Shown: positions 1 through 47,328 of the stretch, piece by piece
How the letters are laid out: each line of letters opens with the position of its first letter
Position numbering within the stretch: the stretch's first letter is position 1
Assembly (NCBI RefSeq): GCF_002934455.1
Contig: NZ_PTIR01000031.1
Span: forward strand, 1-47,328
Length of the DNA stretch: 47,328 bases
Direction of reading: 5' to 3'
From: Trinickia symbiotica
Lineage (GTDB): Bacteria > Pseudomonadota > Gammaproteobacteria > Burkholderiales > Burkholderiaceae
Translations under genes and position numbers: made by a program
The notes under the pieces: generated by a model
What the model was told of the DNA's origin: nothing
Database searches by the model: none
The model's input: the letters and a program-made list of their open reading frames with translations, nothing else

Positions 1-980
1 TTGCCGGTCGCCGCTTTACCGATCCAGGCGAGCGGCGCGCGCTCGGTTTTCATCTGCGGTCCGGCGAGGATCAGCAGCGCGATGTTTTCGTTGAGTTGAT
101 TGTCCTTCGGCGGAAAGCTCGGCGCGTCCCAGTTCATCACCCAGACGCTTTCCTGCGGGTGCGCCTGGAGGTAATCGAGTGCGGCGTTTAGCGAAGCGAA
201 GCCCGCGTTGGGGCCGCCCGGCGTTATTCGTACGTCGGGTGGCGTATCTTTGCTCCAGAGGTCGGGAAACGACTTGTTACCGATTTCGAAGTACCTCATG
301 ATCCTACTACTTAGATACGTTTGCGCTTCGGCCGGATCGAGACGATCAGAGGGGATCGCAAGTTCGACGTGAATGCCGGCCACTTCCCGCCACTTCCTTC
401 GGTCATCTGGCTTGACCGTATAGAAGTATTTCGCGTTCATCACATATCTTTCGTCGAAAATCCCGAGAAGCTTGTCAACGTACTTGTGGTAGAAGCCTTT
501 GAATGTTTCCGTGCCGCGGTTGCCATAGGCGATTCCCGCAACTGGCTGAAGCGAAGTAAAACTAGCAGGATCGGTCCTCACCATGTCGTCGTTCTTGTTC
601 GGCTTGACGAGACCGAGCGTCCATAAAATTTGCCACTCCGTTGGATAGTCGCGACGCTGGAGCGGATTTAACCACTCGATCCCTACCACTTGCGCAACGA
701 ACGGCTCGGCCGCCTCCACGGCTCCGGCTTTCGTCGCGACTGTTTGCGCTTTCGCTGTATCGAATGTGCCGAGTGAAAAAAATGTGCTCACTGCCAAAAC
801 ACATACGCCCATCCAGAAAGGAAAATGCACCAATCGCTTCATGAAGTCCTCATCGGTAAAGTATTGTGGCTCGCGCGAGTCCGCGTAAAGCATCCAGGCC
901 AGTGTCATCGCGAAGGTGAACAAAGTGGCACCAACTGCGAGCAAAAGCCGCCGGCGCCAAGTGCCTATCAATGAACTCAT
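1..980 (-). CDS. Tla3-type type VI lipase adaptor (DUF2875-like), partial
   Basis: The frame opens at the ATG at 980 and stays open to the left window edge, so about 326 codons are visible and the C-terminus is missing. Two hydrophobic segments (about residues 12-32 and 51-72) suggest a membrane-anchored protein with a large domain outside the cytoplasm. Its start overlaps the stop of the Tle3-like lipase gene (ATGA), so the two are translationally coupled. In Pseudomonas aeruginosa, Tle3 is followed by Tla3, a DUF2875 protein that helps load the lipase onto a VgrG. The similarity and the gene order support the same role here. The family assignment is from memory of the DUF2875/Tla3 family and not from a search. 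No immunity gene or vgrG is visible; they may lie beyond the edge. Confidence 0.72.
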   Translation of the reverse strand, partial: MSSLIGTWRRRLLLAVGATLFTFAMTLAWMLYADSREPQYFTDEDFMKRLVHFPFWMGVCVLAVSTFFSLGTFDTAKAQTVATKAGAVEAAEPFVAQVVGIEWLNPLQRRDYPTEWQILWTLGLVKPNKNDDMVRTDPASFTSLQPVAGIAYGNRGTETFKGFYHKYVDKLLGIFDERYVMNAKYFYTVKPDDRRKWREVAGIHVELAIPSDRLDPAEAQTYLSSRIMRYFEIGNKSFPDLWSKDTPPDVRITPGGPNAGFASLNAALDYLQAHPQESVWVMNWDAPSFPPKDNQLNENIALLILAGPQMKTERAPLAWIGKAATG

Positions 981-3262
981 ACAACACCCCCCGCGCTCAG
1001 GAACAAATCACCCTCTCGCTGATCGTCGATCTCGGCTGGCTTCACGGCCTCAGGATCGTTGTGTGCCCAGTCATGTAGCGGCACGCCATTTTTAGTCCCC
1101 ATGTCGAAGTATTCCCAGTACATTTTGGCCGGATTGGTGTCGCTCAAACCATTTCCGAACCGCCAATCCGCCTCGATACGAAGCGCCCACCAGTCATCCT
1201 CCGACAGATAGCAAAGGCCGATCGCGATGTCATATGCGAGCGCTTTCCTGGCATGCATCGGATTGGTCAGAATCGTCGAATGGTTTGTCGGATTGTTTTT
1301 GCTGCCCTCCTTCAGGATCTTGCCGATCTGCCCGTTACGCCATGCTTTGTATTCGATCGTCGCCTTGGCCAGATTGTCTTCGCCGGCCACCTTGCCGTCG
1401 TCGTTCACCCACCCTTTAGTACGACCGTGCCGCTCATTTCGGCGAGCCTCCTGCCGCATCAGTGCATGGTCCTCGTAGCGTTGCGCGGCCTCGCTTTCCT
1501 GCGTGCCCTGCGCGTGCATCTCAGGTTTGCGCGAGCTGAAAGTGTCATAGGGGTCGTCGGCGTCCTTATCACCCTCGCGCTTTTGCGCGTTGCGTGCTGC
1601 CGAAGGCGGGTCATAGCTCTCATTGAACCGGCTCTTTAAGCCATCAACGACAATCTCCGACACCCTCCCATAACGCATCGCCTCGGGCTCGAACGGCTCG
1701 TCCAGCTTCGGAGCGGTTACAGGGATGGTCCAGTTCTCTGGTGGATCCGCATTGATGCGCGGCTTCGCGATGAGCCGCGCGAAATAGAGAAGCGGCGCCG
1801 TTGCCAACGTACCCAGCGCGGCAAGCGGATTCTCGTTCGCGTTCAATGCGCGGTAGAGCCCGAACTCGGCGCTCGGCGAGGGTGGATACCAGAATCCCTT
1901 GCTCCGGTTCACCGTCGCCCGCCAGTCGTCTTCCCAATAGCGATACGTAGGGCTGTCAGCTGGATCCTTTCCGACTAACCACCCCGATGCGAACACGCGC
2001 TGCGTGAAGACGCCATGACCGCCGGTCCGCTCGATCTCCTCTGCGCTCATGCCGCGCCAGCCGATCCCTTGCACGGTCGTTGCCGAAATCACCTGGTCGT
2101 GCGGGCAACAGTAGAGCGTCACGCGGCCAAGCGTGTGGCCATTCAGGCCGTGACTGGTGCGATCATCGCCGGCGCTATACGGTTTGCCTTTCGCGGACGG
2201 CCGTTTGTTGCCCATGTCCTCATCGAGTTCGCGCGCATCGGGCTCCAGTGCGGCGCGCTTGCGCAATATCTCGAAGAACGCTTTCAACGTGTCAGCCCGA
2301 GCGTTGAACGTCGCGCGGCCGCGGTTGCCATCGGCGTCGCGCACCGTGCGCTGCGCCCAGTTCTCCATGCCCAGCTTCTCGACGAGGCTGTACGGCGCAT
2401 TGGCCAACACGTAGGCGTCCGCCACACAGCTACCGGCCTTGCCCCACGGGTCAGTCACTTCGGACATCCTGTCACCGAGAAAGGCGGCCGCCAGCCCGAT
2501 CATGTTGCCCTGGCTGTGACAGACGACGGTGATCGGCACATCGGCCTGCTTCTCTCGTATCGATTTGATCAGCTTCGCGAGCCGCAGCGCGGCCATCACC
2601 ATGTAGGCGCGCGGCGGCGTTTGATAGATCAGACGCGGCGTCGAATTCAACGCCTGCACCGTGAGCCAGCCGAAGATCCGATCGTCGAGTCCGGGGCTCC
2701 ATAGATCCGCGAGGCTCGAGCAGCCATTCGCAAACGGGCCGCCGCCCCAATAGTTGTGCTCGTTGAGAAACAGGTTCGCGCCGTAGTCCTTGAGATCCTG
2801 CTTGTTCGCTTTGTAGCCCCAACGGAAATGGATGACCGGAGAGAACGACGGATCCGGCTTGATATAGGTCTCAGCCCACATCTTTGGATTGACATAGCCG
2901 TCGGGTGTCAAACTCTCGATATAGCTGACCGGCGCCATCTGCCCGGCCTTGACGCCCGTATAAGCCAGCTGACCGTCCAAGCGGCCCAACCGCCGGTTCA
3001 GCCCTTTGCAGAGACCCTCCTCAGCGGCGGTGTACCACTCGCCTTCGGAGTTCACACCGTGTACGAAAATAACGACGCCAGGCAGAGGCATCTGTTTGAC
3101 GCAGATCAGTTCACTGTCCATGTCGAAGAGCGTGACGCCCTCCGCAGTGCCGACCAGGATCCGCGGCGGCATCCTTTTTCCGGCCTCGTCCGGCGATGCA
3201 ACAGTGCCTTGATTCGATTCGGTCATGTTCTTGTTAGCCCGTTCTTTAACTCGGTTCTGCAT
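977..3262 (-). CDS. Tle3-type T6SS phospholipase effector (DUF3274-like alpha/beta hydrolase)
   Basis: This 761-residue protein has the signs of an alpha/beta hydrolase: an HGV oxyanion-type motif near residues 68-70 after a hydrophobic strand, and a nucleophile elbow CHSQG with Ser250. Its length, the GGGPFANG segment (about 173-180) and the Tla3-type neighbour fit the Tle3 antibacterial lipases delivered by type VI secretion. It has no N-terminal signal peptide, as expected for a T6SS cargo. The ATG at 3262 is preceded by a GAGAG-type ribosome site; a second ATG 12 codons in lacks one. The gene diverges from ureD. It could also be a DUF3274 hydrolase unrelated to secretion, but the pairing argues for an effector. 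Confidence 0.78.
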   Translation of the reverse strand: MQNRVKERANKNMTESNQGTVASPDEAGKRMPPRILVGTAEGVTLFDMDSELICVKQMPLPGVVIFVHGVNSEGEWYTAAEEGLCKGLNRRLGRLDGQLAYTGVKAGQMAPVSYIESLTPDGYVNPKMWAETYIKPDPSFSPVIHFRWGYKANKQDLKDYGANLFLNEHNYWGGGPFANGCSSLADLWSPGLDDRIFGWLTVQALNSTPRLIYQTPPRAYMVMAALRLAKLIKSIREKQADVPITVVCHSQGNMIGLAAAFLGDRMSEVTDPWGKAGSCVADAYVLANAPYSLVEKLGMENWAQRTVRDADGNRGRATFNARADTLKAFFEILRKRAALEPDARELDEDMGNKRPSAKGKPYSAGDDRTSHGLNGHTLGRVTLYCCPHDQVISATTVQGIGWRGMSAEEIERTGGHGVFTQRVFASGWLVGKDPADSPTYRYWEDDWRATVNRSKGFWYPPSPSAEFGLYRALNANENPLAALGTLATAPLLYFARLIAKPRINADPPENWTIPVTAPKLDEPFEPEAMRYGRVSEIVVDGLKSRFNESYDPPSAARNAQKREGDKDADDPYDTFSSRKPEMHAQGTQESEAAQRYEDHALMRQEARRNERHGRTKGWVNDDGKVAGEDNLAKATIEYKAWRNGQIGKILKEGSKNNPTNHSTILTNPMHARKALAYDIAIGLCYLSEDDWWALRIEADWRFGNGLSDTNPAKMYWEYFDMGTKNGVPLHDWAHNDPEAVKPAEIDDQREGDLFLSAGGVV

Positions 3263-3538
3263 CGCCTACTCTCTTGCTTTGTTATTGCCTCTGTTCGTAT
3301 CGAATCGCTCCAATTGCGCATATGCGATACGCATGAAGCGATCGCATGTGAACGAGGCGAACGATGCGCCGCGAACGCTATCGCGATCTTCTAGTGCGAT
3401 CAAACTAGGACGAAATAACGGGAGGGACGACTCGGGCCCGCATCAACAGGGGCGATGCGGATTGGGTGAGAGAACTGGCCTCGACTGCGCCGTTCGTGTA
3501 GATTCGCGGCACAGCCCCCGTTGCCGCTTTTCCCGTCG
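3263..3538. promoter_or_regulatory. Divergent intergenic region between tle3-like gene and ureD
   Basis: This stretch must hold the promoters for the lipase operon (minus) and for ureD (plus). I see no convincing -35/-10 pair. Two small perfect palindromes lie close together, CGCATATGCG at 3317-3326 and GCGATCGC at 3338-3345. They could be protein-binding sites or chance in GC-rich DNA. Confidence 0.3.
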
Positions 3539-4462
3539 ATGCTTTCACCCCAACAGAACTCATTTGTCAGCGCGCCCTCCCCGGCTGCCTCACCGCAGCC
3601 TTCCAGCGCGCAATCGATACCCGCGAACAGCTGGGACGCCAGCCTCGAGCTCCGCTTCACGCGTAATGCCGATCGCACGACGTTATCGAAGCGCCTCCAT
3701 CGCGGCCCGCTGCTCGTGCAGCGGCCGCTCTACCCCGAAGGCGATGGGATCTGCCATGCGGTGATCGTCCATCCGCCCGGCGGCGTGGCCGGCGGCGACC
3801 GACTCGTCATCGACATCGATGTGGGGGAAGCCGCACACGCGGTCTTGACGACACCGGGCGCGACGAAGTGGTACAAGGCCAACGGGCAACGGGCCGCGCA
3901 AAAAATCCAAATCGACGTAGCCGCAAACGGAAAGCTCGATTGGCTGCCGCAGAACAACATCGTCTTCGACGATGCGCGAGCCGACCTCGAATTCGCCCTC
4001 ACCATCGCACCGGGGGCAACGGCCATTGGCTGGGATGCGATGCAGCTCGGCCGGCAAGCGGCCGGAGAACGGTGGGCCAACGGCGAGCTGACTTCCCTCA
4101 CCTCCCTCGCACTAAAAAACGACGGCCACAGCTCGCTCCTATGGCATGAACGCGCCCAGTTGGACGCACACGATTCGCTGCGCGATGCGCCCCAAGGCCT
4201 GGCCGGGTTCGCTGCCTTCGGCACGCTATGGGCAGTCGGCGCGGCCTGCACGCCGGAGCTCGCGGAAACCTTAGCCGAGCAGTTGCCGTTCGAATCAACG
4301 CTGCGCGCAGGCGCGACAGCGCTGCCCGGCGGGGTGCTGCTCGTGCGCGTGCTCGCCTCGTCGATGGAGCCGTTGCAGCAGCTCATGCACCAATGCTGGA
4401 CCGCGCTGCGGCCCATCGTTCATGGTGTCGCCGCTCGCCCGCTGCGCCTTTGGGCGACCTAA
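3539..4462 (+). CDS. ureD: Urease accessory protein UreD
   Basis: UreD (UreH) is the scaffold that, with UreF and UreG, delivers nickel and CO2 to apo-urease. Family blocks are clear: [20 protein letters not shown] and [11 protein letters not shown], followed by the usual C-terminal half. From the ATG at 3539 the protein has 307 residues, slightly longer than usual because of a Ser/Pro/Ala/Gln-rich head. An in-frame TTG at 3521 would add six residues and is less likely. The gene is cut off from the rest of the urease genes by an ABC transporter operon, and a sigma-54 promoter candidate lies after its stop, so it probably has its own promoter. Confidence 0.93.
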
Positions 4463-4605
4463 GCCGCCTCAAAACGCCATGCAACGGGGCATGAAAGCAC
4501 CACAATGAAGCGGATATCGGTACACACGTCCCAATTCGGTGCACTCAATGCTCTCGCCGGCTGATTCAGGAAGGGCCTGACAGGCCAGACCAGTTGCTGG
4601 GGACG

Positions 4606-4622
4606 TTGGCATAGCCCTTGCT
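4606..4622 (+). promoter_or_regulatory. Candidate sigma-54 (RpoN) -24/-12 promoter
   Basis: TTGGCATAGCCCTTGCT matches the sigma-54 consensus (YTGGCACG-N4-TTGCW) closely, with the invariant GG (4608-4609) and GC (4620-4621) exactly ten bases apart. It lies 76 bases before the transporter start and points at the transporter and urease genes. A GGTGCA half-site resembling half of an NtrC site is at 4538-4543; its partner half is poor. Sigma-54/NtrC control would suit nitrogen scavenging. This is a visual match, not a scored one. Confidence 0.6.
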
Positions 4623-4697
4623 CAATCCGGCGCTCAAATCGGCTACGGACGGTGTCGCATTTCCCGCGGCGCGAGTGGCCGCGTAGGAGACCATTCC

Positions 4698-5495
4698 ATG
4701 AAGCAACGTTTCATCGGGCGCGCCTTTGCCGCGCTCGTCGCCGCCGTCGCCGTGGTCGCCGCGACGTCGAGTCAGAACGCCCAAGCCGATGCGCTCGACA
4801 CCATCACGAAGAGCGGCGTCCTGCGTGTCGCCGTACCCGAGGACTATCCTCCGTTCGGATCGGTCGGCACCGATATGAAGCCGCAGGGCTACGACATCGA
4901 CATGGCCGGCGTGCTCGCGAAGTCGCTGAACGCGAAGCTCGAACTGGTGCCCGTCAACAGCGCGAACCGGATTCCCTATCTGACGACGAACAAGGTCGAT
5001 CTCGTCATCTCCTCGCTCGGCAAGACGCCCGAGCGCGAGAAGGTCATCGATTTCTCGCAAGCCTACGCACCCTACTATCAGGGCGTATTCGGCCCGGCCG
5101 ACGTCAAGGTCGCGAGCCCAGCCGATCTGACGGGCAAGACGGTTGGCGCGACGCGCGGCGCGCTCGAAGAAGTCGCGCTGACTCAGATGGCCCCCAATGC
5201 AACGATCAAGCGCTTCGACGACAACAATGCCACGATCGCCGCATTCCTCTCGGGACAGGTCGAGCTGATCGCCGCCGGCAACGTCGTGGCCGCCGCCATC
5301 ATCGCGAAGAAGCCGCCGCGCCTGCCGGAGCCGAAGTTCGTCATCAAGAGCTCGCCCTGCTACGTGGGTCTCAACAAGAACGAAACGCGTTTGCTCGAAA
5401 AGGTCAACGCCGCGATCGCCAACGCAAGACACGACGGCACGCTCGACGCGATCTCGAAGAAGTGGCTCGGCCAGCCGCTGCCGGCTTCGCTGTAA
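4698..5495 (+). CDS. Polar amino-acid ABC transporter, periplasmic binding protein (family 3)
   Basis: This is a 265-residue family 3 solute-binding protein. It has a Sec signal peptide with a probable cut after the AQA near residue 30, then the typical opening (SGVLRVAVPEDYPPFG) and the family 3 core through SSLGKTPEREKVIDFS. It would capture a polar amino acid in the periplasm for the two permeases that follow; the ligand cannot be read from sequence. The ATG at 4698 has a clear upstream site (TAGGAGA). Its stop overlaps the start of the next gene (TAATG). The gene is first in the run behind the sigma-54 promoter candidate. Confidence 0.9.
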   Translation: MKQRFIGRAFAALVAAVAVVAATSSQNAQADALDTITKSGVLRVAVPEDYPPFGSVGTDMKPQGYDIDMAGVLAKSLNAKLELVPVNSANRIPYLTTNKVDLVISSLGKTPEREKVIDFSQAYAPYYQGVFGPADVKVASPADLTGKTVGATRGALEEVALTQMAPNATIKRFDDNNATIAAFLSGQVELIAAGNVVAAAIIAKKPPRLPEPKFVIKSSPCYVGLNKNETRLLEKVNAAIANARHDGTLDAISKKWLGQPLPASL

Positions 5496-6163
5496 TGAGC
5501 TACGCGCTGCAATTCGGCGACCTCGCGCAATACGCGGGCATGTTCGCGCGCGGGGCGGCCTTCACGCTCGGGCTGACGGCGGCCTCGACAGTGCTCGGCG
5601 TCGCGATCGGCATCGGCGGGGCCGCCGCGCGCGACGCGCGCTCGGCCCCGTTGCGCGCGATCGCGTCAGCCTACGTCGAAGCGATTCGCAACACACCGTT
5701 CATCATCCAACTGTTCTTTGTCTTTTTCGGGCTTCCGGCGCTCGGTCTACGGCTCGATGAGATCTCCGCATCGGTCATTGCGATGACGCTGAACCTCGGC
5801 GCCTATGCCACGGAGATCATTCGCGCAGGCGTGGCCGCAGTGCCGCGCGGACATCTCGAAGCCGCGGCCTCGCTCGCCATGACGCCCGCGCAAACCTATC
5901 GGCATGTTGTGCTGCCCCAGGCTCTCGCAAAGGTGTTCCCGGCTCTTTCGAGCCAGATCGTCATCGTCATGCTCGGCTCGGCCGTCGTCTCGCAGATCTC
6001 GGTACCCGATCTGACCTATGCGGCGAGCTACATCCAGTCGCGCAATTTCCGGGCGTTCGAAACGTATCTCGCGATTACCGTGGCCTATCTCGGGCTTGCC
6101 GTCGTCGTGCGTGCCCTGCTCAATATCGCAGGCCGGCGGCTCTTTCTGCGAGGTTCACAATGA
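5495..6163 (+). CDS. Polar amino-acid ABC transporter, permease 1 (HisM/HisQ type)
   Basis: This 222-residue inner-membrane protein has about five membrane segments and the His/Glu/Gln/Arg permease signature IRNTPFIIQLFFVFFGLP. It also has the EAA loop (EAAASLAMTP) that contacts the ATPase. The chosen ATG overlaps the preceding stop, and the protein aligns with the family from its first residues. An in-frame open stretch runs far upstream but is antisense-like noise over the binding-protein gene. The gene ends in an ATGA overlap with the second permease, so the two should be made together as a heterodimer. Confidence 0.9.
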   Translation: MSYALQFGDLAQYAGMFARGAAFTLGLTAASTVLGVAIGIGGAAARDARSAPLRAIASAYVEAIRNTPFIIQLFFVFFGLPALGLRLDEISASVIAMTLNLGAYATEIIRAGVAAVPRGHLEAAASLAMTPAQTYRHVVLPQALAKVFPALSSQIVIVMLGSAVVSQISVPDLTYAASYIQSRNFRAFETYLAITVAYLGLAVVVRALLNIAGRRLFLRGSQ

Positions 6164-6810
6164 TCGAGTTCAGCCTCACGCAAATCCTCGAGAACCTGCT
6201 GCTCGCCGCGCGCTGGACGGTCCTGCTCTCGCTCGTCTCCTTCGCCTCGGGCGGCATAGCGGGCTTTCTGCTGCTGCTCGCACGCGTGTCCCCGTCGTTC
6301 GCGCTGCGCAGTGCCGCGAAGATTTACATCGAAATCTTCCAGGGCACGCCGCTGTTGATGCAGCTTTTCGTAGTGTTCTTCGGACTGCCACTCATCGGAC
6401 TCGATGTCGACCCATGGGTGGCCGCAACACTTGGTCTCACTTTCTTCACGAGCGCTTACCTCGCCGAAATCTGGCGCGGTTGCGTCGAAGCGATCCCGCG
6501 CGGGCAATGGGAAGCTTCCGCAAGCCTCGCGATGAACTACTTCGAGCAATTGAGGCATGTGATCCTTCCGCAGGCCTTTCGAATCGCCATCGCGCCGACG
6601 GTCGGCTTTTCGGTGCAAGCGGTGAAGGACACGGCGCTCGTCTCGATCATCGGCTTCACCGAGCTCACGAAGGCGGGAACGGTGATCTCGAACGCCACGT
6701 TCCGCCCGTTCCTCGTCTACGGCTGCGTCGCGCTCATTTACTTCGCACTCTGCTATCCGCTGTCGCGCACGGCCCGTGCGCTGGAGAGAAAACTCAATGT
6801 CGCTCGTTGA
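6160..6810 (+). CDS. Polar amino-acid ABC transporter, permease 2
   Basis: This 216-residue membrane protein is the partner of the preceding permease. It has the family signature around IFQGTPLLMQLFVVFFGLP, an EAA loop (EASASLAMNY) and about five membrane spans. The start is supported by a GAGG site just upstream and by the four-base overlap with the previous gene. Its last 14 bases overlap the ATPase gene. Binding protein, two permeases and ATPase make a complete importer. Confidence 0.9.
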   Translation: MIEFSLTQILENLLLAARWTVLLSLVSFASGGIAGFLLLLARVSPSFALRSAAKIYIEIFQGTPLLMQLFVVFFGLPLIGLDVDPWVAATLGLTFFTSAYLAEIWRGCVEAIPRGQWEASASLAMNYFEQLRHVILPQAFRIAIAPTVGFSVQAVKDTALVSIIGFTELTKAGTVISNATFRPFLVYGCVALIYFALCYPLSRTARALERKLNVAR

Positions 6811-7516
6811 AGTCACCGCGCTCCATAAGCAGTTCGGCTCGGCCCATGTCCTGAAGGGCATCGACCTGAACGTCGAAAAAGGCCAAGTGGTCACGATCAT
6901 CGGCCGCAGCGGCTCGGGCAAGAGCACGCTCCTGCGCACGCTGAACGGGCTCGAAAGCATCGATTCGGGATCGATCGATATCGACGGCGAACGCATCGAT
7001 GCCCGCCATGCGGACCTGCGGCGCTTGCGGCTCAAGGTCGGCATGGTGTTCCAGCAATACAATCTCTTCCCGCACCTGACCGCCGGCGAGAACGTCATGC
7101 TCGCGCAAGCCGTCGTCAAGAAAGCGCCGCGCGCGAAAGCACACGCTTGCGCGGAGCAAATGCTTCAGCGCGTGGGCCTCGGCGACAAGTTCGACGCCTA
7201 CCCGAGCCAGCTCTCGGGCGGCCAGCAGCAGCGCGTCGCCATTGCGCGGGCGCTTGCCATGGAGCCTTCATTGCTGCTGTGCGACGAAATCACGTCGGCG
7301 CTCGACCCGGAACTCGTCGGCGAAGTGCTCGGCGTGGTCGAGCAATTGGCGAGCGAGGGAATGACGCTTATCATGGTCACCCACGAAATGCGCTTCGCGC
7401 GCCGCGTGAGCGATACCGTCGTCTTCATGCATCAAGGGCGCGTCTGGGAGAGCGGCCCGGCCGAGCAAATGTTCGGATCGCCGCAGAGCATAGAATTGCA
7501 GAAATTCGTCCAGTAA
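6797..7516 (+). CDS. Polar amino-acid ABC transporter, ATP-binding protein
   Basis: This 239-residue ATPase energises the importer. Walker A is GRSGSGKS (36-43), the Q-loop Gln is 86, the signature LSGGQQQR is 139-146 and Walker B is LLLCDE (159-164), followed by the D-loop region and the switch His in VTHEM. The ATG at 6797 follows a GGAGAG site; an upstream in-frame ATG lies deeper inside the permease gene and is less likely. The residue after the Walker B Glu is Ile (EITSALDP), where Pro is common. That is a tolerated variant. ureA follows 47 bases later on the same strand. Confidence 0.92.
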
Positions 7517-7563
7517 CGGAACGGCAACCGCGCTCGAGCACCGCTCGGCAAGCAGGTAAAACG

Positions 7564-7866
7564 ATGAAGCTCACACCACGCGAAAAAGACAAGCTGCTCA
7601 TCTTCACGGCGGCGCTGCTGGCCGAGCGCCGCAAGGCCCGCGGGCTCAAGCTCAATTACCCGGAGGCCGTCGCATTCATCACGGCGGCGCTGATGGAAGC
7701 GGCGCGCGACGGCCAGACTGTCGCCGAGCTCATGCATTACGGCACGACGCTGCTCACGCGCGACGACGTCATGGAAGGCGTGCCCGAAATGATCCCCGAT
7801 ATTCAAATCGAAGCAACGTTCCCCGACGGCACAAAACTCGTGACCGTCCACCATCCGATTCCGTAA
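7564..7866 (+). CDS. ureA: Urease gamma subunit UreA
   Basis: This 100-residue protein is the small structural subunit of nickel urease, which hydrolyses urea to ammonia and carbamate in the cytoplasm. The sequence is full length and typical, opening [14 protein letters not shown], with the [10 protein letters not shown] block and the end block [14 protein letters not shown]. The start is fixed by alignment to the family; the open frame extends upstream but only antisense to the ABC ATPase region. ureB follows 19 bases later. Confidence 0.97.
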
Positions 7867-7885
7867 GCGTGCGAGGTGAGGTCCT

Positions 7886-8191
7886 ATGATCCCTGGCGAA
7901 ATCCTGACCGAGCCCGGCGAAATCGAGCTCAATGCCGGCCGCGAAACGGTCGTGCTGGTCGTTGCAAACACGGGCGACCGCCCCGTGCAAGTCGGCTCGC
8001 ATTTCCATTTCTTTGAGGCGAACGCCGCTCTTTCCTTCGATCGCGAGCGGGCGCGCGGCTTCAGGCTCAATATCGCGGCCGGCACGGCCGTGCGGTTCGA
8101 GCCGGGTCAGGAGCGCACGGTCGAACTCGTCGCATTGGCCGGCGACCGCACTGTCTATGGCTTCAACGGCAAGGTGATGGGCCCGCTCTGA
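7886..8191 (+). CDS. ureB: Urease beta subunit UreB
   Basis: This 101-residue beta subunit opens [16 protein letters not shown] and carries the conserved [15 protein letters not shown] and GFNGKVMG blocks, full length for the separate-subunit urease. The start has a strong GAGGTGAGG site seven bases upstream. It assembles with UreA and UreC into the (UreABC)3 apo-enzyme. A 99-base gap before ureC shows no obvious signal. Confidence 0.97.
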
Positions 8192-8290
8192 GGCGTTCTC
8201 GCGCCCGCGACCGACCGCCGCCGCACCGCATCGCCCTGCCGACACACGCGCTGTAAGCCCGACGCTTATCCTTTCGGACACCGAAACATC

Positions 8291-9997
8291 ATGACTCTTC
8301 GCATCGATCGCCGCGCCTACGCGGAAATGTTCGGCCCCACGACGGGCGACCGGATCCGGCTCGCCGATACCGAGCTGCTGATCGAAATCGAGCGCGACTT
8401 CACCGTCTACGGCGAGGAAGTGAAATTCGGCGGCGGTAAGGTCATCCGCGACGGCATGGGGCAATCGCAGCGCGTCGCGGCCGAAGTGGCCGACACCGTC
8501 GTAACGAATGCGGTGATTCTCGATCATTGGGGCATCGTCAAGGCCGACATCGCGATCAAGAACGGCCGCATCGCCGCGATCGGCAAGGCCGGCAATCCCG
8601 ACATTCAGCCTGGCGTCACGATCGCGATCGGGGCGGCGACGGAGGTGATCGCCGGCGAAGGGTTGATCGTGACGGCGGGCGGCGTCGATACCCATATTCA
8701 CTTCATCAGTCCCCAGCAAATCGACGAAGCGCTCGCATCGGGCGTGACGACGATGCTCGGCGGCGGCACGGGGCCCGCCACGGGCACGAACGCCACGACC
8801 TGCACGCCCGGCCCCTGGCACCTCGAGCGCATGCTGCAGGCGGCCGATGGTTGGCCGATGAACCTCGGCTTCCTCGGCAAGGGCAACGCGAGCCTGCCCG
8901 ATCCGCTCGTCGAGCAAATCAAGGCCGGCGCCATCGGGCTCAAGCTGCACGAAGACTGGGGCACGACGCCGGCGGCGATCGACAATTGCCTGTCCGTGGC
9001 CGACTCGACCGACACGCAAGTCGCCATCCACACCGACACGCTCAACGAGGCCGGCTTCGTCGAAGCGACGGTGGCCGCCTTCAAGGGTCGCACGATTCAC
9101 ACCTATCACACCGAAGGTGCCGGCGGCGGCCACGCGCCCGACATCATCAAGGTCTGCGGCGAGGCGAACGTGCTGCCGTCGTCGACGAATCCAACGCGGC
9201 CCTACACCATCAACACGCTCGACGAGCACCTCGACATGCTGATGGTCTGCCACCATCTCGATCCTTCGATCGCCGAGGATCTCGCGTTCGCCGAATCGCG
9301 GATTCGCCGTGAAACGATCGCGGCCGAGGACATCCTGCATGACCTCGGCGCACTGTCGATGCTTTCGTCGGATTCGCAGGCGATGGGACGCGTCGGCGAG
9401 GTCATCATCCGCACTTGGCAAACCGCGCACAAGATGAAGGTGCAACGTGGGGCGCTACAGGAAGACAGCTCGCGCAACGATAACTTTCGAGCGAAGCGCT
9501 ACGTGGCCAAGTACACGATCAATCCGGCGCTCACGCACGGCATCGCGCATGAAGTGGGTTCGATCGAGGCCGGCAAATGGGCCGACCTCGTGTTCTGGGA
9601 GCCGGCGTTCTTCGGGATCAAGCCGACGCTCGTCCTGAAGGGCGGGATGATCGCGCTCGCGCAGATGGGCGATCCGAATGCCTCGATCCCAACGCCGCAG
9701 CCCGTTCACTATCGGGAGATGTTCGCTACACGCGGTGGCGCGCTTGGGCGTACTTCGCTGACGTTCGTTTCGCAGATGGCGGCCGATGCCGGCATTGCCG
9801 AACGGTACGGCCTCAACAAAGTCGTCGTGCCTGTGCGCGGCTGCCGCGACATATCGAAGGCGGACATGATTCACAACTCGTGGCAGCCGTCGATCAGTGT
9901 CGATCCCGAAACGTATCAAGTGGTGGCGGACGGTCAGTTGCTCACCTGCGAGCCGGCCAAAGTGTTGCCGATGGCGCAGCGCTATTTTTTGTTCTGA
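8291..9997 (+). CDS. ureC: Urease alpha (catalytic) subunit UreC
   Basis: This 568-residue catalytic subunit carries both nickel ions. All expected residues are present, each one higher than the Klebsiella numbering: His135 and His137 (HIH), the carbamylated Lys218 (GLKLHEDWG), His220, His247, His273, the flap Cys320-His321 and Asp361. No truncation or missing ligand is seen, so the enzyme should be active once the accessory proteins load it. Long antisense open frames cover this gene; they reflect its codon bias. Confidence 0.98.
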
Positions 9998-10018
9998 GTC
10001 CTAAGCTTCGTTTCAGTC

Positions 10019-10684
10019 ATGCGCACGATCGATAAACGCATCGCTCCCACCGTCATCGCCCGTTCGCTCGTCGCGCGCGCGCCGACGCTGACCCTCGCCT
10101 ACGACGCACGCTGCAAGAGCCGCCTCGCCGCCTCGCTCGACAACGGCGAGGAAGTCGCGCTCGTGCTGCCGCGCGGCACCGTGCTCGCCGACGGCGACGT
10201 GCTCGTTGCCGACGATGGCGGGCTCGTGCGCGTCGCCGCCGCCAACGAATCGGTGCTTCTCGTCCGCGCGCCCGATGCGTTGACGCTCACGCGCGCCGCC
10301 TACCATCTCGGCAACCGTCATACACCGGTCGAAGTCGGCGCGGACTACCTGAAGCTCGAGGCGGATCCCGTACTTGAAGAAATGCTGAAGCGGCTCGGGG
10401 CACGGGTGGAAACCGCGTCGTTGCCATTCCAGCCTGAATCAGGCGCATACGGCGGCGGGCATCGGCATGGTCACGATGCGACGTTCCACGAAGACTATGC
10501 TATCGCGCAGCAGGTGTTCGAGGAACACCACGGGCATGAGCATGGTCATGCGCACGAACACGGCCATGCCCACGATCACGGACATGGGCATCACCATCAT
10601 CATGGCGACGCTCATTGTCATGATCACGATCACGGCTGCACGCACCATCACGGCGAGCACGACGACGGTCATGCGCATCGCTGA
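10019..10684 (+). CDS. ureE: Urease nickel metallochaperone UreE
   Basis: UreE binds nickel and passes it to UreG. The 221-residue protein has the peptide-binding N-terminal domain, then the metal domain with its central His96 (YHLGNRH). Its C-terminal tail from about residue 148 carries about 30 histidines in His-Gly, His-Ala, His-Glu and His-Asp runs plus two Cys. Such tails store several nickel ions and are common in this family, though this one is long. The tail-coding DNA (about 10460-10680) is a low-complexity CAT/CAC tract. The last 14 bases overlap ureF. Confidence 0.96.
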
Positions 10685-11351
10685 ACTGACTGCCCTGCTG
10701 CATCTTGCGTCGCCCGCGCTGCCGGTCGGCGCCTTCAGCTACTCGCAGGGCCTCGAATCGGCGATCGATGCACAATGGGTCACCGACGCCGAAAGCGCGC
10801 GCGCATGGATCGAAAGCGGCTTGACGAACGTGCTCGCGCGCTGTGAGTTGCCGTTTCTCGCACATCAGATCGAACGCTGGAATCGACTCGAAGTAGGTGC
10901 AATCGCTTCTGCCGATGCTGCGTTTCTTGCCAGCCGCGAATCTGCGGAGCTGAGGCGCGAAACGGAGCAAATGGGATGGTCGATGAAGCAGCTTTGCCTA
11001 TCGCTCGAGTGGGGCAATGCCGAGCGCAGGGAAACGCTCGCTGCGTTGTCGCCCGTCGCTCAGCCAACTGCTTTTGCGTTCGCTGTCGCCGCGCACGCTA
11101 TCGAAGCACCAGCCGCCCTCGCCGCCTATGCGTTCAATTGGGTGGAAAATCAAGCTGCCGCCGCGCTGAAGGCTGTGCCGTTGGGTCAGATGGCGGGACA
11201 GCGCATCATCGTCGCGTTGCGCGACCCGATCGATAGCGCCGTGGCCCGCGCACTCGAAACGCCGCCCGACCGGATCAATACATTTGCGCCGATGCTTGGC
11301 GTGCTGTCGGCGCGGCACGAGTCGCAATACTCGCGGCTTTTCCGGTCTTAG
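10671..11351 (+). CDS. ureF: Urease accessory protein UreF
   Basis: This 226-residue UreF bridges UreD and UreG in the urease activation complex. The N-terminus is typical ([20 protein letters not shown]) and the rest is the all-helical UreF fold. The ATG at 10671 sits inside the end of ureE. The open frame continues upstream through the His-tail tract but yields only repetitive residues there, so the internal ATG is the true start. Confidence 0.95.
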
Positions 11352-11374
11352 TCTTAGAAGAGAGGTATCGCTGA

Positions 11375-11995
11375 ATGAGAACGAAAAAATTGCCGCCGCT
11401 TCGCGTCGGTGTGGGCGGGCCCGTCGGCTCCGGCAAAACGACGCTGCTCGAAATGCTGTGCAAGGCGATGCGCGATCAGTACGACCTCGTCGCGATCACG
11501 AACGACATCTACACGAAGGAAGACCAACGTCTGCTGACGATCGCCGGCGCCTTGCCGGCTGAGCGCATCATGGGCGTCGAGACAGGTGGCTGCCCGCATA
11601 CGGCGATTCGAGAAGATGCATCGATCAACCTCGAAGCCGTCGACAGAATGCTCGCGCGCTTTCCCGACGCCGACATCGTCTTCATCGAATCGGGCGGCGA
11701 CAATCTGGCGGCGACGTTCAGCCCTGAACTTTCGGATCTGACGATCTACGTGATTGACGTGGCGGGCGGCGAGAAGATTCCGCGCAAAGGCGGCCCGGGC
11801 ATCACGAAGTCGGATCTGCTCGTCATCAACAAGACTGACCTGGCACCACTAGTTGGCGCCAATCTCGACGTCATGGCATCGGATACGCGAAAGATGCGCG
11901 GCGAGCGGCCATTCGTCATGTGTAATCTGAAAGCGCAGGACGGCCTAGCGGATGTGGTGTCCTTCATTGAGACGAAGGGGCTGCTGAAGGTCTGA
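11375..11995 (+). CDS. ureG: Urease accessory GTPase UreG
   Basis: UreG couples GTP hydrolysis to nickel insertion. In this 206-residue protein the P-loop GPVGSGKTT is at about 15-23, the nickel-binding CPH motif is at Cys73-Pro-His75, [15 protein letters not shown] follows, and the guanine motif NKTD is intact. The start has an AGAGAGG site. It is the last urease gene here. A damaged antitoxin gene starts three bases after its stop. Confidence 0.97.
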
Positions 11996-11998
11996 GAA

Positions 11999-12319
11999 AT
12001 GAAAAAGCACAGCGTGAAAGGAATCGACGTTGAAGCGAGCTCGGGCAACGTCTTTGCGGATCTCGGGCTGGCGGACGCCGAAAAGCTTCAGATCAAACCG
12101 GGTCTCGTTATCGAAATCGCTCGTGCCGTGCGTTGTCTAGGATTGACCCAGCAAGAGGCTGAGCTCGGCCGCAGGCCCTACTCCTCAGCGGCTGACCCGT
12201 CTCCCAACAGCGCCAACAACACTTCCACCGTCCGCGCGGTGGCCCCGCGATGCCGCGCGGCAAAAGCCGACGCGGCCGCCCCCATCGCCACGCGTCGCGG
12301 CCGATCGGCAAAGAGCTGA
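11999..12319 (+). pseudogene. Truncated HigA/XRE-type antitoxin remnant
   Basis: The first 50 or so residues match small XRE antitoxins of the kind paired with RelE/HigB-like toxins: SSGNVFADLGL, then a helix and LGLTQQEA, where the helix-turn-helix begins. After about 12160 the similarity stops. The frame then runs antisense through the 3' end of waaA, giving a tail with no relation to the family. The recognition helix is therefore missing and DNA binding should be lost. No toxin gene precedes it, because it begins three bases after ureG. It looks like a leftover from insertion and deletion at the ureG-waaA junction. The 106-codon frame could still be translated. Confidence 0.65.
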
Positions 12320-13500
12320 TCGAGCGCCCGCGCGAGCGCAGCGGGATCCTCGACTTGCAGCGCCCCACCAGCGACGACCGCATCGGCCGTCGCCTGAGAA
12401 AAGTTGAAGACGTGCGGCCCTATCAACACTGGCACGCCCACGCCGCACGCTTCGATCAGATTCTGCCCGCCGAGCGGTAACAGACTTCCCCCGATGAACG
12501 CGAGATCCGACGCCGCATAGTAAGCGCCCAGCTCACCCATTGAATCGCCGAGCAGGACGTCGACATCGGCAGGCAACGGCGCATCGGCAACGCGCTCGGC
12601 CGCTGCCGCCGCAACAGCCTCGCCACCCCATGCCGAACGCCGCACGCAGCGCAGGCCGCGTCGCTGAACCAGATCGGCAACCTCGTCAAACCGCTGAGGA
12701 TGCCGCGGCACGAGAACCAACAACGAACCTTTGGTCGCGAGCGCTTCGAATGCATCGAGCACGAGCGGCTCCTCGCCTTCTCGCGTGCTCGCGGCCACCC
12801 ACACCGGCCGCGAACCGATCGCCGTGCGCCAGGCCCGCCCGCGCGCGAGCAGCTCCGTCGGCGTCGCCATATCGAACTTCAAGTTGCCGAGCACGGCCAT
12901 CTGTCGCGCCCCAAGCGCCGTCAACCGCTCCGCATCGGACGGACTTTGCGCCAGCACACGCGCAAAACCGCCGAACACTTCACGCGTCGATTTGCCGAAC
13001 CGCGCGGCGCGCTTGAACGATCGCGCCGACATTCGCGCATTCGTGAGCACGAGCGGCATATCGGCGCGACGACATTCGTCGATCAGCGTAGGCCAGACTT
13101 CCGTCTCCATTACGATGCCGAGCGAGGGCCGCCAGGCCCGCAAGAAGCGGCGCACCGCACGCGGCATGTCATAGGGCAGATAGGCGCGCGCAACGCGGTC
13201 GCCAAAAAGCTGCTCGCCCGTCGCGCGGCCGCTCGGCGTCATATGGGTCAGAAGCACGCGCGCATCGGGTCGCGCTTTCATCAGCGCTTCGATGAGAGGC
13301 TGCGCCGCGCGCGTTTCGCCAACGGATACCGCGTGGACCCAGATGAGCGGCGCATCGTCATCAGGCGAACGCCCGCGCGTGCGGCCGAATCGCTCGCCGA
13401 TATGCTCGCGATAGCCGCGTTCGCGCCGTGAACGGATCAACAATCGCAGCACCGCGAGCGGCGCGACGATCCACCAGAGCATGCGATAAACGATCCTCAA
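12178..13500 (-). CDS. waaA: Kdo transferase WaaA (KdtA)
   Basis: WaaA transfers Kdo from CMP-Kdo to lipid IVA at the inner membrane. N-terminal membrane anchor, HAVSVGETRAA with the catalytic Glu62, METEVWP, then the C-terminal signature GGSLLPLGGQNLIEA and GPHVFNF are all present. I choose the TTG at 13500 (440 residues): the residues it adds (RIVYRMLWW) align with the start of E. coli WaaA, and TTG overlaps the stop of the preceding gene (TTGA). An ATG at 13482 would give 434 residues. The gene is third in a minus-strand run waaC, Kdo hydroxylase, waaA. Confidence 0.93.
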   Translation of the reverse strand: MRIVYRMLWWIVAPLAVLRLLIRSRRERGYREHIGERFGRTRGRSPDDDAPLIWVHAVSVGETRAAQPLIEALMKARPDARVLLTHMTPSGRATGEQLFGDRVARAYLPYDMPRAVRRFLRAWRPSLGIVMETEVWPTLIDECRRADMPLVLTNARMSARSFKRAARFGKSTREVFGGFARVLAQSPSDAERLTALGARQMAVLGNLKFDMATPTELLARGRAWRTAIGSRPVWVAASTREGEEPLVLDAFEALATKGSLLVLVPRHPQRFDEVADLVQRRGLRCVRRSAWGGEAVAAAAAERVADAPLPADVDVLLGDSMGELGAYYAASDLAFIGGSLLPLGGQNLIEACGVGVPVLIGPHVFNFSQATADAVVAGGALQVEDPAALARALDQLFADRPRRVAMGAAASAFAARHRGATARTVEVLLALLGDGSAAEE

Positions 13501-14381
13501 ACCAGCGCCCGTCCCGTGAGCCGCTCCAGGATGCCAAGCGGCGCACACTCGGGCTCGGCCATCGCACGCACCGGCAGAAAAAAGGTCTGCTCGAGCATGA
13601 ATTGACCTGACATCGCCGCATGCGAAGTCTGATCCGAGAAGCAAATCCAGACGCTTCCCGGCGGAAACGGCATCGTTTGCTGCGGGCTCGACTTCTGGTA
13701 GTCGAGGTCGGCCTTCATGGAATCGTGCAGATGAAGCATCAGATGGTCGTACTCGCTGCGGCGCGACTTCGTGATGTGAAGCTGTTCGAGCAGCCACGCC
13801 GTGCCCGGGAGCTGCGGCTTGATGCGCGGCAAGAAACGCTTGGCCATCTGCTCGAACGGCTCGCCGACGCGCCACACACGCGGCGTGCCATGCGGATTGA
13901 TGTTTGCGAACACGCGCAGAATCCGCTCGCCGCGATTCGGCCGGGAGGGAAAAGCATCGACATGCAGGCGGCTATCGTCCTTGCGCCAGGAGGTATGGCG
14001 CGTCTCGACCTGCATGAGGCGCAGGCTCGTCGGCGCCGCTCGAAGCTTGCCGCGGTACTCGGGGAAGAGACCGTCGACGAGCGAAAGCGCACGGTCCTGG
14101 TAGCGTGTGACCAGCGCGCGCACGGCCGATTGCCTGTCCGCATCGCCGATCACGCCGCGCAACGCGCCGCCCTTCGGCTCGAGGCTGATGTTCTTGCGCT
14201 CTGGATCCGCGAGCGCCGGATCGAGGAGTGCCGCCTCGCCGCCTTCGATGGCAAACCGCAGGTTCGGAAAATAAAGCACCTTGCCGCGCTCCAGCGCCGC
14301 AAGCAGCGTCTCACGACGGACCGAGAGCGCTTGCCCTTGCCAATCGCCCGCGGCAACTTCGATGATTTGCGATTCGTTCAT
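13497..14381 (-). CDS. kdoO: Kdo 3-hydroxylase KdoO (Fe(II)/2-oxoglutarate dioxygenase)
   Basis: This 294-residue protein resembles the Burkholderia/Yersinia KdoO enzymes that hydroxylate C3 of the outer Kdo to form Ko (D-glycero-D-talo-oct-2-ulosonate). The iron triad is visible: His140-x-Asp142 (RLHVDAF) and the distal His254 (DQTSHAAM). It sits directly before waaA with overlapping stop and start, so Kdo attachment and its oxidation are co-expressed. The enzyme needs O2, so core structure could vary with oxygen. The assignment rests on recognised family sequence plus context. Confidence 0.87.
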   Translation of the reverse strand: MNESQIIEVAAGDWQGQALSVRRETLLAALERGKVLYFPNLRFAIEGGEAALLDPALADPERKNISLEPKGGALRGVIGDADRQSAVRALVTRYQDRALSLVDGLFPEYRGKLRAAPTSLRLMQVETRHTSWRKDDSRLHVDAFPSRPNRGERILRVFANINPHGTPRVWRVGEPFEQMAKRFLPRIKPQLPGTAWLLEQLHITKSRRSEYDHLMLHLHDSMKADLDYQKSSPQQTMPFPPGSVWICFSDQTSHAAMSGQFMLEQTFFLPVRAMAEPECAPLGILERLTGRALV

Positions 14382-14399
14382 GTCCGATTGAGCGCCGTC

Positions 14400-15395
14400 C
14401 TAGAGCAGGCCGAATCCGGCGAGCGCGGACTTCACCTGTTGCAGACTGGGCGACGCGCCACCCTCGCCGAGATTGATTACGTTAGGCGACCAATAGCCGC
14501 CCGTGCGCCACGCGGTCGCGAAATTGTACAACTCGATCGTCGGACGTTTCAGCGCCGCGGCGATATGGACGAGCCCCGTATCGACGCCGACGGTGGCCGC
14601 GGCCCCATCGAGCAAACCGACGACGGCCGGCAACGAGAGCCGCGGCGGCACGATCGCGGCAGCGCCGAACTCCTTGGCGAGCCGTTCGCTCGTCGCGCGC
14701 TCGGCCTCGTTGCCCCATGGCAGCACGAGCGAAGCGCCGCGCGCGACGAGCGCACGACCGAGCTCGATCCACGCGGATTCGGGCCATTGCTTATCGGCGC
14801 GCGAAGTCGCATGAACGAACGCGACGTAAGGCACCGGAAGATTCAAGCCGAGCTCGGAGATCGCAAGCGCCGCCCGCGAGGTAGTGAAGCCGAAGTCGAT
14901 ATCGTCTTCGGGCGTGGGCGGCGGCAAATCGAGCGCCGCCGCGACGAGTTGCCGCGTACGCTCGACGACATGCGTGCGCGGGGCAATGGGCACTCGCCGA
15001 TCGTAAAAGAAGCGCACGGGCCATTCATAGCCGGCGCCATCGGTCCGATTGCCGAGACCGACGAGCGGCCCGCGCGCCCAGCTCGCGACCCAAGCCGTCT
15101 TGATGAGGCCCTGACAATCGATCACGAGGTCGTAATGCTCGCCTGCGAAATCGCGGCGAAACGTCGCAATCTCGCGCCATGTCGCGGGCGACAGCAGCCG
15201 CTTGCGCCAGCGCCGCAGCGAAAACGGAATCGCGCGATGGACGCCCGTAACGAGCTGCACGAGATCGGCAAAGCTCTCTTCGACGAGCCAATCGATTTGC
15301 ACGCCTGGATAACGCCGCCGGATATCCGCGACGGCCGGCATGTTGTGGACGACGTCGCCCAGCGACGACACTCGGACGATCAGTATCTTTTGCAC
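14400..15395 (-). CDS. waaC: ADP-heptose:LPS heptosyltransferase I (WaaC)
   Basis: WaaC adds the first heptose to Kdo in the inner core. This is a GT9 protein of 331 residues from the GTG at 15395, opening QKILIVRVSSLGDVVHNMPA as the family does. It has the CQGLIKTAW block, HATSRADKQWP, and the C-terminal GVDTGLVHIAAAL motif that binds the nucleotide sugar. An ATG at 15479 would add 28 residues with no family counterpart. Upstream of the GTG there is no good ribosome site, so the start is by homology. It leads the operon with kdoO and waaA. Confidence 0.92.
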   Translation of the reverse strand: MQKILIVRVSSLGDVVHNMPAVADIRRRYPGVQIDWLVEESFADLVQLVTGVHRAIPFSLRRWRKRLLSPATWREIATFRRDFAGEHYDLVIDCQGLIKTAWVASWARGPLVGLGNRTDGAGYEWPVRFFYDRRVPIAPRTHVVERTRQLVAAALDLPPPTPEDDIDFGFTTSRAALAISELGLNLPVPYVAFVHATSRADKQWPESAWIELGRALVARGASLVLPWGNEAERATSERLAKEFGAAAIVPPRLSLPAVVGLLDGAAATVGVDTGLVHIAAALKRPTIELYNFATAWRTGGYWSPNVINLGEGGASPSLQQVKSALAGFGLL

Positions 15396-15508
15396 AACGA
15401 AAGAAAAAAGAAAGGTACGCAACGCGGCGGCAGAACCGCCGAGAGCGGAGAAGTCCAACCGCTGCGCGAAAATTCGCAAGAACGCGCGGGAATCAGTCCA
15501 AGCGCGCG

Positions 15509-15514
15509 ATTCTA
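15509..15514 (-). promoter_or_regulatory. Candidate -10 box for waaC-kdoO-waaA
   Basis: On the minus strand TAGAAT lies 114 bases before the waaC GTG. No good -35 is seen at 17 bases. On the plus strand TACAAT at 15617-15622 may serve the divergent lipoprotein gene, again without a clear -35. Confidence 0.33.
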
Positions 15515-15678
15515 CCCTGCTTGAGGCGTTTTTCCGCGCTTCAGGGCTGCATCACACGCAAACGCACCCCTTTTTGTGTCGATGCGAACGCCTCAATGTT
15601 CGCCGGCCAATCCCTTTACAATGCTCGTCGCCGTCATCGCGTCGCAGACGCGAATGCATCAGAAACGTCTAACGAAAT

Positions 15679-16731
15679 ATGCAGAAACTCTATCGATCCT
15701 CCCTTTTGCGCGTGACGCTGCCGCTTGCGGCAGCTGTTGCGCTGGGGGCGCTCGCCGCGTGCTCGAGTACCAAGCCGCCGTCGCCCCAGCAGGAATTCTT
15801 CGAGACGGGCTCGAGCCCGTTCTCGCGCACGTTCAACGCGAACAGCACGCAGACCTGCGAGGCCGCGCGCCGCGCGCTGCTGAACCAGGGCTATCTCGCC
15901 ACGGCGACGCGCCCCGACACGATCGACGCCACGCGTGACTTCCAACCGAACGGCGACAAGCACATCACCGTCGAGTTTCACGTGGTCTGTACGCCCGGCG
16001 ACGACCCGGAGAGTACGAGCATCGTCTACGCAAACGCCGTGCAAAGCGGCTACGCGCTGAAGAAAAGCGATACGTCGGCGAGCGTCGGCTTCAGCCTGCT
16101 CGGCTCGGTTTCGCTCCCGATCCGTTCGAGCAGCGATTCGATGGTGAAAGTGTCGAGCGAGACGATCAAGGCGGGCACGTTCTACAAGCAGTTCTTCGAG
16201 TACGTCGACCACTACCTGCACGCGGCGCCGAAGGCGCTGCGCGTCGCGCCTACGCCGATTAAGGAGGCACAATTGCCCGGCGGTCCCGCCGCGGCGGCAA
16301 CGCCTCCGGCAAGCCCTGCGGCGGCCCCCGCCACGCCGGCGGTCGCTGCGGCAGCCTCGCAGCCGGCGGTCGCCGCGCCCGCGACGCATTCGGCAGTCAC
16401 GGCGCCACCCGCAACGCAGCCAACGGCAACAGCGCCGGAGACGAAGGCCGCTCCAGCGGCAACCGCGCAGCAAGCGACGATGGCGTCTGCAAGCGCAGCA
16501 GCGGCAGCCGTAGCGGCACCCGCGCCGCTATCGACGCCGACAACGCCGCCCGCAACGGCTGTGGCGGCCGCTACCGTGACGACAGCGGCGGCCACGGCTC
16601 CCGCGTTGCCCACGCTTACGGCTCAGCCGGTCAGCTCGACCAAGCTGTCCGACCCGGCGCAGCCGGCGGCAAACCCGGCGGCGGCACCTGAGCCAGCCTC
16701 CGCCGCCGCGCCGGCCACGACCACGCCGTAA
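15679..16731 (+). CDS. DUF2242-type lipoprotein with Ala/Pro/Thr-rich tail
   Basis: The protein has 350 residues. A lipoprotein signal peptide ends in a LAAC lipobox with Cys28, so it should be lipidated. Residues about 40-185 form a compact domain like the DUF2242 family, found beside waaC in Burkholderia-type genomes. The C-terminal 150 residues are low-complexity Ala, Pro and Thr, perhaps a flexible spacer across the periplasm. Function is unknown. The gene is divergent from waaC and convergent with the mutase gene, only 13 bases away. Confidence 0.75.
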   Translation: MQKLYRSSLLRVTLPLAAAVALGALAACSSTKPPSPQQEFFETGSSPFSRTFNANSTQTCEAARRALLNQGYLATATRPDTIDATRDFQPNGDKHITVEFHVVCTPGDDPESTSIVYANAVQSGYALKKSDTSASVGFSLLGSVSLPIRSSSDSMVKVSSETIKAGTFYKQFFEYVDHYLHAAPKALRVAPTPIKEAQLPGGPAAAATPPASPAAAPATPAVAAAASQPAVAAPATHSAVTAPPATQPTATAPETKAAPAATAQQATMASASAAAAAVAAPAPLSTPTTPPATAVAAATVTTAAATAPALPTLTAQPVSSTKLSDPAQPAANPAAAPEPASAAAPATTTP

Positions 16732-16740
16732 CCGGCGACC

Positions 16741-16754
16741 GCCCTCAGAAGGGC
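16741..16754. terminator. Small hairpin between convergent genes
   Basis: GCCCTCAGAAGGGC forms a five-base-pair stem with a four-base loop exactly where the lipoprotein and mutase genes converge; it overlaps the mutase stop. There is no T-run on either strand, so it is a weak candidate for a shared terminator. Confidence 0.28.
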
Positions 16755-18139
16755 AGCTTCGCGTCAGGCTTCGCCGCGAGAATCACGCGGCGGAAGTCTT
16801 CCTGGATCCGCTTGAGCGCGTCCGCGCTATCGGCCTCGAAGCGCATGACCACGACCGGCGTCGTATTCGACGAGCGGGCAAGACCGAAGCCGTCCGGATA
16901 CTCGACGCGCAGGCCGTCGATCGTGATGACGTCGTCCGCGCCCGTAAAGCGCGCTTCTTTCTGCATCTTGGCGATCAGCGCGAAGTTCTCGCCTTCCTCG
17001 AGCTTCAATTGCAGCTCGGGCGTGGAGAGCGAATTCGGCAGATCGTTGAGCGTCTTGCTCGGGTCTTTCTCACGCGAGAGGAGCTCGAGTAGCCGGGCGC
17101 CCGTATAAAGACCGTCGTCGAAGCCGTACCAGCGGTCCTTGAAGAAGACGTGGCCGCTCATTTCGCCGGCGATCGGCGCGCCCGTTTCGCGCAGCTTCGC
17201 CTTGACGAGCGAGTGCCCCGTCTTCCACATCAGCGGCTCGCCGCCTTGATCACGAACCCATTTTGCGAGATTGCGCGTGCACTTCACGTCGTAAATGACC
17301 TTCGCGCCGCGATTGCGCGAAAGGATCTCGCTCGCGAAAAGCATGAGCTGACGATCGGGGTAGATGATCTCCCCGTCTTTCGTGACGACGCCGAGACGAT
17401 CGCCGTCGCCGTCGAACGCGAAGCCGATCTCGGCATCCGTTTCCTTCAGCGCGCGAATGACGTCTTGCAGATTCTCGGGATGCGCCGGGTCCGGGTGATG
17501 GTTCGGAAACGTGCCGTCGATCTCCGTGAAGAGCTCGACGAGCTCGCAGCCGAGCGCCTTGAAAAGACGCGGCGCCAAGCCGCCCGCCACGCCGTTGCCC
17601 GTATCGACGACGAGCTTCATCGGCCTCGCGAGTTTCACGTCGCCGACGATGCGTTCAATGTACTTGTCCGCGATGTCATACTCGAAATAGCCGCCGTCGC
17701 CGGCGCTGAAGTCGCCATCGACGATACGCTTATGGAGCGCCTGAATCTGCTCGCCATAGATTGCGGCACCGCGCAGCACCATCTTGAACCCGTTGTAGTC
17801 CGGCGGGTTGTGACTGCCTGTCACGACGATGCACGAATCGACCGAGCGCTCACCGCCGGGAAGCGCGAGCGGCACGCTTGCGGCGAAGTAACCGACCGGC
17901 GTCGGCACCATGCCGATGTCGACGACATCGACGCCCGCCGAGCGCAACCCGTCAGCCAGCGCCGCCGACAACGACGGGCCGGACAGACGCCCATCGCGCC
18001 CGATGACGACGGCATCGCCGCCCTGAGCGCGAATCTCGCTGCCGAACGCGCGGCCGATCAGACGGGCACCATCGATATCGAGCGTCTTGCCGACCACGCC
18101 TCGGATGTCATACGCCTTGAAGATAGATTGCGAAATCAT
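16745..18139 (-). CDS. Phosphomannomutase/phosphoglucomutase (ManB/AlgC type)
   Basis: This 464-residue alpha-D-phosphohexomutase interconverts hexose-1- and hexose-6-phosphates and feeds nucleotide-sugar synthesis. The phosphoserine loop TGSHNP has Ser109, the metal loop is DGDGDR (243-248) and the sugar loop is GEMSGH (325-330), all intact. I take the ATG at 18139, which has AAGAGTGAG at good spacing; a GTG at 18151 would add four residues. It could supply glucose-1-phosphate to RfbF far to the right, or mannose-1-phosphate. Specificity cannot be read here. Confidence 0.9.
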   Translation of the reverse strand: MISQSIFKAYDIRGVVGKTLDIDGARLIGRAFGSEIRAQGGDAVVIGRDGRLSGPSLSAALADGLRSAGVDVVDIGMVPTPVGYFAASVPLALPGGERSVDSCIVVTGSHNPPDYNGFKMVLRGAAIYGEQIQALHKRIVDGDFSAGDGGYFEYDIADKYIERIVGDVKLARPMKLVVDTGNGVAGGLAPRLFKALGCELVELFTEIDGTFPNHHPDPAHPENLQDVIRALKETDAEIGFAFDGDGDRLGVVTKDGEIIYPDRQLMLFASEILSRNRGAKVIYDVKCTRNLAKWVRDQGGEPLMWKTGHSLVKAKLRETGAPIAGEMSGHVFFKDRWYGFDDGLYTGARLLELLSREKDPSKTLNDLPNSLSTPELQLKLEEGENFALIAKMQKEARFTGADDVITIDGLRVEYPDGFGLARSSNTTPVVVMRFEADSADALKRIQEDFRRVILAAKPDAKLPF

Positions 18140-18492
18140 GGATAGGCTCACTCTTGGCTACTCAATAAAAAATTCGGATCGACCTGCGGCAAGCGTAGCG
18201 TCCTTCAGAAAAAAGAAACGTAAAAGACGCCCAAGCCAAGTACAGTACGGCGGCCAACGCACCGGCCACCGGCTTCGGCCGCACCGCCGCCGCACGCGAG
18301 TGCGCAGGATTTCCCACATATAATTGCCGTTTTTCGACTGACGCACGACGCGCCCATTTTAATGCCAAGACGTTTCCCCGCCGGACATTCGTTAGCCGAC
18401 GCCGTCTTTCCGGCTCCATCCGCCGTGCGGGCCGGGTTCGACGGAGCGGGCGCCACGTCGAAGCGGCGAGCAAAATTCCTGCCGCGCGCCGC
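18140..18492. promoter_or_regulatory. Divergent intergenic region with a TATAAT box
   Basis: This 353-base region separates the mutase gene (minus) from the polysaccharide cluster (plus). A perfect TATAAT at 18319-18324 faces the flippase gene, but no good -35 lies 16-18 bases before it. No convincing open frame or RNA gene is visible. The leader from there to the flippase ATG would be about 165 bases. Confidence 0.4.
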
Positions 18493-19755
18493 ATGCTGAA
18501 ACGCCTTGCCAATCCGGACGTCGCCAAAGCCGCCGCGAACATCGTCTGGCTCGGGCTCGAACGGCTCACGCAGATTGCCGTCGCGATCGCCATCAGCGGC
18601 CTGCTGGCGCGCTACTTCGGCCCCGACGTCTTCGGCAAATGGCAATACGCCAACACGCTGCTACTCGTGCTCGCCCCCATCACATGGGTCTGCGGAGCCG
18701 AAATTCTCGTCCCGACGATCGTACACCGCCCGCCCTCTGAACTCGGCGTCGTGCTCGGCAGCGCGTTCGTGCTGCGAATGACCGTCTCCGCGCTCGCGCT
18801 CGCCGCCACGTGGATCGGCATCGCCGCGGGCGCCACCGATCCGCTCGTCGGCGCGATGCTGGCCGGCCTCGCCGTCACGATGCTGTTCCGAGAGCCGTTC
18901 ATCGGCGTCATCAACTCGTGGCTGCAAAGCATGACCTACAGCAAGCCACAGCTCATGACAAGCATTGCAACCGCGCTCGTGAAGGCCGGGCTCGTGTATC
19001 TGTTCGTCCGCGTCGCCATCGCACCGGCAGGCTTCGGCTGGCTCTGGGCGGCGGAAGCCGCCGTGATCGGCGGTGTGCTCGTGCTTTACTACATGCGCCG
19101 CCACGGCGGCACGCTTGGATGGCGTGTCGAACGGCCGCTCTTGCGCCACTTCGCGAGCGCCGGCACCGTGTTCTGGGCCGGCCTTATCTGCATGTACCTG
19201 TTTCTGAAGCTCGACAGGCTCATGCTCGAGCGGGCGATCTCGTTCGCCGATCTCGGCCGCTACTCGGCCGCCCAGCAGATCAACGAGAACTGGATCGCAC
19301 TCGGGCTCATGTTGGCCCAGACGATCGCGCCGGCCTTCGTCTATCGCGTGCAGGACTTGCGGCATCTGCTGCGCAACGTACGGCGGCTCATTGTTTTGGC
19401 GGCGGCGTTGATGGCCGTTGGCGCCTCCGTGCTCGACCTCCTCGCGAGCTTTATCATTACGCGCGTGTTCGGCCCTGACTACGAGGGTGCGATATCGATC
19501 TTCCGCTGGTGCGTGTGGCTCTCGGTGCCGGCCGGGGTCGAGGCCATCGGCAACCTCGTCGTGCTCAAGTATCAAGCGAAGTACGTACTCCTCGCGAAGT
19601 GGGTGCTCGCGCTCGCCGTAGCGTTTGCCGTCAATCTCGTCGCCATTCCTCGCATCGGCTCGTACGGTGCGTTGGCGGGCCTCGCCGCGGGCTATCTCGC
19701 CGCCGCGGCCGTGAACCTTTACTACATCCGCTTGAAGTTGCAGTTGCGCACATGA
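18493..19755 (+). CDS. Wzx-like polysaccharide/O-antigen flippase
   Basis: This 420-residue protein is hydrophobic throughout, with about 12 membrane segments, and follows the pattern of MOP-superfamily Wzx exporters, including an N-terminal region like GLLARYFGPDVFGKWQYANT. It would flip an undecaprenyl-linked repeat unit across the inner membrane. No ribosome site precedes the ATG. The stop overlaps the next start (ATGA), tying it to the downstream glycosyltransferases. A Wzx with a WaaL/Wzy-like protein in the cluster points to Wzx/Wzy-type assembly, unlike the ABC export found in some Burkholderia. Confidence 0.82.
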   Translation: MLKRLANPDVAKAAANIVWLGLERLTQIAVAIAISGLLARYFGPDVFGKWQYANTLLLVLAPITWVCGAEILVPTIVHRPPSELGVVLGSAFVLRMTVSALALAATWIGIAAGATDPLVGAMLAGLAVTMLFREPFIGVINSWLQSMTYSKPQLMTSIATALVKAGLVYLFVRVAIAPAGFGWLWAAEAAVIGGVLVLYYMRRHGGTLGWRVERPLLRHFASAGTVFWAGLICMYLFLKLDRLMLERAISFADLGRYSAAQQINENWIALGLMLAQTIAPAFVYRVQDLRHLLRNVRRLIVLAAALMAVGASVLDLLASFIITRVFGPDYEGAISIFRWCVWLSVPAGVEAIGNLVVLKYQAKYVLLAKWVLALAVAFAVNLVAIPRIGSYGALAGLAAGYLAAAAVNLYYIRLKLQLRT

Positions 19756-20582
19756 CGACGCTCGAGGCCCGCGCCACCCCGCACAATTCGCTCGCCGACG
19801 TGACCGTGCTCATGCCTGCGTACAACGCTCAGGCCGATGTCGAGCGCACGCTCGCGTCGTTCGACGAGCCTGCGACCGTGCGCGTCATCATCGTCGACGA
19901 CGGCAGTGTGCCGCCCATCGTCGCACCGGAGCTGCCGAACGTTGCCGTCGATATCCTGCGCATGCCGAAGAACGGCGGCATCGAACGCGCGCTGGAAGCG
20001 GGCATCGAGGCACTCGCCGCGCGCGGATGCAAGTACGCGGCGCGAATCGATGCGGGCGATCTTGCGGCGCCGGGACGCCTCTTCAAGCAGCGCGCCTACC
20101 TCGAAGCACACCCGAACGTAGCCGGCGTCGGGATGTGGACTCAGGTCGTATCGCTCGAAGGCAAGCCGCTTTTCCTGTTGAAACCGGCGGCGGCCCCGGA
20201 GGACGTACGTCGTCTTAGGTTTTTTCGGACGCAGCTCGTGCATCCCGCGATGATGCTGCGCGTGGATGCCGTGCGCGCAGTCGGAAGCTATCGTGCGACC
20301 TACAAGGCCGCCGAAGACCTCGACCTCTTCGTGCGGCTTATGGAGCGTTATGACTGCGCGAATCTACCTGAGCTCGGCCTTTACTACGAGATCAACGAAG
20401 GCGGCATCAGCGCGACGAAGCGCCGCCGTCAAGTCGTCTCGACACTGAAGCTGCAACTGCGCTACTTCAGCGCGCTCAACGTCTACGACTGGCTAGGACT
20501 CCTGAAGAATCTTCTGCACCTCGTGACACCCTACACGCTGCTGCAACGAATGAAGGCGGCACTCTTCGCGAAACGAGCCTGA
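19752..20582 (+). CDS. Family 2 glycosyltransferase
   Basis: This 276-residue GT-A enzyme has the opening VTVLMPAYNAQADVERTL, the nucleotide-binding VIIVDDGS, a metal motif in RIDAGD, and EDLDLFVRL for the catalytic region. No membrane spans are obvious except a weakly hydrophobic C-terminus, so it acts on the cytoplasmic face. Donor and acceptor are unknown. The ATG overlaps the flippase stop. The frame is open further upstream but that part is a shadow of the flippase gene. Confidence 0.85.
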   Translation: MTTLEARATPHNSLADVTVLMPAYNAQADVERTLASFDEPATVRVIIVDDGSVPPIVAPELPNVAVDILRMPKNGGIERALEAGIEALAARGCKYAARIDAGDLAAPGRLFKQRAYLEAHPNVAGVGMWTQVVSLEGKPLFLLKPAAAPEDVRRLRFFRTQLVHPAMMLRVDAVRAVGSYRATYKAAEDLDLFVRLMERYDCANLPELGLYYEINEGGISATKRRRQVVSTLKLQLRYFSALNVYDWLGLLKNLLHLVTPYTLLQRMKAALFAKRA

Positions 20583-20586
20583 ACCG

Positions 20587-21726
20587 ATGAACGCATCGAA
20601 CCGCCCTCTTTCGGTATGCCTCGTCTGCAACACGGCGTGGGCCATTTACACCTATCGGCATGGTTTGATTCGAACCCTCGTCGGCAAAGGCGCGACGATC
20701 ACCGTCATCGCGCCGCGCGACAGGACGTTTGCGCTGCTCGAAGAAATGGGCTGCCACTGCATCGACCTCTTCGTCGCATCGAAGGGCACGAATCCGCGCG
20801 ACGACTTGCGCACGCTCTCCGAGCTCTATCGGCATTACAGAAAAGTCGCCCCCGACGTCGTCTTTCACTACACGATCAAGCCGAACATCTATGGATCGGT
20901 TGCCGCGTGGCTCGCACGCGTGCCGTCGATCGCGGTGACGACGGGGCTCGGCTACGTCTTTATTCAGAAGAGCCACGCGGCTGTCGTAGCGAAAGCGCTT
21001 TACCGATTCGCATTCCGATTCCCGCGTGAGGTTTGGTTCCTCAACCGTGACGACGAAGCCGCGTTCATCGACGCGCGGCTGCTCGCGCACCCCGAGCGCG
21101 CGCGACTATTGAACGGCGAAGGCGTCGATCTCGATCATTTCGCCTTCACGCCGCTGCCGCGGAAACAGAACTTTACATTTATCCTTATCGGGCGCTTGCT
21201 TTGGGATAAAGGGGTCGGCGAATATGTCGACGCGGCGCGCGCGCTGCGCGCTCGACACCCGCAGGCTCGCTTCCAGTTGCTCGGGCCGACGGGTGTCGAC
21301 AACCCGAGCGCCATCACGCTCGAAGAAGTCCGCGCGTGGGAGCATGAAGGCATTGTCGAATACCTTGGCGAGGCGCACGATGTTCGCGCGCACATCGCGA
21401 ATGCGGATTGCGTCGTGCTGCCCTCGTACCGCGAAGGCGTGCCTAGGACGTTGATGGAGGCGTCGTCGATGGGCCGGCCCATCGTCGCGACAGACGTACC
21501 GGGTTGTCGCGATGTCGTCGATGACTGCGAGACCGGGCTGCTCTGCGAGGCGCGCAATGCCGCGAGTCTTGCGGAGAAGCTCGAGCAAATGATGGCGATG
21601 AGCCATGACGATCGGAGCGCGATGGGAGAGCGAGGTCGCGTAAAAGTCGCCGCCGAATTCGACGAAGCGGCTGTCGTGGCGCGATACTTGAAGACGTTGA
21701 ACGAACTCACCGGCGTATCACTTTGA
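20587..21726 (+). CDS. Family 4 glycosyltransferase
   Basis: This 379-residue GT-B enzyme has an N-terminal acceptor domain with KPNIYGSVAAWLARVPS and TGLGYVF. The donor half has LIGRLLWDKGVGEY, then the E-x7-E region SYREGVPRTLMEASSMGRPI. It resembles capsule and O-antigen hexosyl or N-acetylhexosaminyl transferases of the CapM/PglA kind. It starts four bases after the previous stop and precedes galE, which fits a UDP-Gal or UDP-GalNAc donor, though that is only inference. Confidence 0.86.
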   Translation: MNASNRPLSVCLVCNTAWAIYTYRHGLIRTLVGKGATITVIAPRDRTFALLEEMGCHCIDLFVASKGTNPRDDLRTLSELYRHYRKVAPDVVFHYTIKPNIYGSVAAWLARVPSIAVTTGLGYVFIQKSHAAVVAKALYRFAFRFPREVWFLNRDDEAAFIDARLLAHPERARLLNGEGVDLDHFAFTPLPRKQNFTFILIGRLLWDKGVGEYVDAARALRARHPQARFQLLGPTGVDNPSAITLEEVRAWEHEGIVEYLGEAHDVRAHIANADCVVLPSYREGVPRTLMEASSMGRPIVATDVPGCRDVVDDCETGLLCEARNAASLAEKLEQMMAMSHDDRSAMGERGRVKVAAEFDEAAVVARYLKTLNELTGVSL

Positions 21727-21744
21727 TTTCGAGGGAGCACGGCG

Positions 21745-22767
21745 ATGGCGAACAATGGCACGATTCTGGTCACGGGCGGCGCGGGGTTCATCGGCTCACA
21801 TACCGCGGTGGAATTGCTCGACAGCGGCTACGACGTGGTGATCGTCGACAATCTCGTCAACAGCAAGCGCGAGGCCGTTCGGCGGATCGAGAAGATCGCG
21901 GGGCGCAGCGTCGCTTTCTATGAAGCGGACGTGCGCGATACCGTTGCGCTCGAACGCATTTTCAGCGCGCATCCGATCGAGGCGGCTATCCATTTCGCGG
22001 CGTTGAAAGCCGTCGGCGAATCTGTTGCGAAGCCGGTCGACTATTATCGGAACAATCTGGATGGCTTGCTCGTGCTGCTCGACGCGATGCGTGCGCACGA
22101 CGTGAAGCGTTTTGTGTTCAGCTCGTCGGCAACCGTGTACGGCGTGCCTGAGCGCTCGCCGATCGACGAGTCGTTCCCGCTGTCAGCCACGAATCCGTAT
22201 GGGCAAACGAAGCTGATGTCGGAGCAGATTCTGCGCGACGTTGAGCGCGCCGATCCGTCGTGGCGCATTGCCATCTTGCGGTACTTCAATCCGGTGGGGG
22301 CGCATGAGAGCGGGCTCATCGGCGAAGATCCGGCCGGTATTCCCAATAATCTGATGCCTTATGTCGCTCAGGTGGCGGTCGGGAAGCTCGAGAAGCTGCG
22401 CGTGTTCGGCAGCGACTACGAAACGCCCGATGGCACCGGCGTGCGCGACTATATCCATGTCGTGGACCTCGCGCGCGGGCATACCGCGGCCCTCGATGCG
22501 CTGAAGAAGCGCGATGCTAGCCTCACGGTCAATCTCGGTACAGGCCGTGGGTATTCCGTGCTCGAGATCGTGCGGGCGTTCGAGGCGGCCTCGGGGCGCC
22601 CCGTTCCCTATGAGCTCGTCGCACGGCGGCCCGGGGATGTCGCGTCTTGTTTCGCGAGCACGACGGAAGCGGAAAAGCTGTTGGGCTGGCGCGCGGAGCA
22701 TGGGATCGAACGCATGTGCGTCGATCACTGGCGGTGGCAGTCGATGAATCCGGATGGGTTTGCTTGA
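21745..22767 (+). CDS. galE: UDP-glucose 4-epimerase GalE
   Basis: This 340-residue short-chain dehydrogenase interconverts UDP-glucose and UDP-galactose. It has the NAD-binding TGGAGFIGSH, the catalytic SSATVYG with Tyr-x3-Lys in YGQTKLMSE, and the full GalE C-terminus (PDGTGVRDYIHVVDLA, RPGDVASCFA). The ATG has a GAGGGAG site. It supplies galactose-type donors for the cluster. Confidence 0.94.
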   Translation: MANNGTILVTGGAGFIGSHTAVELLDSGYDVVIVDNLVNSKREAVRRIEKIAGRSVAFYEADVRDTVALERIFSAHPIEAAIHFAALKAVGESVAKPVDYYRNNLDGLLVLLDAMRAHDVKRFVFSSSATVYGVPERSPIDESFPLSATNPYGQTKLMSEQILRDVERADPSWRIAILRYFNPVGAHESGLIGEDPAGIPNNLMPYVAQVAVGKLEKLRVFGSDYETPDGTGVRDYIHVVDLARGHTAALDALKKRDASLTVNLGTGRGYSVLEIVRAFEAASGRPVPYELVARRPGDVASCFASTTEAEKLLGWRAEHGIERMCVDHWRWQSMNPDGFA

Positions 22768-22821
22768 GTGGTTAGCGTGATCGGTGCGCAATGGCCCGGT
22801 CGGCGCCACTAGGGAGTTTTT

Positions 22822-23112
22822 ATGACATCAATGCACAACCCCGCGCACCCCGGTTTGGTGTTACGCGAATACCTCGGTGATCTGAGCGTCACAACGGTTG
22901 CCGAGCGTCTCGGCGTCACGCGCGCTGCGCTATCGCGAATTTTGAACGGGCACGCCGGCATTTCATCGGAGATGGCCGTCTTGCTGGGCGAAGCGCTAGG
23001 CACGTCAGCGGAAATGTGGGCGATCATGCAAGCGCGCTACGACCTGTGGCAAGCCAAGCAAAAACCGCATCGCAAGATCGACACTTTCCCCGAGCTTTTG
23101 CACGCGGCTTAG
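22822..23112 (+). CDS. Orphan HigA-family antitoxin / XRE regulator
   Basis: This 96-residue protein opens NPAHPGLVLREYL and has a complete helix-turn-helix (TTVAERLGVTRAALSRILNG), typical of HigA antitoxins of HigBA modules. A good AGGGAG site precedes the ATG. In HigBA the toxin gene lies just upstream, but the 54 bases after galE cannot hold one and none follows. It is therefore a solitary antitoxin, perhaps kept as a regulator or as protection against other HigB toxins, or left from a lost module. Confidence 0.82.
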   Translation: MTSMHNPAHPGLVLREYLGDLSVTTVAERLGVTRAALSRILNGHAGISSEMAVLLGEALGTSAEMWAIMQARYDLWQAKQKPHRKIDTFPELLHAA

Positions 23113-23686
23113 CGGGCGCCGAGTAGCGCAACACACAACCGTCAGAAGGCCATCGCCGGTGGCTCATTGGCTGGCGACTCGCGGTCGTCCTGGCGCTCGA
23201 TGCGCGCCCGCCAGGACCCTCCATAGCAGCGTACGCCATATACGGCATCGCCAAGCGGACCCGTCAGTGGCCATCCCCAACCGCAGGCCAGCGCCGTACG
23301 GAATAGATCGCCTGTCGCAATTTCGCTACGCTGCCAAATGCGGGCAAAGGCGTGCTGTATACTAATAGTAAGAATGAGTGCCTTGCACCATATACGTCCG
23401 GCAAACGGGGAAGTCCATATGGACAAAAACAAATATTCGACTACCGACCAACTGCTCAATCAGAGCCAGTTAATCCGCAAGACCCACTGTAGTCGGCATT
23501 AGCGCTCCGCGGAGTTCGCGCTCGATGAACTGAGGCGTGCGCGTCACCCTCGGTCAGCGCGAATTCGATGTGCGCCTGCCGCACGATTCCCTTACCTGCA
23601 CTGCTGCGCCCGCGATGAGCGCTGGCATCCGCCTGTGCGTCCTCGATTCGCCCGCCCGAATCTGTGTTCTTGAGTGTTTTTAAAAA
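23113..23686. other. Gene-poor stretch between orphan higA and GT17 gene
   Basis: These 574 bases hold no recognised gene. A minus-strand frame at 23142-23459 (105 codons, TTG start only) has some plausible composition (AFARIWQRSEIATGDLF) but no family I know, so I do not call it. A promoter-like TATACT is at 23358-23363, just before a small plus-strand frame (entry at 23374). The DNA right before the GT17 start is an A/T palindrome, TTTTTAAAAA. Confidence 0.4.
23374..23502 (+). CDS. Possible small peptide, unknown
   Basis: A 42-codon frame runs from the ATG at 23374. An in-frame ATG at 23419 would give 27 residues and has the better ribosome site (GGGGAAG, five bases before it). The peptide is polar, ends in Lys-Thr-His-Cys, and has no signal peptide or membrane segment. 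TATACT at 23358 could be its -10. I recognise no family. It may be the stump of a lost gene or chance. Confidence 0.25.
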   Translation: MSALHHIRPANGEVHMDKNKYSTTDQLLNQSQLIRKTHCSRH

Positions 23687-24550
23687 ATGACTAAAAAGAC
23701 GCTGCCCAAGGTCTACGACTGCTTCTGTTATTTCAACGAAGACATGTTGTTGGAACTCAGGATGGAGATGCTGTGGGATCACGTCGATTACTTCGTCATC
23801 GCGGAATCTCGCTACACGCAGGTCGGGGCCCCGAAGCCGCTGAATTTCGACATGAAGCGATTCGAGCGCTTCAAGGACAAGATTCGCTACCTCGAGGTCG
23901 ATCACCTGCCGCCCGGCCCGCCCGATCACTGGAAGAATGAGAACTACCAGCGCAGCTACCTGATCAACGGACTCCACGACGCGGCCCCCGACGATCTGAT
24001 CCTCGTGTCCGATCTCGACGAGATTCCGCGCCCCGAGTGTATTCGCCTCTACGATCCGCGCCGCTACCTGCGCGGCGACTTCCACCAGTATTGCTACGCC
24101 TACTTCCTCAACAACCGGCTGCTCGATGGCGGTGGGTACGCGGACTGGATCGGCACGCGGATCACGACCTTCCGTCACCTCAAGCAATTCTTCGGCAACG
24201 TCAATGCCGTTCGCTCGTACAAGTCGTCCGGGCTCTTGCGTTCGCTCAAGCGCGCGTGGTTTCGCCGGTTCGGCGTGCAGCATGTGCTCGACGCAGGCTG
24301 GCATTTCTCCTGGGTGACCAGCCCCGACAAGATGGTCCTGAAGATGAAGAGCGTCGCGGACCAAAAGTTCATGAAGCCTGAGTTCCACGATATCGCCTTC
24401 ATCGAAAGCAGGATCCGCTCGGGTTTCGACGTGCTCGATCGGCCGCTGCGTTACGCGCCGCAGCCTATAGAAGAACCTCAGTTCCCGCCGCAGATCGCTG
24501 CCGCTCGCGACAAGTACTCGACATGGCTGCTCGATCCTGTCGAGACCTGA
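23687..24550 (+). CDS. Family 17-type glycosyltransferase
   Basis: This 287-residue protein has the hallmarks of the GT17 family: KVYDCFCYFNEDMLLELRM at the start, ESRYTQVG, a DLDEIPRP metal-type motif, and WHFSWV near the end. The founding eukaryotic members add a bisecting beta-1,4-GlcNAc; bacterial members lie in surface-glycan clusters and their specificity is mostly unknown. No ribosome site is seen before the ATG, which follows an A-run. It is cytoplasmic with no membrane spans. Confidence 0.82.
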   Translation: MTKKTLPKVYDCFCYFNEDMLLELRMEMLWDHVDYFVIAESRYTQVGAPKPLNFDMKRFERFKDKIRYLEVDHLPPGPPDHWKNENYQRSYLINGLHDAAPDDLILVSDLDEIPRPECIRLYDPRRYLRGDFHQYCYAYFLNNRLLDGGGYADWIGTRITTFRHLKQFFGNVNAVRSYKSSGLLRSLKRAWFRRFGVQHVLDAGWHFSWVTSPDKMVLKMKSVADQKFMKPEFHDIAFIESRIRSGFDVLDRPLRYAPQPIEEPQFPPQIAAARDKYSTWLLDPVET

Positions 24551-24621
24551 AAGCGGTGCCACCGCCCCGAACATGCCCTTAGAATACCGCCAGACAAAAA
24601 TTCTCCGGGCCGATATCCCAC

Positions 24622-25971
24622 ATGATGAAAAAGTGCATTGCACGCTACGTCGGGCAGACCGGCGCCCCTTGGCTCGACGCGTATGTTCTCGCGGTCACGG
24701 CAATGAGCATCGTCGGCCTCCTGTCGCTGCGCGCTACGACCAACACGTGCCTGTTCCTGCTGCTAGTGCCGGCTCTCGCGGCAACGGGCAAGATGTGGCG
24801 CGACGCGCGTGAGCGTGGCCCGGATCCGATGCTGCGGTGGATGTGCATCGCGCTCGCGCTCCCGATCGTCTCGGTGCTGATCGGGCAAGTGCTGCGGGGC
24901 GAGTGGATTCCGAAGGCATACGACGCACCGTCGCGCATACTGATCTCCATCGGCGTGCTGTTGTACTTCCGCTACAAGCGAATCGACTTCGTCGGTCTTA
25001 TTCGCGTCGCGGCTCCTCTCTCGCTGCTGATCCTCGTCGCAGAGATAAAGCTCGATCCGCAGCCGACCGCGCTCTGGGGAGGTCGTTTCGCGACTTACTT
25101 CGCCGACACTGATATGTTCGGCGTCTATGCGTTGCTCCTGGCAATGCTGAGCCTGTTCGGCATTGGGCCGGACCAGTCGCGGCTCGCACGCGCACTGTCG
25201 ATCGCGGGCATTTTGGCGGGCCTGTATCTCGTCGCTGGCTCGCAAACCCGCACCGCGTACCTGCTGGTCCCGCTCGCCGCGGCTCTATGGCTATGGCTGA
25301 AGCGTCCGTCGATTCGCCGGAAGCATTTCGTCGCGCTCATCGCGCTTGGCATCGCCCTGCTCGCAGTCACCCTGATCTGGCATGACGTCCTGTCGGTACG
25401 GCTCGTCAGTGTCTACCGCGAAACCGAAATGTGGCTGAACGGCTCCAACCGCGATACGTCCGGCGGGCTGCGGCTCACAATGTGGCACATGGCGTGGGAG
25501 CTGTTTCGGCATAGCCCTTGGTCTGGGTATGGCGACACCGGGTTTCGCGCTTTTCTCGATGAACCGTGGATTACCTCTTTCGCGAGCGAAGCTGCACGGC
25601 AGACCATTTACGACGGCCCGCATAACGAACTGCTTGCGAACATGCTGCGCTCAGGCATCGCGGGCGGCATCGCCATCGTGGCGCTTTTCGCGGCGCCAAT
25701 CGTCACATTTTGGCGTGCGCGCCAGTACGGCCCGCGCGCGCGCATCGCGGCAGACATGGGACTTGCATTTGTGATTTGCTTGATGTTCGCGAGCGTTGCG
25801 TTCGAAACCTTCACGCTGAAATATACGGCAACGTTCAATGGCCTCCTGATCGCGGGCCTCGCCGGCCAGGTGCTCGCCGAGCGGGCAAAGGCCGGCCGTA
25901 CTGCCGGGCGGACAAGGCCCAACGAAAAAGCGCTCGAGTTGGCTACGGGCGCATTGAAAAGCGCCGCCTGA
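24622..25971 (+). CDS. O-antigen ligase/polymerase family protein (WaaL or Wzy)
   Basis: This 449-residue membrane protein has about 11-12 spans and one large periplasmic loop. That loop carries RLTMWHMAWELFRHSPWSG and GPHNELL, typical of the Wzy_C/WaaL family, where a loop Arg and His are important for joining glycan to lipid A-core. It could be the ligase (WaaL) or the O-unit polymerase (Wzy); sequence alone does not decide. A second ATG follows the first directly. TAGAAT at 24580-24585 could be a -10 for it. Confidence 0.8.
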   Translation: MMKKCIARYVGQTGAPWLDAYVLAVTAMSIVGLLSLRATTNTCLFLLLVPALAATGKMWRDARERGPDPMLRWMCIALALPIVSVLIGQVLRGEWIPKAYDAPSRILISIGVLLYFRYKRIDFVGLIRVAAPLSLLILVAEIKLDPQPTALWGGRFATYFADTDMFGVYALLLAMLSLFGIGPDQSRLARALSIAGILAGLYLVAGSQTRTAYLLVPLAAALWLWLKRPSIRRKHFVALIALGIALLAVTLIWHDVLSVRLVSVYRETEMWLNGSNRDTSGGLRLTMWHMAWELFRHSPWSGYGDTGFRAFLDEPWITSFASEAARQTIYDGPHNELLANMLRSGIAGGIAIVALFAAPIVTFWRARQYGPRARIAADMGLAFVICLMFASVAFETFTLKYTATFNGLLIAGLAGQVLAERAKAGRTAGRTRPNEKALELATGALKSAA

Positions 25972-26314
25972 GTTGCTTCGAGAAATTGGCATTGGCGCTC
26001 GGCCCGGTCCGGGCGCTTTAAACAATTGCATCACCTCGGCTGTGCTTCGACGGGTCTTCGCTTAGAATTCGGAGGCAAGTTTCGTTTTTCTTTACATTAA
26101 GAATAACGCGACAGCCGGAGGCCCGCGCCGAGAGGATGCAGTTAGCGATAATGCTTGCGTCGGCCGTCACAGAAATTTAACGATACGTAAAAAAGCCGTC
26201 GCCCGGCGGCTTAGCGCATCGAGTATCCTCCATCGCATCGTGCCACCGCCCGGATGCAAAACCCGTGCGAATGGGTCGATGTGAGCTTGCATCTTTTCGT
26301 AAGGCAGGGGCAAG
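25972..26314. other. Intergenic stretch before sulfotransferase gene
   Basis: These 343 bases hold no plausible gene on the plus strand. They are richer in A and T than their surroundings. TAGAAT at 26063-26068 could be a -10 for the sulfotransferase. A strong terminator-like hairpin points leftwards (entry at 26189). Confidence 0.4.
26189..26212 (-). terminator. Intrinsic terminator-like hairpin on the minus strand
   Basis: On the minus strand a stem of eight to nine pairs (AAGCCGCCG with CGACGGCTT, one G-T pair, tiny loop) is followed at once by six T. This is the form of a Rho-independent terminator. No minus-strand gene lies to its right that it could serve, so either it ends an antisense or small RNA, or it is a relic. 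Confidence 0.5.
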
Positions 26315-27322
26315 GTGGCTACACTTTTATCGGCGGACGACGACGAGCTACAGGACATTCTCGAATCAGGAATTGCGGCGACGAGAACCTTGGCTGACAC
26401 AGCGACGCTGATCGTCGTGCTGGGCATGCACCGTAGTGGAACGAGCGTCATCATCCGCGCGATGAATACGATGGGTGCAGAGCTCGGCGACAACCTTGGC
26501 AACGCGGTAGCCGGCGAAAACGACAAGGGGTTTTTCGAGGATCTCGATATCGTCGATATCAACGAAGGCGTTCTCGCGGCCGCAGGCGCGAAATGGCATA
26601 CGCTGGCGCCGATCGACTTCGGCAGGATCGAGCTCGAGAAGCTCAACACACTGCGGGCAAAGGCAGTATCCGCGTTGCGTGAGAAGTGCGGTAATCGGAT
26701 CTTCGCCCTCAAGGATCCCCGTCTTTCGCGGCTGCTGCCTTTCTGGCAGCCCGTATTTGATCAGCTGGGCCTGCGCGTCGCCTATGTCATTGCCGTTCGC
26801 AATCCCATCAGCGTCGGCCGGTCTCTGCAAAAGCGAGACCACTTCCCATTGGACCGGTCCTATTTGCTTTGGCTCAATCACATGGTCCCGGCGCTTCAGG
26901 CGACGCGCGATAGGCTTCGTGTAATCGTCGAATACGACAAGCTCGTCGATTCTCCGCACGGCGAGTTGCTCAGGATTGCCGAACATCTCGGGCTGGAGCT
27001 CGATATTGACCGTGCGAGCGCCTTCGAACGCGACTTTCTCGACAAGGGTCTTCAGCATTGGCGTTTCGAAGCGAGCGACCTTGAAGGCATCCATTCGGCG
27101 CCCCACGAAGTACGCGAACTGTTTTTGGCGTTGCGCTCGACGAGTCGTTCCGATGGGGAACAGCAGCCATCCGCACTCGATACGGCTGTTGCGAACGCGC
27201 AGCGCCACCTCGACGAGGTCGTGCGGGGGAAATCCCATGACCGGACAAACGATAAATTTACATCGGTATTCGAGCATCTGGCGGCGCCGTTCCGAGCGTT
27301 GCGCCGCCGACTATCATCGTGA
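26315..27322 (+). CDS. Sulfotransferase family protein
   Basis: In this 335-residue protein the PAPS 5'-phosphosulfate loop is MHRSGTS (38-44) and the 3'-phosphate region is VRNPISVGRSLQKR (from 161), with the conserved Arg162 and Ser170. KDPRLSRLLPFW between them is also typical. It should move sulfate from PAPS onto a hydroxyl, here probably of the surface glycan. The GTG start has AAGGCAGGGG in good position. The last 40 residues are basic. No PAPS synthesis genes are in the window. Acceptor unknown. Confidence 0.8.
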   Translation: MATLLSADDDELQDILESGIAATRTLADTATLIVVLGMHRSGTSVIIRAMNTMGAELGDNLGNAVAGENDKGFFEDLDIVDINEGVLAAAGAKWHTLAPIDFGRIELEKLNTLRAKAVSALREKCGNRIFALKDPRLSRLLPFWQPVFDQLGLRVAYVIAVRNPISVGRSLQKRDHFPLDRSYLLWLNHMVPALQATRDRLRVIVEYDKLVDSPHGELLRIAEHLGLELDIDRASAFERDFLDKGLQHWRFEASDLEGIHSAPHEVRELFLALRSTSRSDGEQQPSALDTAVANAQRHLDEVVRGKSHDRTNDKFTSVFEHLAAPFRALRRRLSS

Positions 27323-27427
27323 GAGGCAGTGGCTGCGAGAGCCGATCAAATCGCTCGGGTAAAGAAGGGCAATACGAAGCCGTGTAGAGGCGCTGGACCG
27401 AGCGGATGGCGGGGCGAGCCCAGTCTG

Positions 27428-27433
27428 TATAAT
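27428..27433 (+). promoter_or_regulatory. Candidate -10 box for WecA-like gene
   Basis: A perfect TATAAT preceded directly by TG lies 28 bases before the ATG at 27462. No good -35 is present, and the leader has no ribosome site, so the transcript would start very close to the coding region. Confidence 0.38.
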
Positions 27434-27461
27434 TCGCCACTTACCTCTCACGCCCCGCGTC

Positions 27462-28568
27462 ATGCTCAGTTTCGCGCTCGGTTTTCTCGTCTCGCTCTTC
27501 GTCACGTTGTTGATCGTGCGCTATGCGCATCTTCATGAGCGGTTTTCGACCGACAGCGATCTGGCCGGCGTTCAGAAATTTCATGTGCGGCCAGTGCCTC
27601 GAGTTGGCGGTGTCGGGATCGTGATTGGGCTTGTCGCTTCGACGCTGGAGCTACTCGGCCCTTACCCTGCAGTGTCGCGCGGTATTCTTGCGCTGATCGC
27701 CTGCGGCATCCCGGCCTTCGCTTCGGGGCTCATCGAAGACGTCACCAAGCGAGTTTCGCCGACCGTACGGCTCGTCGCGACGATGGGTGCCGCGGCTCTC
27801 GCCTACTTCACGTTGCATATCGCCGTGATCCGCATAAGTGTCCCGCCACTCGATTTCCTGCTTTCGTACGCGGCCATTTCGTGCATCGTGACAGTGCTCG
27901 CTGTAGCGGCGCTCGCCAACGCGGTCAACATCATCGACGGTTTCAACGGTCTCGCTTCGATGGTCGCGATGATGATGTTCGCGTCGCTGGCCTATGTGGC
28001 CTTCCGCCTCTCGGACCCGATCGTGCTTTCCGCGTCGCTGATCATGATGGGCGCCGTGCTCGGCTTTTTCATCTGGAATTTTCCGGCTGGGCTGATCTTC
28101 CTTGGCGATGGCGGTGCTTATTTCATCGGGTTCATGCTTGCGGAGCTCGCGATCCTGCTCGTCATGCGGCATCGCGAAGTGTCGGCCTGGTATCCCGTAC
28201 TGCTTTTTGTGTATCCGATCTTCGAAACCTGCTTTTCCATCTATCGGAAGAAGTTCGTGCGCGGCATGTCTCCAGGCATTCCCGATGGAGTACATCTGCA
28301 CATGCTCGTCTATAAGCGGCTCATGCGCTGGGCCGTGGGGGCGAAAACCGCGCATGAGATCACACGAAGGAATTCGCTTACCTCGCCGTATCTGTGGCTG
28401 CTCTGTTTGATCGGCGTGATTCCCGCCACACTGTTTTGGCAACATACAGTGCATCTGTTCGCGTTCGTCGTTCTCTTTGCGGCGACCTACGTGTGGCTCT
28501 ATGTCAGCATCGTACGGTTCAGGTCGCCAAAGTGGCTGGTGTTTCGGCGCGGCCGGACCCGGCACTGA
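27462..28568 (+). CDS. WecA/MraY-family polyprenyl-phosphate sugar-1-phosphate transferase
   Basis: This 368-residue membrane enzyme with about 11 spans belongs to the family that starts glycan chains by moving HexNAc-1-phosphate from UDP-HexNAc onto undecaprenyl phosphate. Family motifs are visible: HVRPVPRVGG near the N-terminus, NAVNIIDGFNGLA, WNFPAGLIFLGDGG and the late His-rich loop HLHMLVYKR. In the first Asp pair one Asp is Glu (IEDVTK). A second enzyme of the same superfamily is encoded at 32344. It starts a plus-strand set with GtrA and GtrB-like genes. Confidence 0.85.
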   Translation: MLSFALGFLVSLFVTLLIVRYAHLHERFSTDSDLAGVQKFHVRPVPRVGGVGIVIGLVASTLELLGPYPAVSRGILALIACGIPAFASGLIEDVTKRVSPTVRLVATMGAAALAYFTLHIAVIRISVPPLDFLLSYAAISCIVTVLAVAALANAVNIIDGFNGLASMVAMMMFASLAYVAFRLSDPIVLSASLIMMGAVLGFFIWNFPAGLIFLGDGGAYFIGFMLAELAILLVMRHREVSAWYPVLLFVYPIFETCFSIYRKKFVRGMSPGIPDGVHLHMLVYKRLMRWAVGAKTAHEITRRNSLTSPYLWLLCLIGVIPATLFWQHTVHLFAFVVLFAATYVWLYVSIVRFRSPKWLVFRRGRTRH

Positions 28569-28579
28569 AGAGGATTGAG

Positions 28580-28984
28580 ATGCGACGCGAACTGACCCGT
28601 TTTGCCGTTGCCGGCACCCTCGGCTTCATCGTCGATGCTGGCGTGCTCTACATCGCGCTTTGGGCCGGCTTGGGGTACTACGCGGGCCGCGCCGTTTCGT
28701 TTCTGTGTGCAGTGTGGACGACATGGCAGTTCAACCGCCGGTTCACCTTCACACCGTCGAAGAGCCAATCCCTGCTCGCCGAGTGGGGGCGGTATCTCGT
28801 TGCAATGTCGGCCGGTGGTTGCGCGAACTATGCTTCCTATAGCGCAGTTGTCACTCTACTCAAGCCCACGTCATGGCTGCCGCTATTTGCCATCGCCGTC
28901 GGATCCATTGTAGGGCTGATGCTTAATTTCGTTTCGGCGAAATGGTGGGTCTTCAAGAAGACAACAGTTGAACCAGATCGCTGA
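28580..28984 (+). CDS. GtrA-family membrane protein (first set)
   Basis: This 134-residue protein has four membrane segments and the GtrA pattern: RFAVAGTLGFIVDAGVLY, FNRRFTF, and NFVSAKWWVF at the end. GtrA proteins are thought to flip polyprenyl-phosphate-linked sugars made by GtrB. The ATG at 28580 follows GAAGAGGA. The frame is open far upstream, but that part is a shadow of the WecA-like gene. A GtrB-like gene and a GT-C-like gene follow, completing a Gtr-type triad. Confidence 0.85.
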   Translation: MRRELTRFAVAGTLGFIVDAGVLYIALWAGLGYYAGRAVSFLCAVWTTWQFNRRFTFTPSKSQSLLAEWGRYLVAMSAGGCANYASYSAVVTLLKPTSWLPLFAIAVGSIVGLMLNFVSAKWWVFKKTTVEPDR

Positions 28985-29004
28985 ATGAGACGCCTAGCCG
29001 CGTT

Positions 29005-29034
29005 TTGCTACGTGTAGTAATCGTGCTGTAAAAT
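29005..29034 (+). promoter_or_regulatory. Candidate sigma-70 promoter before GtrB-like gene
   Basis: TTGCTA (29005-29010) and TAAAAT (29029-29034) are 18 bases apart, a reasonable -35/-10 pair. Transcription would begin near 29041, leaving a leader of about 65 bases. The leader holds GGTAGCGT at 29080-29087, which resembles part of the ops element (GGCGGTAGCGT) that recruits RfaH to long LPS operons. That second point is weak. Confidence 0.45.
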
Positions 29035-29105
29035 CGCGCGCTCGCCGCTCACTGACTGACATACCGTTGCCGATCGACCGGTAGCGTTCGTTTAACGACG
29101 ACAAC

Positions 29106-30092
29106 ATGCGCACGCCAACCATTGCAGTTCTGATACCTTGCTACAACGAAGCGGGAGCAATCCAGGCAGTCGTTCGAGATTTTCGGACGGCGCTTCCCCA
29201 AGCCGCGATCTACGTCTACGACAATAATTCAACCGACCAGACGGCAGAGCTCGCGCGCGAAGCAGGTGCGGTCGTTCGCACAGAAGTCCAACAAGGCAAG
29301 GGAAGCGTGGTCCGCCGAATGTTTCGGGACATTGAAGCCGACTTCTACATGATGGTGGATGGCGATGGCACTTATGATGCCAGCGTCGCACGCTCGATGT
29401 TGCAATTGGCCATTGGCGGTCCGTATGACCTCGTCAACTGCATCCGGCAAGCGACGGAAGAAGCCGCGTATCGAGGCGGTCACAAGTTCGGTAACTTCAT
29501 GCTCACCGGCGTCGTTCGCCGCATCTTCGGTGATCGAGTACAGGACATGCTATCGGGTTACAAGGTGTTCTCTAGGCGCTTTGTCAAGTCGTTCCCCGCC
29601 CTCTCGCACGGCTTCGACGTTGAAACCGAGCTGACGGTACACGCCCTGGAGCTGTCGATGCCCGTCGCGCACATCGACGGCCCATATCGAGGCAGAGTGG
29701 AAGGGTCGGCGAGCAAATTGCGCACATACCGTGACGGTTGGCGAATCTTGATGCTCATCTTCAAGCTGGTTCGTCATGAGCGACCGATGTTCTTCTTCAG
29801 CGCGATCGCCGCGCTTCTTGCGGCATGCTCGTTAGGATTGCTGGCGCCTGTAGTGGAAGAGTACGTGCAAACGGGATTGGTACCAAGACTCCCCACAGCA
29901 ATCCTGTCCATGGGCACGATGATGATGGCGTGCCTAAGTTTCGTGACGGGCACTATGCTCGATACGGTAACGCGTGGCCGTCGCGAGACCCGCATGCTGG
30001 CCTATCTCCAGCACCCGGCCTTCTTTGCGGTATCCGAGGAGACCGCACGCGCAGAGGCAAGCATGTCTTACTCGTCGGTGCGTCCGTCTTGA
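29106..30092 (+). CDS. GtrB/DPM1-like family 2 glycosyltransferase (first set)
   Basis: This 328-residue protein has a GT-A domain (VLIPCYNEAGAIQAVV, DNNSTDQT, the metal motif DGDGT at 85-89 and MLSGYKVFSRRF). Two C-terminal membrane spans follow (about 225-290). This is the layout of GtrB and polyprenyl-phosphate mannose/glucose synthases, which load a sugar onto undecaprenyl phosphate. It lies between a GtrA and a GT-C-like gene. The donor sugar is unknown. Confidence 0.83.
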   Translation: MRTPTIAVLIPCYNEAGAIQAVVRDFRTALPQAAIYVYDNNSTDQTAELAREAGAVVRTEVQQGKGSVVRRMFRDIEADFYMMVDGDGTYDASVARSMLQLAIGGPYDLVNCIRQATEEAAYRGGHKFGNFMLTGVVRRIFGDRVQDMLSGYKVFSRRFVKSFPALSHGFDVETELTVHALELSMPVAHIDGPYRGRVEGSASKLRTYRDGWRILMLIFKLVRHERPMFFFSAIAALLAACSLGLLAPVVEEYVQTGLVPRLPTAILSMGTMMMACLSFVTGTMLDTVTRGRRETRMLAYLQHPAFFAVSEETARAEASMSYSSVRPS

Positions 30093-30207
30093 CTAGCTCG
30101 TTGCTCTACTCGGTCAGCGCACAGCGGCTATGTCTTGCGAGGAGCCCCCATCAGCGCTACGCCGCGCCTGGCAACCGGCGCGTCCTACCCCTTGACCAAG
30201 CGCACTC

Positions 30208-32271
30208 ATGGGAATTGTGAAACGTCTCCTTTCGTCGATCCGCGTTGACCGAATCGGCGTCTCCGTGATCGCCATTTTGACGCTGTTTCTGCTTTTACGA
30301 AACACCGGACCATACCCCACAATAATGGGCGACGAATGGCATTACAGTGCGTTCAGCAGACTTATTAATCTCCGCTCGTCCCCGGACCCTGATTATCTTT
30401 ACCTCGCATTATTTCGCGTGGCCACTCGTTGCGGTGACGGCTACCTTCAGTGCGCTCGACTTGTCAATATCGCTTGGTTGTTGGTGGGCGCGGGGTTCCT
30501 CTATCTGTTCGCAAGACAGTTCCTATCGAAGGTTCCCGCGATGCTGATAGCGATCATCGCGATCGCGTCACCATTCAACGCCTACACCGTCTACTTCATG
30601 CCGGAATCCATGTATTTCGCCGGCTTCTGGGCGCTCGCGTGGTTTCTCATACGGCACTACAGAGATGGAGTCTCGTACTACAGCATCGGCGCAGGACTCC
30701 TGCTTGCCGCGCTTTCGCTCGTTAAGCCTCATGCCCTGTTTCTTCTCCCGGGTTTCGTCGTCTTTATCGCATACCAAGGCTATGCAACCAACGCCGAGCG
30801 GTTCTTAACCAAGGCAGCTATCACAGGCGGATCGTTCGTAATCACCGCGCTTGCCGCGAAGCTTGCCGGCGGCTATCTACTCGCGGGCAGGGCCGGCCTA
30901 ACCCTGCTCGGCCGTCGGTACACGTCGATGGCCGCTGACTCCGATCATACCCATCGCCTGATACAGACGCTGATGTCGTCCGCGACGGTGCTATGGCATC
31001 ATTCAATCGCTCTCGCGGTGCTATTCGGCACGCCGTTCTGTATCCTCCTCGGCCGGCTGTTCTCCCGCTCAAGGTGGACGCGCGGGTCGCATAGCGCCAT
31101 GCTGTCGTTAGAGATCTTGGCTCTTGCGGCAATTGCACCCTTGCTCGCAGTAACCGCTGGCTTCACGGTTATCGCTGTTGGAAGTGGGCCATATGAATCG
31201 CTAGTTCGATTGCATATGAGATATTATGATTTTACTTTCCCATTCCTGTTCATTATAGCCGCGTCAGCTTGCTCTTGCGCCGTATCCGTTAAAACGCAGG
31301 GTTTCTCAAAGACAATCACCGCGATACTGATCGCCGCGATGGCGCTGTACGCACTGTTTGAACTGAAAGGCCTGTTCATACCAAGTCTCGCTGATGCTCC
31401 AGAGCTTTTCGTGCTTACGTATAAGCAATTTTCTTTTCTCGCATTGGGTGCATGCAGCCTTTTATCATTGTTGGTCTGGACGTTCAATGAAAGGAAGGCG
31501 GCGAAGCTATTCATCGGCGTTTTCACGCCACTTTTCCTTCTGACCTCGCTTATTTCGGTTTCCAATGAACTGCGACAACGACATCGCGTCGACGACTACG
31601 ACGCAGCCGGGTTAATCGCACGGCAGCTATTGAGCGACGACGATCGTGAGCGGCTGTTAGTAGCGGGACCGAGCGCGCCCAGCTTACTGCGGACGCTGTT
31701 TTATGTCGACGCGCCATCTGCCTCGTACCTGGAATTGAACAGCGGGGACACCTTTAAGGTGAGCGCTGTACCCCCTGACAGGAAATGGCTCTTGGTGATT
31801 GGGAGGCATGATGCGCTCGAGAGCGCTGCTGAAGTTTCTGACGCCGGACGATACGCATTGGTGAACCTGGACAACGTCGACTTCTCGAGCGCGCCTTCTG
31901 CGCAGACCATCGAGCGAATCGACGGAGTCTCGACGCCGGAGCCGTCGGGGACTTGGTCCATCGGCAGTCAAGTTTCGATTGTGTTCCACCGACCGCTGCC
32001 GGCAAAGTTCACCGTACGGCTGACGGCGGCCGCGTTCGGCCCTAATGTGGCTAAGCCTTTCACGGCCAGCGCAGGGCCGCAGACCAAGTCGTTCCGCCTC
32101 TCAGCTACTCCAACGACAGTCTCCCTTTCTTTCGAGAATAACGGTAGCCGAACGCTCTCGATCGCCGTGCCTGAGCCGATTTCCGCAAAAGCTCTCGGGC
32201 TTGGCGCAGATGAGCGACCTGTCGGGATACGCTTGATAAAGCTGCAGATCGTGCCGGAGAAGATTGACTAG
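30208..32271 (+). CDS. GT-C-like membrane glycosyltransferase with shared C-terminal domain (first set)
   Basis: This 687-residue protein has about 12 membrane segments over residues 1-455. The first outside loop has GDEWHYS, the Asp-Glu pair common in GT-C enzymes that use polyprenyl-phosphate sugars in the periplasm. After the last span a soluble region of about 220 residues ends in a beta-rich domain (from about 587) with LPAKFTVRL, AFGPNVAKP and a final LG-x3-DER block. The same domain closes the protein at 44949. I recall such domains listed as DUF7024 but cannot check it. Likely the GtrC-type transferase that modifies O-antigen or core. Base composition is lower in GC than in the housekeeping genes. 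Confidence 0.68.
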   Translation: MGIVKRLLSSIRVDRIGVSVIAILTLFLLLRNTGPYPTIMGDEWHYSAFSRLINLRSSPDPDYLYLALFRVATRCGDGYLQCARLVNIAWLLVGAGFLYLFARQFLSKVPAMLIAIIAIASPFNAYTVYFMPESMYFAGFWALAWFLIRHYRDGVSYYSIGAGLLLAALSLVKPHALFLLPGFVVFIAYQGYATNAERFLTKAAITGGSFVITALAAKLAGGYLLAGRAGLTLLGRRYTSMAADSDHTHRLIQTLMSSATVLWHHSIALAVLFGTPFCILLGRLFSRSRWTRGSHSAMLSLEILALAAIAPLLAVTAGFTVIAVGSGPYESLVRLHMRYYDFTFPFLFIIAASACSCAVSVKTQGFSKTITAILIAAMALYALFELKGLFIPSLADAPELFVLTYKQFSFLALGACSLLSLLVWTFNERKAAKLFIGVFTPLFLLTSLISVSNELRQRHRVDDYDAAGLIARQLLSDDDRERLLVAGPSAPSLLRTLFYVDAPSASYLELNSGDTFKVSAVPPDRKWLLVIGRHDALESAAEVSDAGRYALVNLDNVDFSSAPSAQTIERIDGVSTPEPSGTWSIGSQVSIVFHRPLPAKFTVRLTAAAFGPNVAKPFTASAGPQTKSFRLSATPTTVSLSFENNGSRTLSIAVPEPISAKALGLGADERPVGIRLIKLQIVPEKID

Positions 32272-32343
32272 GCGTTGAGCGGTTAGCTATTGGGAAGCCG
32301 AACTGTGGTCGGCAACCCGTCCGCGATTTCATCAAAGTATGGC

Positions 32344-33345
32344 TTATCGAGGTACCGCTGCCCGAGATTTCTGGAATGCATTCCAGCGCAGATCAATGCG
32401 GCCACCGACGGCCGCGAGCGTCAGGTACCAAGCGATGACGAGCGCCCACTGGACAATCGGCGACAAGTACATCGCAATCAACGCTATCGCGGAACCGCCC
32501 ACCATCAGCGAGTAGTAGAACAAGGCAACGCGAACGTGGGAAGCCCCAAGCTGGACGAGGCGCTGGTAGTAGTGCTCACGATGAGCTTCCCATACCCTTT
32601 CGCGCCGCGCGAGGCGGCGCAGCAACGTCGCGGTTGCATCAGCAAAAAATGGAGCGAACGCGAGCGCCGGAAACCAGACCGGCCAAGCGCCATGCTGCCA
32701 TCCCCAAAAGCCCATAGCGCCAGCGAGAAAACCGAGCGGAACTGAGCCGATATCGCCGAGAAAGACTCGCGCAGGATTGAAATTGAGGATGAGAAAACCG
32801 AGACCCGCGCCGGCTACAGCGGCCCCAGCGAGGGACAGTTGCGGCTGCGACGGCGCAGCACCGATTGCATAGGTCGCGAACCCAAAAACAGCCATGCCAC
32901 CAGCCAAACCGTTCGAGCCGTCCATGAAGTTGTAGAGATTCACAATCCATACAACCACAATGACGGCTATGGCGGCAAGCCACGCATCGATATGCACGAC
33001 GCTTGCCGCCACTGCCGCACCGGCAACAGCGATGTGCGCGATGAATCGTGAACGTGCGGAGAGCCCGCGTCGATCGTCTATCTGCGATACGGCGCCCAGC
33101 ACGAGCGCACCCAGCGCTATCCAACGCAGGACCGGTGCCCCGATTACGATAAGCAGCAATGCAGCGGGGACCACACCCCATCCCCCCACGCGCGGGATCG
33201 GCTTCACATGCAGCGATCTGTGATTGGGGATGTCGATAGCTATCGCATCAGCCCACCCCGTACGCAGCAGAACCAATAGGACTGCAAAGCAAACGGCTGC
33301 GGCTATACCGCCGGTCAGGAGCAACGATGGCAGCGCGGTGATCAC
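32344..33345 (-). CDS. WbpL/WbiH-like polyprenyl-phosphate sugar-1-phosphate transferase
   Basis: This 333-residue membrane enzyme of the WecA/MraY superfamily has NHRSLHVKPIPRVGG, an Asp pair in QIDDRRG, NLYNFMDGSNGLAGG, FLGDIGSVPLGF and the late loop HREHYYQRLVQLG. WbpL-type enzymes start O-antigen synthesis with FucNAc, QuiNAc or GalNAc phosphates. The GTG start overlaps the stop of the epimerase gene (GTGA). It is the last of three minus-strand genes, WbpM-, WbpV- and WbpL-like, the same trio seen as wbiI, wbiG and wbiH in Burkholderia O-antigen clusters. The 72 bases to the convergent plus-strand gene hold only a weak hairpin. Confidence 0.87.
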   Translation of the reverse strand: MITALPSLLLTGGIAAAVCFAVLLVLLRTGWADAIAIDIPNHRSLHVKPIPRVGGWGVVPAALLLIVIGAPVLRWIALGALVLGAVSQIDDRRGLSARSRFIAHIAVAGAAVAASVVHIDAWLAAIAVIVVVWIVNLYNFMDGSNGLAGGMAVFGFATYAIGAAPSQPQLSLAGAAVAGAGLGFLILNFNPARVFLGDIGSVPLGFLAGAMGFWGWQHGAWPVWFPALAFAPFFADATATLLRRLARRERVWEAHREHYYQRLVQLGASHVRVALFYYSLMVGGSAIALIAMYLSPIVQWALVIAWYLTLAAVGGRIDLRWNAFQKSRAAVPR

Positions 33346-34307
33346 GGGATGTCAACCCTATGCTTTTCCAGGCCGCGCACCATCTCGGCGAGGCCTTCCG
33401 ATACCGTCCATGGTGGCACCCAGCCAAGTTCTTCGCGAAGCCTGATCGTCTCCATGCGCAAAGGCCCCGTCAACCGTTCGATCCGCGCTGACTGTCCGAG
33501 CAGTTTTCCGGCTGCGCGCAGCCAGGCGATCGGTACAGGCACGATCCGGGCTCGCCGGCCCAGGGCATCTGCGATCGCTTGGATCATTTCTGCAACGCTC
33601 AGGTCGTTGCCGTCAGTCACATGAAAGACGCCATCGAGCGCGCCCGCATTCGTCGCCAGCAGGCCGATCGCATCCGCGAGATTACCCACGTAGACCATGC
33701 TGCGCCGAGCGACAACCGCGCCGAGCGGTAACGGAATACCCTTTTGAATGGCTTTCGTCAGACTCAAGAAGTTGGCTCGCACCCCTGGCCCATAGACTAG
33801 CGGCGGCCGAACGATAACGATTTCCATCCCATTGGCGCGGCCGTACTCGGATAGCGCAATTTCCGCTTCCCTCTTGGATATCCCGTATGGATCGACAGGT
33901 ACCGGCTGGTCGTCCTCGCGCCAGGGTCGCCCCGGCTCCCCTTCGCCAAGTGCTTTCACGCTACTGACGAACACGAATCGGCGAGCACCGGCATGCAGCG
34001 CTGCGCGAGCCGCATTGAGCGCACCGTCCACATTGGCGGCTCGATAGACCGAAAGCGGATCGGCTACGCGGTCGCGCATGACGTGCACACGCGCCGCCAG
34101 ATGAACGAATACATCGCAGCGACCGAGCTCCGGCTGCCCCGCGGCCAACGAGGCAAAGTTGTCATCGTGTATGAGGAGTTCGATCCAGCGTGGATCATGA
34201 TTTCCGGAACGGCGTACGAGCGCGATCACATCCTGATGCGCCTCATGGAGCGCGACGCATAACGCGCGACCAACGAAACCGTTGGCACCGCTTACTGCAA
34301 TACGCAT
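33342..34307 (-). CDS. WbpV/WbiG-like NAD-dependent sugar epimerase/reductase
   Basis: This 321-residue short-chain dehydrogenase has SGANGFVGRALC at the N-terminus, SSVKALGEG, and Tyr-x3-Lys in YGISKREAE. Relatives reduce or epimerise UDP-4-keto-6-deoxy-HexNAc to UDP-QuiNAc or UDP-FucNAc, which fits the WbpM-like dehydratase before it and the WbpL-like transferase after it. The ATG at 34307 has AGAGG upstream. Longer in-frame extensions run only into the WbpM-like gene and are not used. Confidence 0.85.
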   Translation of the reverse strand: MRIAVSGANGFVGRALCVALHEAHQDVIALVRRSGNHDPRWIELLIHDDNFASLAAGQPELGRCDVFVHLAARVHVMRDRVADPLSVYRAANVDGALNAARAALHAGARRFVFVSSVKALGEGEPGRPWREDDQPVPVDPYGISKREAEIALSEYGRANGMEIVIVRPPLVYGPGVRANFLSLTKAIQKGIPLPLGAVVARRSMVYVGNLADAIGLLATNAGALDGVFHVTDGNDLSVAEMIQAIADALGRRARIVPVPIAWLRAAGKLLGQSARIERLTGPLRMETIRLREELGWVPPWTVSEGLAEMVRGLEKHRVDIP

Positions 34308-34353
34308 CCGATGCCTCTGCACCGCACTGTCTGGGGAAGCCACGAGCCGCCCC

Positions 34354-36243
34354 TCAAGAACGGCTCGCCGATATCGCGCGGGAATGCACGCTCTGCAGCA
34401 ATTGCGCCGACACCGGACGATACTCCGGAACCCAGCGGCGCAGATCGCGCCTGACTTCGTCGTCCGCAACCACGCGATGCTGCATGAGCCACGGGAGGAG
34501 TTCGTCGAGCAGGCTGTCCGGTACCTCACGCGCACGAGCGATGCGCAATTTTGGATGAGGTGTACGCGTGGTCGTCTCGTCGTCGGCGAGCAGTTCCTCG
34601 TAGAGCTTTTCTCCCGGACGCAGCCCCGAGAATTCGATTCTGATCTGCTCCTCCGTGTATCCGTAAAGACGAATGAGATCCCGCGCTAGATCAACGATTC
34701 GCACCGGCTGCCCCATGTCCAGAATAAATATCTCCCCGCCATGGCCCATGCTGGACGCCTGCAAGACCAATTGCGATGCTTCCGGAATCGTCATGAAAAA
34801 TCTGGTGATTTCCGGGTGCGTCACCGTAACCGGTCCGCCCTTGGCGATTTGCTGCTGGAATTTCGGGATTACGCTGCCAGCGCTCCCCAGTACGTTGCCG
34901 AAACGCACCGTCTCGAATTGCGTAACAATGCTCGTCTGCTGCAGGGCCTGGCACGCCATTTCGGCGAGGCGCTTGCTCGCGCCCATTACGTTGGAAGGAT
35001 TTACCGCCTTATCGGTCGAAATCAGCACGAAGCGCTTCACGCCATGCCGAATCGCAGCGCGCCCGACACGGTAGGTGCCGAGCACGTTGTTTCGGACGGC
35101 CTGCCATGCGTTCAGCTCCTCCATCAACGGCACGTGCTTATATGCGGCCGCGTGATAGACAATATGCGGCACATAGCGTGACATGAGCTGGTCTAGCAGC
35201 AGTGAATCCTTTGCATCGCCGACAATCGGTACGACCGACAGTTCAGGGAAGCGCTCGCGCAGTTCTTCGGTCAGTCGATAAACGGCAAATTCGGAAAGGT
35301 CGAGGGCAACGAGTTGAGCGGGCGCAAACCGTAAGACTTGACGGCATAGCTCCGAACCGATGGAACCGCCGGCGCCAGTCACCATGACAACTCGGCCTCG
35401 TAGCAATCCTTCTACGTGCTCAGTATCGATGCTCACCGGTTCCCGGCCAAGGAGGTCTTCGAGATCGATCTGTCTGACTTGCGAGAGCACAGCCTGTCCT
35501 GGCACCAGCGTCGTCAAGGCGGGCAGAACCATCGCCCGAACGCCGGCCCGCACGCAGAGTGTCGCGACGCGGCGCTGTGCATCGACCGAAGCGGAAGGCA
35601 TTGCGATGATTGCGTGATCGATCTTCAATGACGCCGCATAGCGCGGAAGATCTCCAATCGCGCCGAGAACTTTGTAGCCGTAAAGTTCGCGTCCCTGCTT
35701 CAGCGGATCATCGTCGAGCAAACCGGCCAGCCGCCACTCTTTGGAACGGGACAGTTCGCGCGCGAGGCTCGCGCCCGCGTTGCCTGCCCCAAGAATGAGG
35801 ACTGGCTTCCCTTGGGCCATCAACGCGCCGTAGAGGTAGAACTCCTTCGTAGTCCTGTATAGCGCTCGAGCGCCCCCCATGAAAAGCAGCACGAGCAACG
35901 GTGACACGACTAGAACCGAGCGCGGCGTGATGGGCATCGGCTGAACCATCAGCGAAGCAATCATCGTGAGCAGAGCGCCTGCCGTCACTGCCTTCGAGAT
36001 TCGGATGAGGTCAGGCAGGCTTGCGAAGACCCACATGCCCCGATACAGGCCGAAGGTCCGGAACGCGATGCCGTATGCCGGAAGGACCCAGACGAGCGAC
36101 TTTAGCCCGCCGTGCATGAAATCGAGCGGGACGGAACCGTTGAACCGAATGAAATACGCGGCAAGCCATGCTCCCATAACCGCGCAAAGGTCGAATAGGA
36201 ACACACAAACGGACAGCCATGAGGCTTTGCGTCGGCGTAGCAT
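34354..36243 (-). CDS. WbpM/WbiI-like UDP-HexNAc 4,6-dehydratase
   Basis: This 629-residue inner-membrane protein has four N-terminal spans, a first Rossmann domain (LILGAGNAGASLAREL) and a second catalytic one (VTGAGGSIGSELC, 289-296). The active site is the Ser-Met-Lys form: STDKAVNPSNVMGASK with Met420 and Lys424 in place of Tyr-x3-Lys, as in WbpM. It makes UDP-4-keto-6-deoxy-GlcNAc for QuiNAc or FucNAc. I use the ATG at 36243, which has AAGGGTGA at proper distance; a GTG at 36252 would add three residues. Confidence 0.92.
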   Translation of the reverse strand: MLRRRKASWLSVCVFLFDLCAVMGAWLAAYFIRFNGSVPLDFMHGGLKSLVWVLPAYGIAFRTFGLYRGMWVFASLPDLIRISKAVTAGALLTMIASLMVQPMPITPRSVLVVSPLLVLLFMGGARALYRTTKEFYLYGALMAQGKPVLILGAGNAGASLARELSRSKEWRLAGLLDDDPLKQGRELYGYKVLGAIGDLPRYAASLKIDHAIIAMPSASVDAQRRVATLCVRAGVRAMVLPALTTLVPGQAVLSQVRQIDLEDLLGREPVSIDTEHVEGLLRGRVVMVTGAGGSIGSELCRQVLRFAPAQLVALDLSEFAVYRLTEELRERFPELSVVPIVGDAKDSLLLDQLMSRYVPHIVYHAAAYKHVPLMEELNAWQAVRNNVLGTYRVGRAAIRHGVKRFVLISTDKAVNPSNVMGASKRLAEMACQALQQTSIVTQFETVRFGNVLGSAGSVIPKFQQQIAKGGPVTVTHPEITRFFMTIPEASQLVLQASSMGHGGEIFILDMGQPVRIVDLARDLIRLYGYTEEQIRIEFSGLRPGEKLYEELLADDETTTRTPHPKLRIARAREVPDSLLDELLPWLMQHRVVADDEVRRDLRRWVPEYRPVSAQLLQSVHSRAISASRS

Positions 36244-36446
36244 CGACGTCACCCTTCAGTTCGACCGCAAACGGTCGTTTGAGAATAGCGGCATCGAACA
36301 TTCATTGTGGTAGTGCCAGCCCTCTTACGTCGGTGCGGACGCGTAGAACAGATAGGTTTGCGGCCGGCGGGCGCCCGTCACCGGCGACCTCTCTCAGTGG
36401 CTCCCGTGCATGTTACGAACACAAACAACCGTCCGGGCGAGCGCAC

Positions 36447-36472
36447 ATTATATCGGACTGCACGCCCGTCAA
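36447..36472 (-). promoter_or_regulatory. Candidate promoter for the wbpM-like operon
   Basis: On the minus strand TTGACG (36472-36467) and TATAAT (36452-36447) are both near consensus but only 14 bases apart, short of the usual 16-18. It lies about 200 bases before the wbpM-like start. If real, it may need an activator that corrects the spacing, or it may work with another -35. Confidence 0.42.
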
Positions 36473-36773
36473 GCCGCCTTTCTCGGAGGCCGCCCCCGGC
36501 ACTGTTGCGACCCCGATCGTCCCAAGTCGCTGTTGTGCGGACGACGTTAGGAATCGGCGGCCAAGCGGAGCAGGTCACGAGAACCGCATATGCATCGATG
36601 AAGGAATCACTCCCGCGGTCGGTCGCCGTTCGCATTGCCTCCTTGGCATTGCGCGCAATGCTGTTGCAAGGCCAAGACGAATAGACGGCCAGAGGCAGCG
36701 CATCGCGAACTAGCGACGATCGTTCGAAAAAGGCTCCAAGTGCTGGCGCCCAAGCAAACGTGTATCAAGGAAC

Positions 36774-37115
36774 TCAGCACATTTCTTGGCGTCTTCGCCG
36801 GTCCAACCAATAGACGTCCACGATGAGATTGCGGATTGAACTATCGATAATCCGCTTGGGTGCTGTGGTCGCGACCGGTCTGACGTTTGACCGTCCGATG
36901 TTTATGCCGTCTCCGCTGCAAAGACCGATGAGTTTCTCAAGCACATCCAATCTTTCGATCGGTATGAGGTAATCTAGCGTGATCTGACTTACATGCTCGT
37001 GCTGGAGCATCCAGTGCGGATCCAGGTCACCGGCTCCGGCATGCATCGCGAATTTGATCAACCTCCTCAACCAGAAGTCGAGGCGACGTGCTGATCCTTG
37101 CTCGCGCCCTACCGA
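36774..37115 (-). pseudogene. C-terminal remnant of a sulfotransferase
   Basis: A minus-strand frame of 113 codons begins right after a stop (TGA at 37118-37116) and reads like the last third of a family 2-type sulfotransferase: LDFWLRRLIKF, then DPHWMLQHEHV, YLIPIERLDVLEKL and a closing VDVYWLDRR. The N-terminal PAPS-binding half is absent and I cannot find it in the next 200 bases. The only start is a TTG at 37070. It is probably a dead gene. The match is by pattern and is distant. Confidence 0.48.
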
Positions 37116-37563
37116 TCATTTAACTCGGTCATGCGACGATGCATGCGCCGGCTGCACTGCTAGGAAATACAGCCAAGCGCCCTCGCTCTGCTCGGCGGGA
37201 ACAGAGCAGCGTCATTTCCGGGATTGGCAGAACAGGCGAGCCGAGCCTTGGAGCCCCGATCGCATCGGACGTGGCTGAGCAGTTCCCGGGTCGTCCGTCT
37301 TGACGCGCGACGACCATGTAGGAAACTCCTGACTACCCCGTAAGGATATTCCGATATACTACGGGATCCTTACCAGACGTTACAATCTGAACGCTCAGCG
37401 CCTTTGCCGTTGCTGTAGCGGGACTGCAGCGCGGAACGTTTTCTACTATCGCTGAGTCGCCATGCGACTTTGTCAGGCCGAGCCTAGAGCGCCGCGCAAC
37501 GCCCGCCTGGGACTGTGCAACTCGCGCGATGAAAGCCCGGACCACCGAACCCATAGGACTCCA

Positions 37564-38334
37564 ATGAAAGTGGTAATTCTTGCAGGCGGACTTGGGACGC
37601 GAATCTCGGAAGACACGGTCAATCGGCCGAAACCAATGATCGAGATTGGGGGCAAGCCGATCCTCTGGCACATCATGAAAATCTATTCGGCTTACGGCAT
37701 CAACGAGTTCGTGATCTGTTGCGGCTACAAGGGCTACATGATCAAAGAGTACTTCGCGAACTATTTTCTGCATATGTCGGATGTGACATTCGATATGCGC
37801 AGCAACGAAATGCAAGTTCACCAACGATACGCTGAGCCGTGGAAGGTGACGTTGGTGGATACAGGCGAACTGACGATGACTGGCGGCAGACTGCGCCGCG
37901 TGAGAGATTTTGTTAAGAACGACGAAGCGTTTTGCTTCACCTACGGGGACGGTCTCAGCGACATCAATATCACCTCGCTCGTCGAGTACCACAAAGAACG
38001 CGGAACGTTAGCAACTCTGAGCGCGACGTATCCGCCCGGTCGCTTTGGGGCGCTCGACATTCGCGACAAGAGGGTCAGCTCTTTCAAGGAAAAGCCGAAA
38101 GGTGACGGCGCAATGATAAATGGAGGATTTTTCGTCTTGTCCCCCAAAGTTATCGATCTGATAAACAGCGACGACTGTGTGTGGGAGCGCGAACCGTTAG
38201 AGCATCTTGCCAACGATGGCGAGCTGTCCGCTTACGAACATCATGGTTTCTGGCAACCAATGGATACGCTCAGGGACAAGAATCACCTCGAAGAGCTCTG
38301 GCAGTCGGGCAGGGCCCCATGGAAAGTGTGGTGA
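37564..38334 (+). CDS. rfbF: Glucose-1-phosphate cytidylyltransferase RfbF
   Basis: RfbF makes CDP-glucose from CTP and glucose-1-phosphate, the first step to CDP-3,6-dideoxyhexoses. This 256-residue protein has the nucleotidyl-transfer motif [39 protein letters not shown] and the RfbF-type end [11 protein letters not shown]. The ATG at 37564 has AGGA upstream; the frame is open for 34 more codons without family similarity. It overlaps rfbG by one base and heads a tight plus-strand operon running to about 47219. Confidence 0.95.
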
Positions 38335-39404
38335 TGGCGCAAGAGACATTCTGGCAAGGCAAGAAGGTCTTTGTCACGGGTCATACTGGCTTCAAGGGTA
38401 GCTGGCTCACGCTTTGGCTGACTGCAATGGGAGCCCGGGTTACCGGCTTCTCGCTCACTCCTGACACGGCTCCGAACTTATTCGAGCTTGCCCGCGTGGG
38501 ACACGGCATCGAATCGGTCATCGACGACATTCGCGATCGCCAACGCATCTTGAGTGCCATCGAATCCGCCGCGCCGGAGATTGTGATCCATATGGCGGCC
38601 CAACCGCTCGTGCGCGCCTCGTATGTCAACCCTGTAGAAACATACGAAACGAATGTGCTCGGTACCGTCCATCTCCTCGATGCGATCCGGCATGTCAAAG
38701 GCGTTCGCTCCGTCGTCATCGTGACGACAGACAAGTGCTATGAAAACCGGGAGTGGGACTGGGGCTACCGCGAGAACGAGCCAATGGGCGGCTACGATCC
38801 ATATAGCAGCAGTAAGGGCTGTGCTGAGCTCGTCACCGCTGCATATCGCAGCTCTTTCTTCAATCCGTCAACGTACTCGACGCACGGCGTTGCGATCGCA
38901 AGCGCACGAGCCGGCAACGTAATCGGCGGCGGCGACTGGTCAGCTGATCGACTCGTTCCGGACATCATGCGCGCCATCACAAACGGCGAGACGGTGAAGA
39001 TTCGCAATCCTTACGCGGTCCGCCCTTGGCAGCACGTTTTGGAACCCCTGAGCGGCTACCTTATCCTCGCGGAAAGTCTGTACTCTCAAGGAGTTCGCCA
39101 TGCCGAGGCATGGAATTTCGGCCCCCACGATGCAGACGCACGCCCCGTAGAGGCGATCGTGGGACGCCTTACTTCCCAGTGGGGAGAGAACGCACGGTGG
39201 CAGCTTGACGGCGGTGATCATCCCCACGAGGCGACATACCTGAGACTCGATTGCTCGAAAGCACGCGGCCGCCTGGGATGGCGCCCGCGCTGGGATCTCG
39301 ATCGCGCCCTCGACGAAATCGTCGCTTGGCACAAGGCCGCTGCACGCGGAGAAGATATGCGCGCCGTCACGCTGGCGCAAATCGACGCATACACCCAATC
39401 CTGA
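38334..39404 (+). CDS. rfbG: CDP-glucose 4,6-dehydratase RfbG
   Basis: This 356-residue short-chain dehydrogenase converts CDP-glucose to CDP-4-keto-6-deoxyglucose. It has VTGHTGFKGSWL (the TGHTGFKG form typical of RfbG), AAQPLVRASY, TTDKCYEN and Tyr-x3-Lys in YSSSKGCAE. I use the ATG at 38334, in a TGATG overlap with rfbF; an ATG at 38319 would add five residues. No missing residues. Confidence 0.95.
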   Translation: MAQETFWQGKKVFVTGHTGFKGSWLTLWLTAMGARVTGFSLTPDTAPNLFELARVGHGIESVIDDIRDRQRILSAIESAAPEIVIHMAAQPLVRASYVNPVETYETNVLGTVHLLDAIRHVKGVRSVVIVTTDKCYENREWDWGYRENEPMGGYDPYSSSKGCAELVTAAYRSSFFNPSTYSTHGVAIASARAGNVIGGGDWSADRLVPDIMRAITNGETVKIRNPYAVRPWQHVLEPLSGYLILAESLYSQGVRHAEAWNFGPHDADARPVEAIVGRLTSQWGENARWQLDGGDHPHEATYLRLDCSKARGRLGWRPRWDLDRALDEIVAWHKAAARGEDMRAVTLAQIDAYTQS

Positions 39405-39410
39405 GCAACC

Positions 39411-40724
39411 ATGAACAAAGATCAGATTCGCGAACATATTATCGAGCTCGTCCGCCAGTACGGCGCGCTTGCCAGTCAGCGTCCTGCGTTCGAGCCGGGA
39501 CAGACGGCAGTTCCGCCGTCCGGCAAAGTGGTCGGTGCGCACGAAATGGAACTGATGGTCGAAGCATCCCTGGACGGATGGCTGACTACTGGGCGGTTCA
39601 ACGAAGCATTCGAGAAGAAGCTCGCCGAGTTCCTCGGCGTCAATCACCTGATTACGGTGAACTCGGGCTCGTCGGCCAACCTCATTGCCCTATCCACGCT
39701 AACCTCCCCAAAGCTCGGCGATCGAGCGATCCGGCCCGGTGATGAAGTGATCGGTGTGGCAGCAGGGTTTCCAACGACCGTCAATCCGATCATGCAGTTC
39801 GGCGCCGTGCCGGTGTTTGTCGACGTCGAACTCGGCACATACAACATCGATGCGTCTAAGATCGAAGCCGCCATTTCGCCGAAAACGAAGGCGATCATGC
39901 TGGCTCATACGCTCGGCAACCCGTACAACCTCGACGTAGTCACCGCGCTCTGCAAGAAATACAAGCTGTGGCTCGTGGAGGATTGCTGCGACGCGCTCGG
40001 CGCCACCTACAACGGGCAATTGGTTGGCACGTTCGGGGACATCGGTACGCTGAGTTTTTACCCCGCCCACCACATTACGATGGGTGAAGGCGGCGCGGTG
40101 TTCACTAACGACCCCGATCTGAAACTCATCGCGGAATCATTCCGCGATTGGGGACGCGATTGCTACTGCGCGCCCGGCAAGGACAATACTTGCGGCAAGC
40201 GTTTCTGCTGGAAGCTTGGAAACCTGCCGGAAGGCTACGATCACAAGTACACGTATTCTCACCTCGGCTATAACCTCAAGATTACTGACATGCAGGCCGC
40301 TTGTGCGCTTGCCCAGATGGACCGCCTCGAAGGATTCATCAAGGCTCGCCGCGAGAACTTTGCATACCTGCACGATCGGCTGGCAAGCTGCCAGGAGTTC
40401 CTGATCCTTCCGCACGCCACGCCAAATTCGGTGCCGTCGTGGTTCGGCTTCCCAATAACGCTCAAACCGGAAGCCGAAGTGCGCCGCGTCGACCTGCTCG
40501 GCTACCTCGATCAAAACAAAATCGGCACCCGATTGCTGTTCGCCGGCAACCTCACGCGGCAGCCGTACATGATCGGCCGAGAATATCGCGTGAGCGGCGA
40601 TCTCACGAATACGGACATCGTAATGAATCAGACCTTTTGGGTGGGCGTCTACCCGGGTCTTGACCGAGAAATGCTCAATTTCGTCGCTGAGAAGATCGAG
40701 ACTTTCCTCGGCGTCAATTTCTAA
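39411..40724 (+). CDS. rfbH: CDP-4-keto-6-deoxyglucose 3-dehydrase RfbH (E1)
   Basis: This PMP- and iron-sulfur-dependent enzyme removes the 3-hydroxyl. In 437 residues it has His220 in place of the usual PLP lysine ([13 protein letters not shown]), the mark of this dehydrase. It also has the [2Fe-2S] pattern C-x57-C-x-C-x7-C at Cys193, Cys251, Cys253 and Cys261. These numbers equal those of the studied Yersinia E1 as I recall them. E1 normally works with a reductase, E3 (AscD/DdhD/RfbI); no such gene is in the window. It lies six bases after rfbG. Confidence 0.95.
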
Positions 40725-40735
40725 GCGCAAAGTCC

Positions 40736-41779
40736 ATGCGAAAAGCGTTGCCGACGGAAGATCTCGATCAAGTCTTGGAGTGGACCGCGGACGTATGGGC
40801 CAGGTTCGATCGGGCACGACTGTTCATTACAGGCGGTACAGGATTCGTCGGCTCATGGCTACTGGAGGTGGTACAGCGGGCCAATCGCGTGACGTCCTCG
40901 CGCATCGAAATGGTGGTGTTGAGTCGCGATCCCGATCGGGCTCGCGCAGACGCTCCTCATCTGTTCAACGCTTCGGGGATCACCCTCGTCAAAGGCGACG
41001 TCACGGATTTCGACGGGGACATAGGCGCTATAGATGTCTGCATTCATGCGGCAACCGATGTTGCAGACACGAGCAAAGCTGCTGACGCGCTGCGAATTTT
41101 CGACGCTGGCGTGATTGGTACACGGCGCGTGCTGGACTTGGCGCTTAGCAACGGCGCGTCGCGCTTTCTGCTCACGTCCAGCGGAGCCGTCTACGGCAAG
41201 CAGCCCTCTTCCCTCCTAAAGGTGCCCGAGACGTTCCAAGGCGCCCCGGATCAGCTCGACGTCAGCACAGCGTATGGTCAAGGCAAAAGAGCTGCCGAAT
41301 GGCTAGCCTGCGTGTATGCGCAACAACATGCCTTGCACGTCTCCGTTGCACGAATTTACGCCTTGATCGGTCCAGCGATTCCGCTCGACGGCCCGTTCGC
41401 GGCAGGAAATTTTATCCGCGACGCGCTGGCGGGGCGACAAATCACCCTGAAGGGCGACGGCCGGCCGGTGCGCAGTTATCTGTATATGGCCGACTTGTGC
41501 GTATGGCTACTGCGAATGCTGAACCGTGGCGAAAGTGGACAGGCCTACAACGTTGGATCCGAACGTGCGATTTCCATCGCCGAACTGGCAACACAAATTG
41601 AGTTCATCAGCGAATCGCGGGCGCCGGCCGTGACCGTGCCGGCAGCAACGGGCGACGAAGCTCCTCCGCGATACGTTCCGGACACACGGAAGGCTCGTAA
41701 CGCGCTCGGCGTCGACGCATTCACGTCGCTCGAGGTCGCTTTGTCCAAGACAATCAACTGGCACCGCACACATCGGTGA
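40736..41779 (+). CDS. NAD-dependent sugar epimerase/reductase, CDP-sugar pathway
   Basis: This 347-residue extended short-chain dehydrogenase has ITGGTGFVGSWLLE near residue 31, SSGAVYG, and Tyr-x3-Lys in YGQGKRAAE. The first 28 residues before the Rossmann fold are an unusual extension. Its place between rfbH and the transketolase genes suggests that it reduces or epimerises a CDP-keto-sugar. It could reduce the 4-keto group, as RfbJ-like enzymes do, or the side-chain ketone made by the transketolase, as YerF does for yersiniose. I cannot tell which. Confidence 0.82.
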   Translation: MRKALPTEDLDQVLEWTADVWARFDRARLFITGGTGFVGSWLLEVVQRANRVTSSRIEMVVLSRDPDRARADAPHLFNASGITLVKGDVTDFDGDIGAIDVCIHAATDVADTSKAADALRIFDAGVIGTRRVLDLALSNGASRFLLTSSGAVYGKQPSSLLKVPETFQGAPDQLDVSTAYGQGKRAAEWLACVYAQQHALHVSVARIYALIGPAIPLDGPFAAGNFIRDALAGRQITLKGDGRPVRSYLYMADLCVWLLRMLNRGESGQAYNVGSERAISIAELATQIEFISESRAPAVTVPAATGDEAPPRYVPDTRKARNALGVDAFTSLEVALSKTINWHRTHR

Positions 41780-41783
41780 TCGT

Positions 41784-42590
41784 ATGAACAAGTTCGATGC
41801 CACCCATCTACGGAAGACGATTCTCGACATGGCTTTTGCCGGATCGACTGTCCATATAGGCTGCGCATTCTCGATTGTTGAGCTGCTCGCCGTGCTCTAC
41901 CGTAATCATCTGCGCTTTGACCCGTTGGATGCGCAATCGCCGAATCGCGATTACATGGTGCTTAGCAAAGGGCATGGCGTGATGGCTCAATACGCTTGCT
42001 TGAATGAGATCGGATGGCTGCCTGACGACGAGCTCGCCCGCTATTTCGAAAACGGCACACGACTCAAAGGTTTGGCAGATGCGCACGTGCCCGGCGTCGA
42101 AGTGACGGCAGGCTCGCTCGGCCACGGCTTGTCAGTCGGTGTCGGTCTCGCACTCGCCGCAAAAAGGGAGCAGACCGGCCAGATGTGCTATGCCCTTGTT
42201 GGCGATGGAGAACTCAACGAAGGCACGATTTGGGAGGCGGCGCTCTTCGCCGTGCAGTTCAAGCTTGACAACTTGATCGTTATCGTCGATGTGAACGGCT
42301 TTCAGGCAATGGGCAGGACCGACGAAGTTATTGGCCTAGGCGACATCGAACGCAAATTCGCTGCATTCGATTTCGATGTGACGGCAGTCGACGGGCACGA
42401 TGAACGCGCCATCGATTCCGCGTATGCAGATACGAGAAGCCGGAAGAACGGCCGGCCGAAAGCCATCATCGCGAAGACCGTCAAAGGAAAGGGCGTATCG
42501 TTTATGGAAAATGACAACGTCTGGCACTACACACGCCTCGACCTGCGAACGTACGAATCTGCCGTAGCAGAACTAAAGGAAAACGCATGA
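41784..42590 (+). CDS. Transketolase-like enzyme, N-terminal (diphosphate-binding) subunit
   Basis: This 268-residue protein matches the first domain of transketolase. It has STVHIGCAFSIVELLAVLY, SKGHGVMAQY, TAGSLGHGLSVGVG and the thiamine diphosphate/metal motif GDGELNEG (140-147) ending at Asn171. The housekeeping enzyme is one chain of about 650 residues; here the halves are separate genes with an ATGA overlap. Such split pairs sit in secondary-metabolite and glycan clusters. With RfbF, RfbG and RfbH before it, a role in adding a ketol unit to a keto-sugar is likely but unproven. Confidence 0.88.
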   Translation: MNKFDATHLRKTILDMAFAGSTVHIGCAFSIVELLAVLYRNHLRFDPLDAQSPNRDYMVLSKGHGVMAQYACLNEIGWLPDDELARYFENGTRLKGLADAHVPGVEVTAGSLGHGLSVGVGLALAAKREQTGQMCYALVGDGELNEGTIWEAALFAVQFKLDNLIVIVDVNGFQAMGRTDEVIGLGDIERKFAAFDFDVTAVDGHDERAIDSAYADTRSRKNGRPKAIIAKTVKGKGVSFMENDNVWHYTRLDLRTYESAVAELKENA

Positions 42591-43510
42591 GAGATGCTTT
42601 TTCGAGTGCACTTGTTGCTGCGGCCCAAAGGGACCCAAAGCTTCTTCTGCTGACCGGCGACCACGGCTACGCGCTCTTCGACCCATTTCGCAAAGCATGC
42701 CCTGATCAGTACATGAACTGCGGCATCGCTGAACAAAACATGGTGGGCGTCGCCGCCGGCCTGGCGAAGGCCGGATTCCGGCCTGTGGTCTACGGGCTGG
42801 CAGCATTCGTGCCGATACGTGTGCTTGAGCAGATCAAGATCGATGTTTGCTATGAACACCTGCCGGTAACGTTCATCGGTGACGGCGCTGGCGTTGTCTA
42901 TGCACATCTTGGCACGAGTCACCAAAGCACCGAAGACATCGCCGCATTGCGGGCCGTGCCGCACGTATCGATCTATTCGCCCGGGGATCGCTTTGAACTG
43001 ACTGCGTGCTTTGATCGGATCATGCAGAGTTCGGGGCCCGCCTATCTGCGCATGGGGAAAGCCGATCTGGGCGACGTGCACGCTGGCCCGTTGGCGAAGT
43101 GGAATGGAGAACTCATTCCAGTGACGACCAGCAACGCGCCGCATTTGTTCGTCGCAACTGGCTCGGGGTTAAAGCTTGCACAAAAGATTGCAGCAGCAAT
43201 CGGCAATGCAGACGTTGTATCCGTGCCATGCCTCAAACCATTTCCCGAAGAATCGCTACGCAGACTCGCGCAGAGGCGCGAGGCTGTAGTCACGTTTGAA
43301 GAGCATTCCATCTACGGCGGCCTCGGCGGCGCCGTTGCTGAGTCTCTCGTCGGTCGATATGTCGGCACATTCCTGCGTATCGGCATTCCCGACCAGTTCA
43401 GCACCCTCTGCGGCAACTACCCTTTCTTGATGGAAAGCCATGGATTGGGTCTCTCAGATGTCGAAAACCGGATCCGCAAGGTGCTCCGTGAACATGTCGA
43501 ATACCAATAA
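42587..43510 (+). CDS. Transketolase-like enzyme, C-terminal (pyrimidine-binding) subunit
   Basis: This 307-residue protein contains the pyrimidine-binding domain, with the catalytic Glu49 in GIAEQNMVGVAAGLA, and the transketolase C-terminal domain (EEHSIYGGLGGAVAESL). With the previous subunit it makes a full thiamine enzyme, probably an alpha2beta2 tetramer. Both halves look intact and are typical of true two-subunit members, not of a frameshifted single gene. The last 17 bases overlap the next gene's chosen start. Confidence 0.88.
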   Translation: MRDAFSSALVAAAQRDPKLLLLTGDHGYALFDPFRKACPDQYMNCGIAEQNMVGVAAGLAKAGFRPVVYGLAAFVPIRVLEQIKIDVCYEHLPVTFIGDGAGVVYAHLGTSHQSTEDIAALRAVPHVSIYSPGDRFELTACFDRIMQSSGPAYLRMGKADLGDVHAGPLAKWNGELIPVTTSNAPHLFVATGSGLKLAQKIAAAIGNADVVSVPCLKPFPEESLRRLAQRREAVVTFEEHSIYGGLGGAVAESLVGRYVGTFLRIGIPDQFSTLCGNYPFLMESHGLGLSDVENRIRKVLREHVEYQ

Positions 43511-43931
43511 AGGTCGCGCGAACGTGACGTTCGGAGATGACGTGCGCGCTGAATCGAAGCAACGAGCGACGATGTGGCAATTGCTGCGATTCCTCGTCGT
43601 GGCTGGCCTAAACACAATCTTCGGTTACTCGCTTTTCGCCGCTCTAACGTATTTTGGTATGCCATACCCGGCAGCGATCGGTCTCGCGACGATTGGTGGC
43701 GTGCTGTTCAATTTTCAGAGCGTCGGTCGGCTTGTGTTCAACGGTTCGCCGCACTCGCGCTTTTTGCGATTTGTCGCTGTTTACTCGCTTATCTACATCT
43801 TGAACCTCGGTGGAGTACGTCTCGCACTCGAGCTCGGTACAGGTCTTTACCTGGCCAATGCGATTACGCTCGGACCACTCAGCCTCATTGCGTTCATCCT
43901 AAATCGTCGATTCGTATTCAACCTGCCATGA
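43494..43931 (+). CDS. GtrA-family membrane protein (second set)
   Basis: This 145-residue protein has four membrane segments, the GtrA start RFLVVAGLNTIFGYSLFAA, and ends in FILNRRFVF. It is a likely flippase for a polyprenyl-phosphate sugar. The ATG at 43494 lies inside the transketolase gene; others at 43440 or 43572 are possible. Its stop overlaps the next start (ATGA). It is the first gene of the second GtrA/GtrB/GT-C set. Confidence 0.83.
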   Translation: MSNTNKGRANVTFGDDVRAESKQRATMWQLLRFLVVAGLNTIFGYSLFAALTYFGMPYPAAIGLATIGGVLFNFQSVGRLVFNGSPHSRFLRFVAVYSLIYILNLGGVRLALELGTGLYLANAITLGPLSLIAFILNRRFVFNLP

Positions 43932-44926
43932 AACACATTACGGTCGTTACCCCCTGTTTTAATGAAGAGGAGAACGTCGAGACGGTCTATAGTGAGGCTC
44001 GCCGCGTTCTCTCGGCGATTCCGGGAATCACCTACGATCATCTGTTCATTGACAACGCATCGACGGATGCCACTGTCAGCATCCTCCGCAAAATCGCAGG
44101 GAGCGATCCGGCAGTCAGCGTGATCGTGAACGCACGGAACTTCGGGCATATCCGCTCGCCGATGCATGGCTTGCTTCAAGCCAAAGGCGATGCCGTCGTC
44201 TTGCTCGTGGCGGACCTACAAGATCCGCCCGACTTGATGCGTGAATTCATCGAGAAATGGCTTGCCGGCGCACCCATCGTCATCGGAGTTAAGCCTGAGG
44301 CAAAGGAGTCGGCATTCTTCTTTGCGCTCCGCCGAATGTACTACCGGCTCGTTACGCGCATTGCCAACGTGAAGCTCATACAGAACTTCACCGGCTTTGG
44401 ACTCTACGACCGCAAGATCATTGAGATTCTGCGGAAGATTGACGATCCGTACCCATACTTCCGCGGACTTATTTGTGAAATCGGCTTCGACGCGGTTCAA
44501 ATTCCCTACGTCCAGCCCCGCCGTAAGAGAGGGATATCGAAGAACAACTTCTATACGCTCTACGATATCGCCATGCTCGGAATAACCTCGCACTCCAAGG
44601 TGCCGTTGCGCCTTGCCGCCATAGGCGGATTCTTGCTGTCCGGGGCCAGTCTTTGCGTGTCGCTCGTGTACCTGGTGTTGAAACTCCTGTACTGGAACAG
44701 TTTCACTATGGGTAGCGCGCCCATGCTCATCGGCCTGTTCTTCTTCTCCTCCGTGCAGTTGTTCTTCATCGGACTGCTCGGTGAATACGTCGGAGCGATT
44801 CTGACGTATGCACAGAAGCGCCCGCTTGTCGTTGAACGCGAAAGAATCGGCGCTAGTTCGTTGCACGCCGGCGTTGTAGAAACATGCGTGACTAATAAAG
44901 TCGACTCGCCCGCCGCAGCAGCTTAA
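43928..44926 (+). CDS. GtrB-like family 2 glycosyltransferase (second set)
   Basis: This 332-residue protein has a GT-A domain (VVTPCFNEEENVETVY, DNASTDATV, and ADLQDPP at 95-101 for metal binding) followed by two C-terminal membrane spans near 230-300. This is the bactoprenol glycosyltransferase layout of GtrB/ArnC. KRGISKNNFYTLYD before the spans is typical. Being in the operon with a CDP-sugar pathway, it may use a CDP-linked donor where GtrB uses UDP-glucose. That is inference. Confidence 0.85.
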   Translation: MKHITVVTPCFNEEENVETVYSEARRVLSAIPGITYDHLFIDNASTDATVSILRKIAGSDPAVSVIVNARNFGHIRSPMHGLLQAKGDAVVLLVADLQDPPDLMREFIEKWLAGAPIVIGVKPEAKESAFFFALRRMYYRLVTRIANVKLIQNFTGFGLYDRKIIEILRKIDDPYPYFRGLICEIGFDAVQIPYVQPRRKRGISKNNFYTLYDIAMLGITSHSKVPLRLAAIGGFLLSGASLCVSLVYLVLKLLYWNSFTMGSAPMLIGLFFFSSVQLFFIGLLGEYVGAILTYAQKRPLVVERERIGASSLHAGVVETCVTNKVDSPAAAA

Positions 44927-44948
44927 CGCATCGGAGCCTCGTCACAAG

Positions 44949-47219
44949 ATGGATTTCGCTACAAATCGATCCATTGCGACATCGCGAGCTAAAAGTGTGA
45001 TGTTGCGATGGGGCACGCCTGTCGCGCTTGCTGCGCTCTCGCTGCTTATCGCCTGGCGGGCCGTTGGGGGAAAGCATGCCGACTTGCACGTGCCCTTGCT
45101 GTATTCCGGCGATGGACTTTTGATCCTAACCCTGATCAAACGCCTTATGGAAAACGCGTGGATTTTCCATAGTAGCTCAATGGGATTCCCGTTTGGTTCG
45201 ACCCTCTACGATTACCCTATTCCAGACACCGGCAGCCTTCTCGCCCTAAAGTTGTTCGGAGTTATAACGGGCAGCGCAGGACTCGCATTCAATATCTACT
45301 ACTTTATTGGATTTCCGATAAACGCCCTCCTGGCATACGCCGTCTTTAGAAACGTTAGCATATCGCGCCATTTGAGCGCCGCAGGCGCGTTTGTATTTAC
45401 CATACTGCCCTTCCATTTTTTGCGGCTGGGGCATCTCTTTTACACTTGGTATTTTCCATCTCCCTGCTTCGTTTGGTTCGCGCTTCGCATTTTCAGCGGC
45501 GACATGAATTTCTTTGATCCGCGCCAGAACGCCGCGCGCTCAGTTATCGATATCGCCGCGCTTATGCTGCTCTCTTGCTTCGGTGTGTACTACTCGTGCT
45601 TCGGTGTGATAGCAATGGTTACCGCCGGAGCCGCGCGTTGTGCATGGATGCACTCCTTTCGACCCGCAGGGACGTCGATCGTTGCTGCCGTTGTGGTCAC
45701 GCTCGGTATAGCAATTAATGTCGCGCCTAACATCGCTTACCGGTTGATCAACGGCGCGGACCAAGAGACAGCTCAGCGCTCACCTGCTGAGTCGGAAACC
45801 TACGGATTGAAGATTTCTCAACTCCTACTACCCCGCCCGGAGCATCGCTCTGAGCCGCTTGCTGAATTCAACCATTCCTATTCAGCGTCCTTTCCGCTCG
45901 TTAACGAAAATGCCATGTCACCGCTTGGCATGATCGGCGCCGCTGGATTTCTCGCATTGCTTGCAGGCTTCTTTTTTCCAACCAGAGTCGCACCGCGCCG
46001 GCAGCAATTCTACTTGTTGTCGCTGATCACACTCAGTCTTCTGCTGTTCTGCACGATCGGAGGATTTTCTTCGCTATTCAGCATTCTCATTAGCCCGTTG
46101 ATCCGCGCATGGAACCGGGTGAGCGTCTTTATTGGTTTTACATCGATCTTCGGCGCATTGCTAGTGATCGACGCCTGGCTGAACAAGTATCGCAGCGCGG
46201 TCATAGCGACAACACTGATAAGCAGCACGCTCGCCGTCGTCGCAATATGGGACCAAACGACTCCGCCCTGCGACAAGTGCGCCGCTGCGAATCTCGCCCA
46301 ATTCCAAAACGACGCCGACTTCGTCGCTGCAATCGGAAAGGTAATGCCCGCTGGAGCCGCTATCTACGTTCTCCCCTACGTGCGCTTCCCTGAGGCGCCG
46401 CCTCAAAATCGTCTGGGCTCTTATGATTTAGCGCGTGGCTATCTTCAATCAACGACATTCAAATGGAGCTACGGACCTATTAAGGGGCGCCTCCCTGACC
46501 TTTTCTTGCGCGCACTAGCGGAGCAACCCATGGAGCTGCAAATCGCAATCATCCGCCGACTCGGTTTCAGTGCCATTTATTTGGACAAGCGGGGATACGC
46601 GGACAATGCGGCCGCGATTGTGGGTCGTTTAACACATATCCTCGGCACCGGCCCTGTAGCCGTTAGTAAAAGTAGCGATCAGCTTCTTTTTGATCTCCGT
46701 TCCTTAGGACCGATCGAACAGCTGCCTCCCGGTGAAAGTGCAGAGGCTATTATGAGACGAGCTCACTTTGTGGTCGATCGGCAGGGCTTGATCGATTACA
46801 CAATGCTGCATGAACGAATCGACTTTTCTCGCGAAGCCTTACCAAAATTCTTAAGCGGGGTGCGGGGGTTATCAGTTCCGGAGACCTGGGGGCGCTGGTC
46901 GGACGCGAATATGTTTCCGTACGTCGAGCTACGATTCGCGCAGTCACTCCCGAAACGTTTTGTCGTTCATCTGCGCGTCCGAGCATTTGGGCCGAATGCC
47001 GATAAACCGGTGAGGGTGGTCGTCGGCACAAAGGAAGAAGCCTTTATGCCGACGTCAGGGATAGATCAATTCTCACTGTACTTTGATAATACAGCTGGAT
47101 CGAATGTTATGGAGATTCACTCGGCACAACCAACGTCGCCCAGTGACTTAGGTATGAGTTCCGACGTTCGCCGTCTTGGGGTAGGCCTCGAAGCCCTTTC
47201 CATAGAAGCGGTTCAGTAA
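44949..47219 (+). CDS. GT-C-like membrane glycosyltransferase with shared C-terminal domain (second set)
   Basis: This 756-residue protein has about 12 membrane segments to about residue 430, with LLYSGDGLL and an acidic outside loop (LYDYPIPDT) near the N-terminus that fit a GT-C active site. A long soluble part follows. The last 100 residues (from about 653) repeat the domain seen in the 30208 protein: LPKRFVVHL, AFGPNADKP and DLGMSSDVRRLG. The N-terminal parts of the two proteins differ, so they should handle different sugars. It is the likely final transferase for the sugar made by the operon. I cannot name the family of the membrane part with certainty. Confidence 0.66.
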   Translation: MDFATNRSIATSRAKSVMLRWGTPVALAALSLLIAWRAVGGKHADLHVPLLYSGDGLLILTLIKRLMENAWIFHSSSMGFPFGSTLYDYPIPDTGSLLALKLFGVITGSAGLAFNIYYFIGFPINALLAYAVFRNVSISRHLSAAGAFVFTILPFHFLRLGHLFYTWYFPSPCFVWFALRIFSGDMNFFDPRQNAARSVIDIAALMLLSCFGVYYSCFGVIAMVTAGAARCAWMHSFRPAGTSIVAAVVVTLGIAINVAPNIAYRLINGADQETAQRSPAESETYGLKISQLLLPRPEHRSEPLAEFNHSYSASFPLVNENAMSPLGMIGAAGFLALLAGFFFPTRVAPRRQQFYLLSLITLSLLLFCTIGGFSSLFSILISPLIRAWNRVSVFIGFTSIFGALLVIDAWLNKYRSAVIATTLISSTLAVVAIWDQTTPPCDKCAAANLAQFQNDADFVAAIGKVMPAGAAIYVLPYVRFPEAPPQNRLGSYDLARGYLQSTTFKWSYGPIKGRLPDLFLRALAEQPMELQIAIIRRLGFSAIYLDKRGYADNAAAIVGRLTHILGTGPVAVSKSSDQLLFDLRSLGPIEQLPPGESAEAIMRRAHFVVDRQGLIDYTMLHERIDFSREALPKFLSGVRGLSVPETWGRWSDANMFPYVELRFAQSLPKRFVVHLRVRAFGPNADKPVRVVVGTKEEAFMPTSGIDQFSLYFDNTAGSNVMEIHSAQPTSPSDLGMSSDVRRLGVGLEALSIEAVQ

Positions 47220-47233
47220 TTGCAAGCACCGGG

Positions 47234-47328
47234 TGTCTGGCGACAATTACTTTTGCCGGTGGCGACAACTAGATTTGCCGGTGTTCGGCGGCTGACCTGC
47301 TGAGGTCGCGGCCGTCGCTATCATGCGG
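47234..47328. mobile_element. Probable end of an IS21-family insertion sequence, partial
   Basis: Starting with TGT at 47234, two direct repeats of 23 bases (47238-47260 and 47260-47282, sharing one base, three mismatches) carry TGGCGACAA and TTTGCCGGT. Multiple repeats at the tips and a TGT start are typical of IS21-family elements. The rest lies beyond the window, so no transposase or other end can be checked. Confidence 0.5.

What the first reader, a model, noticed from the sequence alone, without database searches (positions are those of the whole stretch)
37564..43510. CDP-deoxysugar pathway joined to a split transketolase: predicted branched 3,6-dideoxy sugar
RfbF, RfbG and RfbH, an NAD-dependent reductase/epimerase and two transketolase subunits form one tight operon. 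Established: RfbFGH lead to CDP-4-keto-3,6-dideoxyglucose; in yersiniose synthesis a thiamine enzyme (YerE) adds a two-carbon acetyl unit from pyruvate to that ketone and YerF reduces it. Here no YerE-like gene is seen, but a transketolase is. Inference: it adds a hydroxyacetyl (ketol) unit from a ketose phosphate to C4, and the reductase yields a 4-C-(dihydroxyethyl) branch. I know of no characterised pathway of exactly this form, but I cannot search.
Basis: partly seen in the sequence, partly recalled or inferred. Interest (0 to 1): 0.85.

Follow-up and report, generated by a model that had tools for sequence, protein, structure and literature searches.

The report
Split transketolase for a branched sugar
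A bacterial surface-sugar operon appears to use a two-part transketolase-like enzyme, in place of the known enzyme YerE, to put a two-carbon branch on a rare deoxysugar, and its active site hints that the branch comes from pyruvate, as in the known sugar yersiniose.

Summary
In detail: RfbF, RfbG, RfbH, an SDR and a split transketolase (TKN, TKC) form one tight operon at 37564-43510. The link is conserved: of 80 related loci, 70 have RfbH within 6 kb on the same strand (61 of 64 with at least 4 kb upstream), in several phyla. YerE/acetolactate-synthase-type genes lie in 1 of 80 such loci against 14 of 36 other RfbH loci. One reductase family stands directly behind YerE in 5 and behind TKC in 2 of the 7 genomes of 349 that carry it. 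So the pair most likely replaces YerE and adds a two-carbon unit to C4 of CDP-4-keto-3,6-dideoxyglucose. The donor is probably not a ketol: the ketol-binding His100 (E. coli numbering) is Leu in 82 of 82 rows, a change that lets engineered transketolases use pyruvate. The nearest tree row is Paraburkholderia kururiensis, a species that seems to be the reported yersiniose A producer 'Burkholderia brasiliensis'. Best reading: acetyl transfer giving a yersiniose-type sugar. Nothing was assayed.

The parts
37564..38334 (+). RfbF, glucose-1-phosphate cytidylyltransferase
   Evidence: TIGR02623 equivalog over cut-off
38331..39404 (+). RfbG, CDP-glucose 4,6-dehydratase
   Evidence: TIGR02622 equivalog over cut-off
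39411..40724 (+). RfbH, E1-type 3-dehydratase
   Evidence: NF011936 757.3 bits; Fe-S cysteine pattern and His at the PLP-lysine place (meaning recalled)
40736..41779 (+). SDR (type SDR1), inferred to reduce the ketone of the new branch
   Evidence: PF01370; SDR1-type homologs within 1.5 kb of the TK pair in 43 of 80 loci; directly beside a YerE-type gene in L136
41784..42590 (+). TKN, ThDP/metal-binding subunit of the split transketolase; Leu at the E. coli His100 place
   Evidence: PF00456; best solved match 6yak; residues
42587..43510 (+). TKC, pyrimidine-binding and C-terminal subunit; catalytic Glu kept, Leu at the Asp469 place
   Evidence: PF02779 and PF02780; best solved match 6yaj; residues
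43494..43931 (+). GtrA-type flippase candidate (inner ATG taken as start; ORF listed from 43440)
   Evidence: PF04138
43928..44926 (+). GT2, candidate transferase of the sugar to the lipid carrier (ATG at 43928 taken as start)
   Evidence: PF00535; NF047588 below cut-off, scanned from 44000; open frame
44949..47219 (+). Large protein, candidate periplasmic transferase
   Evidence: PF22895 DUF7024 at its C-terminus; role inferred

Best explanation
The operon makes a CDP-activated, C4-branched 3,6-dideoxyhexose. RfbF, RfbG and RfbH, with an RfbI-type reductase presumably encoded elsewhere, give CDP-4-keto-3,6-dideoxy-D-glucose (established for the families, not tested here). TKN and TKC form a two-chain ThDP enzyme that has taken over the job of YerE: it takes a two-carbon acetyl unit, most likely from pyruvate (or from a 1-deoxyketose phosphate), and adds it to the C4 ketone (inferred). 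The SDR reduces the acetyl ketone to a 1-hydroxyethyl branch, giving a yersiniose-type sugar (inferred). GtrA, GT2 and the large membrane protein probably carry it across the membrane and attach it as a side branch (inferred).
For: Linkage: RfbH within 6 kb, same strand, in 70 of 80 related loci and 61 of 64 with at least 4 kb upstream; the genomes of 9 of the 10 others hold an RfbH over cut-off elsewhere. In 349 genomes of the order the clade occurs in 3, RfbH in 44, and the 3 have both within 5 kb; p = 0.015 without the own genome. G387, of the same genus, has the same layout. Swap with YerE: YerE/AHAS-type genes in 1 of 80 TK loci against 14 of 36 RfbH loci without a TK pair, p about 1e-7, and 4e-6 for loci of at least 14 kb. 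Reductase X2: 7 of 349 genomes, 5 directly behind YerE and 2 directly behind TKC. Donor: His100 is Leu in 82 of 82 rows while catalytic and metal residues stay; of 28 comparable control rows none has Leu. Engineered H100L/H102L transketolases take pyruvate. Product: yersiniose A reported in 'B. brasiliensis'; that name's beginning leads only to P. kururiensis, whose genome here has one RfbH, in this operon, no close YerE, and the nearest TK pair in the tree, 82%.
Against: No assay, and no sugar structure for this strain. Among the 40 RfbH loci alone, 0 with both enzymes is not significant (p = 0.16). Asp469 is lost in all 16 other split-transketolase controls too (Leu in 5), and 7 of those 16 have Ser or Ile at His100, so loss of these residues is not peculiar to the clade; only Leu at His100 is. 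His473, replaced in the best pyruvate variant of the Geobacillus enzyme, is kept; Arg358 is kept and Arg520 is Lys in 81 of 82 rows, which could hold the phosphate of a ketose donor. The species link rests on a synonym beginning; the exact name is not in the taxonomy, and the polysaccharide was reported for 'B. brasiliensis', not for the strain read here. YerE-like enzymes of 30-41% cannot be told from acetolactate synthase by identity, so (best 37% in 25 TK genomes) excludes only close YerE. X2 is not beside TKC in three TK loci (L034, L039, L079). The window has the SDR1 type, seen beside YerE-type genes only in L136 (43%) and L139 (31%). Closer TKC proteins than P. kururiensis exist (89% and 84%) with no known host or sugar.
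Confidence: 0.58

Rival explanations
1. One reading: the pair transfers a hydroxyacetyl (ketol) unit from a ketose phosphate to C4, and reduction gives a 4-C-(1,2-dihydroxyethyl)-3,6-dideoxyhexose.
For: Transketolase fold; Arg358 kept in 82 of 82 rows and Lys at Arg520 in 81. Split transketolases are proposed to do this to keto sugars in miharamycin and amipurimycin (PMC12247030 section 2.3), and Rif15 moves a C2 ketol unit to a ketone of rifamycin S in vitro (PMC6002545 passages). Other split transketolases of unknown substrate also lack His100 (7 of 16), so its loss need not mean pyruvate.
Against: Leu at the ketol-binding His in 82 of 82 rows; the Carboxydothermus split enzyme keeps His and does not use pyruvate (PMC7661550 passages). 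Reductase family X2 shared with YerE operons. Yersiniose A reported in what seems to be the nearest row's species.
Confidence: 0.25
2. The pair transfers a longer acyl unit from another 2-oxo acid or deoxyketose, giving an erwiniose- or caryophyllose-like sugar.
For: The YerE relatives ErwE and MMAR_2332 prefer longer hydroxylated 2-oxo acids (PMC12247030 passages).
Against: Indirect only: the operon proper has no further carbon-chain gene, and enzymes of this fold usually move C2 units (recalled).
Confidence: 0.09
3. The pair is an ordinary transketolase that supplies sugar phosphates and only happens to sit here.
For: Domain content.
Against: Three full-length frames with all the canonical residues examined are in the same genome; the clade's link with RfbH crosses phyla; His100 is Leu throughout.
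Confidence: 0.05

Closest known systems
Yersiniose A pathway (RfbFGH, YerE, reductase)
   Same: Same presumed CDP-4-keto-3,6-dideoxyglucose precursor, a ThDP enzyme beside RfbH and a reductase; reductase family X2 occurs with both.
   Different: A YerE-type protein has TPP_enzyme_N, M and C domains in one chain (L144); here a transketolase-fold pair stands in its place.
Split transketolase of Carboxydothermus hydrogenoformans (6yaj, 6yak)
   Same: Best solved relative of both subunits; two-gene layout.
   Different: It keeps His100 and does not use pyruvate (PMC7661550 passages); the window clade has Leu there.
Split transketolases of miharamycin and amipurimycin clusters, and Rif15
   Same: Two-gene transketolases with a ketone acceptor, proposed (PMC12247030) or shown in vitro for Rif15 (PMC6002545).
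   Different: Actinomycete secondary metabolism, ketol donor; their sequences were not compared here.
AviB1/AviB2 pairs of C4-branched octoses
   Same: A complex that adds an acetyl branch with pyruvate as donor (PMC4753412 passage).
   Different: Recalled to be of the pyruvate dehydrogenase E1 family; the window pair is of the transketolase family and its presumed acceptor is a CDP sugar.
[quoted passage not shown]
   Same: Transketolase-like enzyme with a pyruvate donor and Phe at the His100 place (PMC7661550 passage; 9 DXS-like rows).
   Different: Single chain, aldehyde acceptor (recalled), keeps Asp469.

Membership tests
CDP-3,6-dideoxyhexose pathway (RfbF, RfbG, RfbH) | Equivalog-level matches of the three enzymes | tested here: met
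   all over curated cut-off
CDP-3,6-dideoxyhexose pathway (RfbF, RfbG, RfbH) | RfbH with Fe-S cysteines and His in place of the PLP lysine (motif recalled) | tested here: met
CDP-3,6-dideoxyhexose pathway (RfbF, RfbG, RfbH) | RfbI partner reductase | tested here: inconclusive
   Not in the operon; two genome frames at 41% to an RfbI-like protein beside RfbF in L059, but that protein's NCBIfam matches are other reductases, all below cut-off
Transketolase (split) | Transketolase_N, Transket_pyr and Transketolase_C domains on two chains | tested here: met
Transketolase (split) | Metal/ThDP residues and catalytic Glu (D155, N185, E411) | tested here: met
   82 of 82 rows
Transketolase (split) | Ketol-binding His100 | tested here: not met
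   Leu in 82 of 82 rows; 9 of 16 other split pairs keep His, 7 do not
Transketolase (split) | Acceptor residue Asp469 | tested here: not met
   Leu in 82 of 82 rows; but none of 16 other split pairs keeps Asp either, so this may not define split enzymes
Transketolase (split) | Ketol transfer activity | not testable with these tools
   No assay
YerE-like carboligase | TPP_enzyme_N, M and C domains | tested here: not met
   TKN and TKC lack the architecture; the control of L144 has it
Yersiniose-type pathway (by function) | ThDP C2-transferase candidate and reductase beside RfbFGH | tested here: met
   (gene layout only)
Yersiniose-type pathway (by function) | 4-C-(1-hydroxyethyl)-3,6-dideoxyhexose in the polysaccharide | not testable with these tools
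   Reported for 'B. brasiliensis', not for this strain

The most novel reading that the evidence does not exclude
A widespread clade of split transketolases (Pseudomonadota, Cyanobacteriota, Spirochaetota, Planctomycetota, Bacteroidota and others) has acquired by nature the His100-to-Leu change that engineers used to make transketolase accept pyruvate, together with loss of the acceptor Asp469, and works as a ketone-accepting acetyltransferase on CDP-4-keto-3,6-dideoxyglucose: an independent second origin of yersiniose-type sugars. A more distant group that keeps His100 beside RfbF and RfbG (L154, L167, L178/L216) may be the true hydroxyacetyl transferases.
Probability: 0.52. Interest if true: 0.82.

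Novelty: new variant of a known kind. Interest (0 to 1): 0.72.

Why it matters
A 2025 review says that transketolases acting on keto sugars are proposed but not shown in vitro, and that the 13 candidates it cites all come from Streptomycetes (PMC12247030 section 2.3). This clade is a large set outside them, tied to a defined acceptor and so directly testable, with a natural form of an engineered substrate-switching residue. If true it would explain how yersiniose-type sugars can arise without YerE, and would offer a natural pyruvate-using, tertiary-alcohol-forming transketolase.

Tried and rejected
E. coli genomes were searched with an RfbH of L073 in the hope of a named yersiniose cluster: no match. 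Plasmids hold 476 records with TKC-like genes, all under 60% identity and the 30 listed at most 36.3%; not followed. The Krug 2024 paper is not held, so its sequences were not compared. One search put the His100 column of the two own-genome paralogues on other letters (M, V), with a slower alignment, gives S and H, and I use for controls. Seven of its 37 rows had no aligned N half and were left out of the His100 count; two rows are the window and a clade member. The X2 tree puts the 4 YerE-linked rows with 2 TK-linked rows at support 85/90, under the star mark, so repeated swapping is suggested, not proven. A basic residue after the second strand (28 of 29 X2 rows and 31 of 46 SDR1 rows with the glycine motif; meaning recalled) points to NADPH reduction, but the motif is crude and a third of the SDR1 rows lack it. 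One search kept the best 80 of 157 relatives. In one search only up to six candidates per genome were scored. Of 46 RfbH places I fetched 40; the other six (own genome, G013, two of three in G261, G343, G180) were not fetched.

I also added the non-significant test and corrected the expected mass shifts.
Full report
What is there. The operon stands as described: RfbF, RfbG, RfbH, an SDR, TKN and TKC, with gaps of at most 11 bases and a four-base overlap of TKN and TKC. RfbF, RfbG and RfbH pass the curated cut-offs of their equivalog models, and RfbH has the Fe-S cysteine pattern and the His-for-Lys exchange of the E1 dehydratase (meaning recalled). TKN and TKC match the two chains of the Carboxydothermus split transketolase best. 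Downstream lie GtrA, a GT2 and a large protein with DUF7024, which recall three-part systems that add a side-chain sugar in the periplasm (recalled, not tested). None of the genome's 12 TPP_enzyme_N matches lies on the window's contig.

The link is conserved. One scan of genome contigs with an alignment of 26 TKC relatives gave 157 relatives, of which the best 80 were kept. RfbH lies within 6 kb on the same strand in 70 of 80, and in 61 of the 64 loci with at least 4 kb upstream of TKN. Of the 10 loci without it, 9 lie in genomes with an RfbH over cut-off elsewhere; the exception is the Verrucomicrobia MAG of L044. An SDR1 or X2 reductase lies within 1.5 kb of the pair in 66 of 80. The rows come from Pseudomonadota, Cyanobacteriota, Spirochaetota, Planctomycetota, Bacteroidota, Chlorobiota and Verrucomicrobiota. 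As a sample not chosen by RfbH, 349 genomes of the window's order hold the clade in 3 (up to six candidates scored per genome) and RfbH in 44; the 3 are among the 44, each with both genes on one contig within 5 kb. Without the own genome this is 2 of 2, p = 0.015. In 60 further relatives the clade occurs in one, G387 of the same genus, again behind RfbH and an SDR. In the quick tree the 83 clade rows are parted from 13 other split transketolases by a branch with SH-aLRT 100.

It swaps with YerE. I fetched 40 of the 46 RfbH places. Fourteen of 40 hold a YerE/acetolactate-synthase-type gene in the stretch, 4 a transketolase pair (2 of this clade, 2 more distant), none both. That alone is not significant (p = 0.16). 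The stronger contrast is 1 of 80 TK loci (L026, about 8 kb away, other strand) against 14 of 36 RfbH loci without a TK pair: p about 1e-7, and 4e-6 for loci of at least 14 kb (1 of 59 against 13 of 34); the loci are related, so these numbers are upper bounds on the evidence. Six of the 14 are close to one another (68-100% to L144), seven lie at 30-41%, and L153 has a partial match about 6 kb from RfbH. The L144 protein matches the solved chain 5ahk at 1e-175, which I recall as a YerE. The reductase X2 of the second TK layout occurs in 7 of 349 genomes at E up to 1e-60: in 5 directly behind YerE (gaps 33-44 bases), in 2 directly behind TKC (gaps under 30 bases by the positions). In the TK loci, X2 is not beside TKC in L034, L039 and L079. 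The window's own type, SDR1, stands beside YerE-type genes in L136 (43%, gap 21) and L139 (31%, gap 91). In the X2 tree the YerE-linked rows fall among TK-linked rows, with modest support. The simplest reading is that both ThDP enzymes feed the same kinds of reductase.

What is the donor. In E. coli numbering His26, His66, His261, His473, Arg358, Glu411, Asp155 and Asn185 are kept in 82 of 82 rows (80 loci plus L156 and L157; L156 repeats L027), Arg520 is Lys in 81 and Arg in 1, His461 is Gly, Ser385 is not kept, and His100 and Asp469 are Leu in all 82. The window and L177 agree. Controls (37 rows; two are the window and L177, seven have no N half): His100 is His in the three own full-length transketolases and in 9 of 16 other split pairs, Ser in 5, Ile in 2, and Phe in 9 single-chain frames that look like DXS; Leu in none of these 28. 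Asp469 is lost in all 16 other split pairs, Leu in 5 of them, so that change is no special sign of this clade; what is peculiar is Leu at His100. Passages of PMC7661550 say that DXS consistently has Phe there, that H100F and H100L of the Geobacillus enzyme raise pyruvate use, and that the Carboxydothermus split enzyme keeps His and does not use pyruvate. Passages of PMC10787763 describe an E. coli variant with H100L and D469T among six changes that takes pyruvate, and PMC7696235 lists H102L/H474S for pyruvate and a variant with D470L for propanal. The clade thus shows by nature the donor switch made by hand. Against this, Arg358 and Lys520 could still hold a phosphate, His473 is kept, and other split enzymes of unknown substrate also lack His100.

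What is the product. PMC4753412 (passages) names Burkholderia brasiliensis among O-antigens with yersiniose A; PMC4153317 (passages) places it in the EPS of that species; both cite Mattos 2005, which I did not read. The beginning 'Burkholderia brasil' leads to one taxon, Paraburkholderia kururiensis, with strain M130 below it; the exact spelling is not listed, and that M130 is the strain concerned is recalled. The nearest row to the window in the tree is P. kururiensis JCM 10599 (L010, 82%); among proteins, two of unknown host are closer (89% and 84% in TKC). The L010 genome has one RfbH at E up to 1e-100, and its place is that of the TK operon, and no YerE of the close kind (best listed 36%); in 25 TK genomes the best was 37%, though distant YerE-like enzymes cannot be excluded at that level. 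So a yersiniose-type sugar with a 1-hydroxyethyl branch is the best guess for the window too.

Novelty. The review PMC12247030 (section 2.3 read whole; other passages) lists transketolases as proposed, unproven keto-sugar enzymes, with 13 candidates all from Streptomycetes, and YerE-like enzymes for LPS. Searches for transketolase with yersiniose and branched-chain sugar (30 of 56 listed), for split transketolases (10 of 10 listed), with O-antigen, CDP-glucose and rfbH (6 of 6), with caryophyllose or YerE (20 of 179), with 'O-antigen gene cluster' (3 of 3) and with branched sugars and lipopolysaccharide (8 of 8) showed no listing that by title and start of abstract describes this. Among the 30 papers listed only the review holds both 'transketolase' and 'yersiniose'. 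Most subscription papers, among them Krug 2024, are not held, so a report elsewhere is possible.

Verdict. The branch-adding role is well supported by gene context; the ketol chemistry is not. Acetyl transfer by a transketolase-fold substitute for YerE is the best explanation, with the donor the main open point.

Noticed in passing
   Followed up: partly
G000:C6:14525-15241 and G000:C8:213581-214330 (L095, L096): Two further split transketolase pairs in the same genome, outside the clade, with none of RfbF, RfbG, RfbH matched in the stretches fetched; role not examined.
   Followed up: partly
window 977-3262, minus strand: Match to PF24322, T6SS Tle3 phospholipase effector domain.
   Followed up: no
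window 8291-11351: Urease genes: alpha subunit, UreE, UreF.
   Followed up: no
window 30208-32271 and 44949-47219: Two large proteins that share the C-terminal DUF7024 domain; each follows a GT2 gene, so two side-chain transfer systems may lie in one window.
   Followed up: no
L044:9186-10909: Clade member in a Verrucomicrobia MAG with no RfbH over the cut-off found in the genome: the acceptor there is unexplained, or the MAG is incomplete.
   Followed up: partly
L163, G047:C24: A YerE and X2 pair lies about 4.6 kb from RfbH instead of next to it.
   Followed up: no
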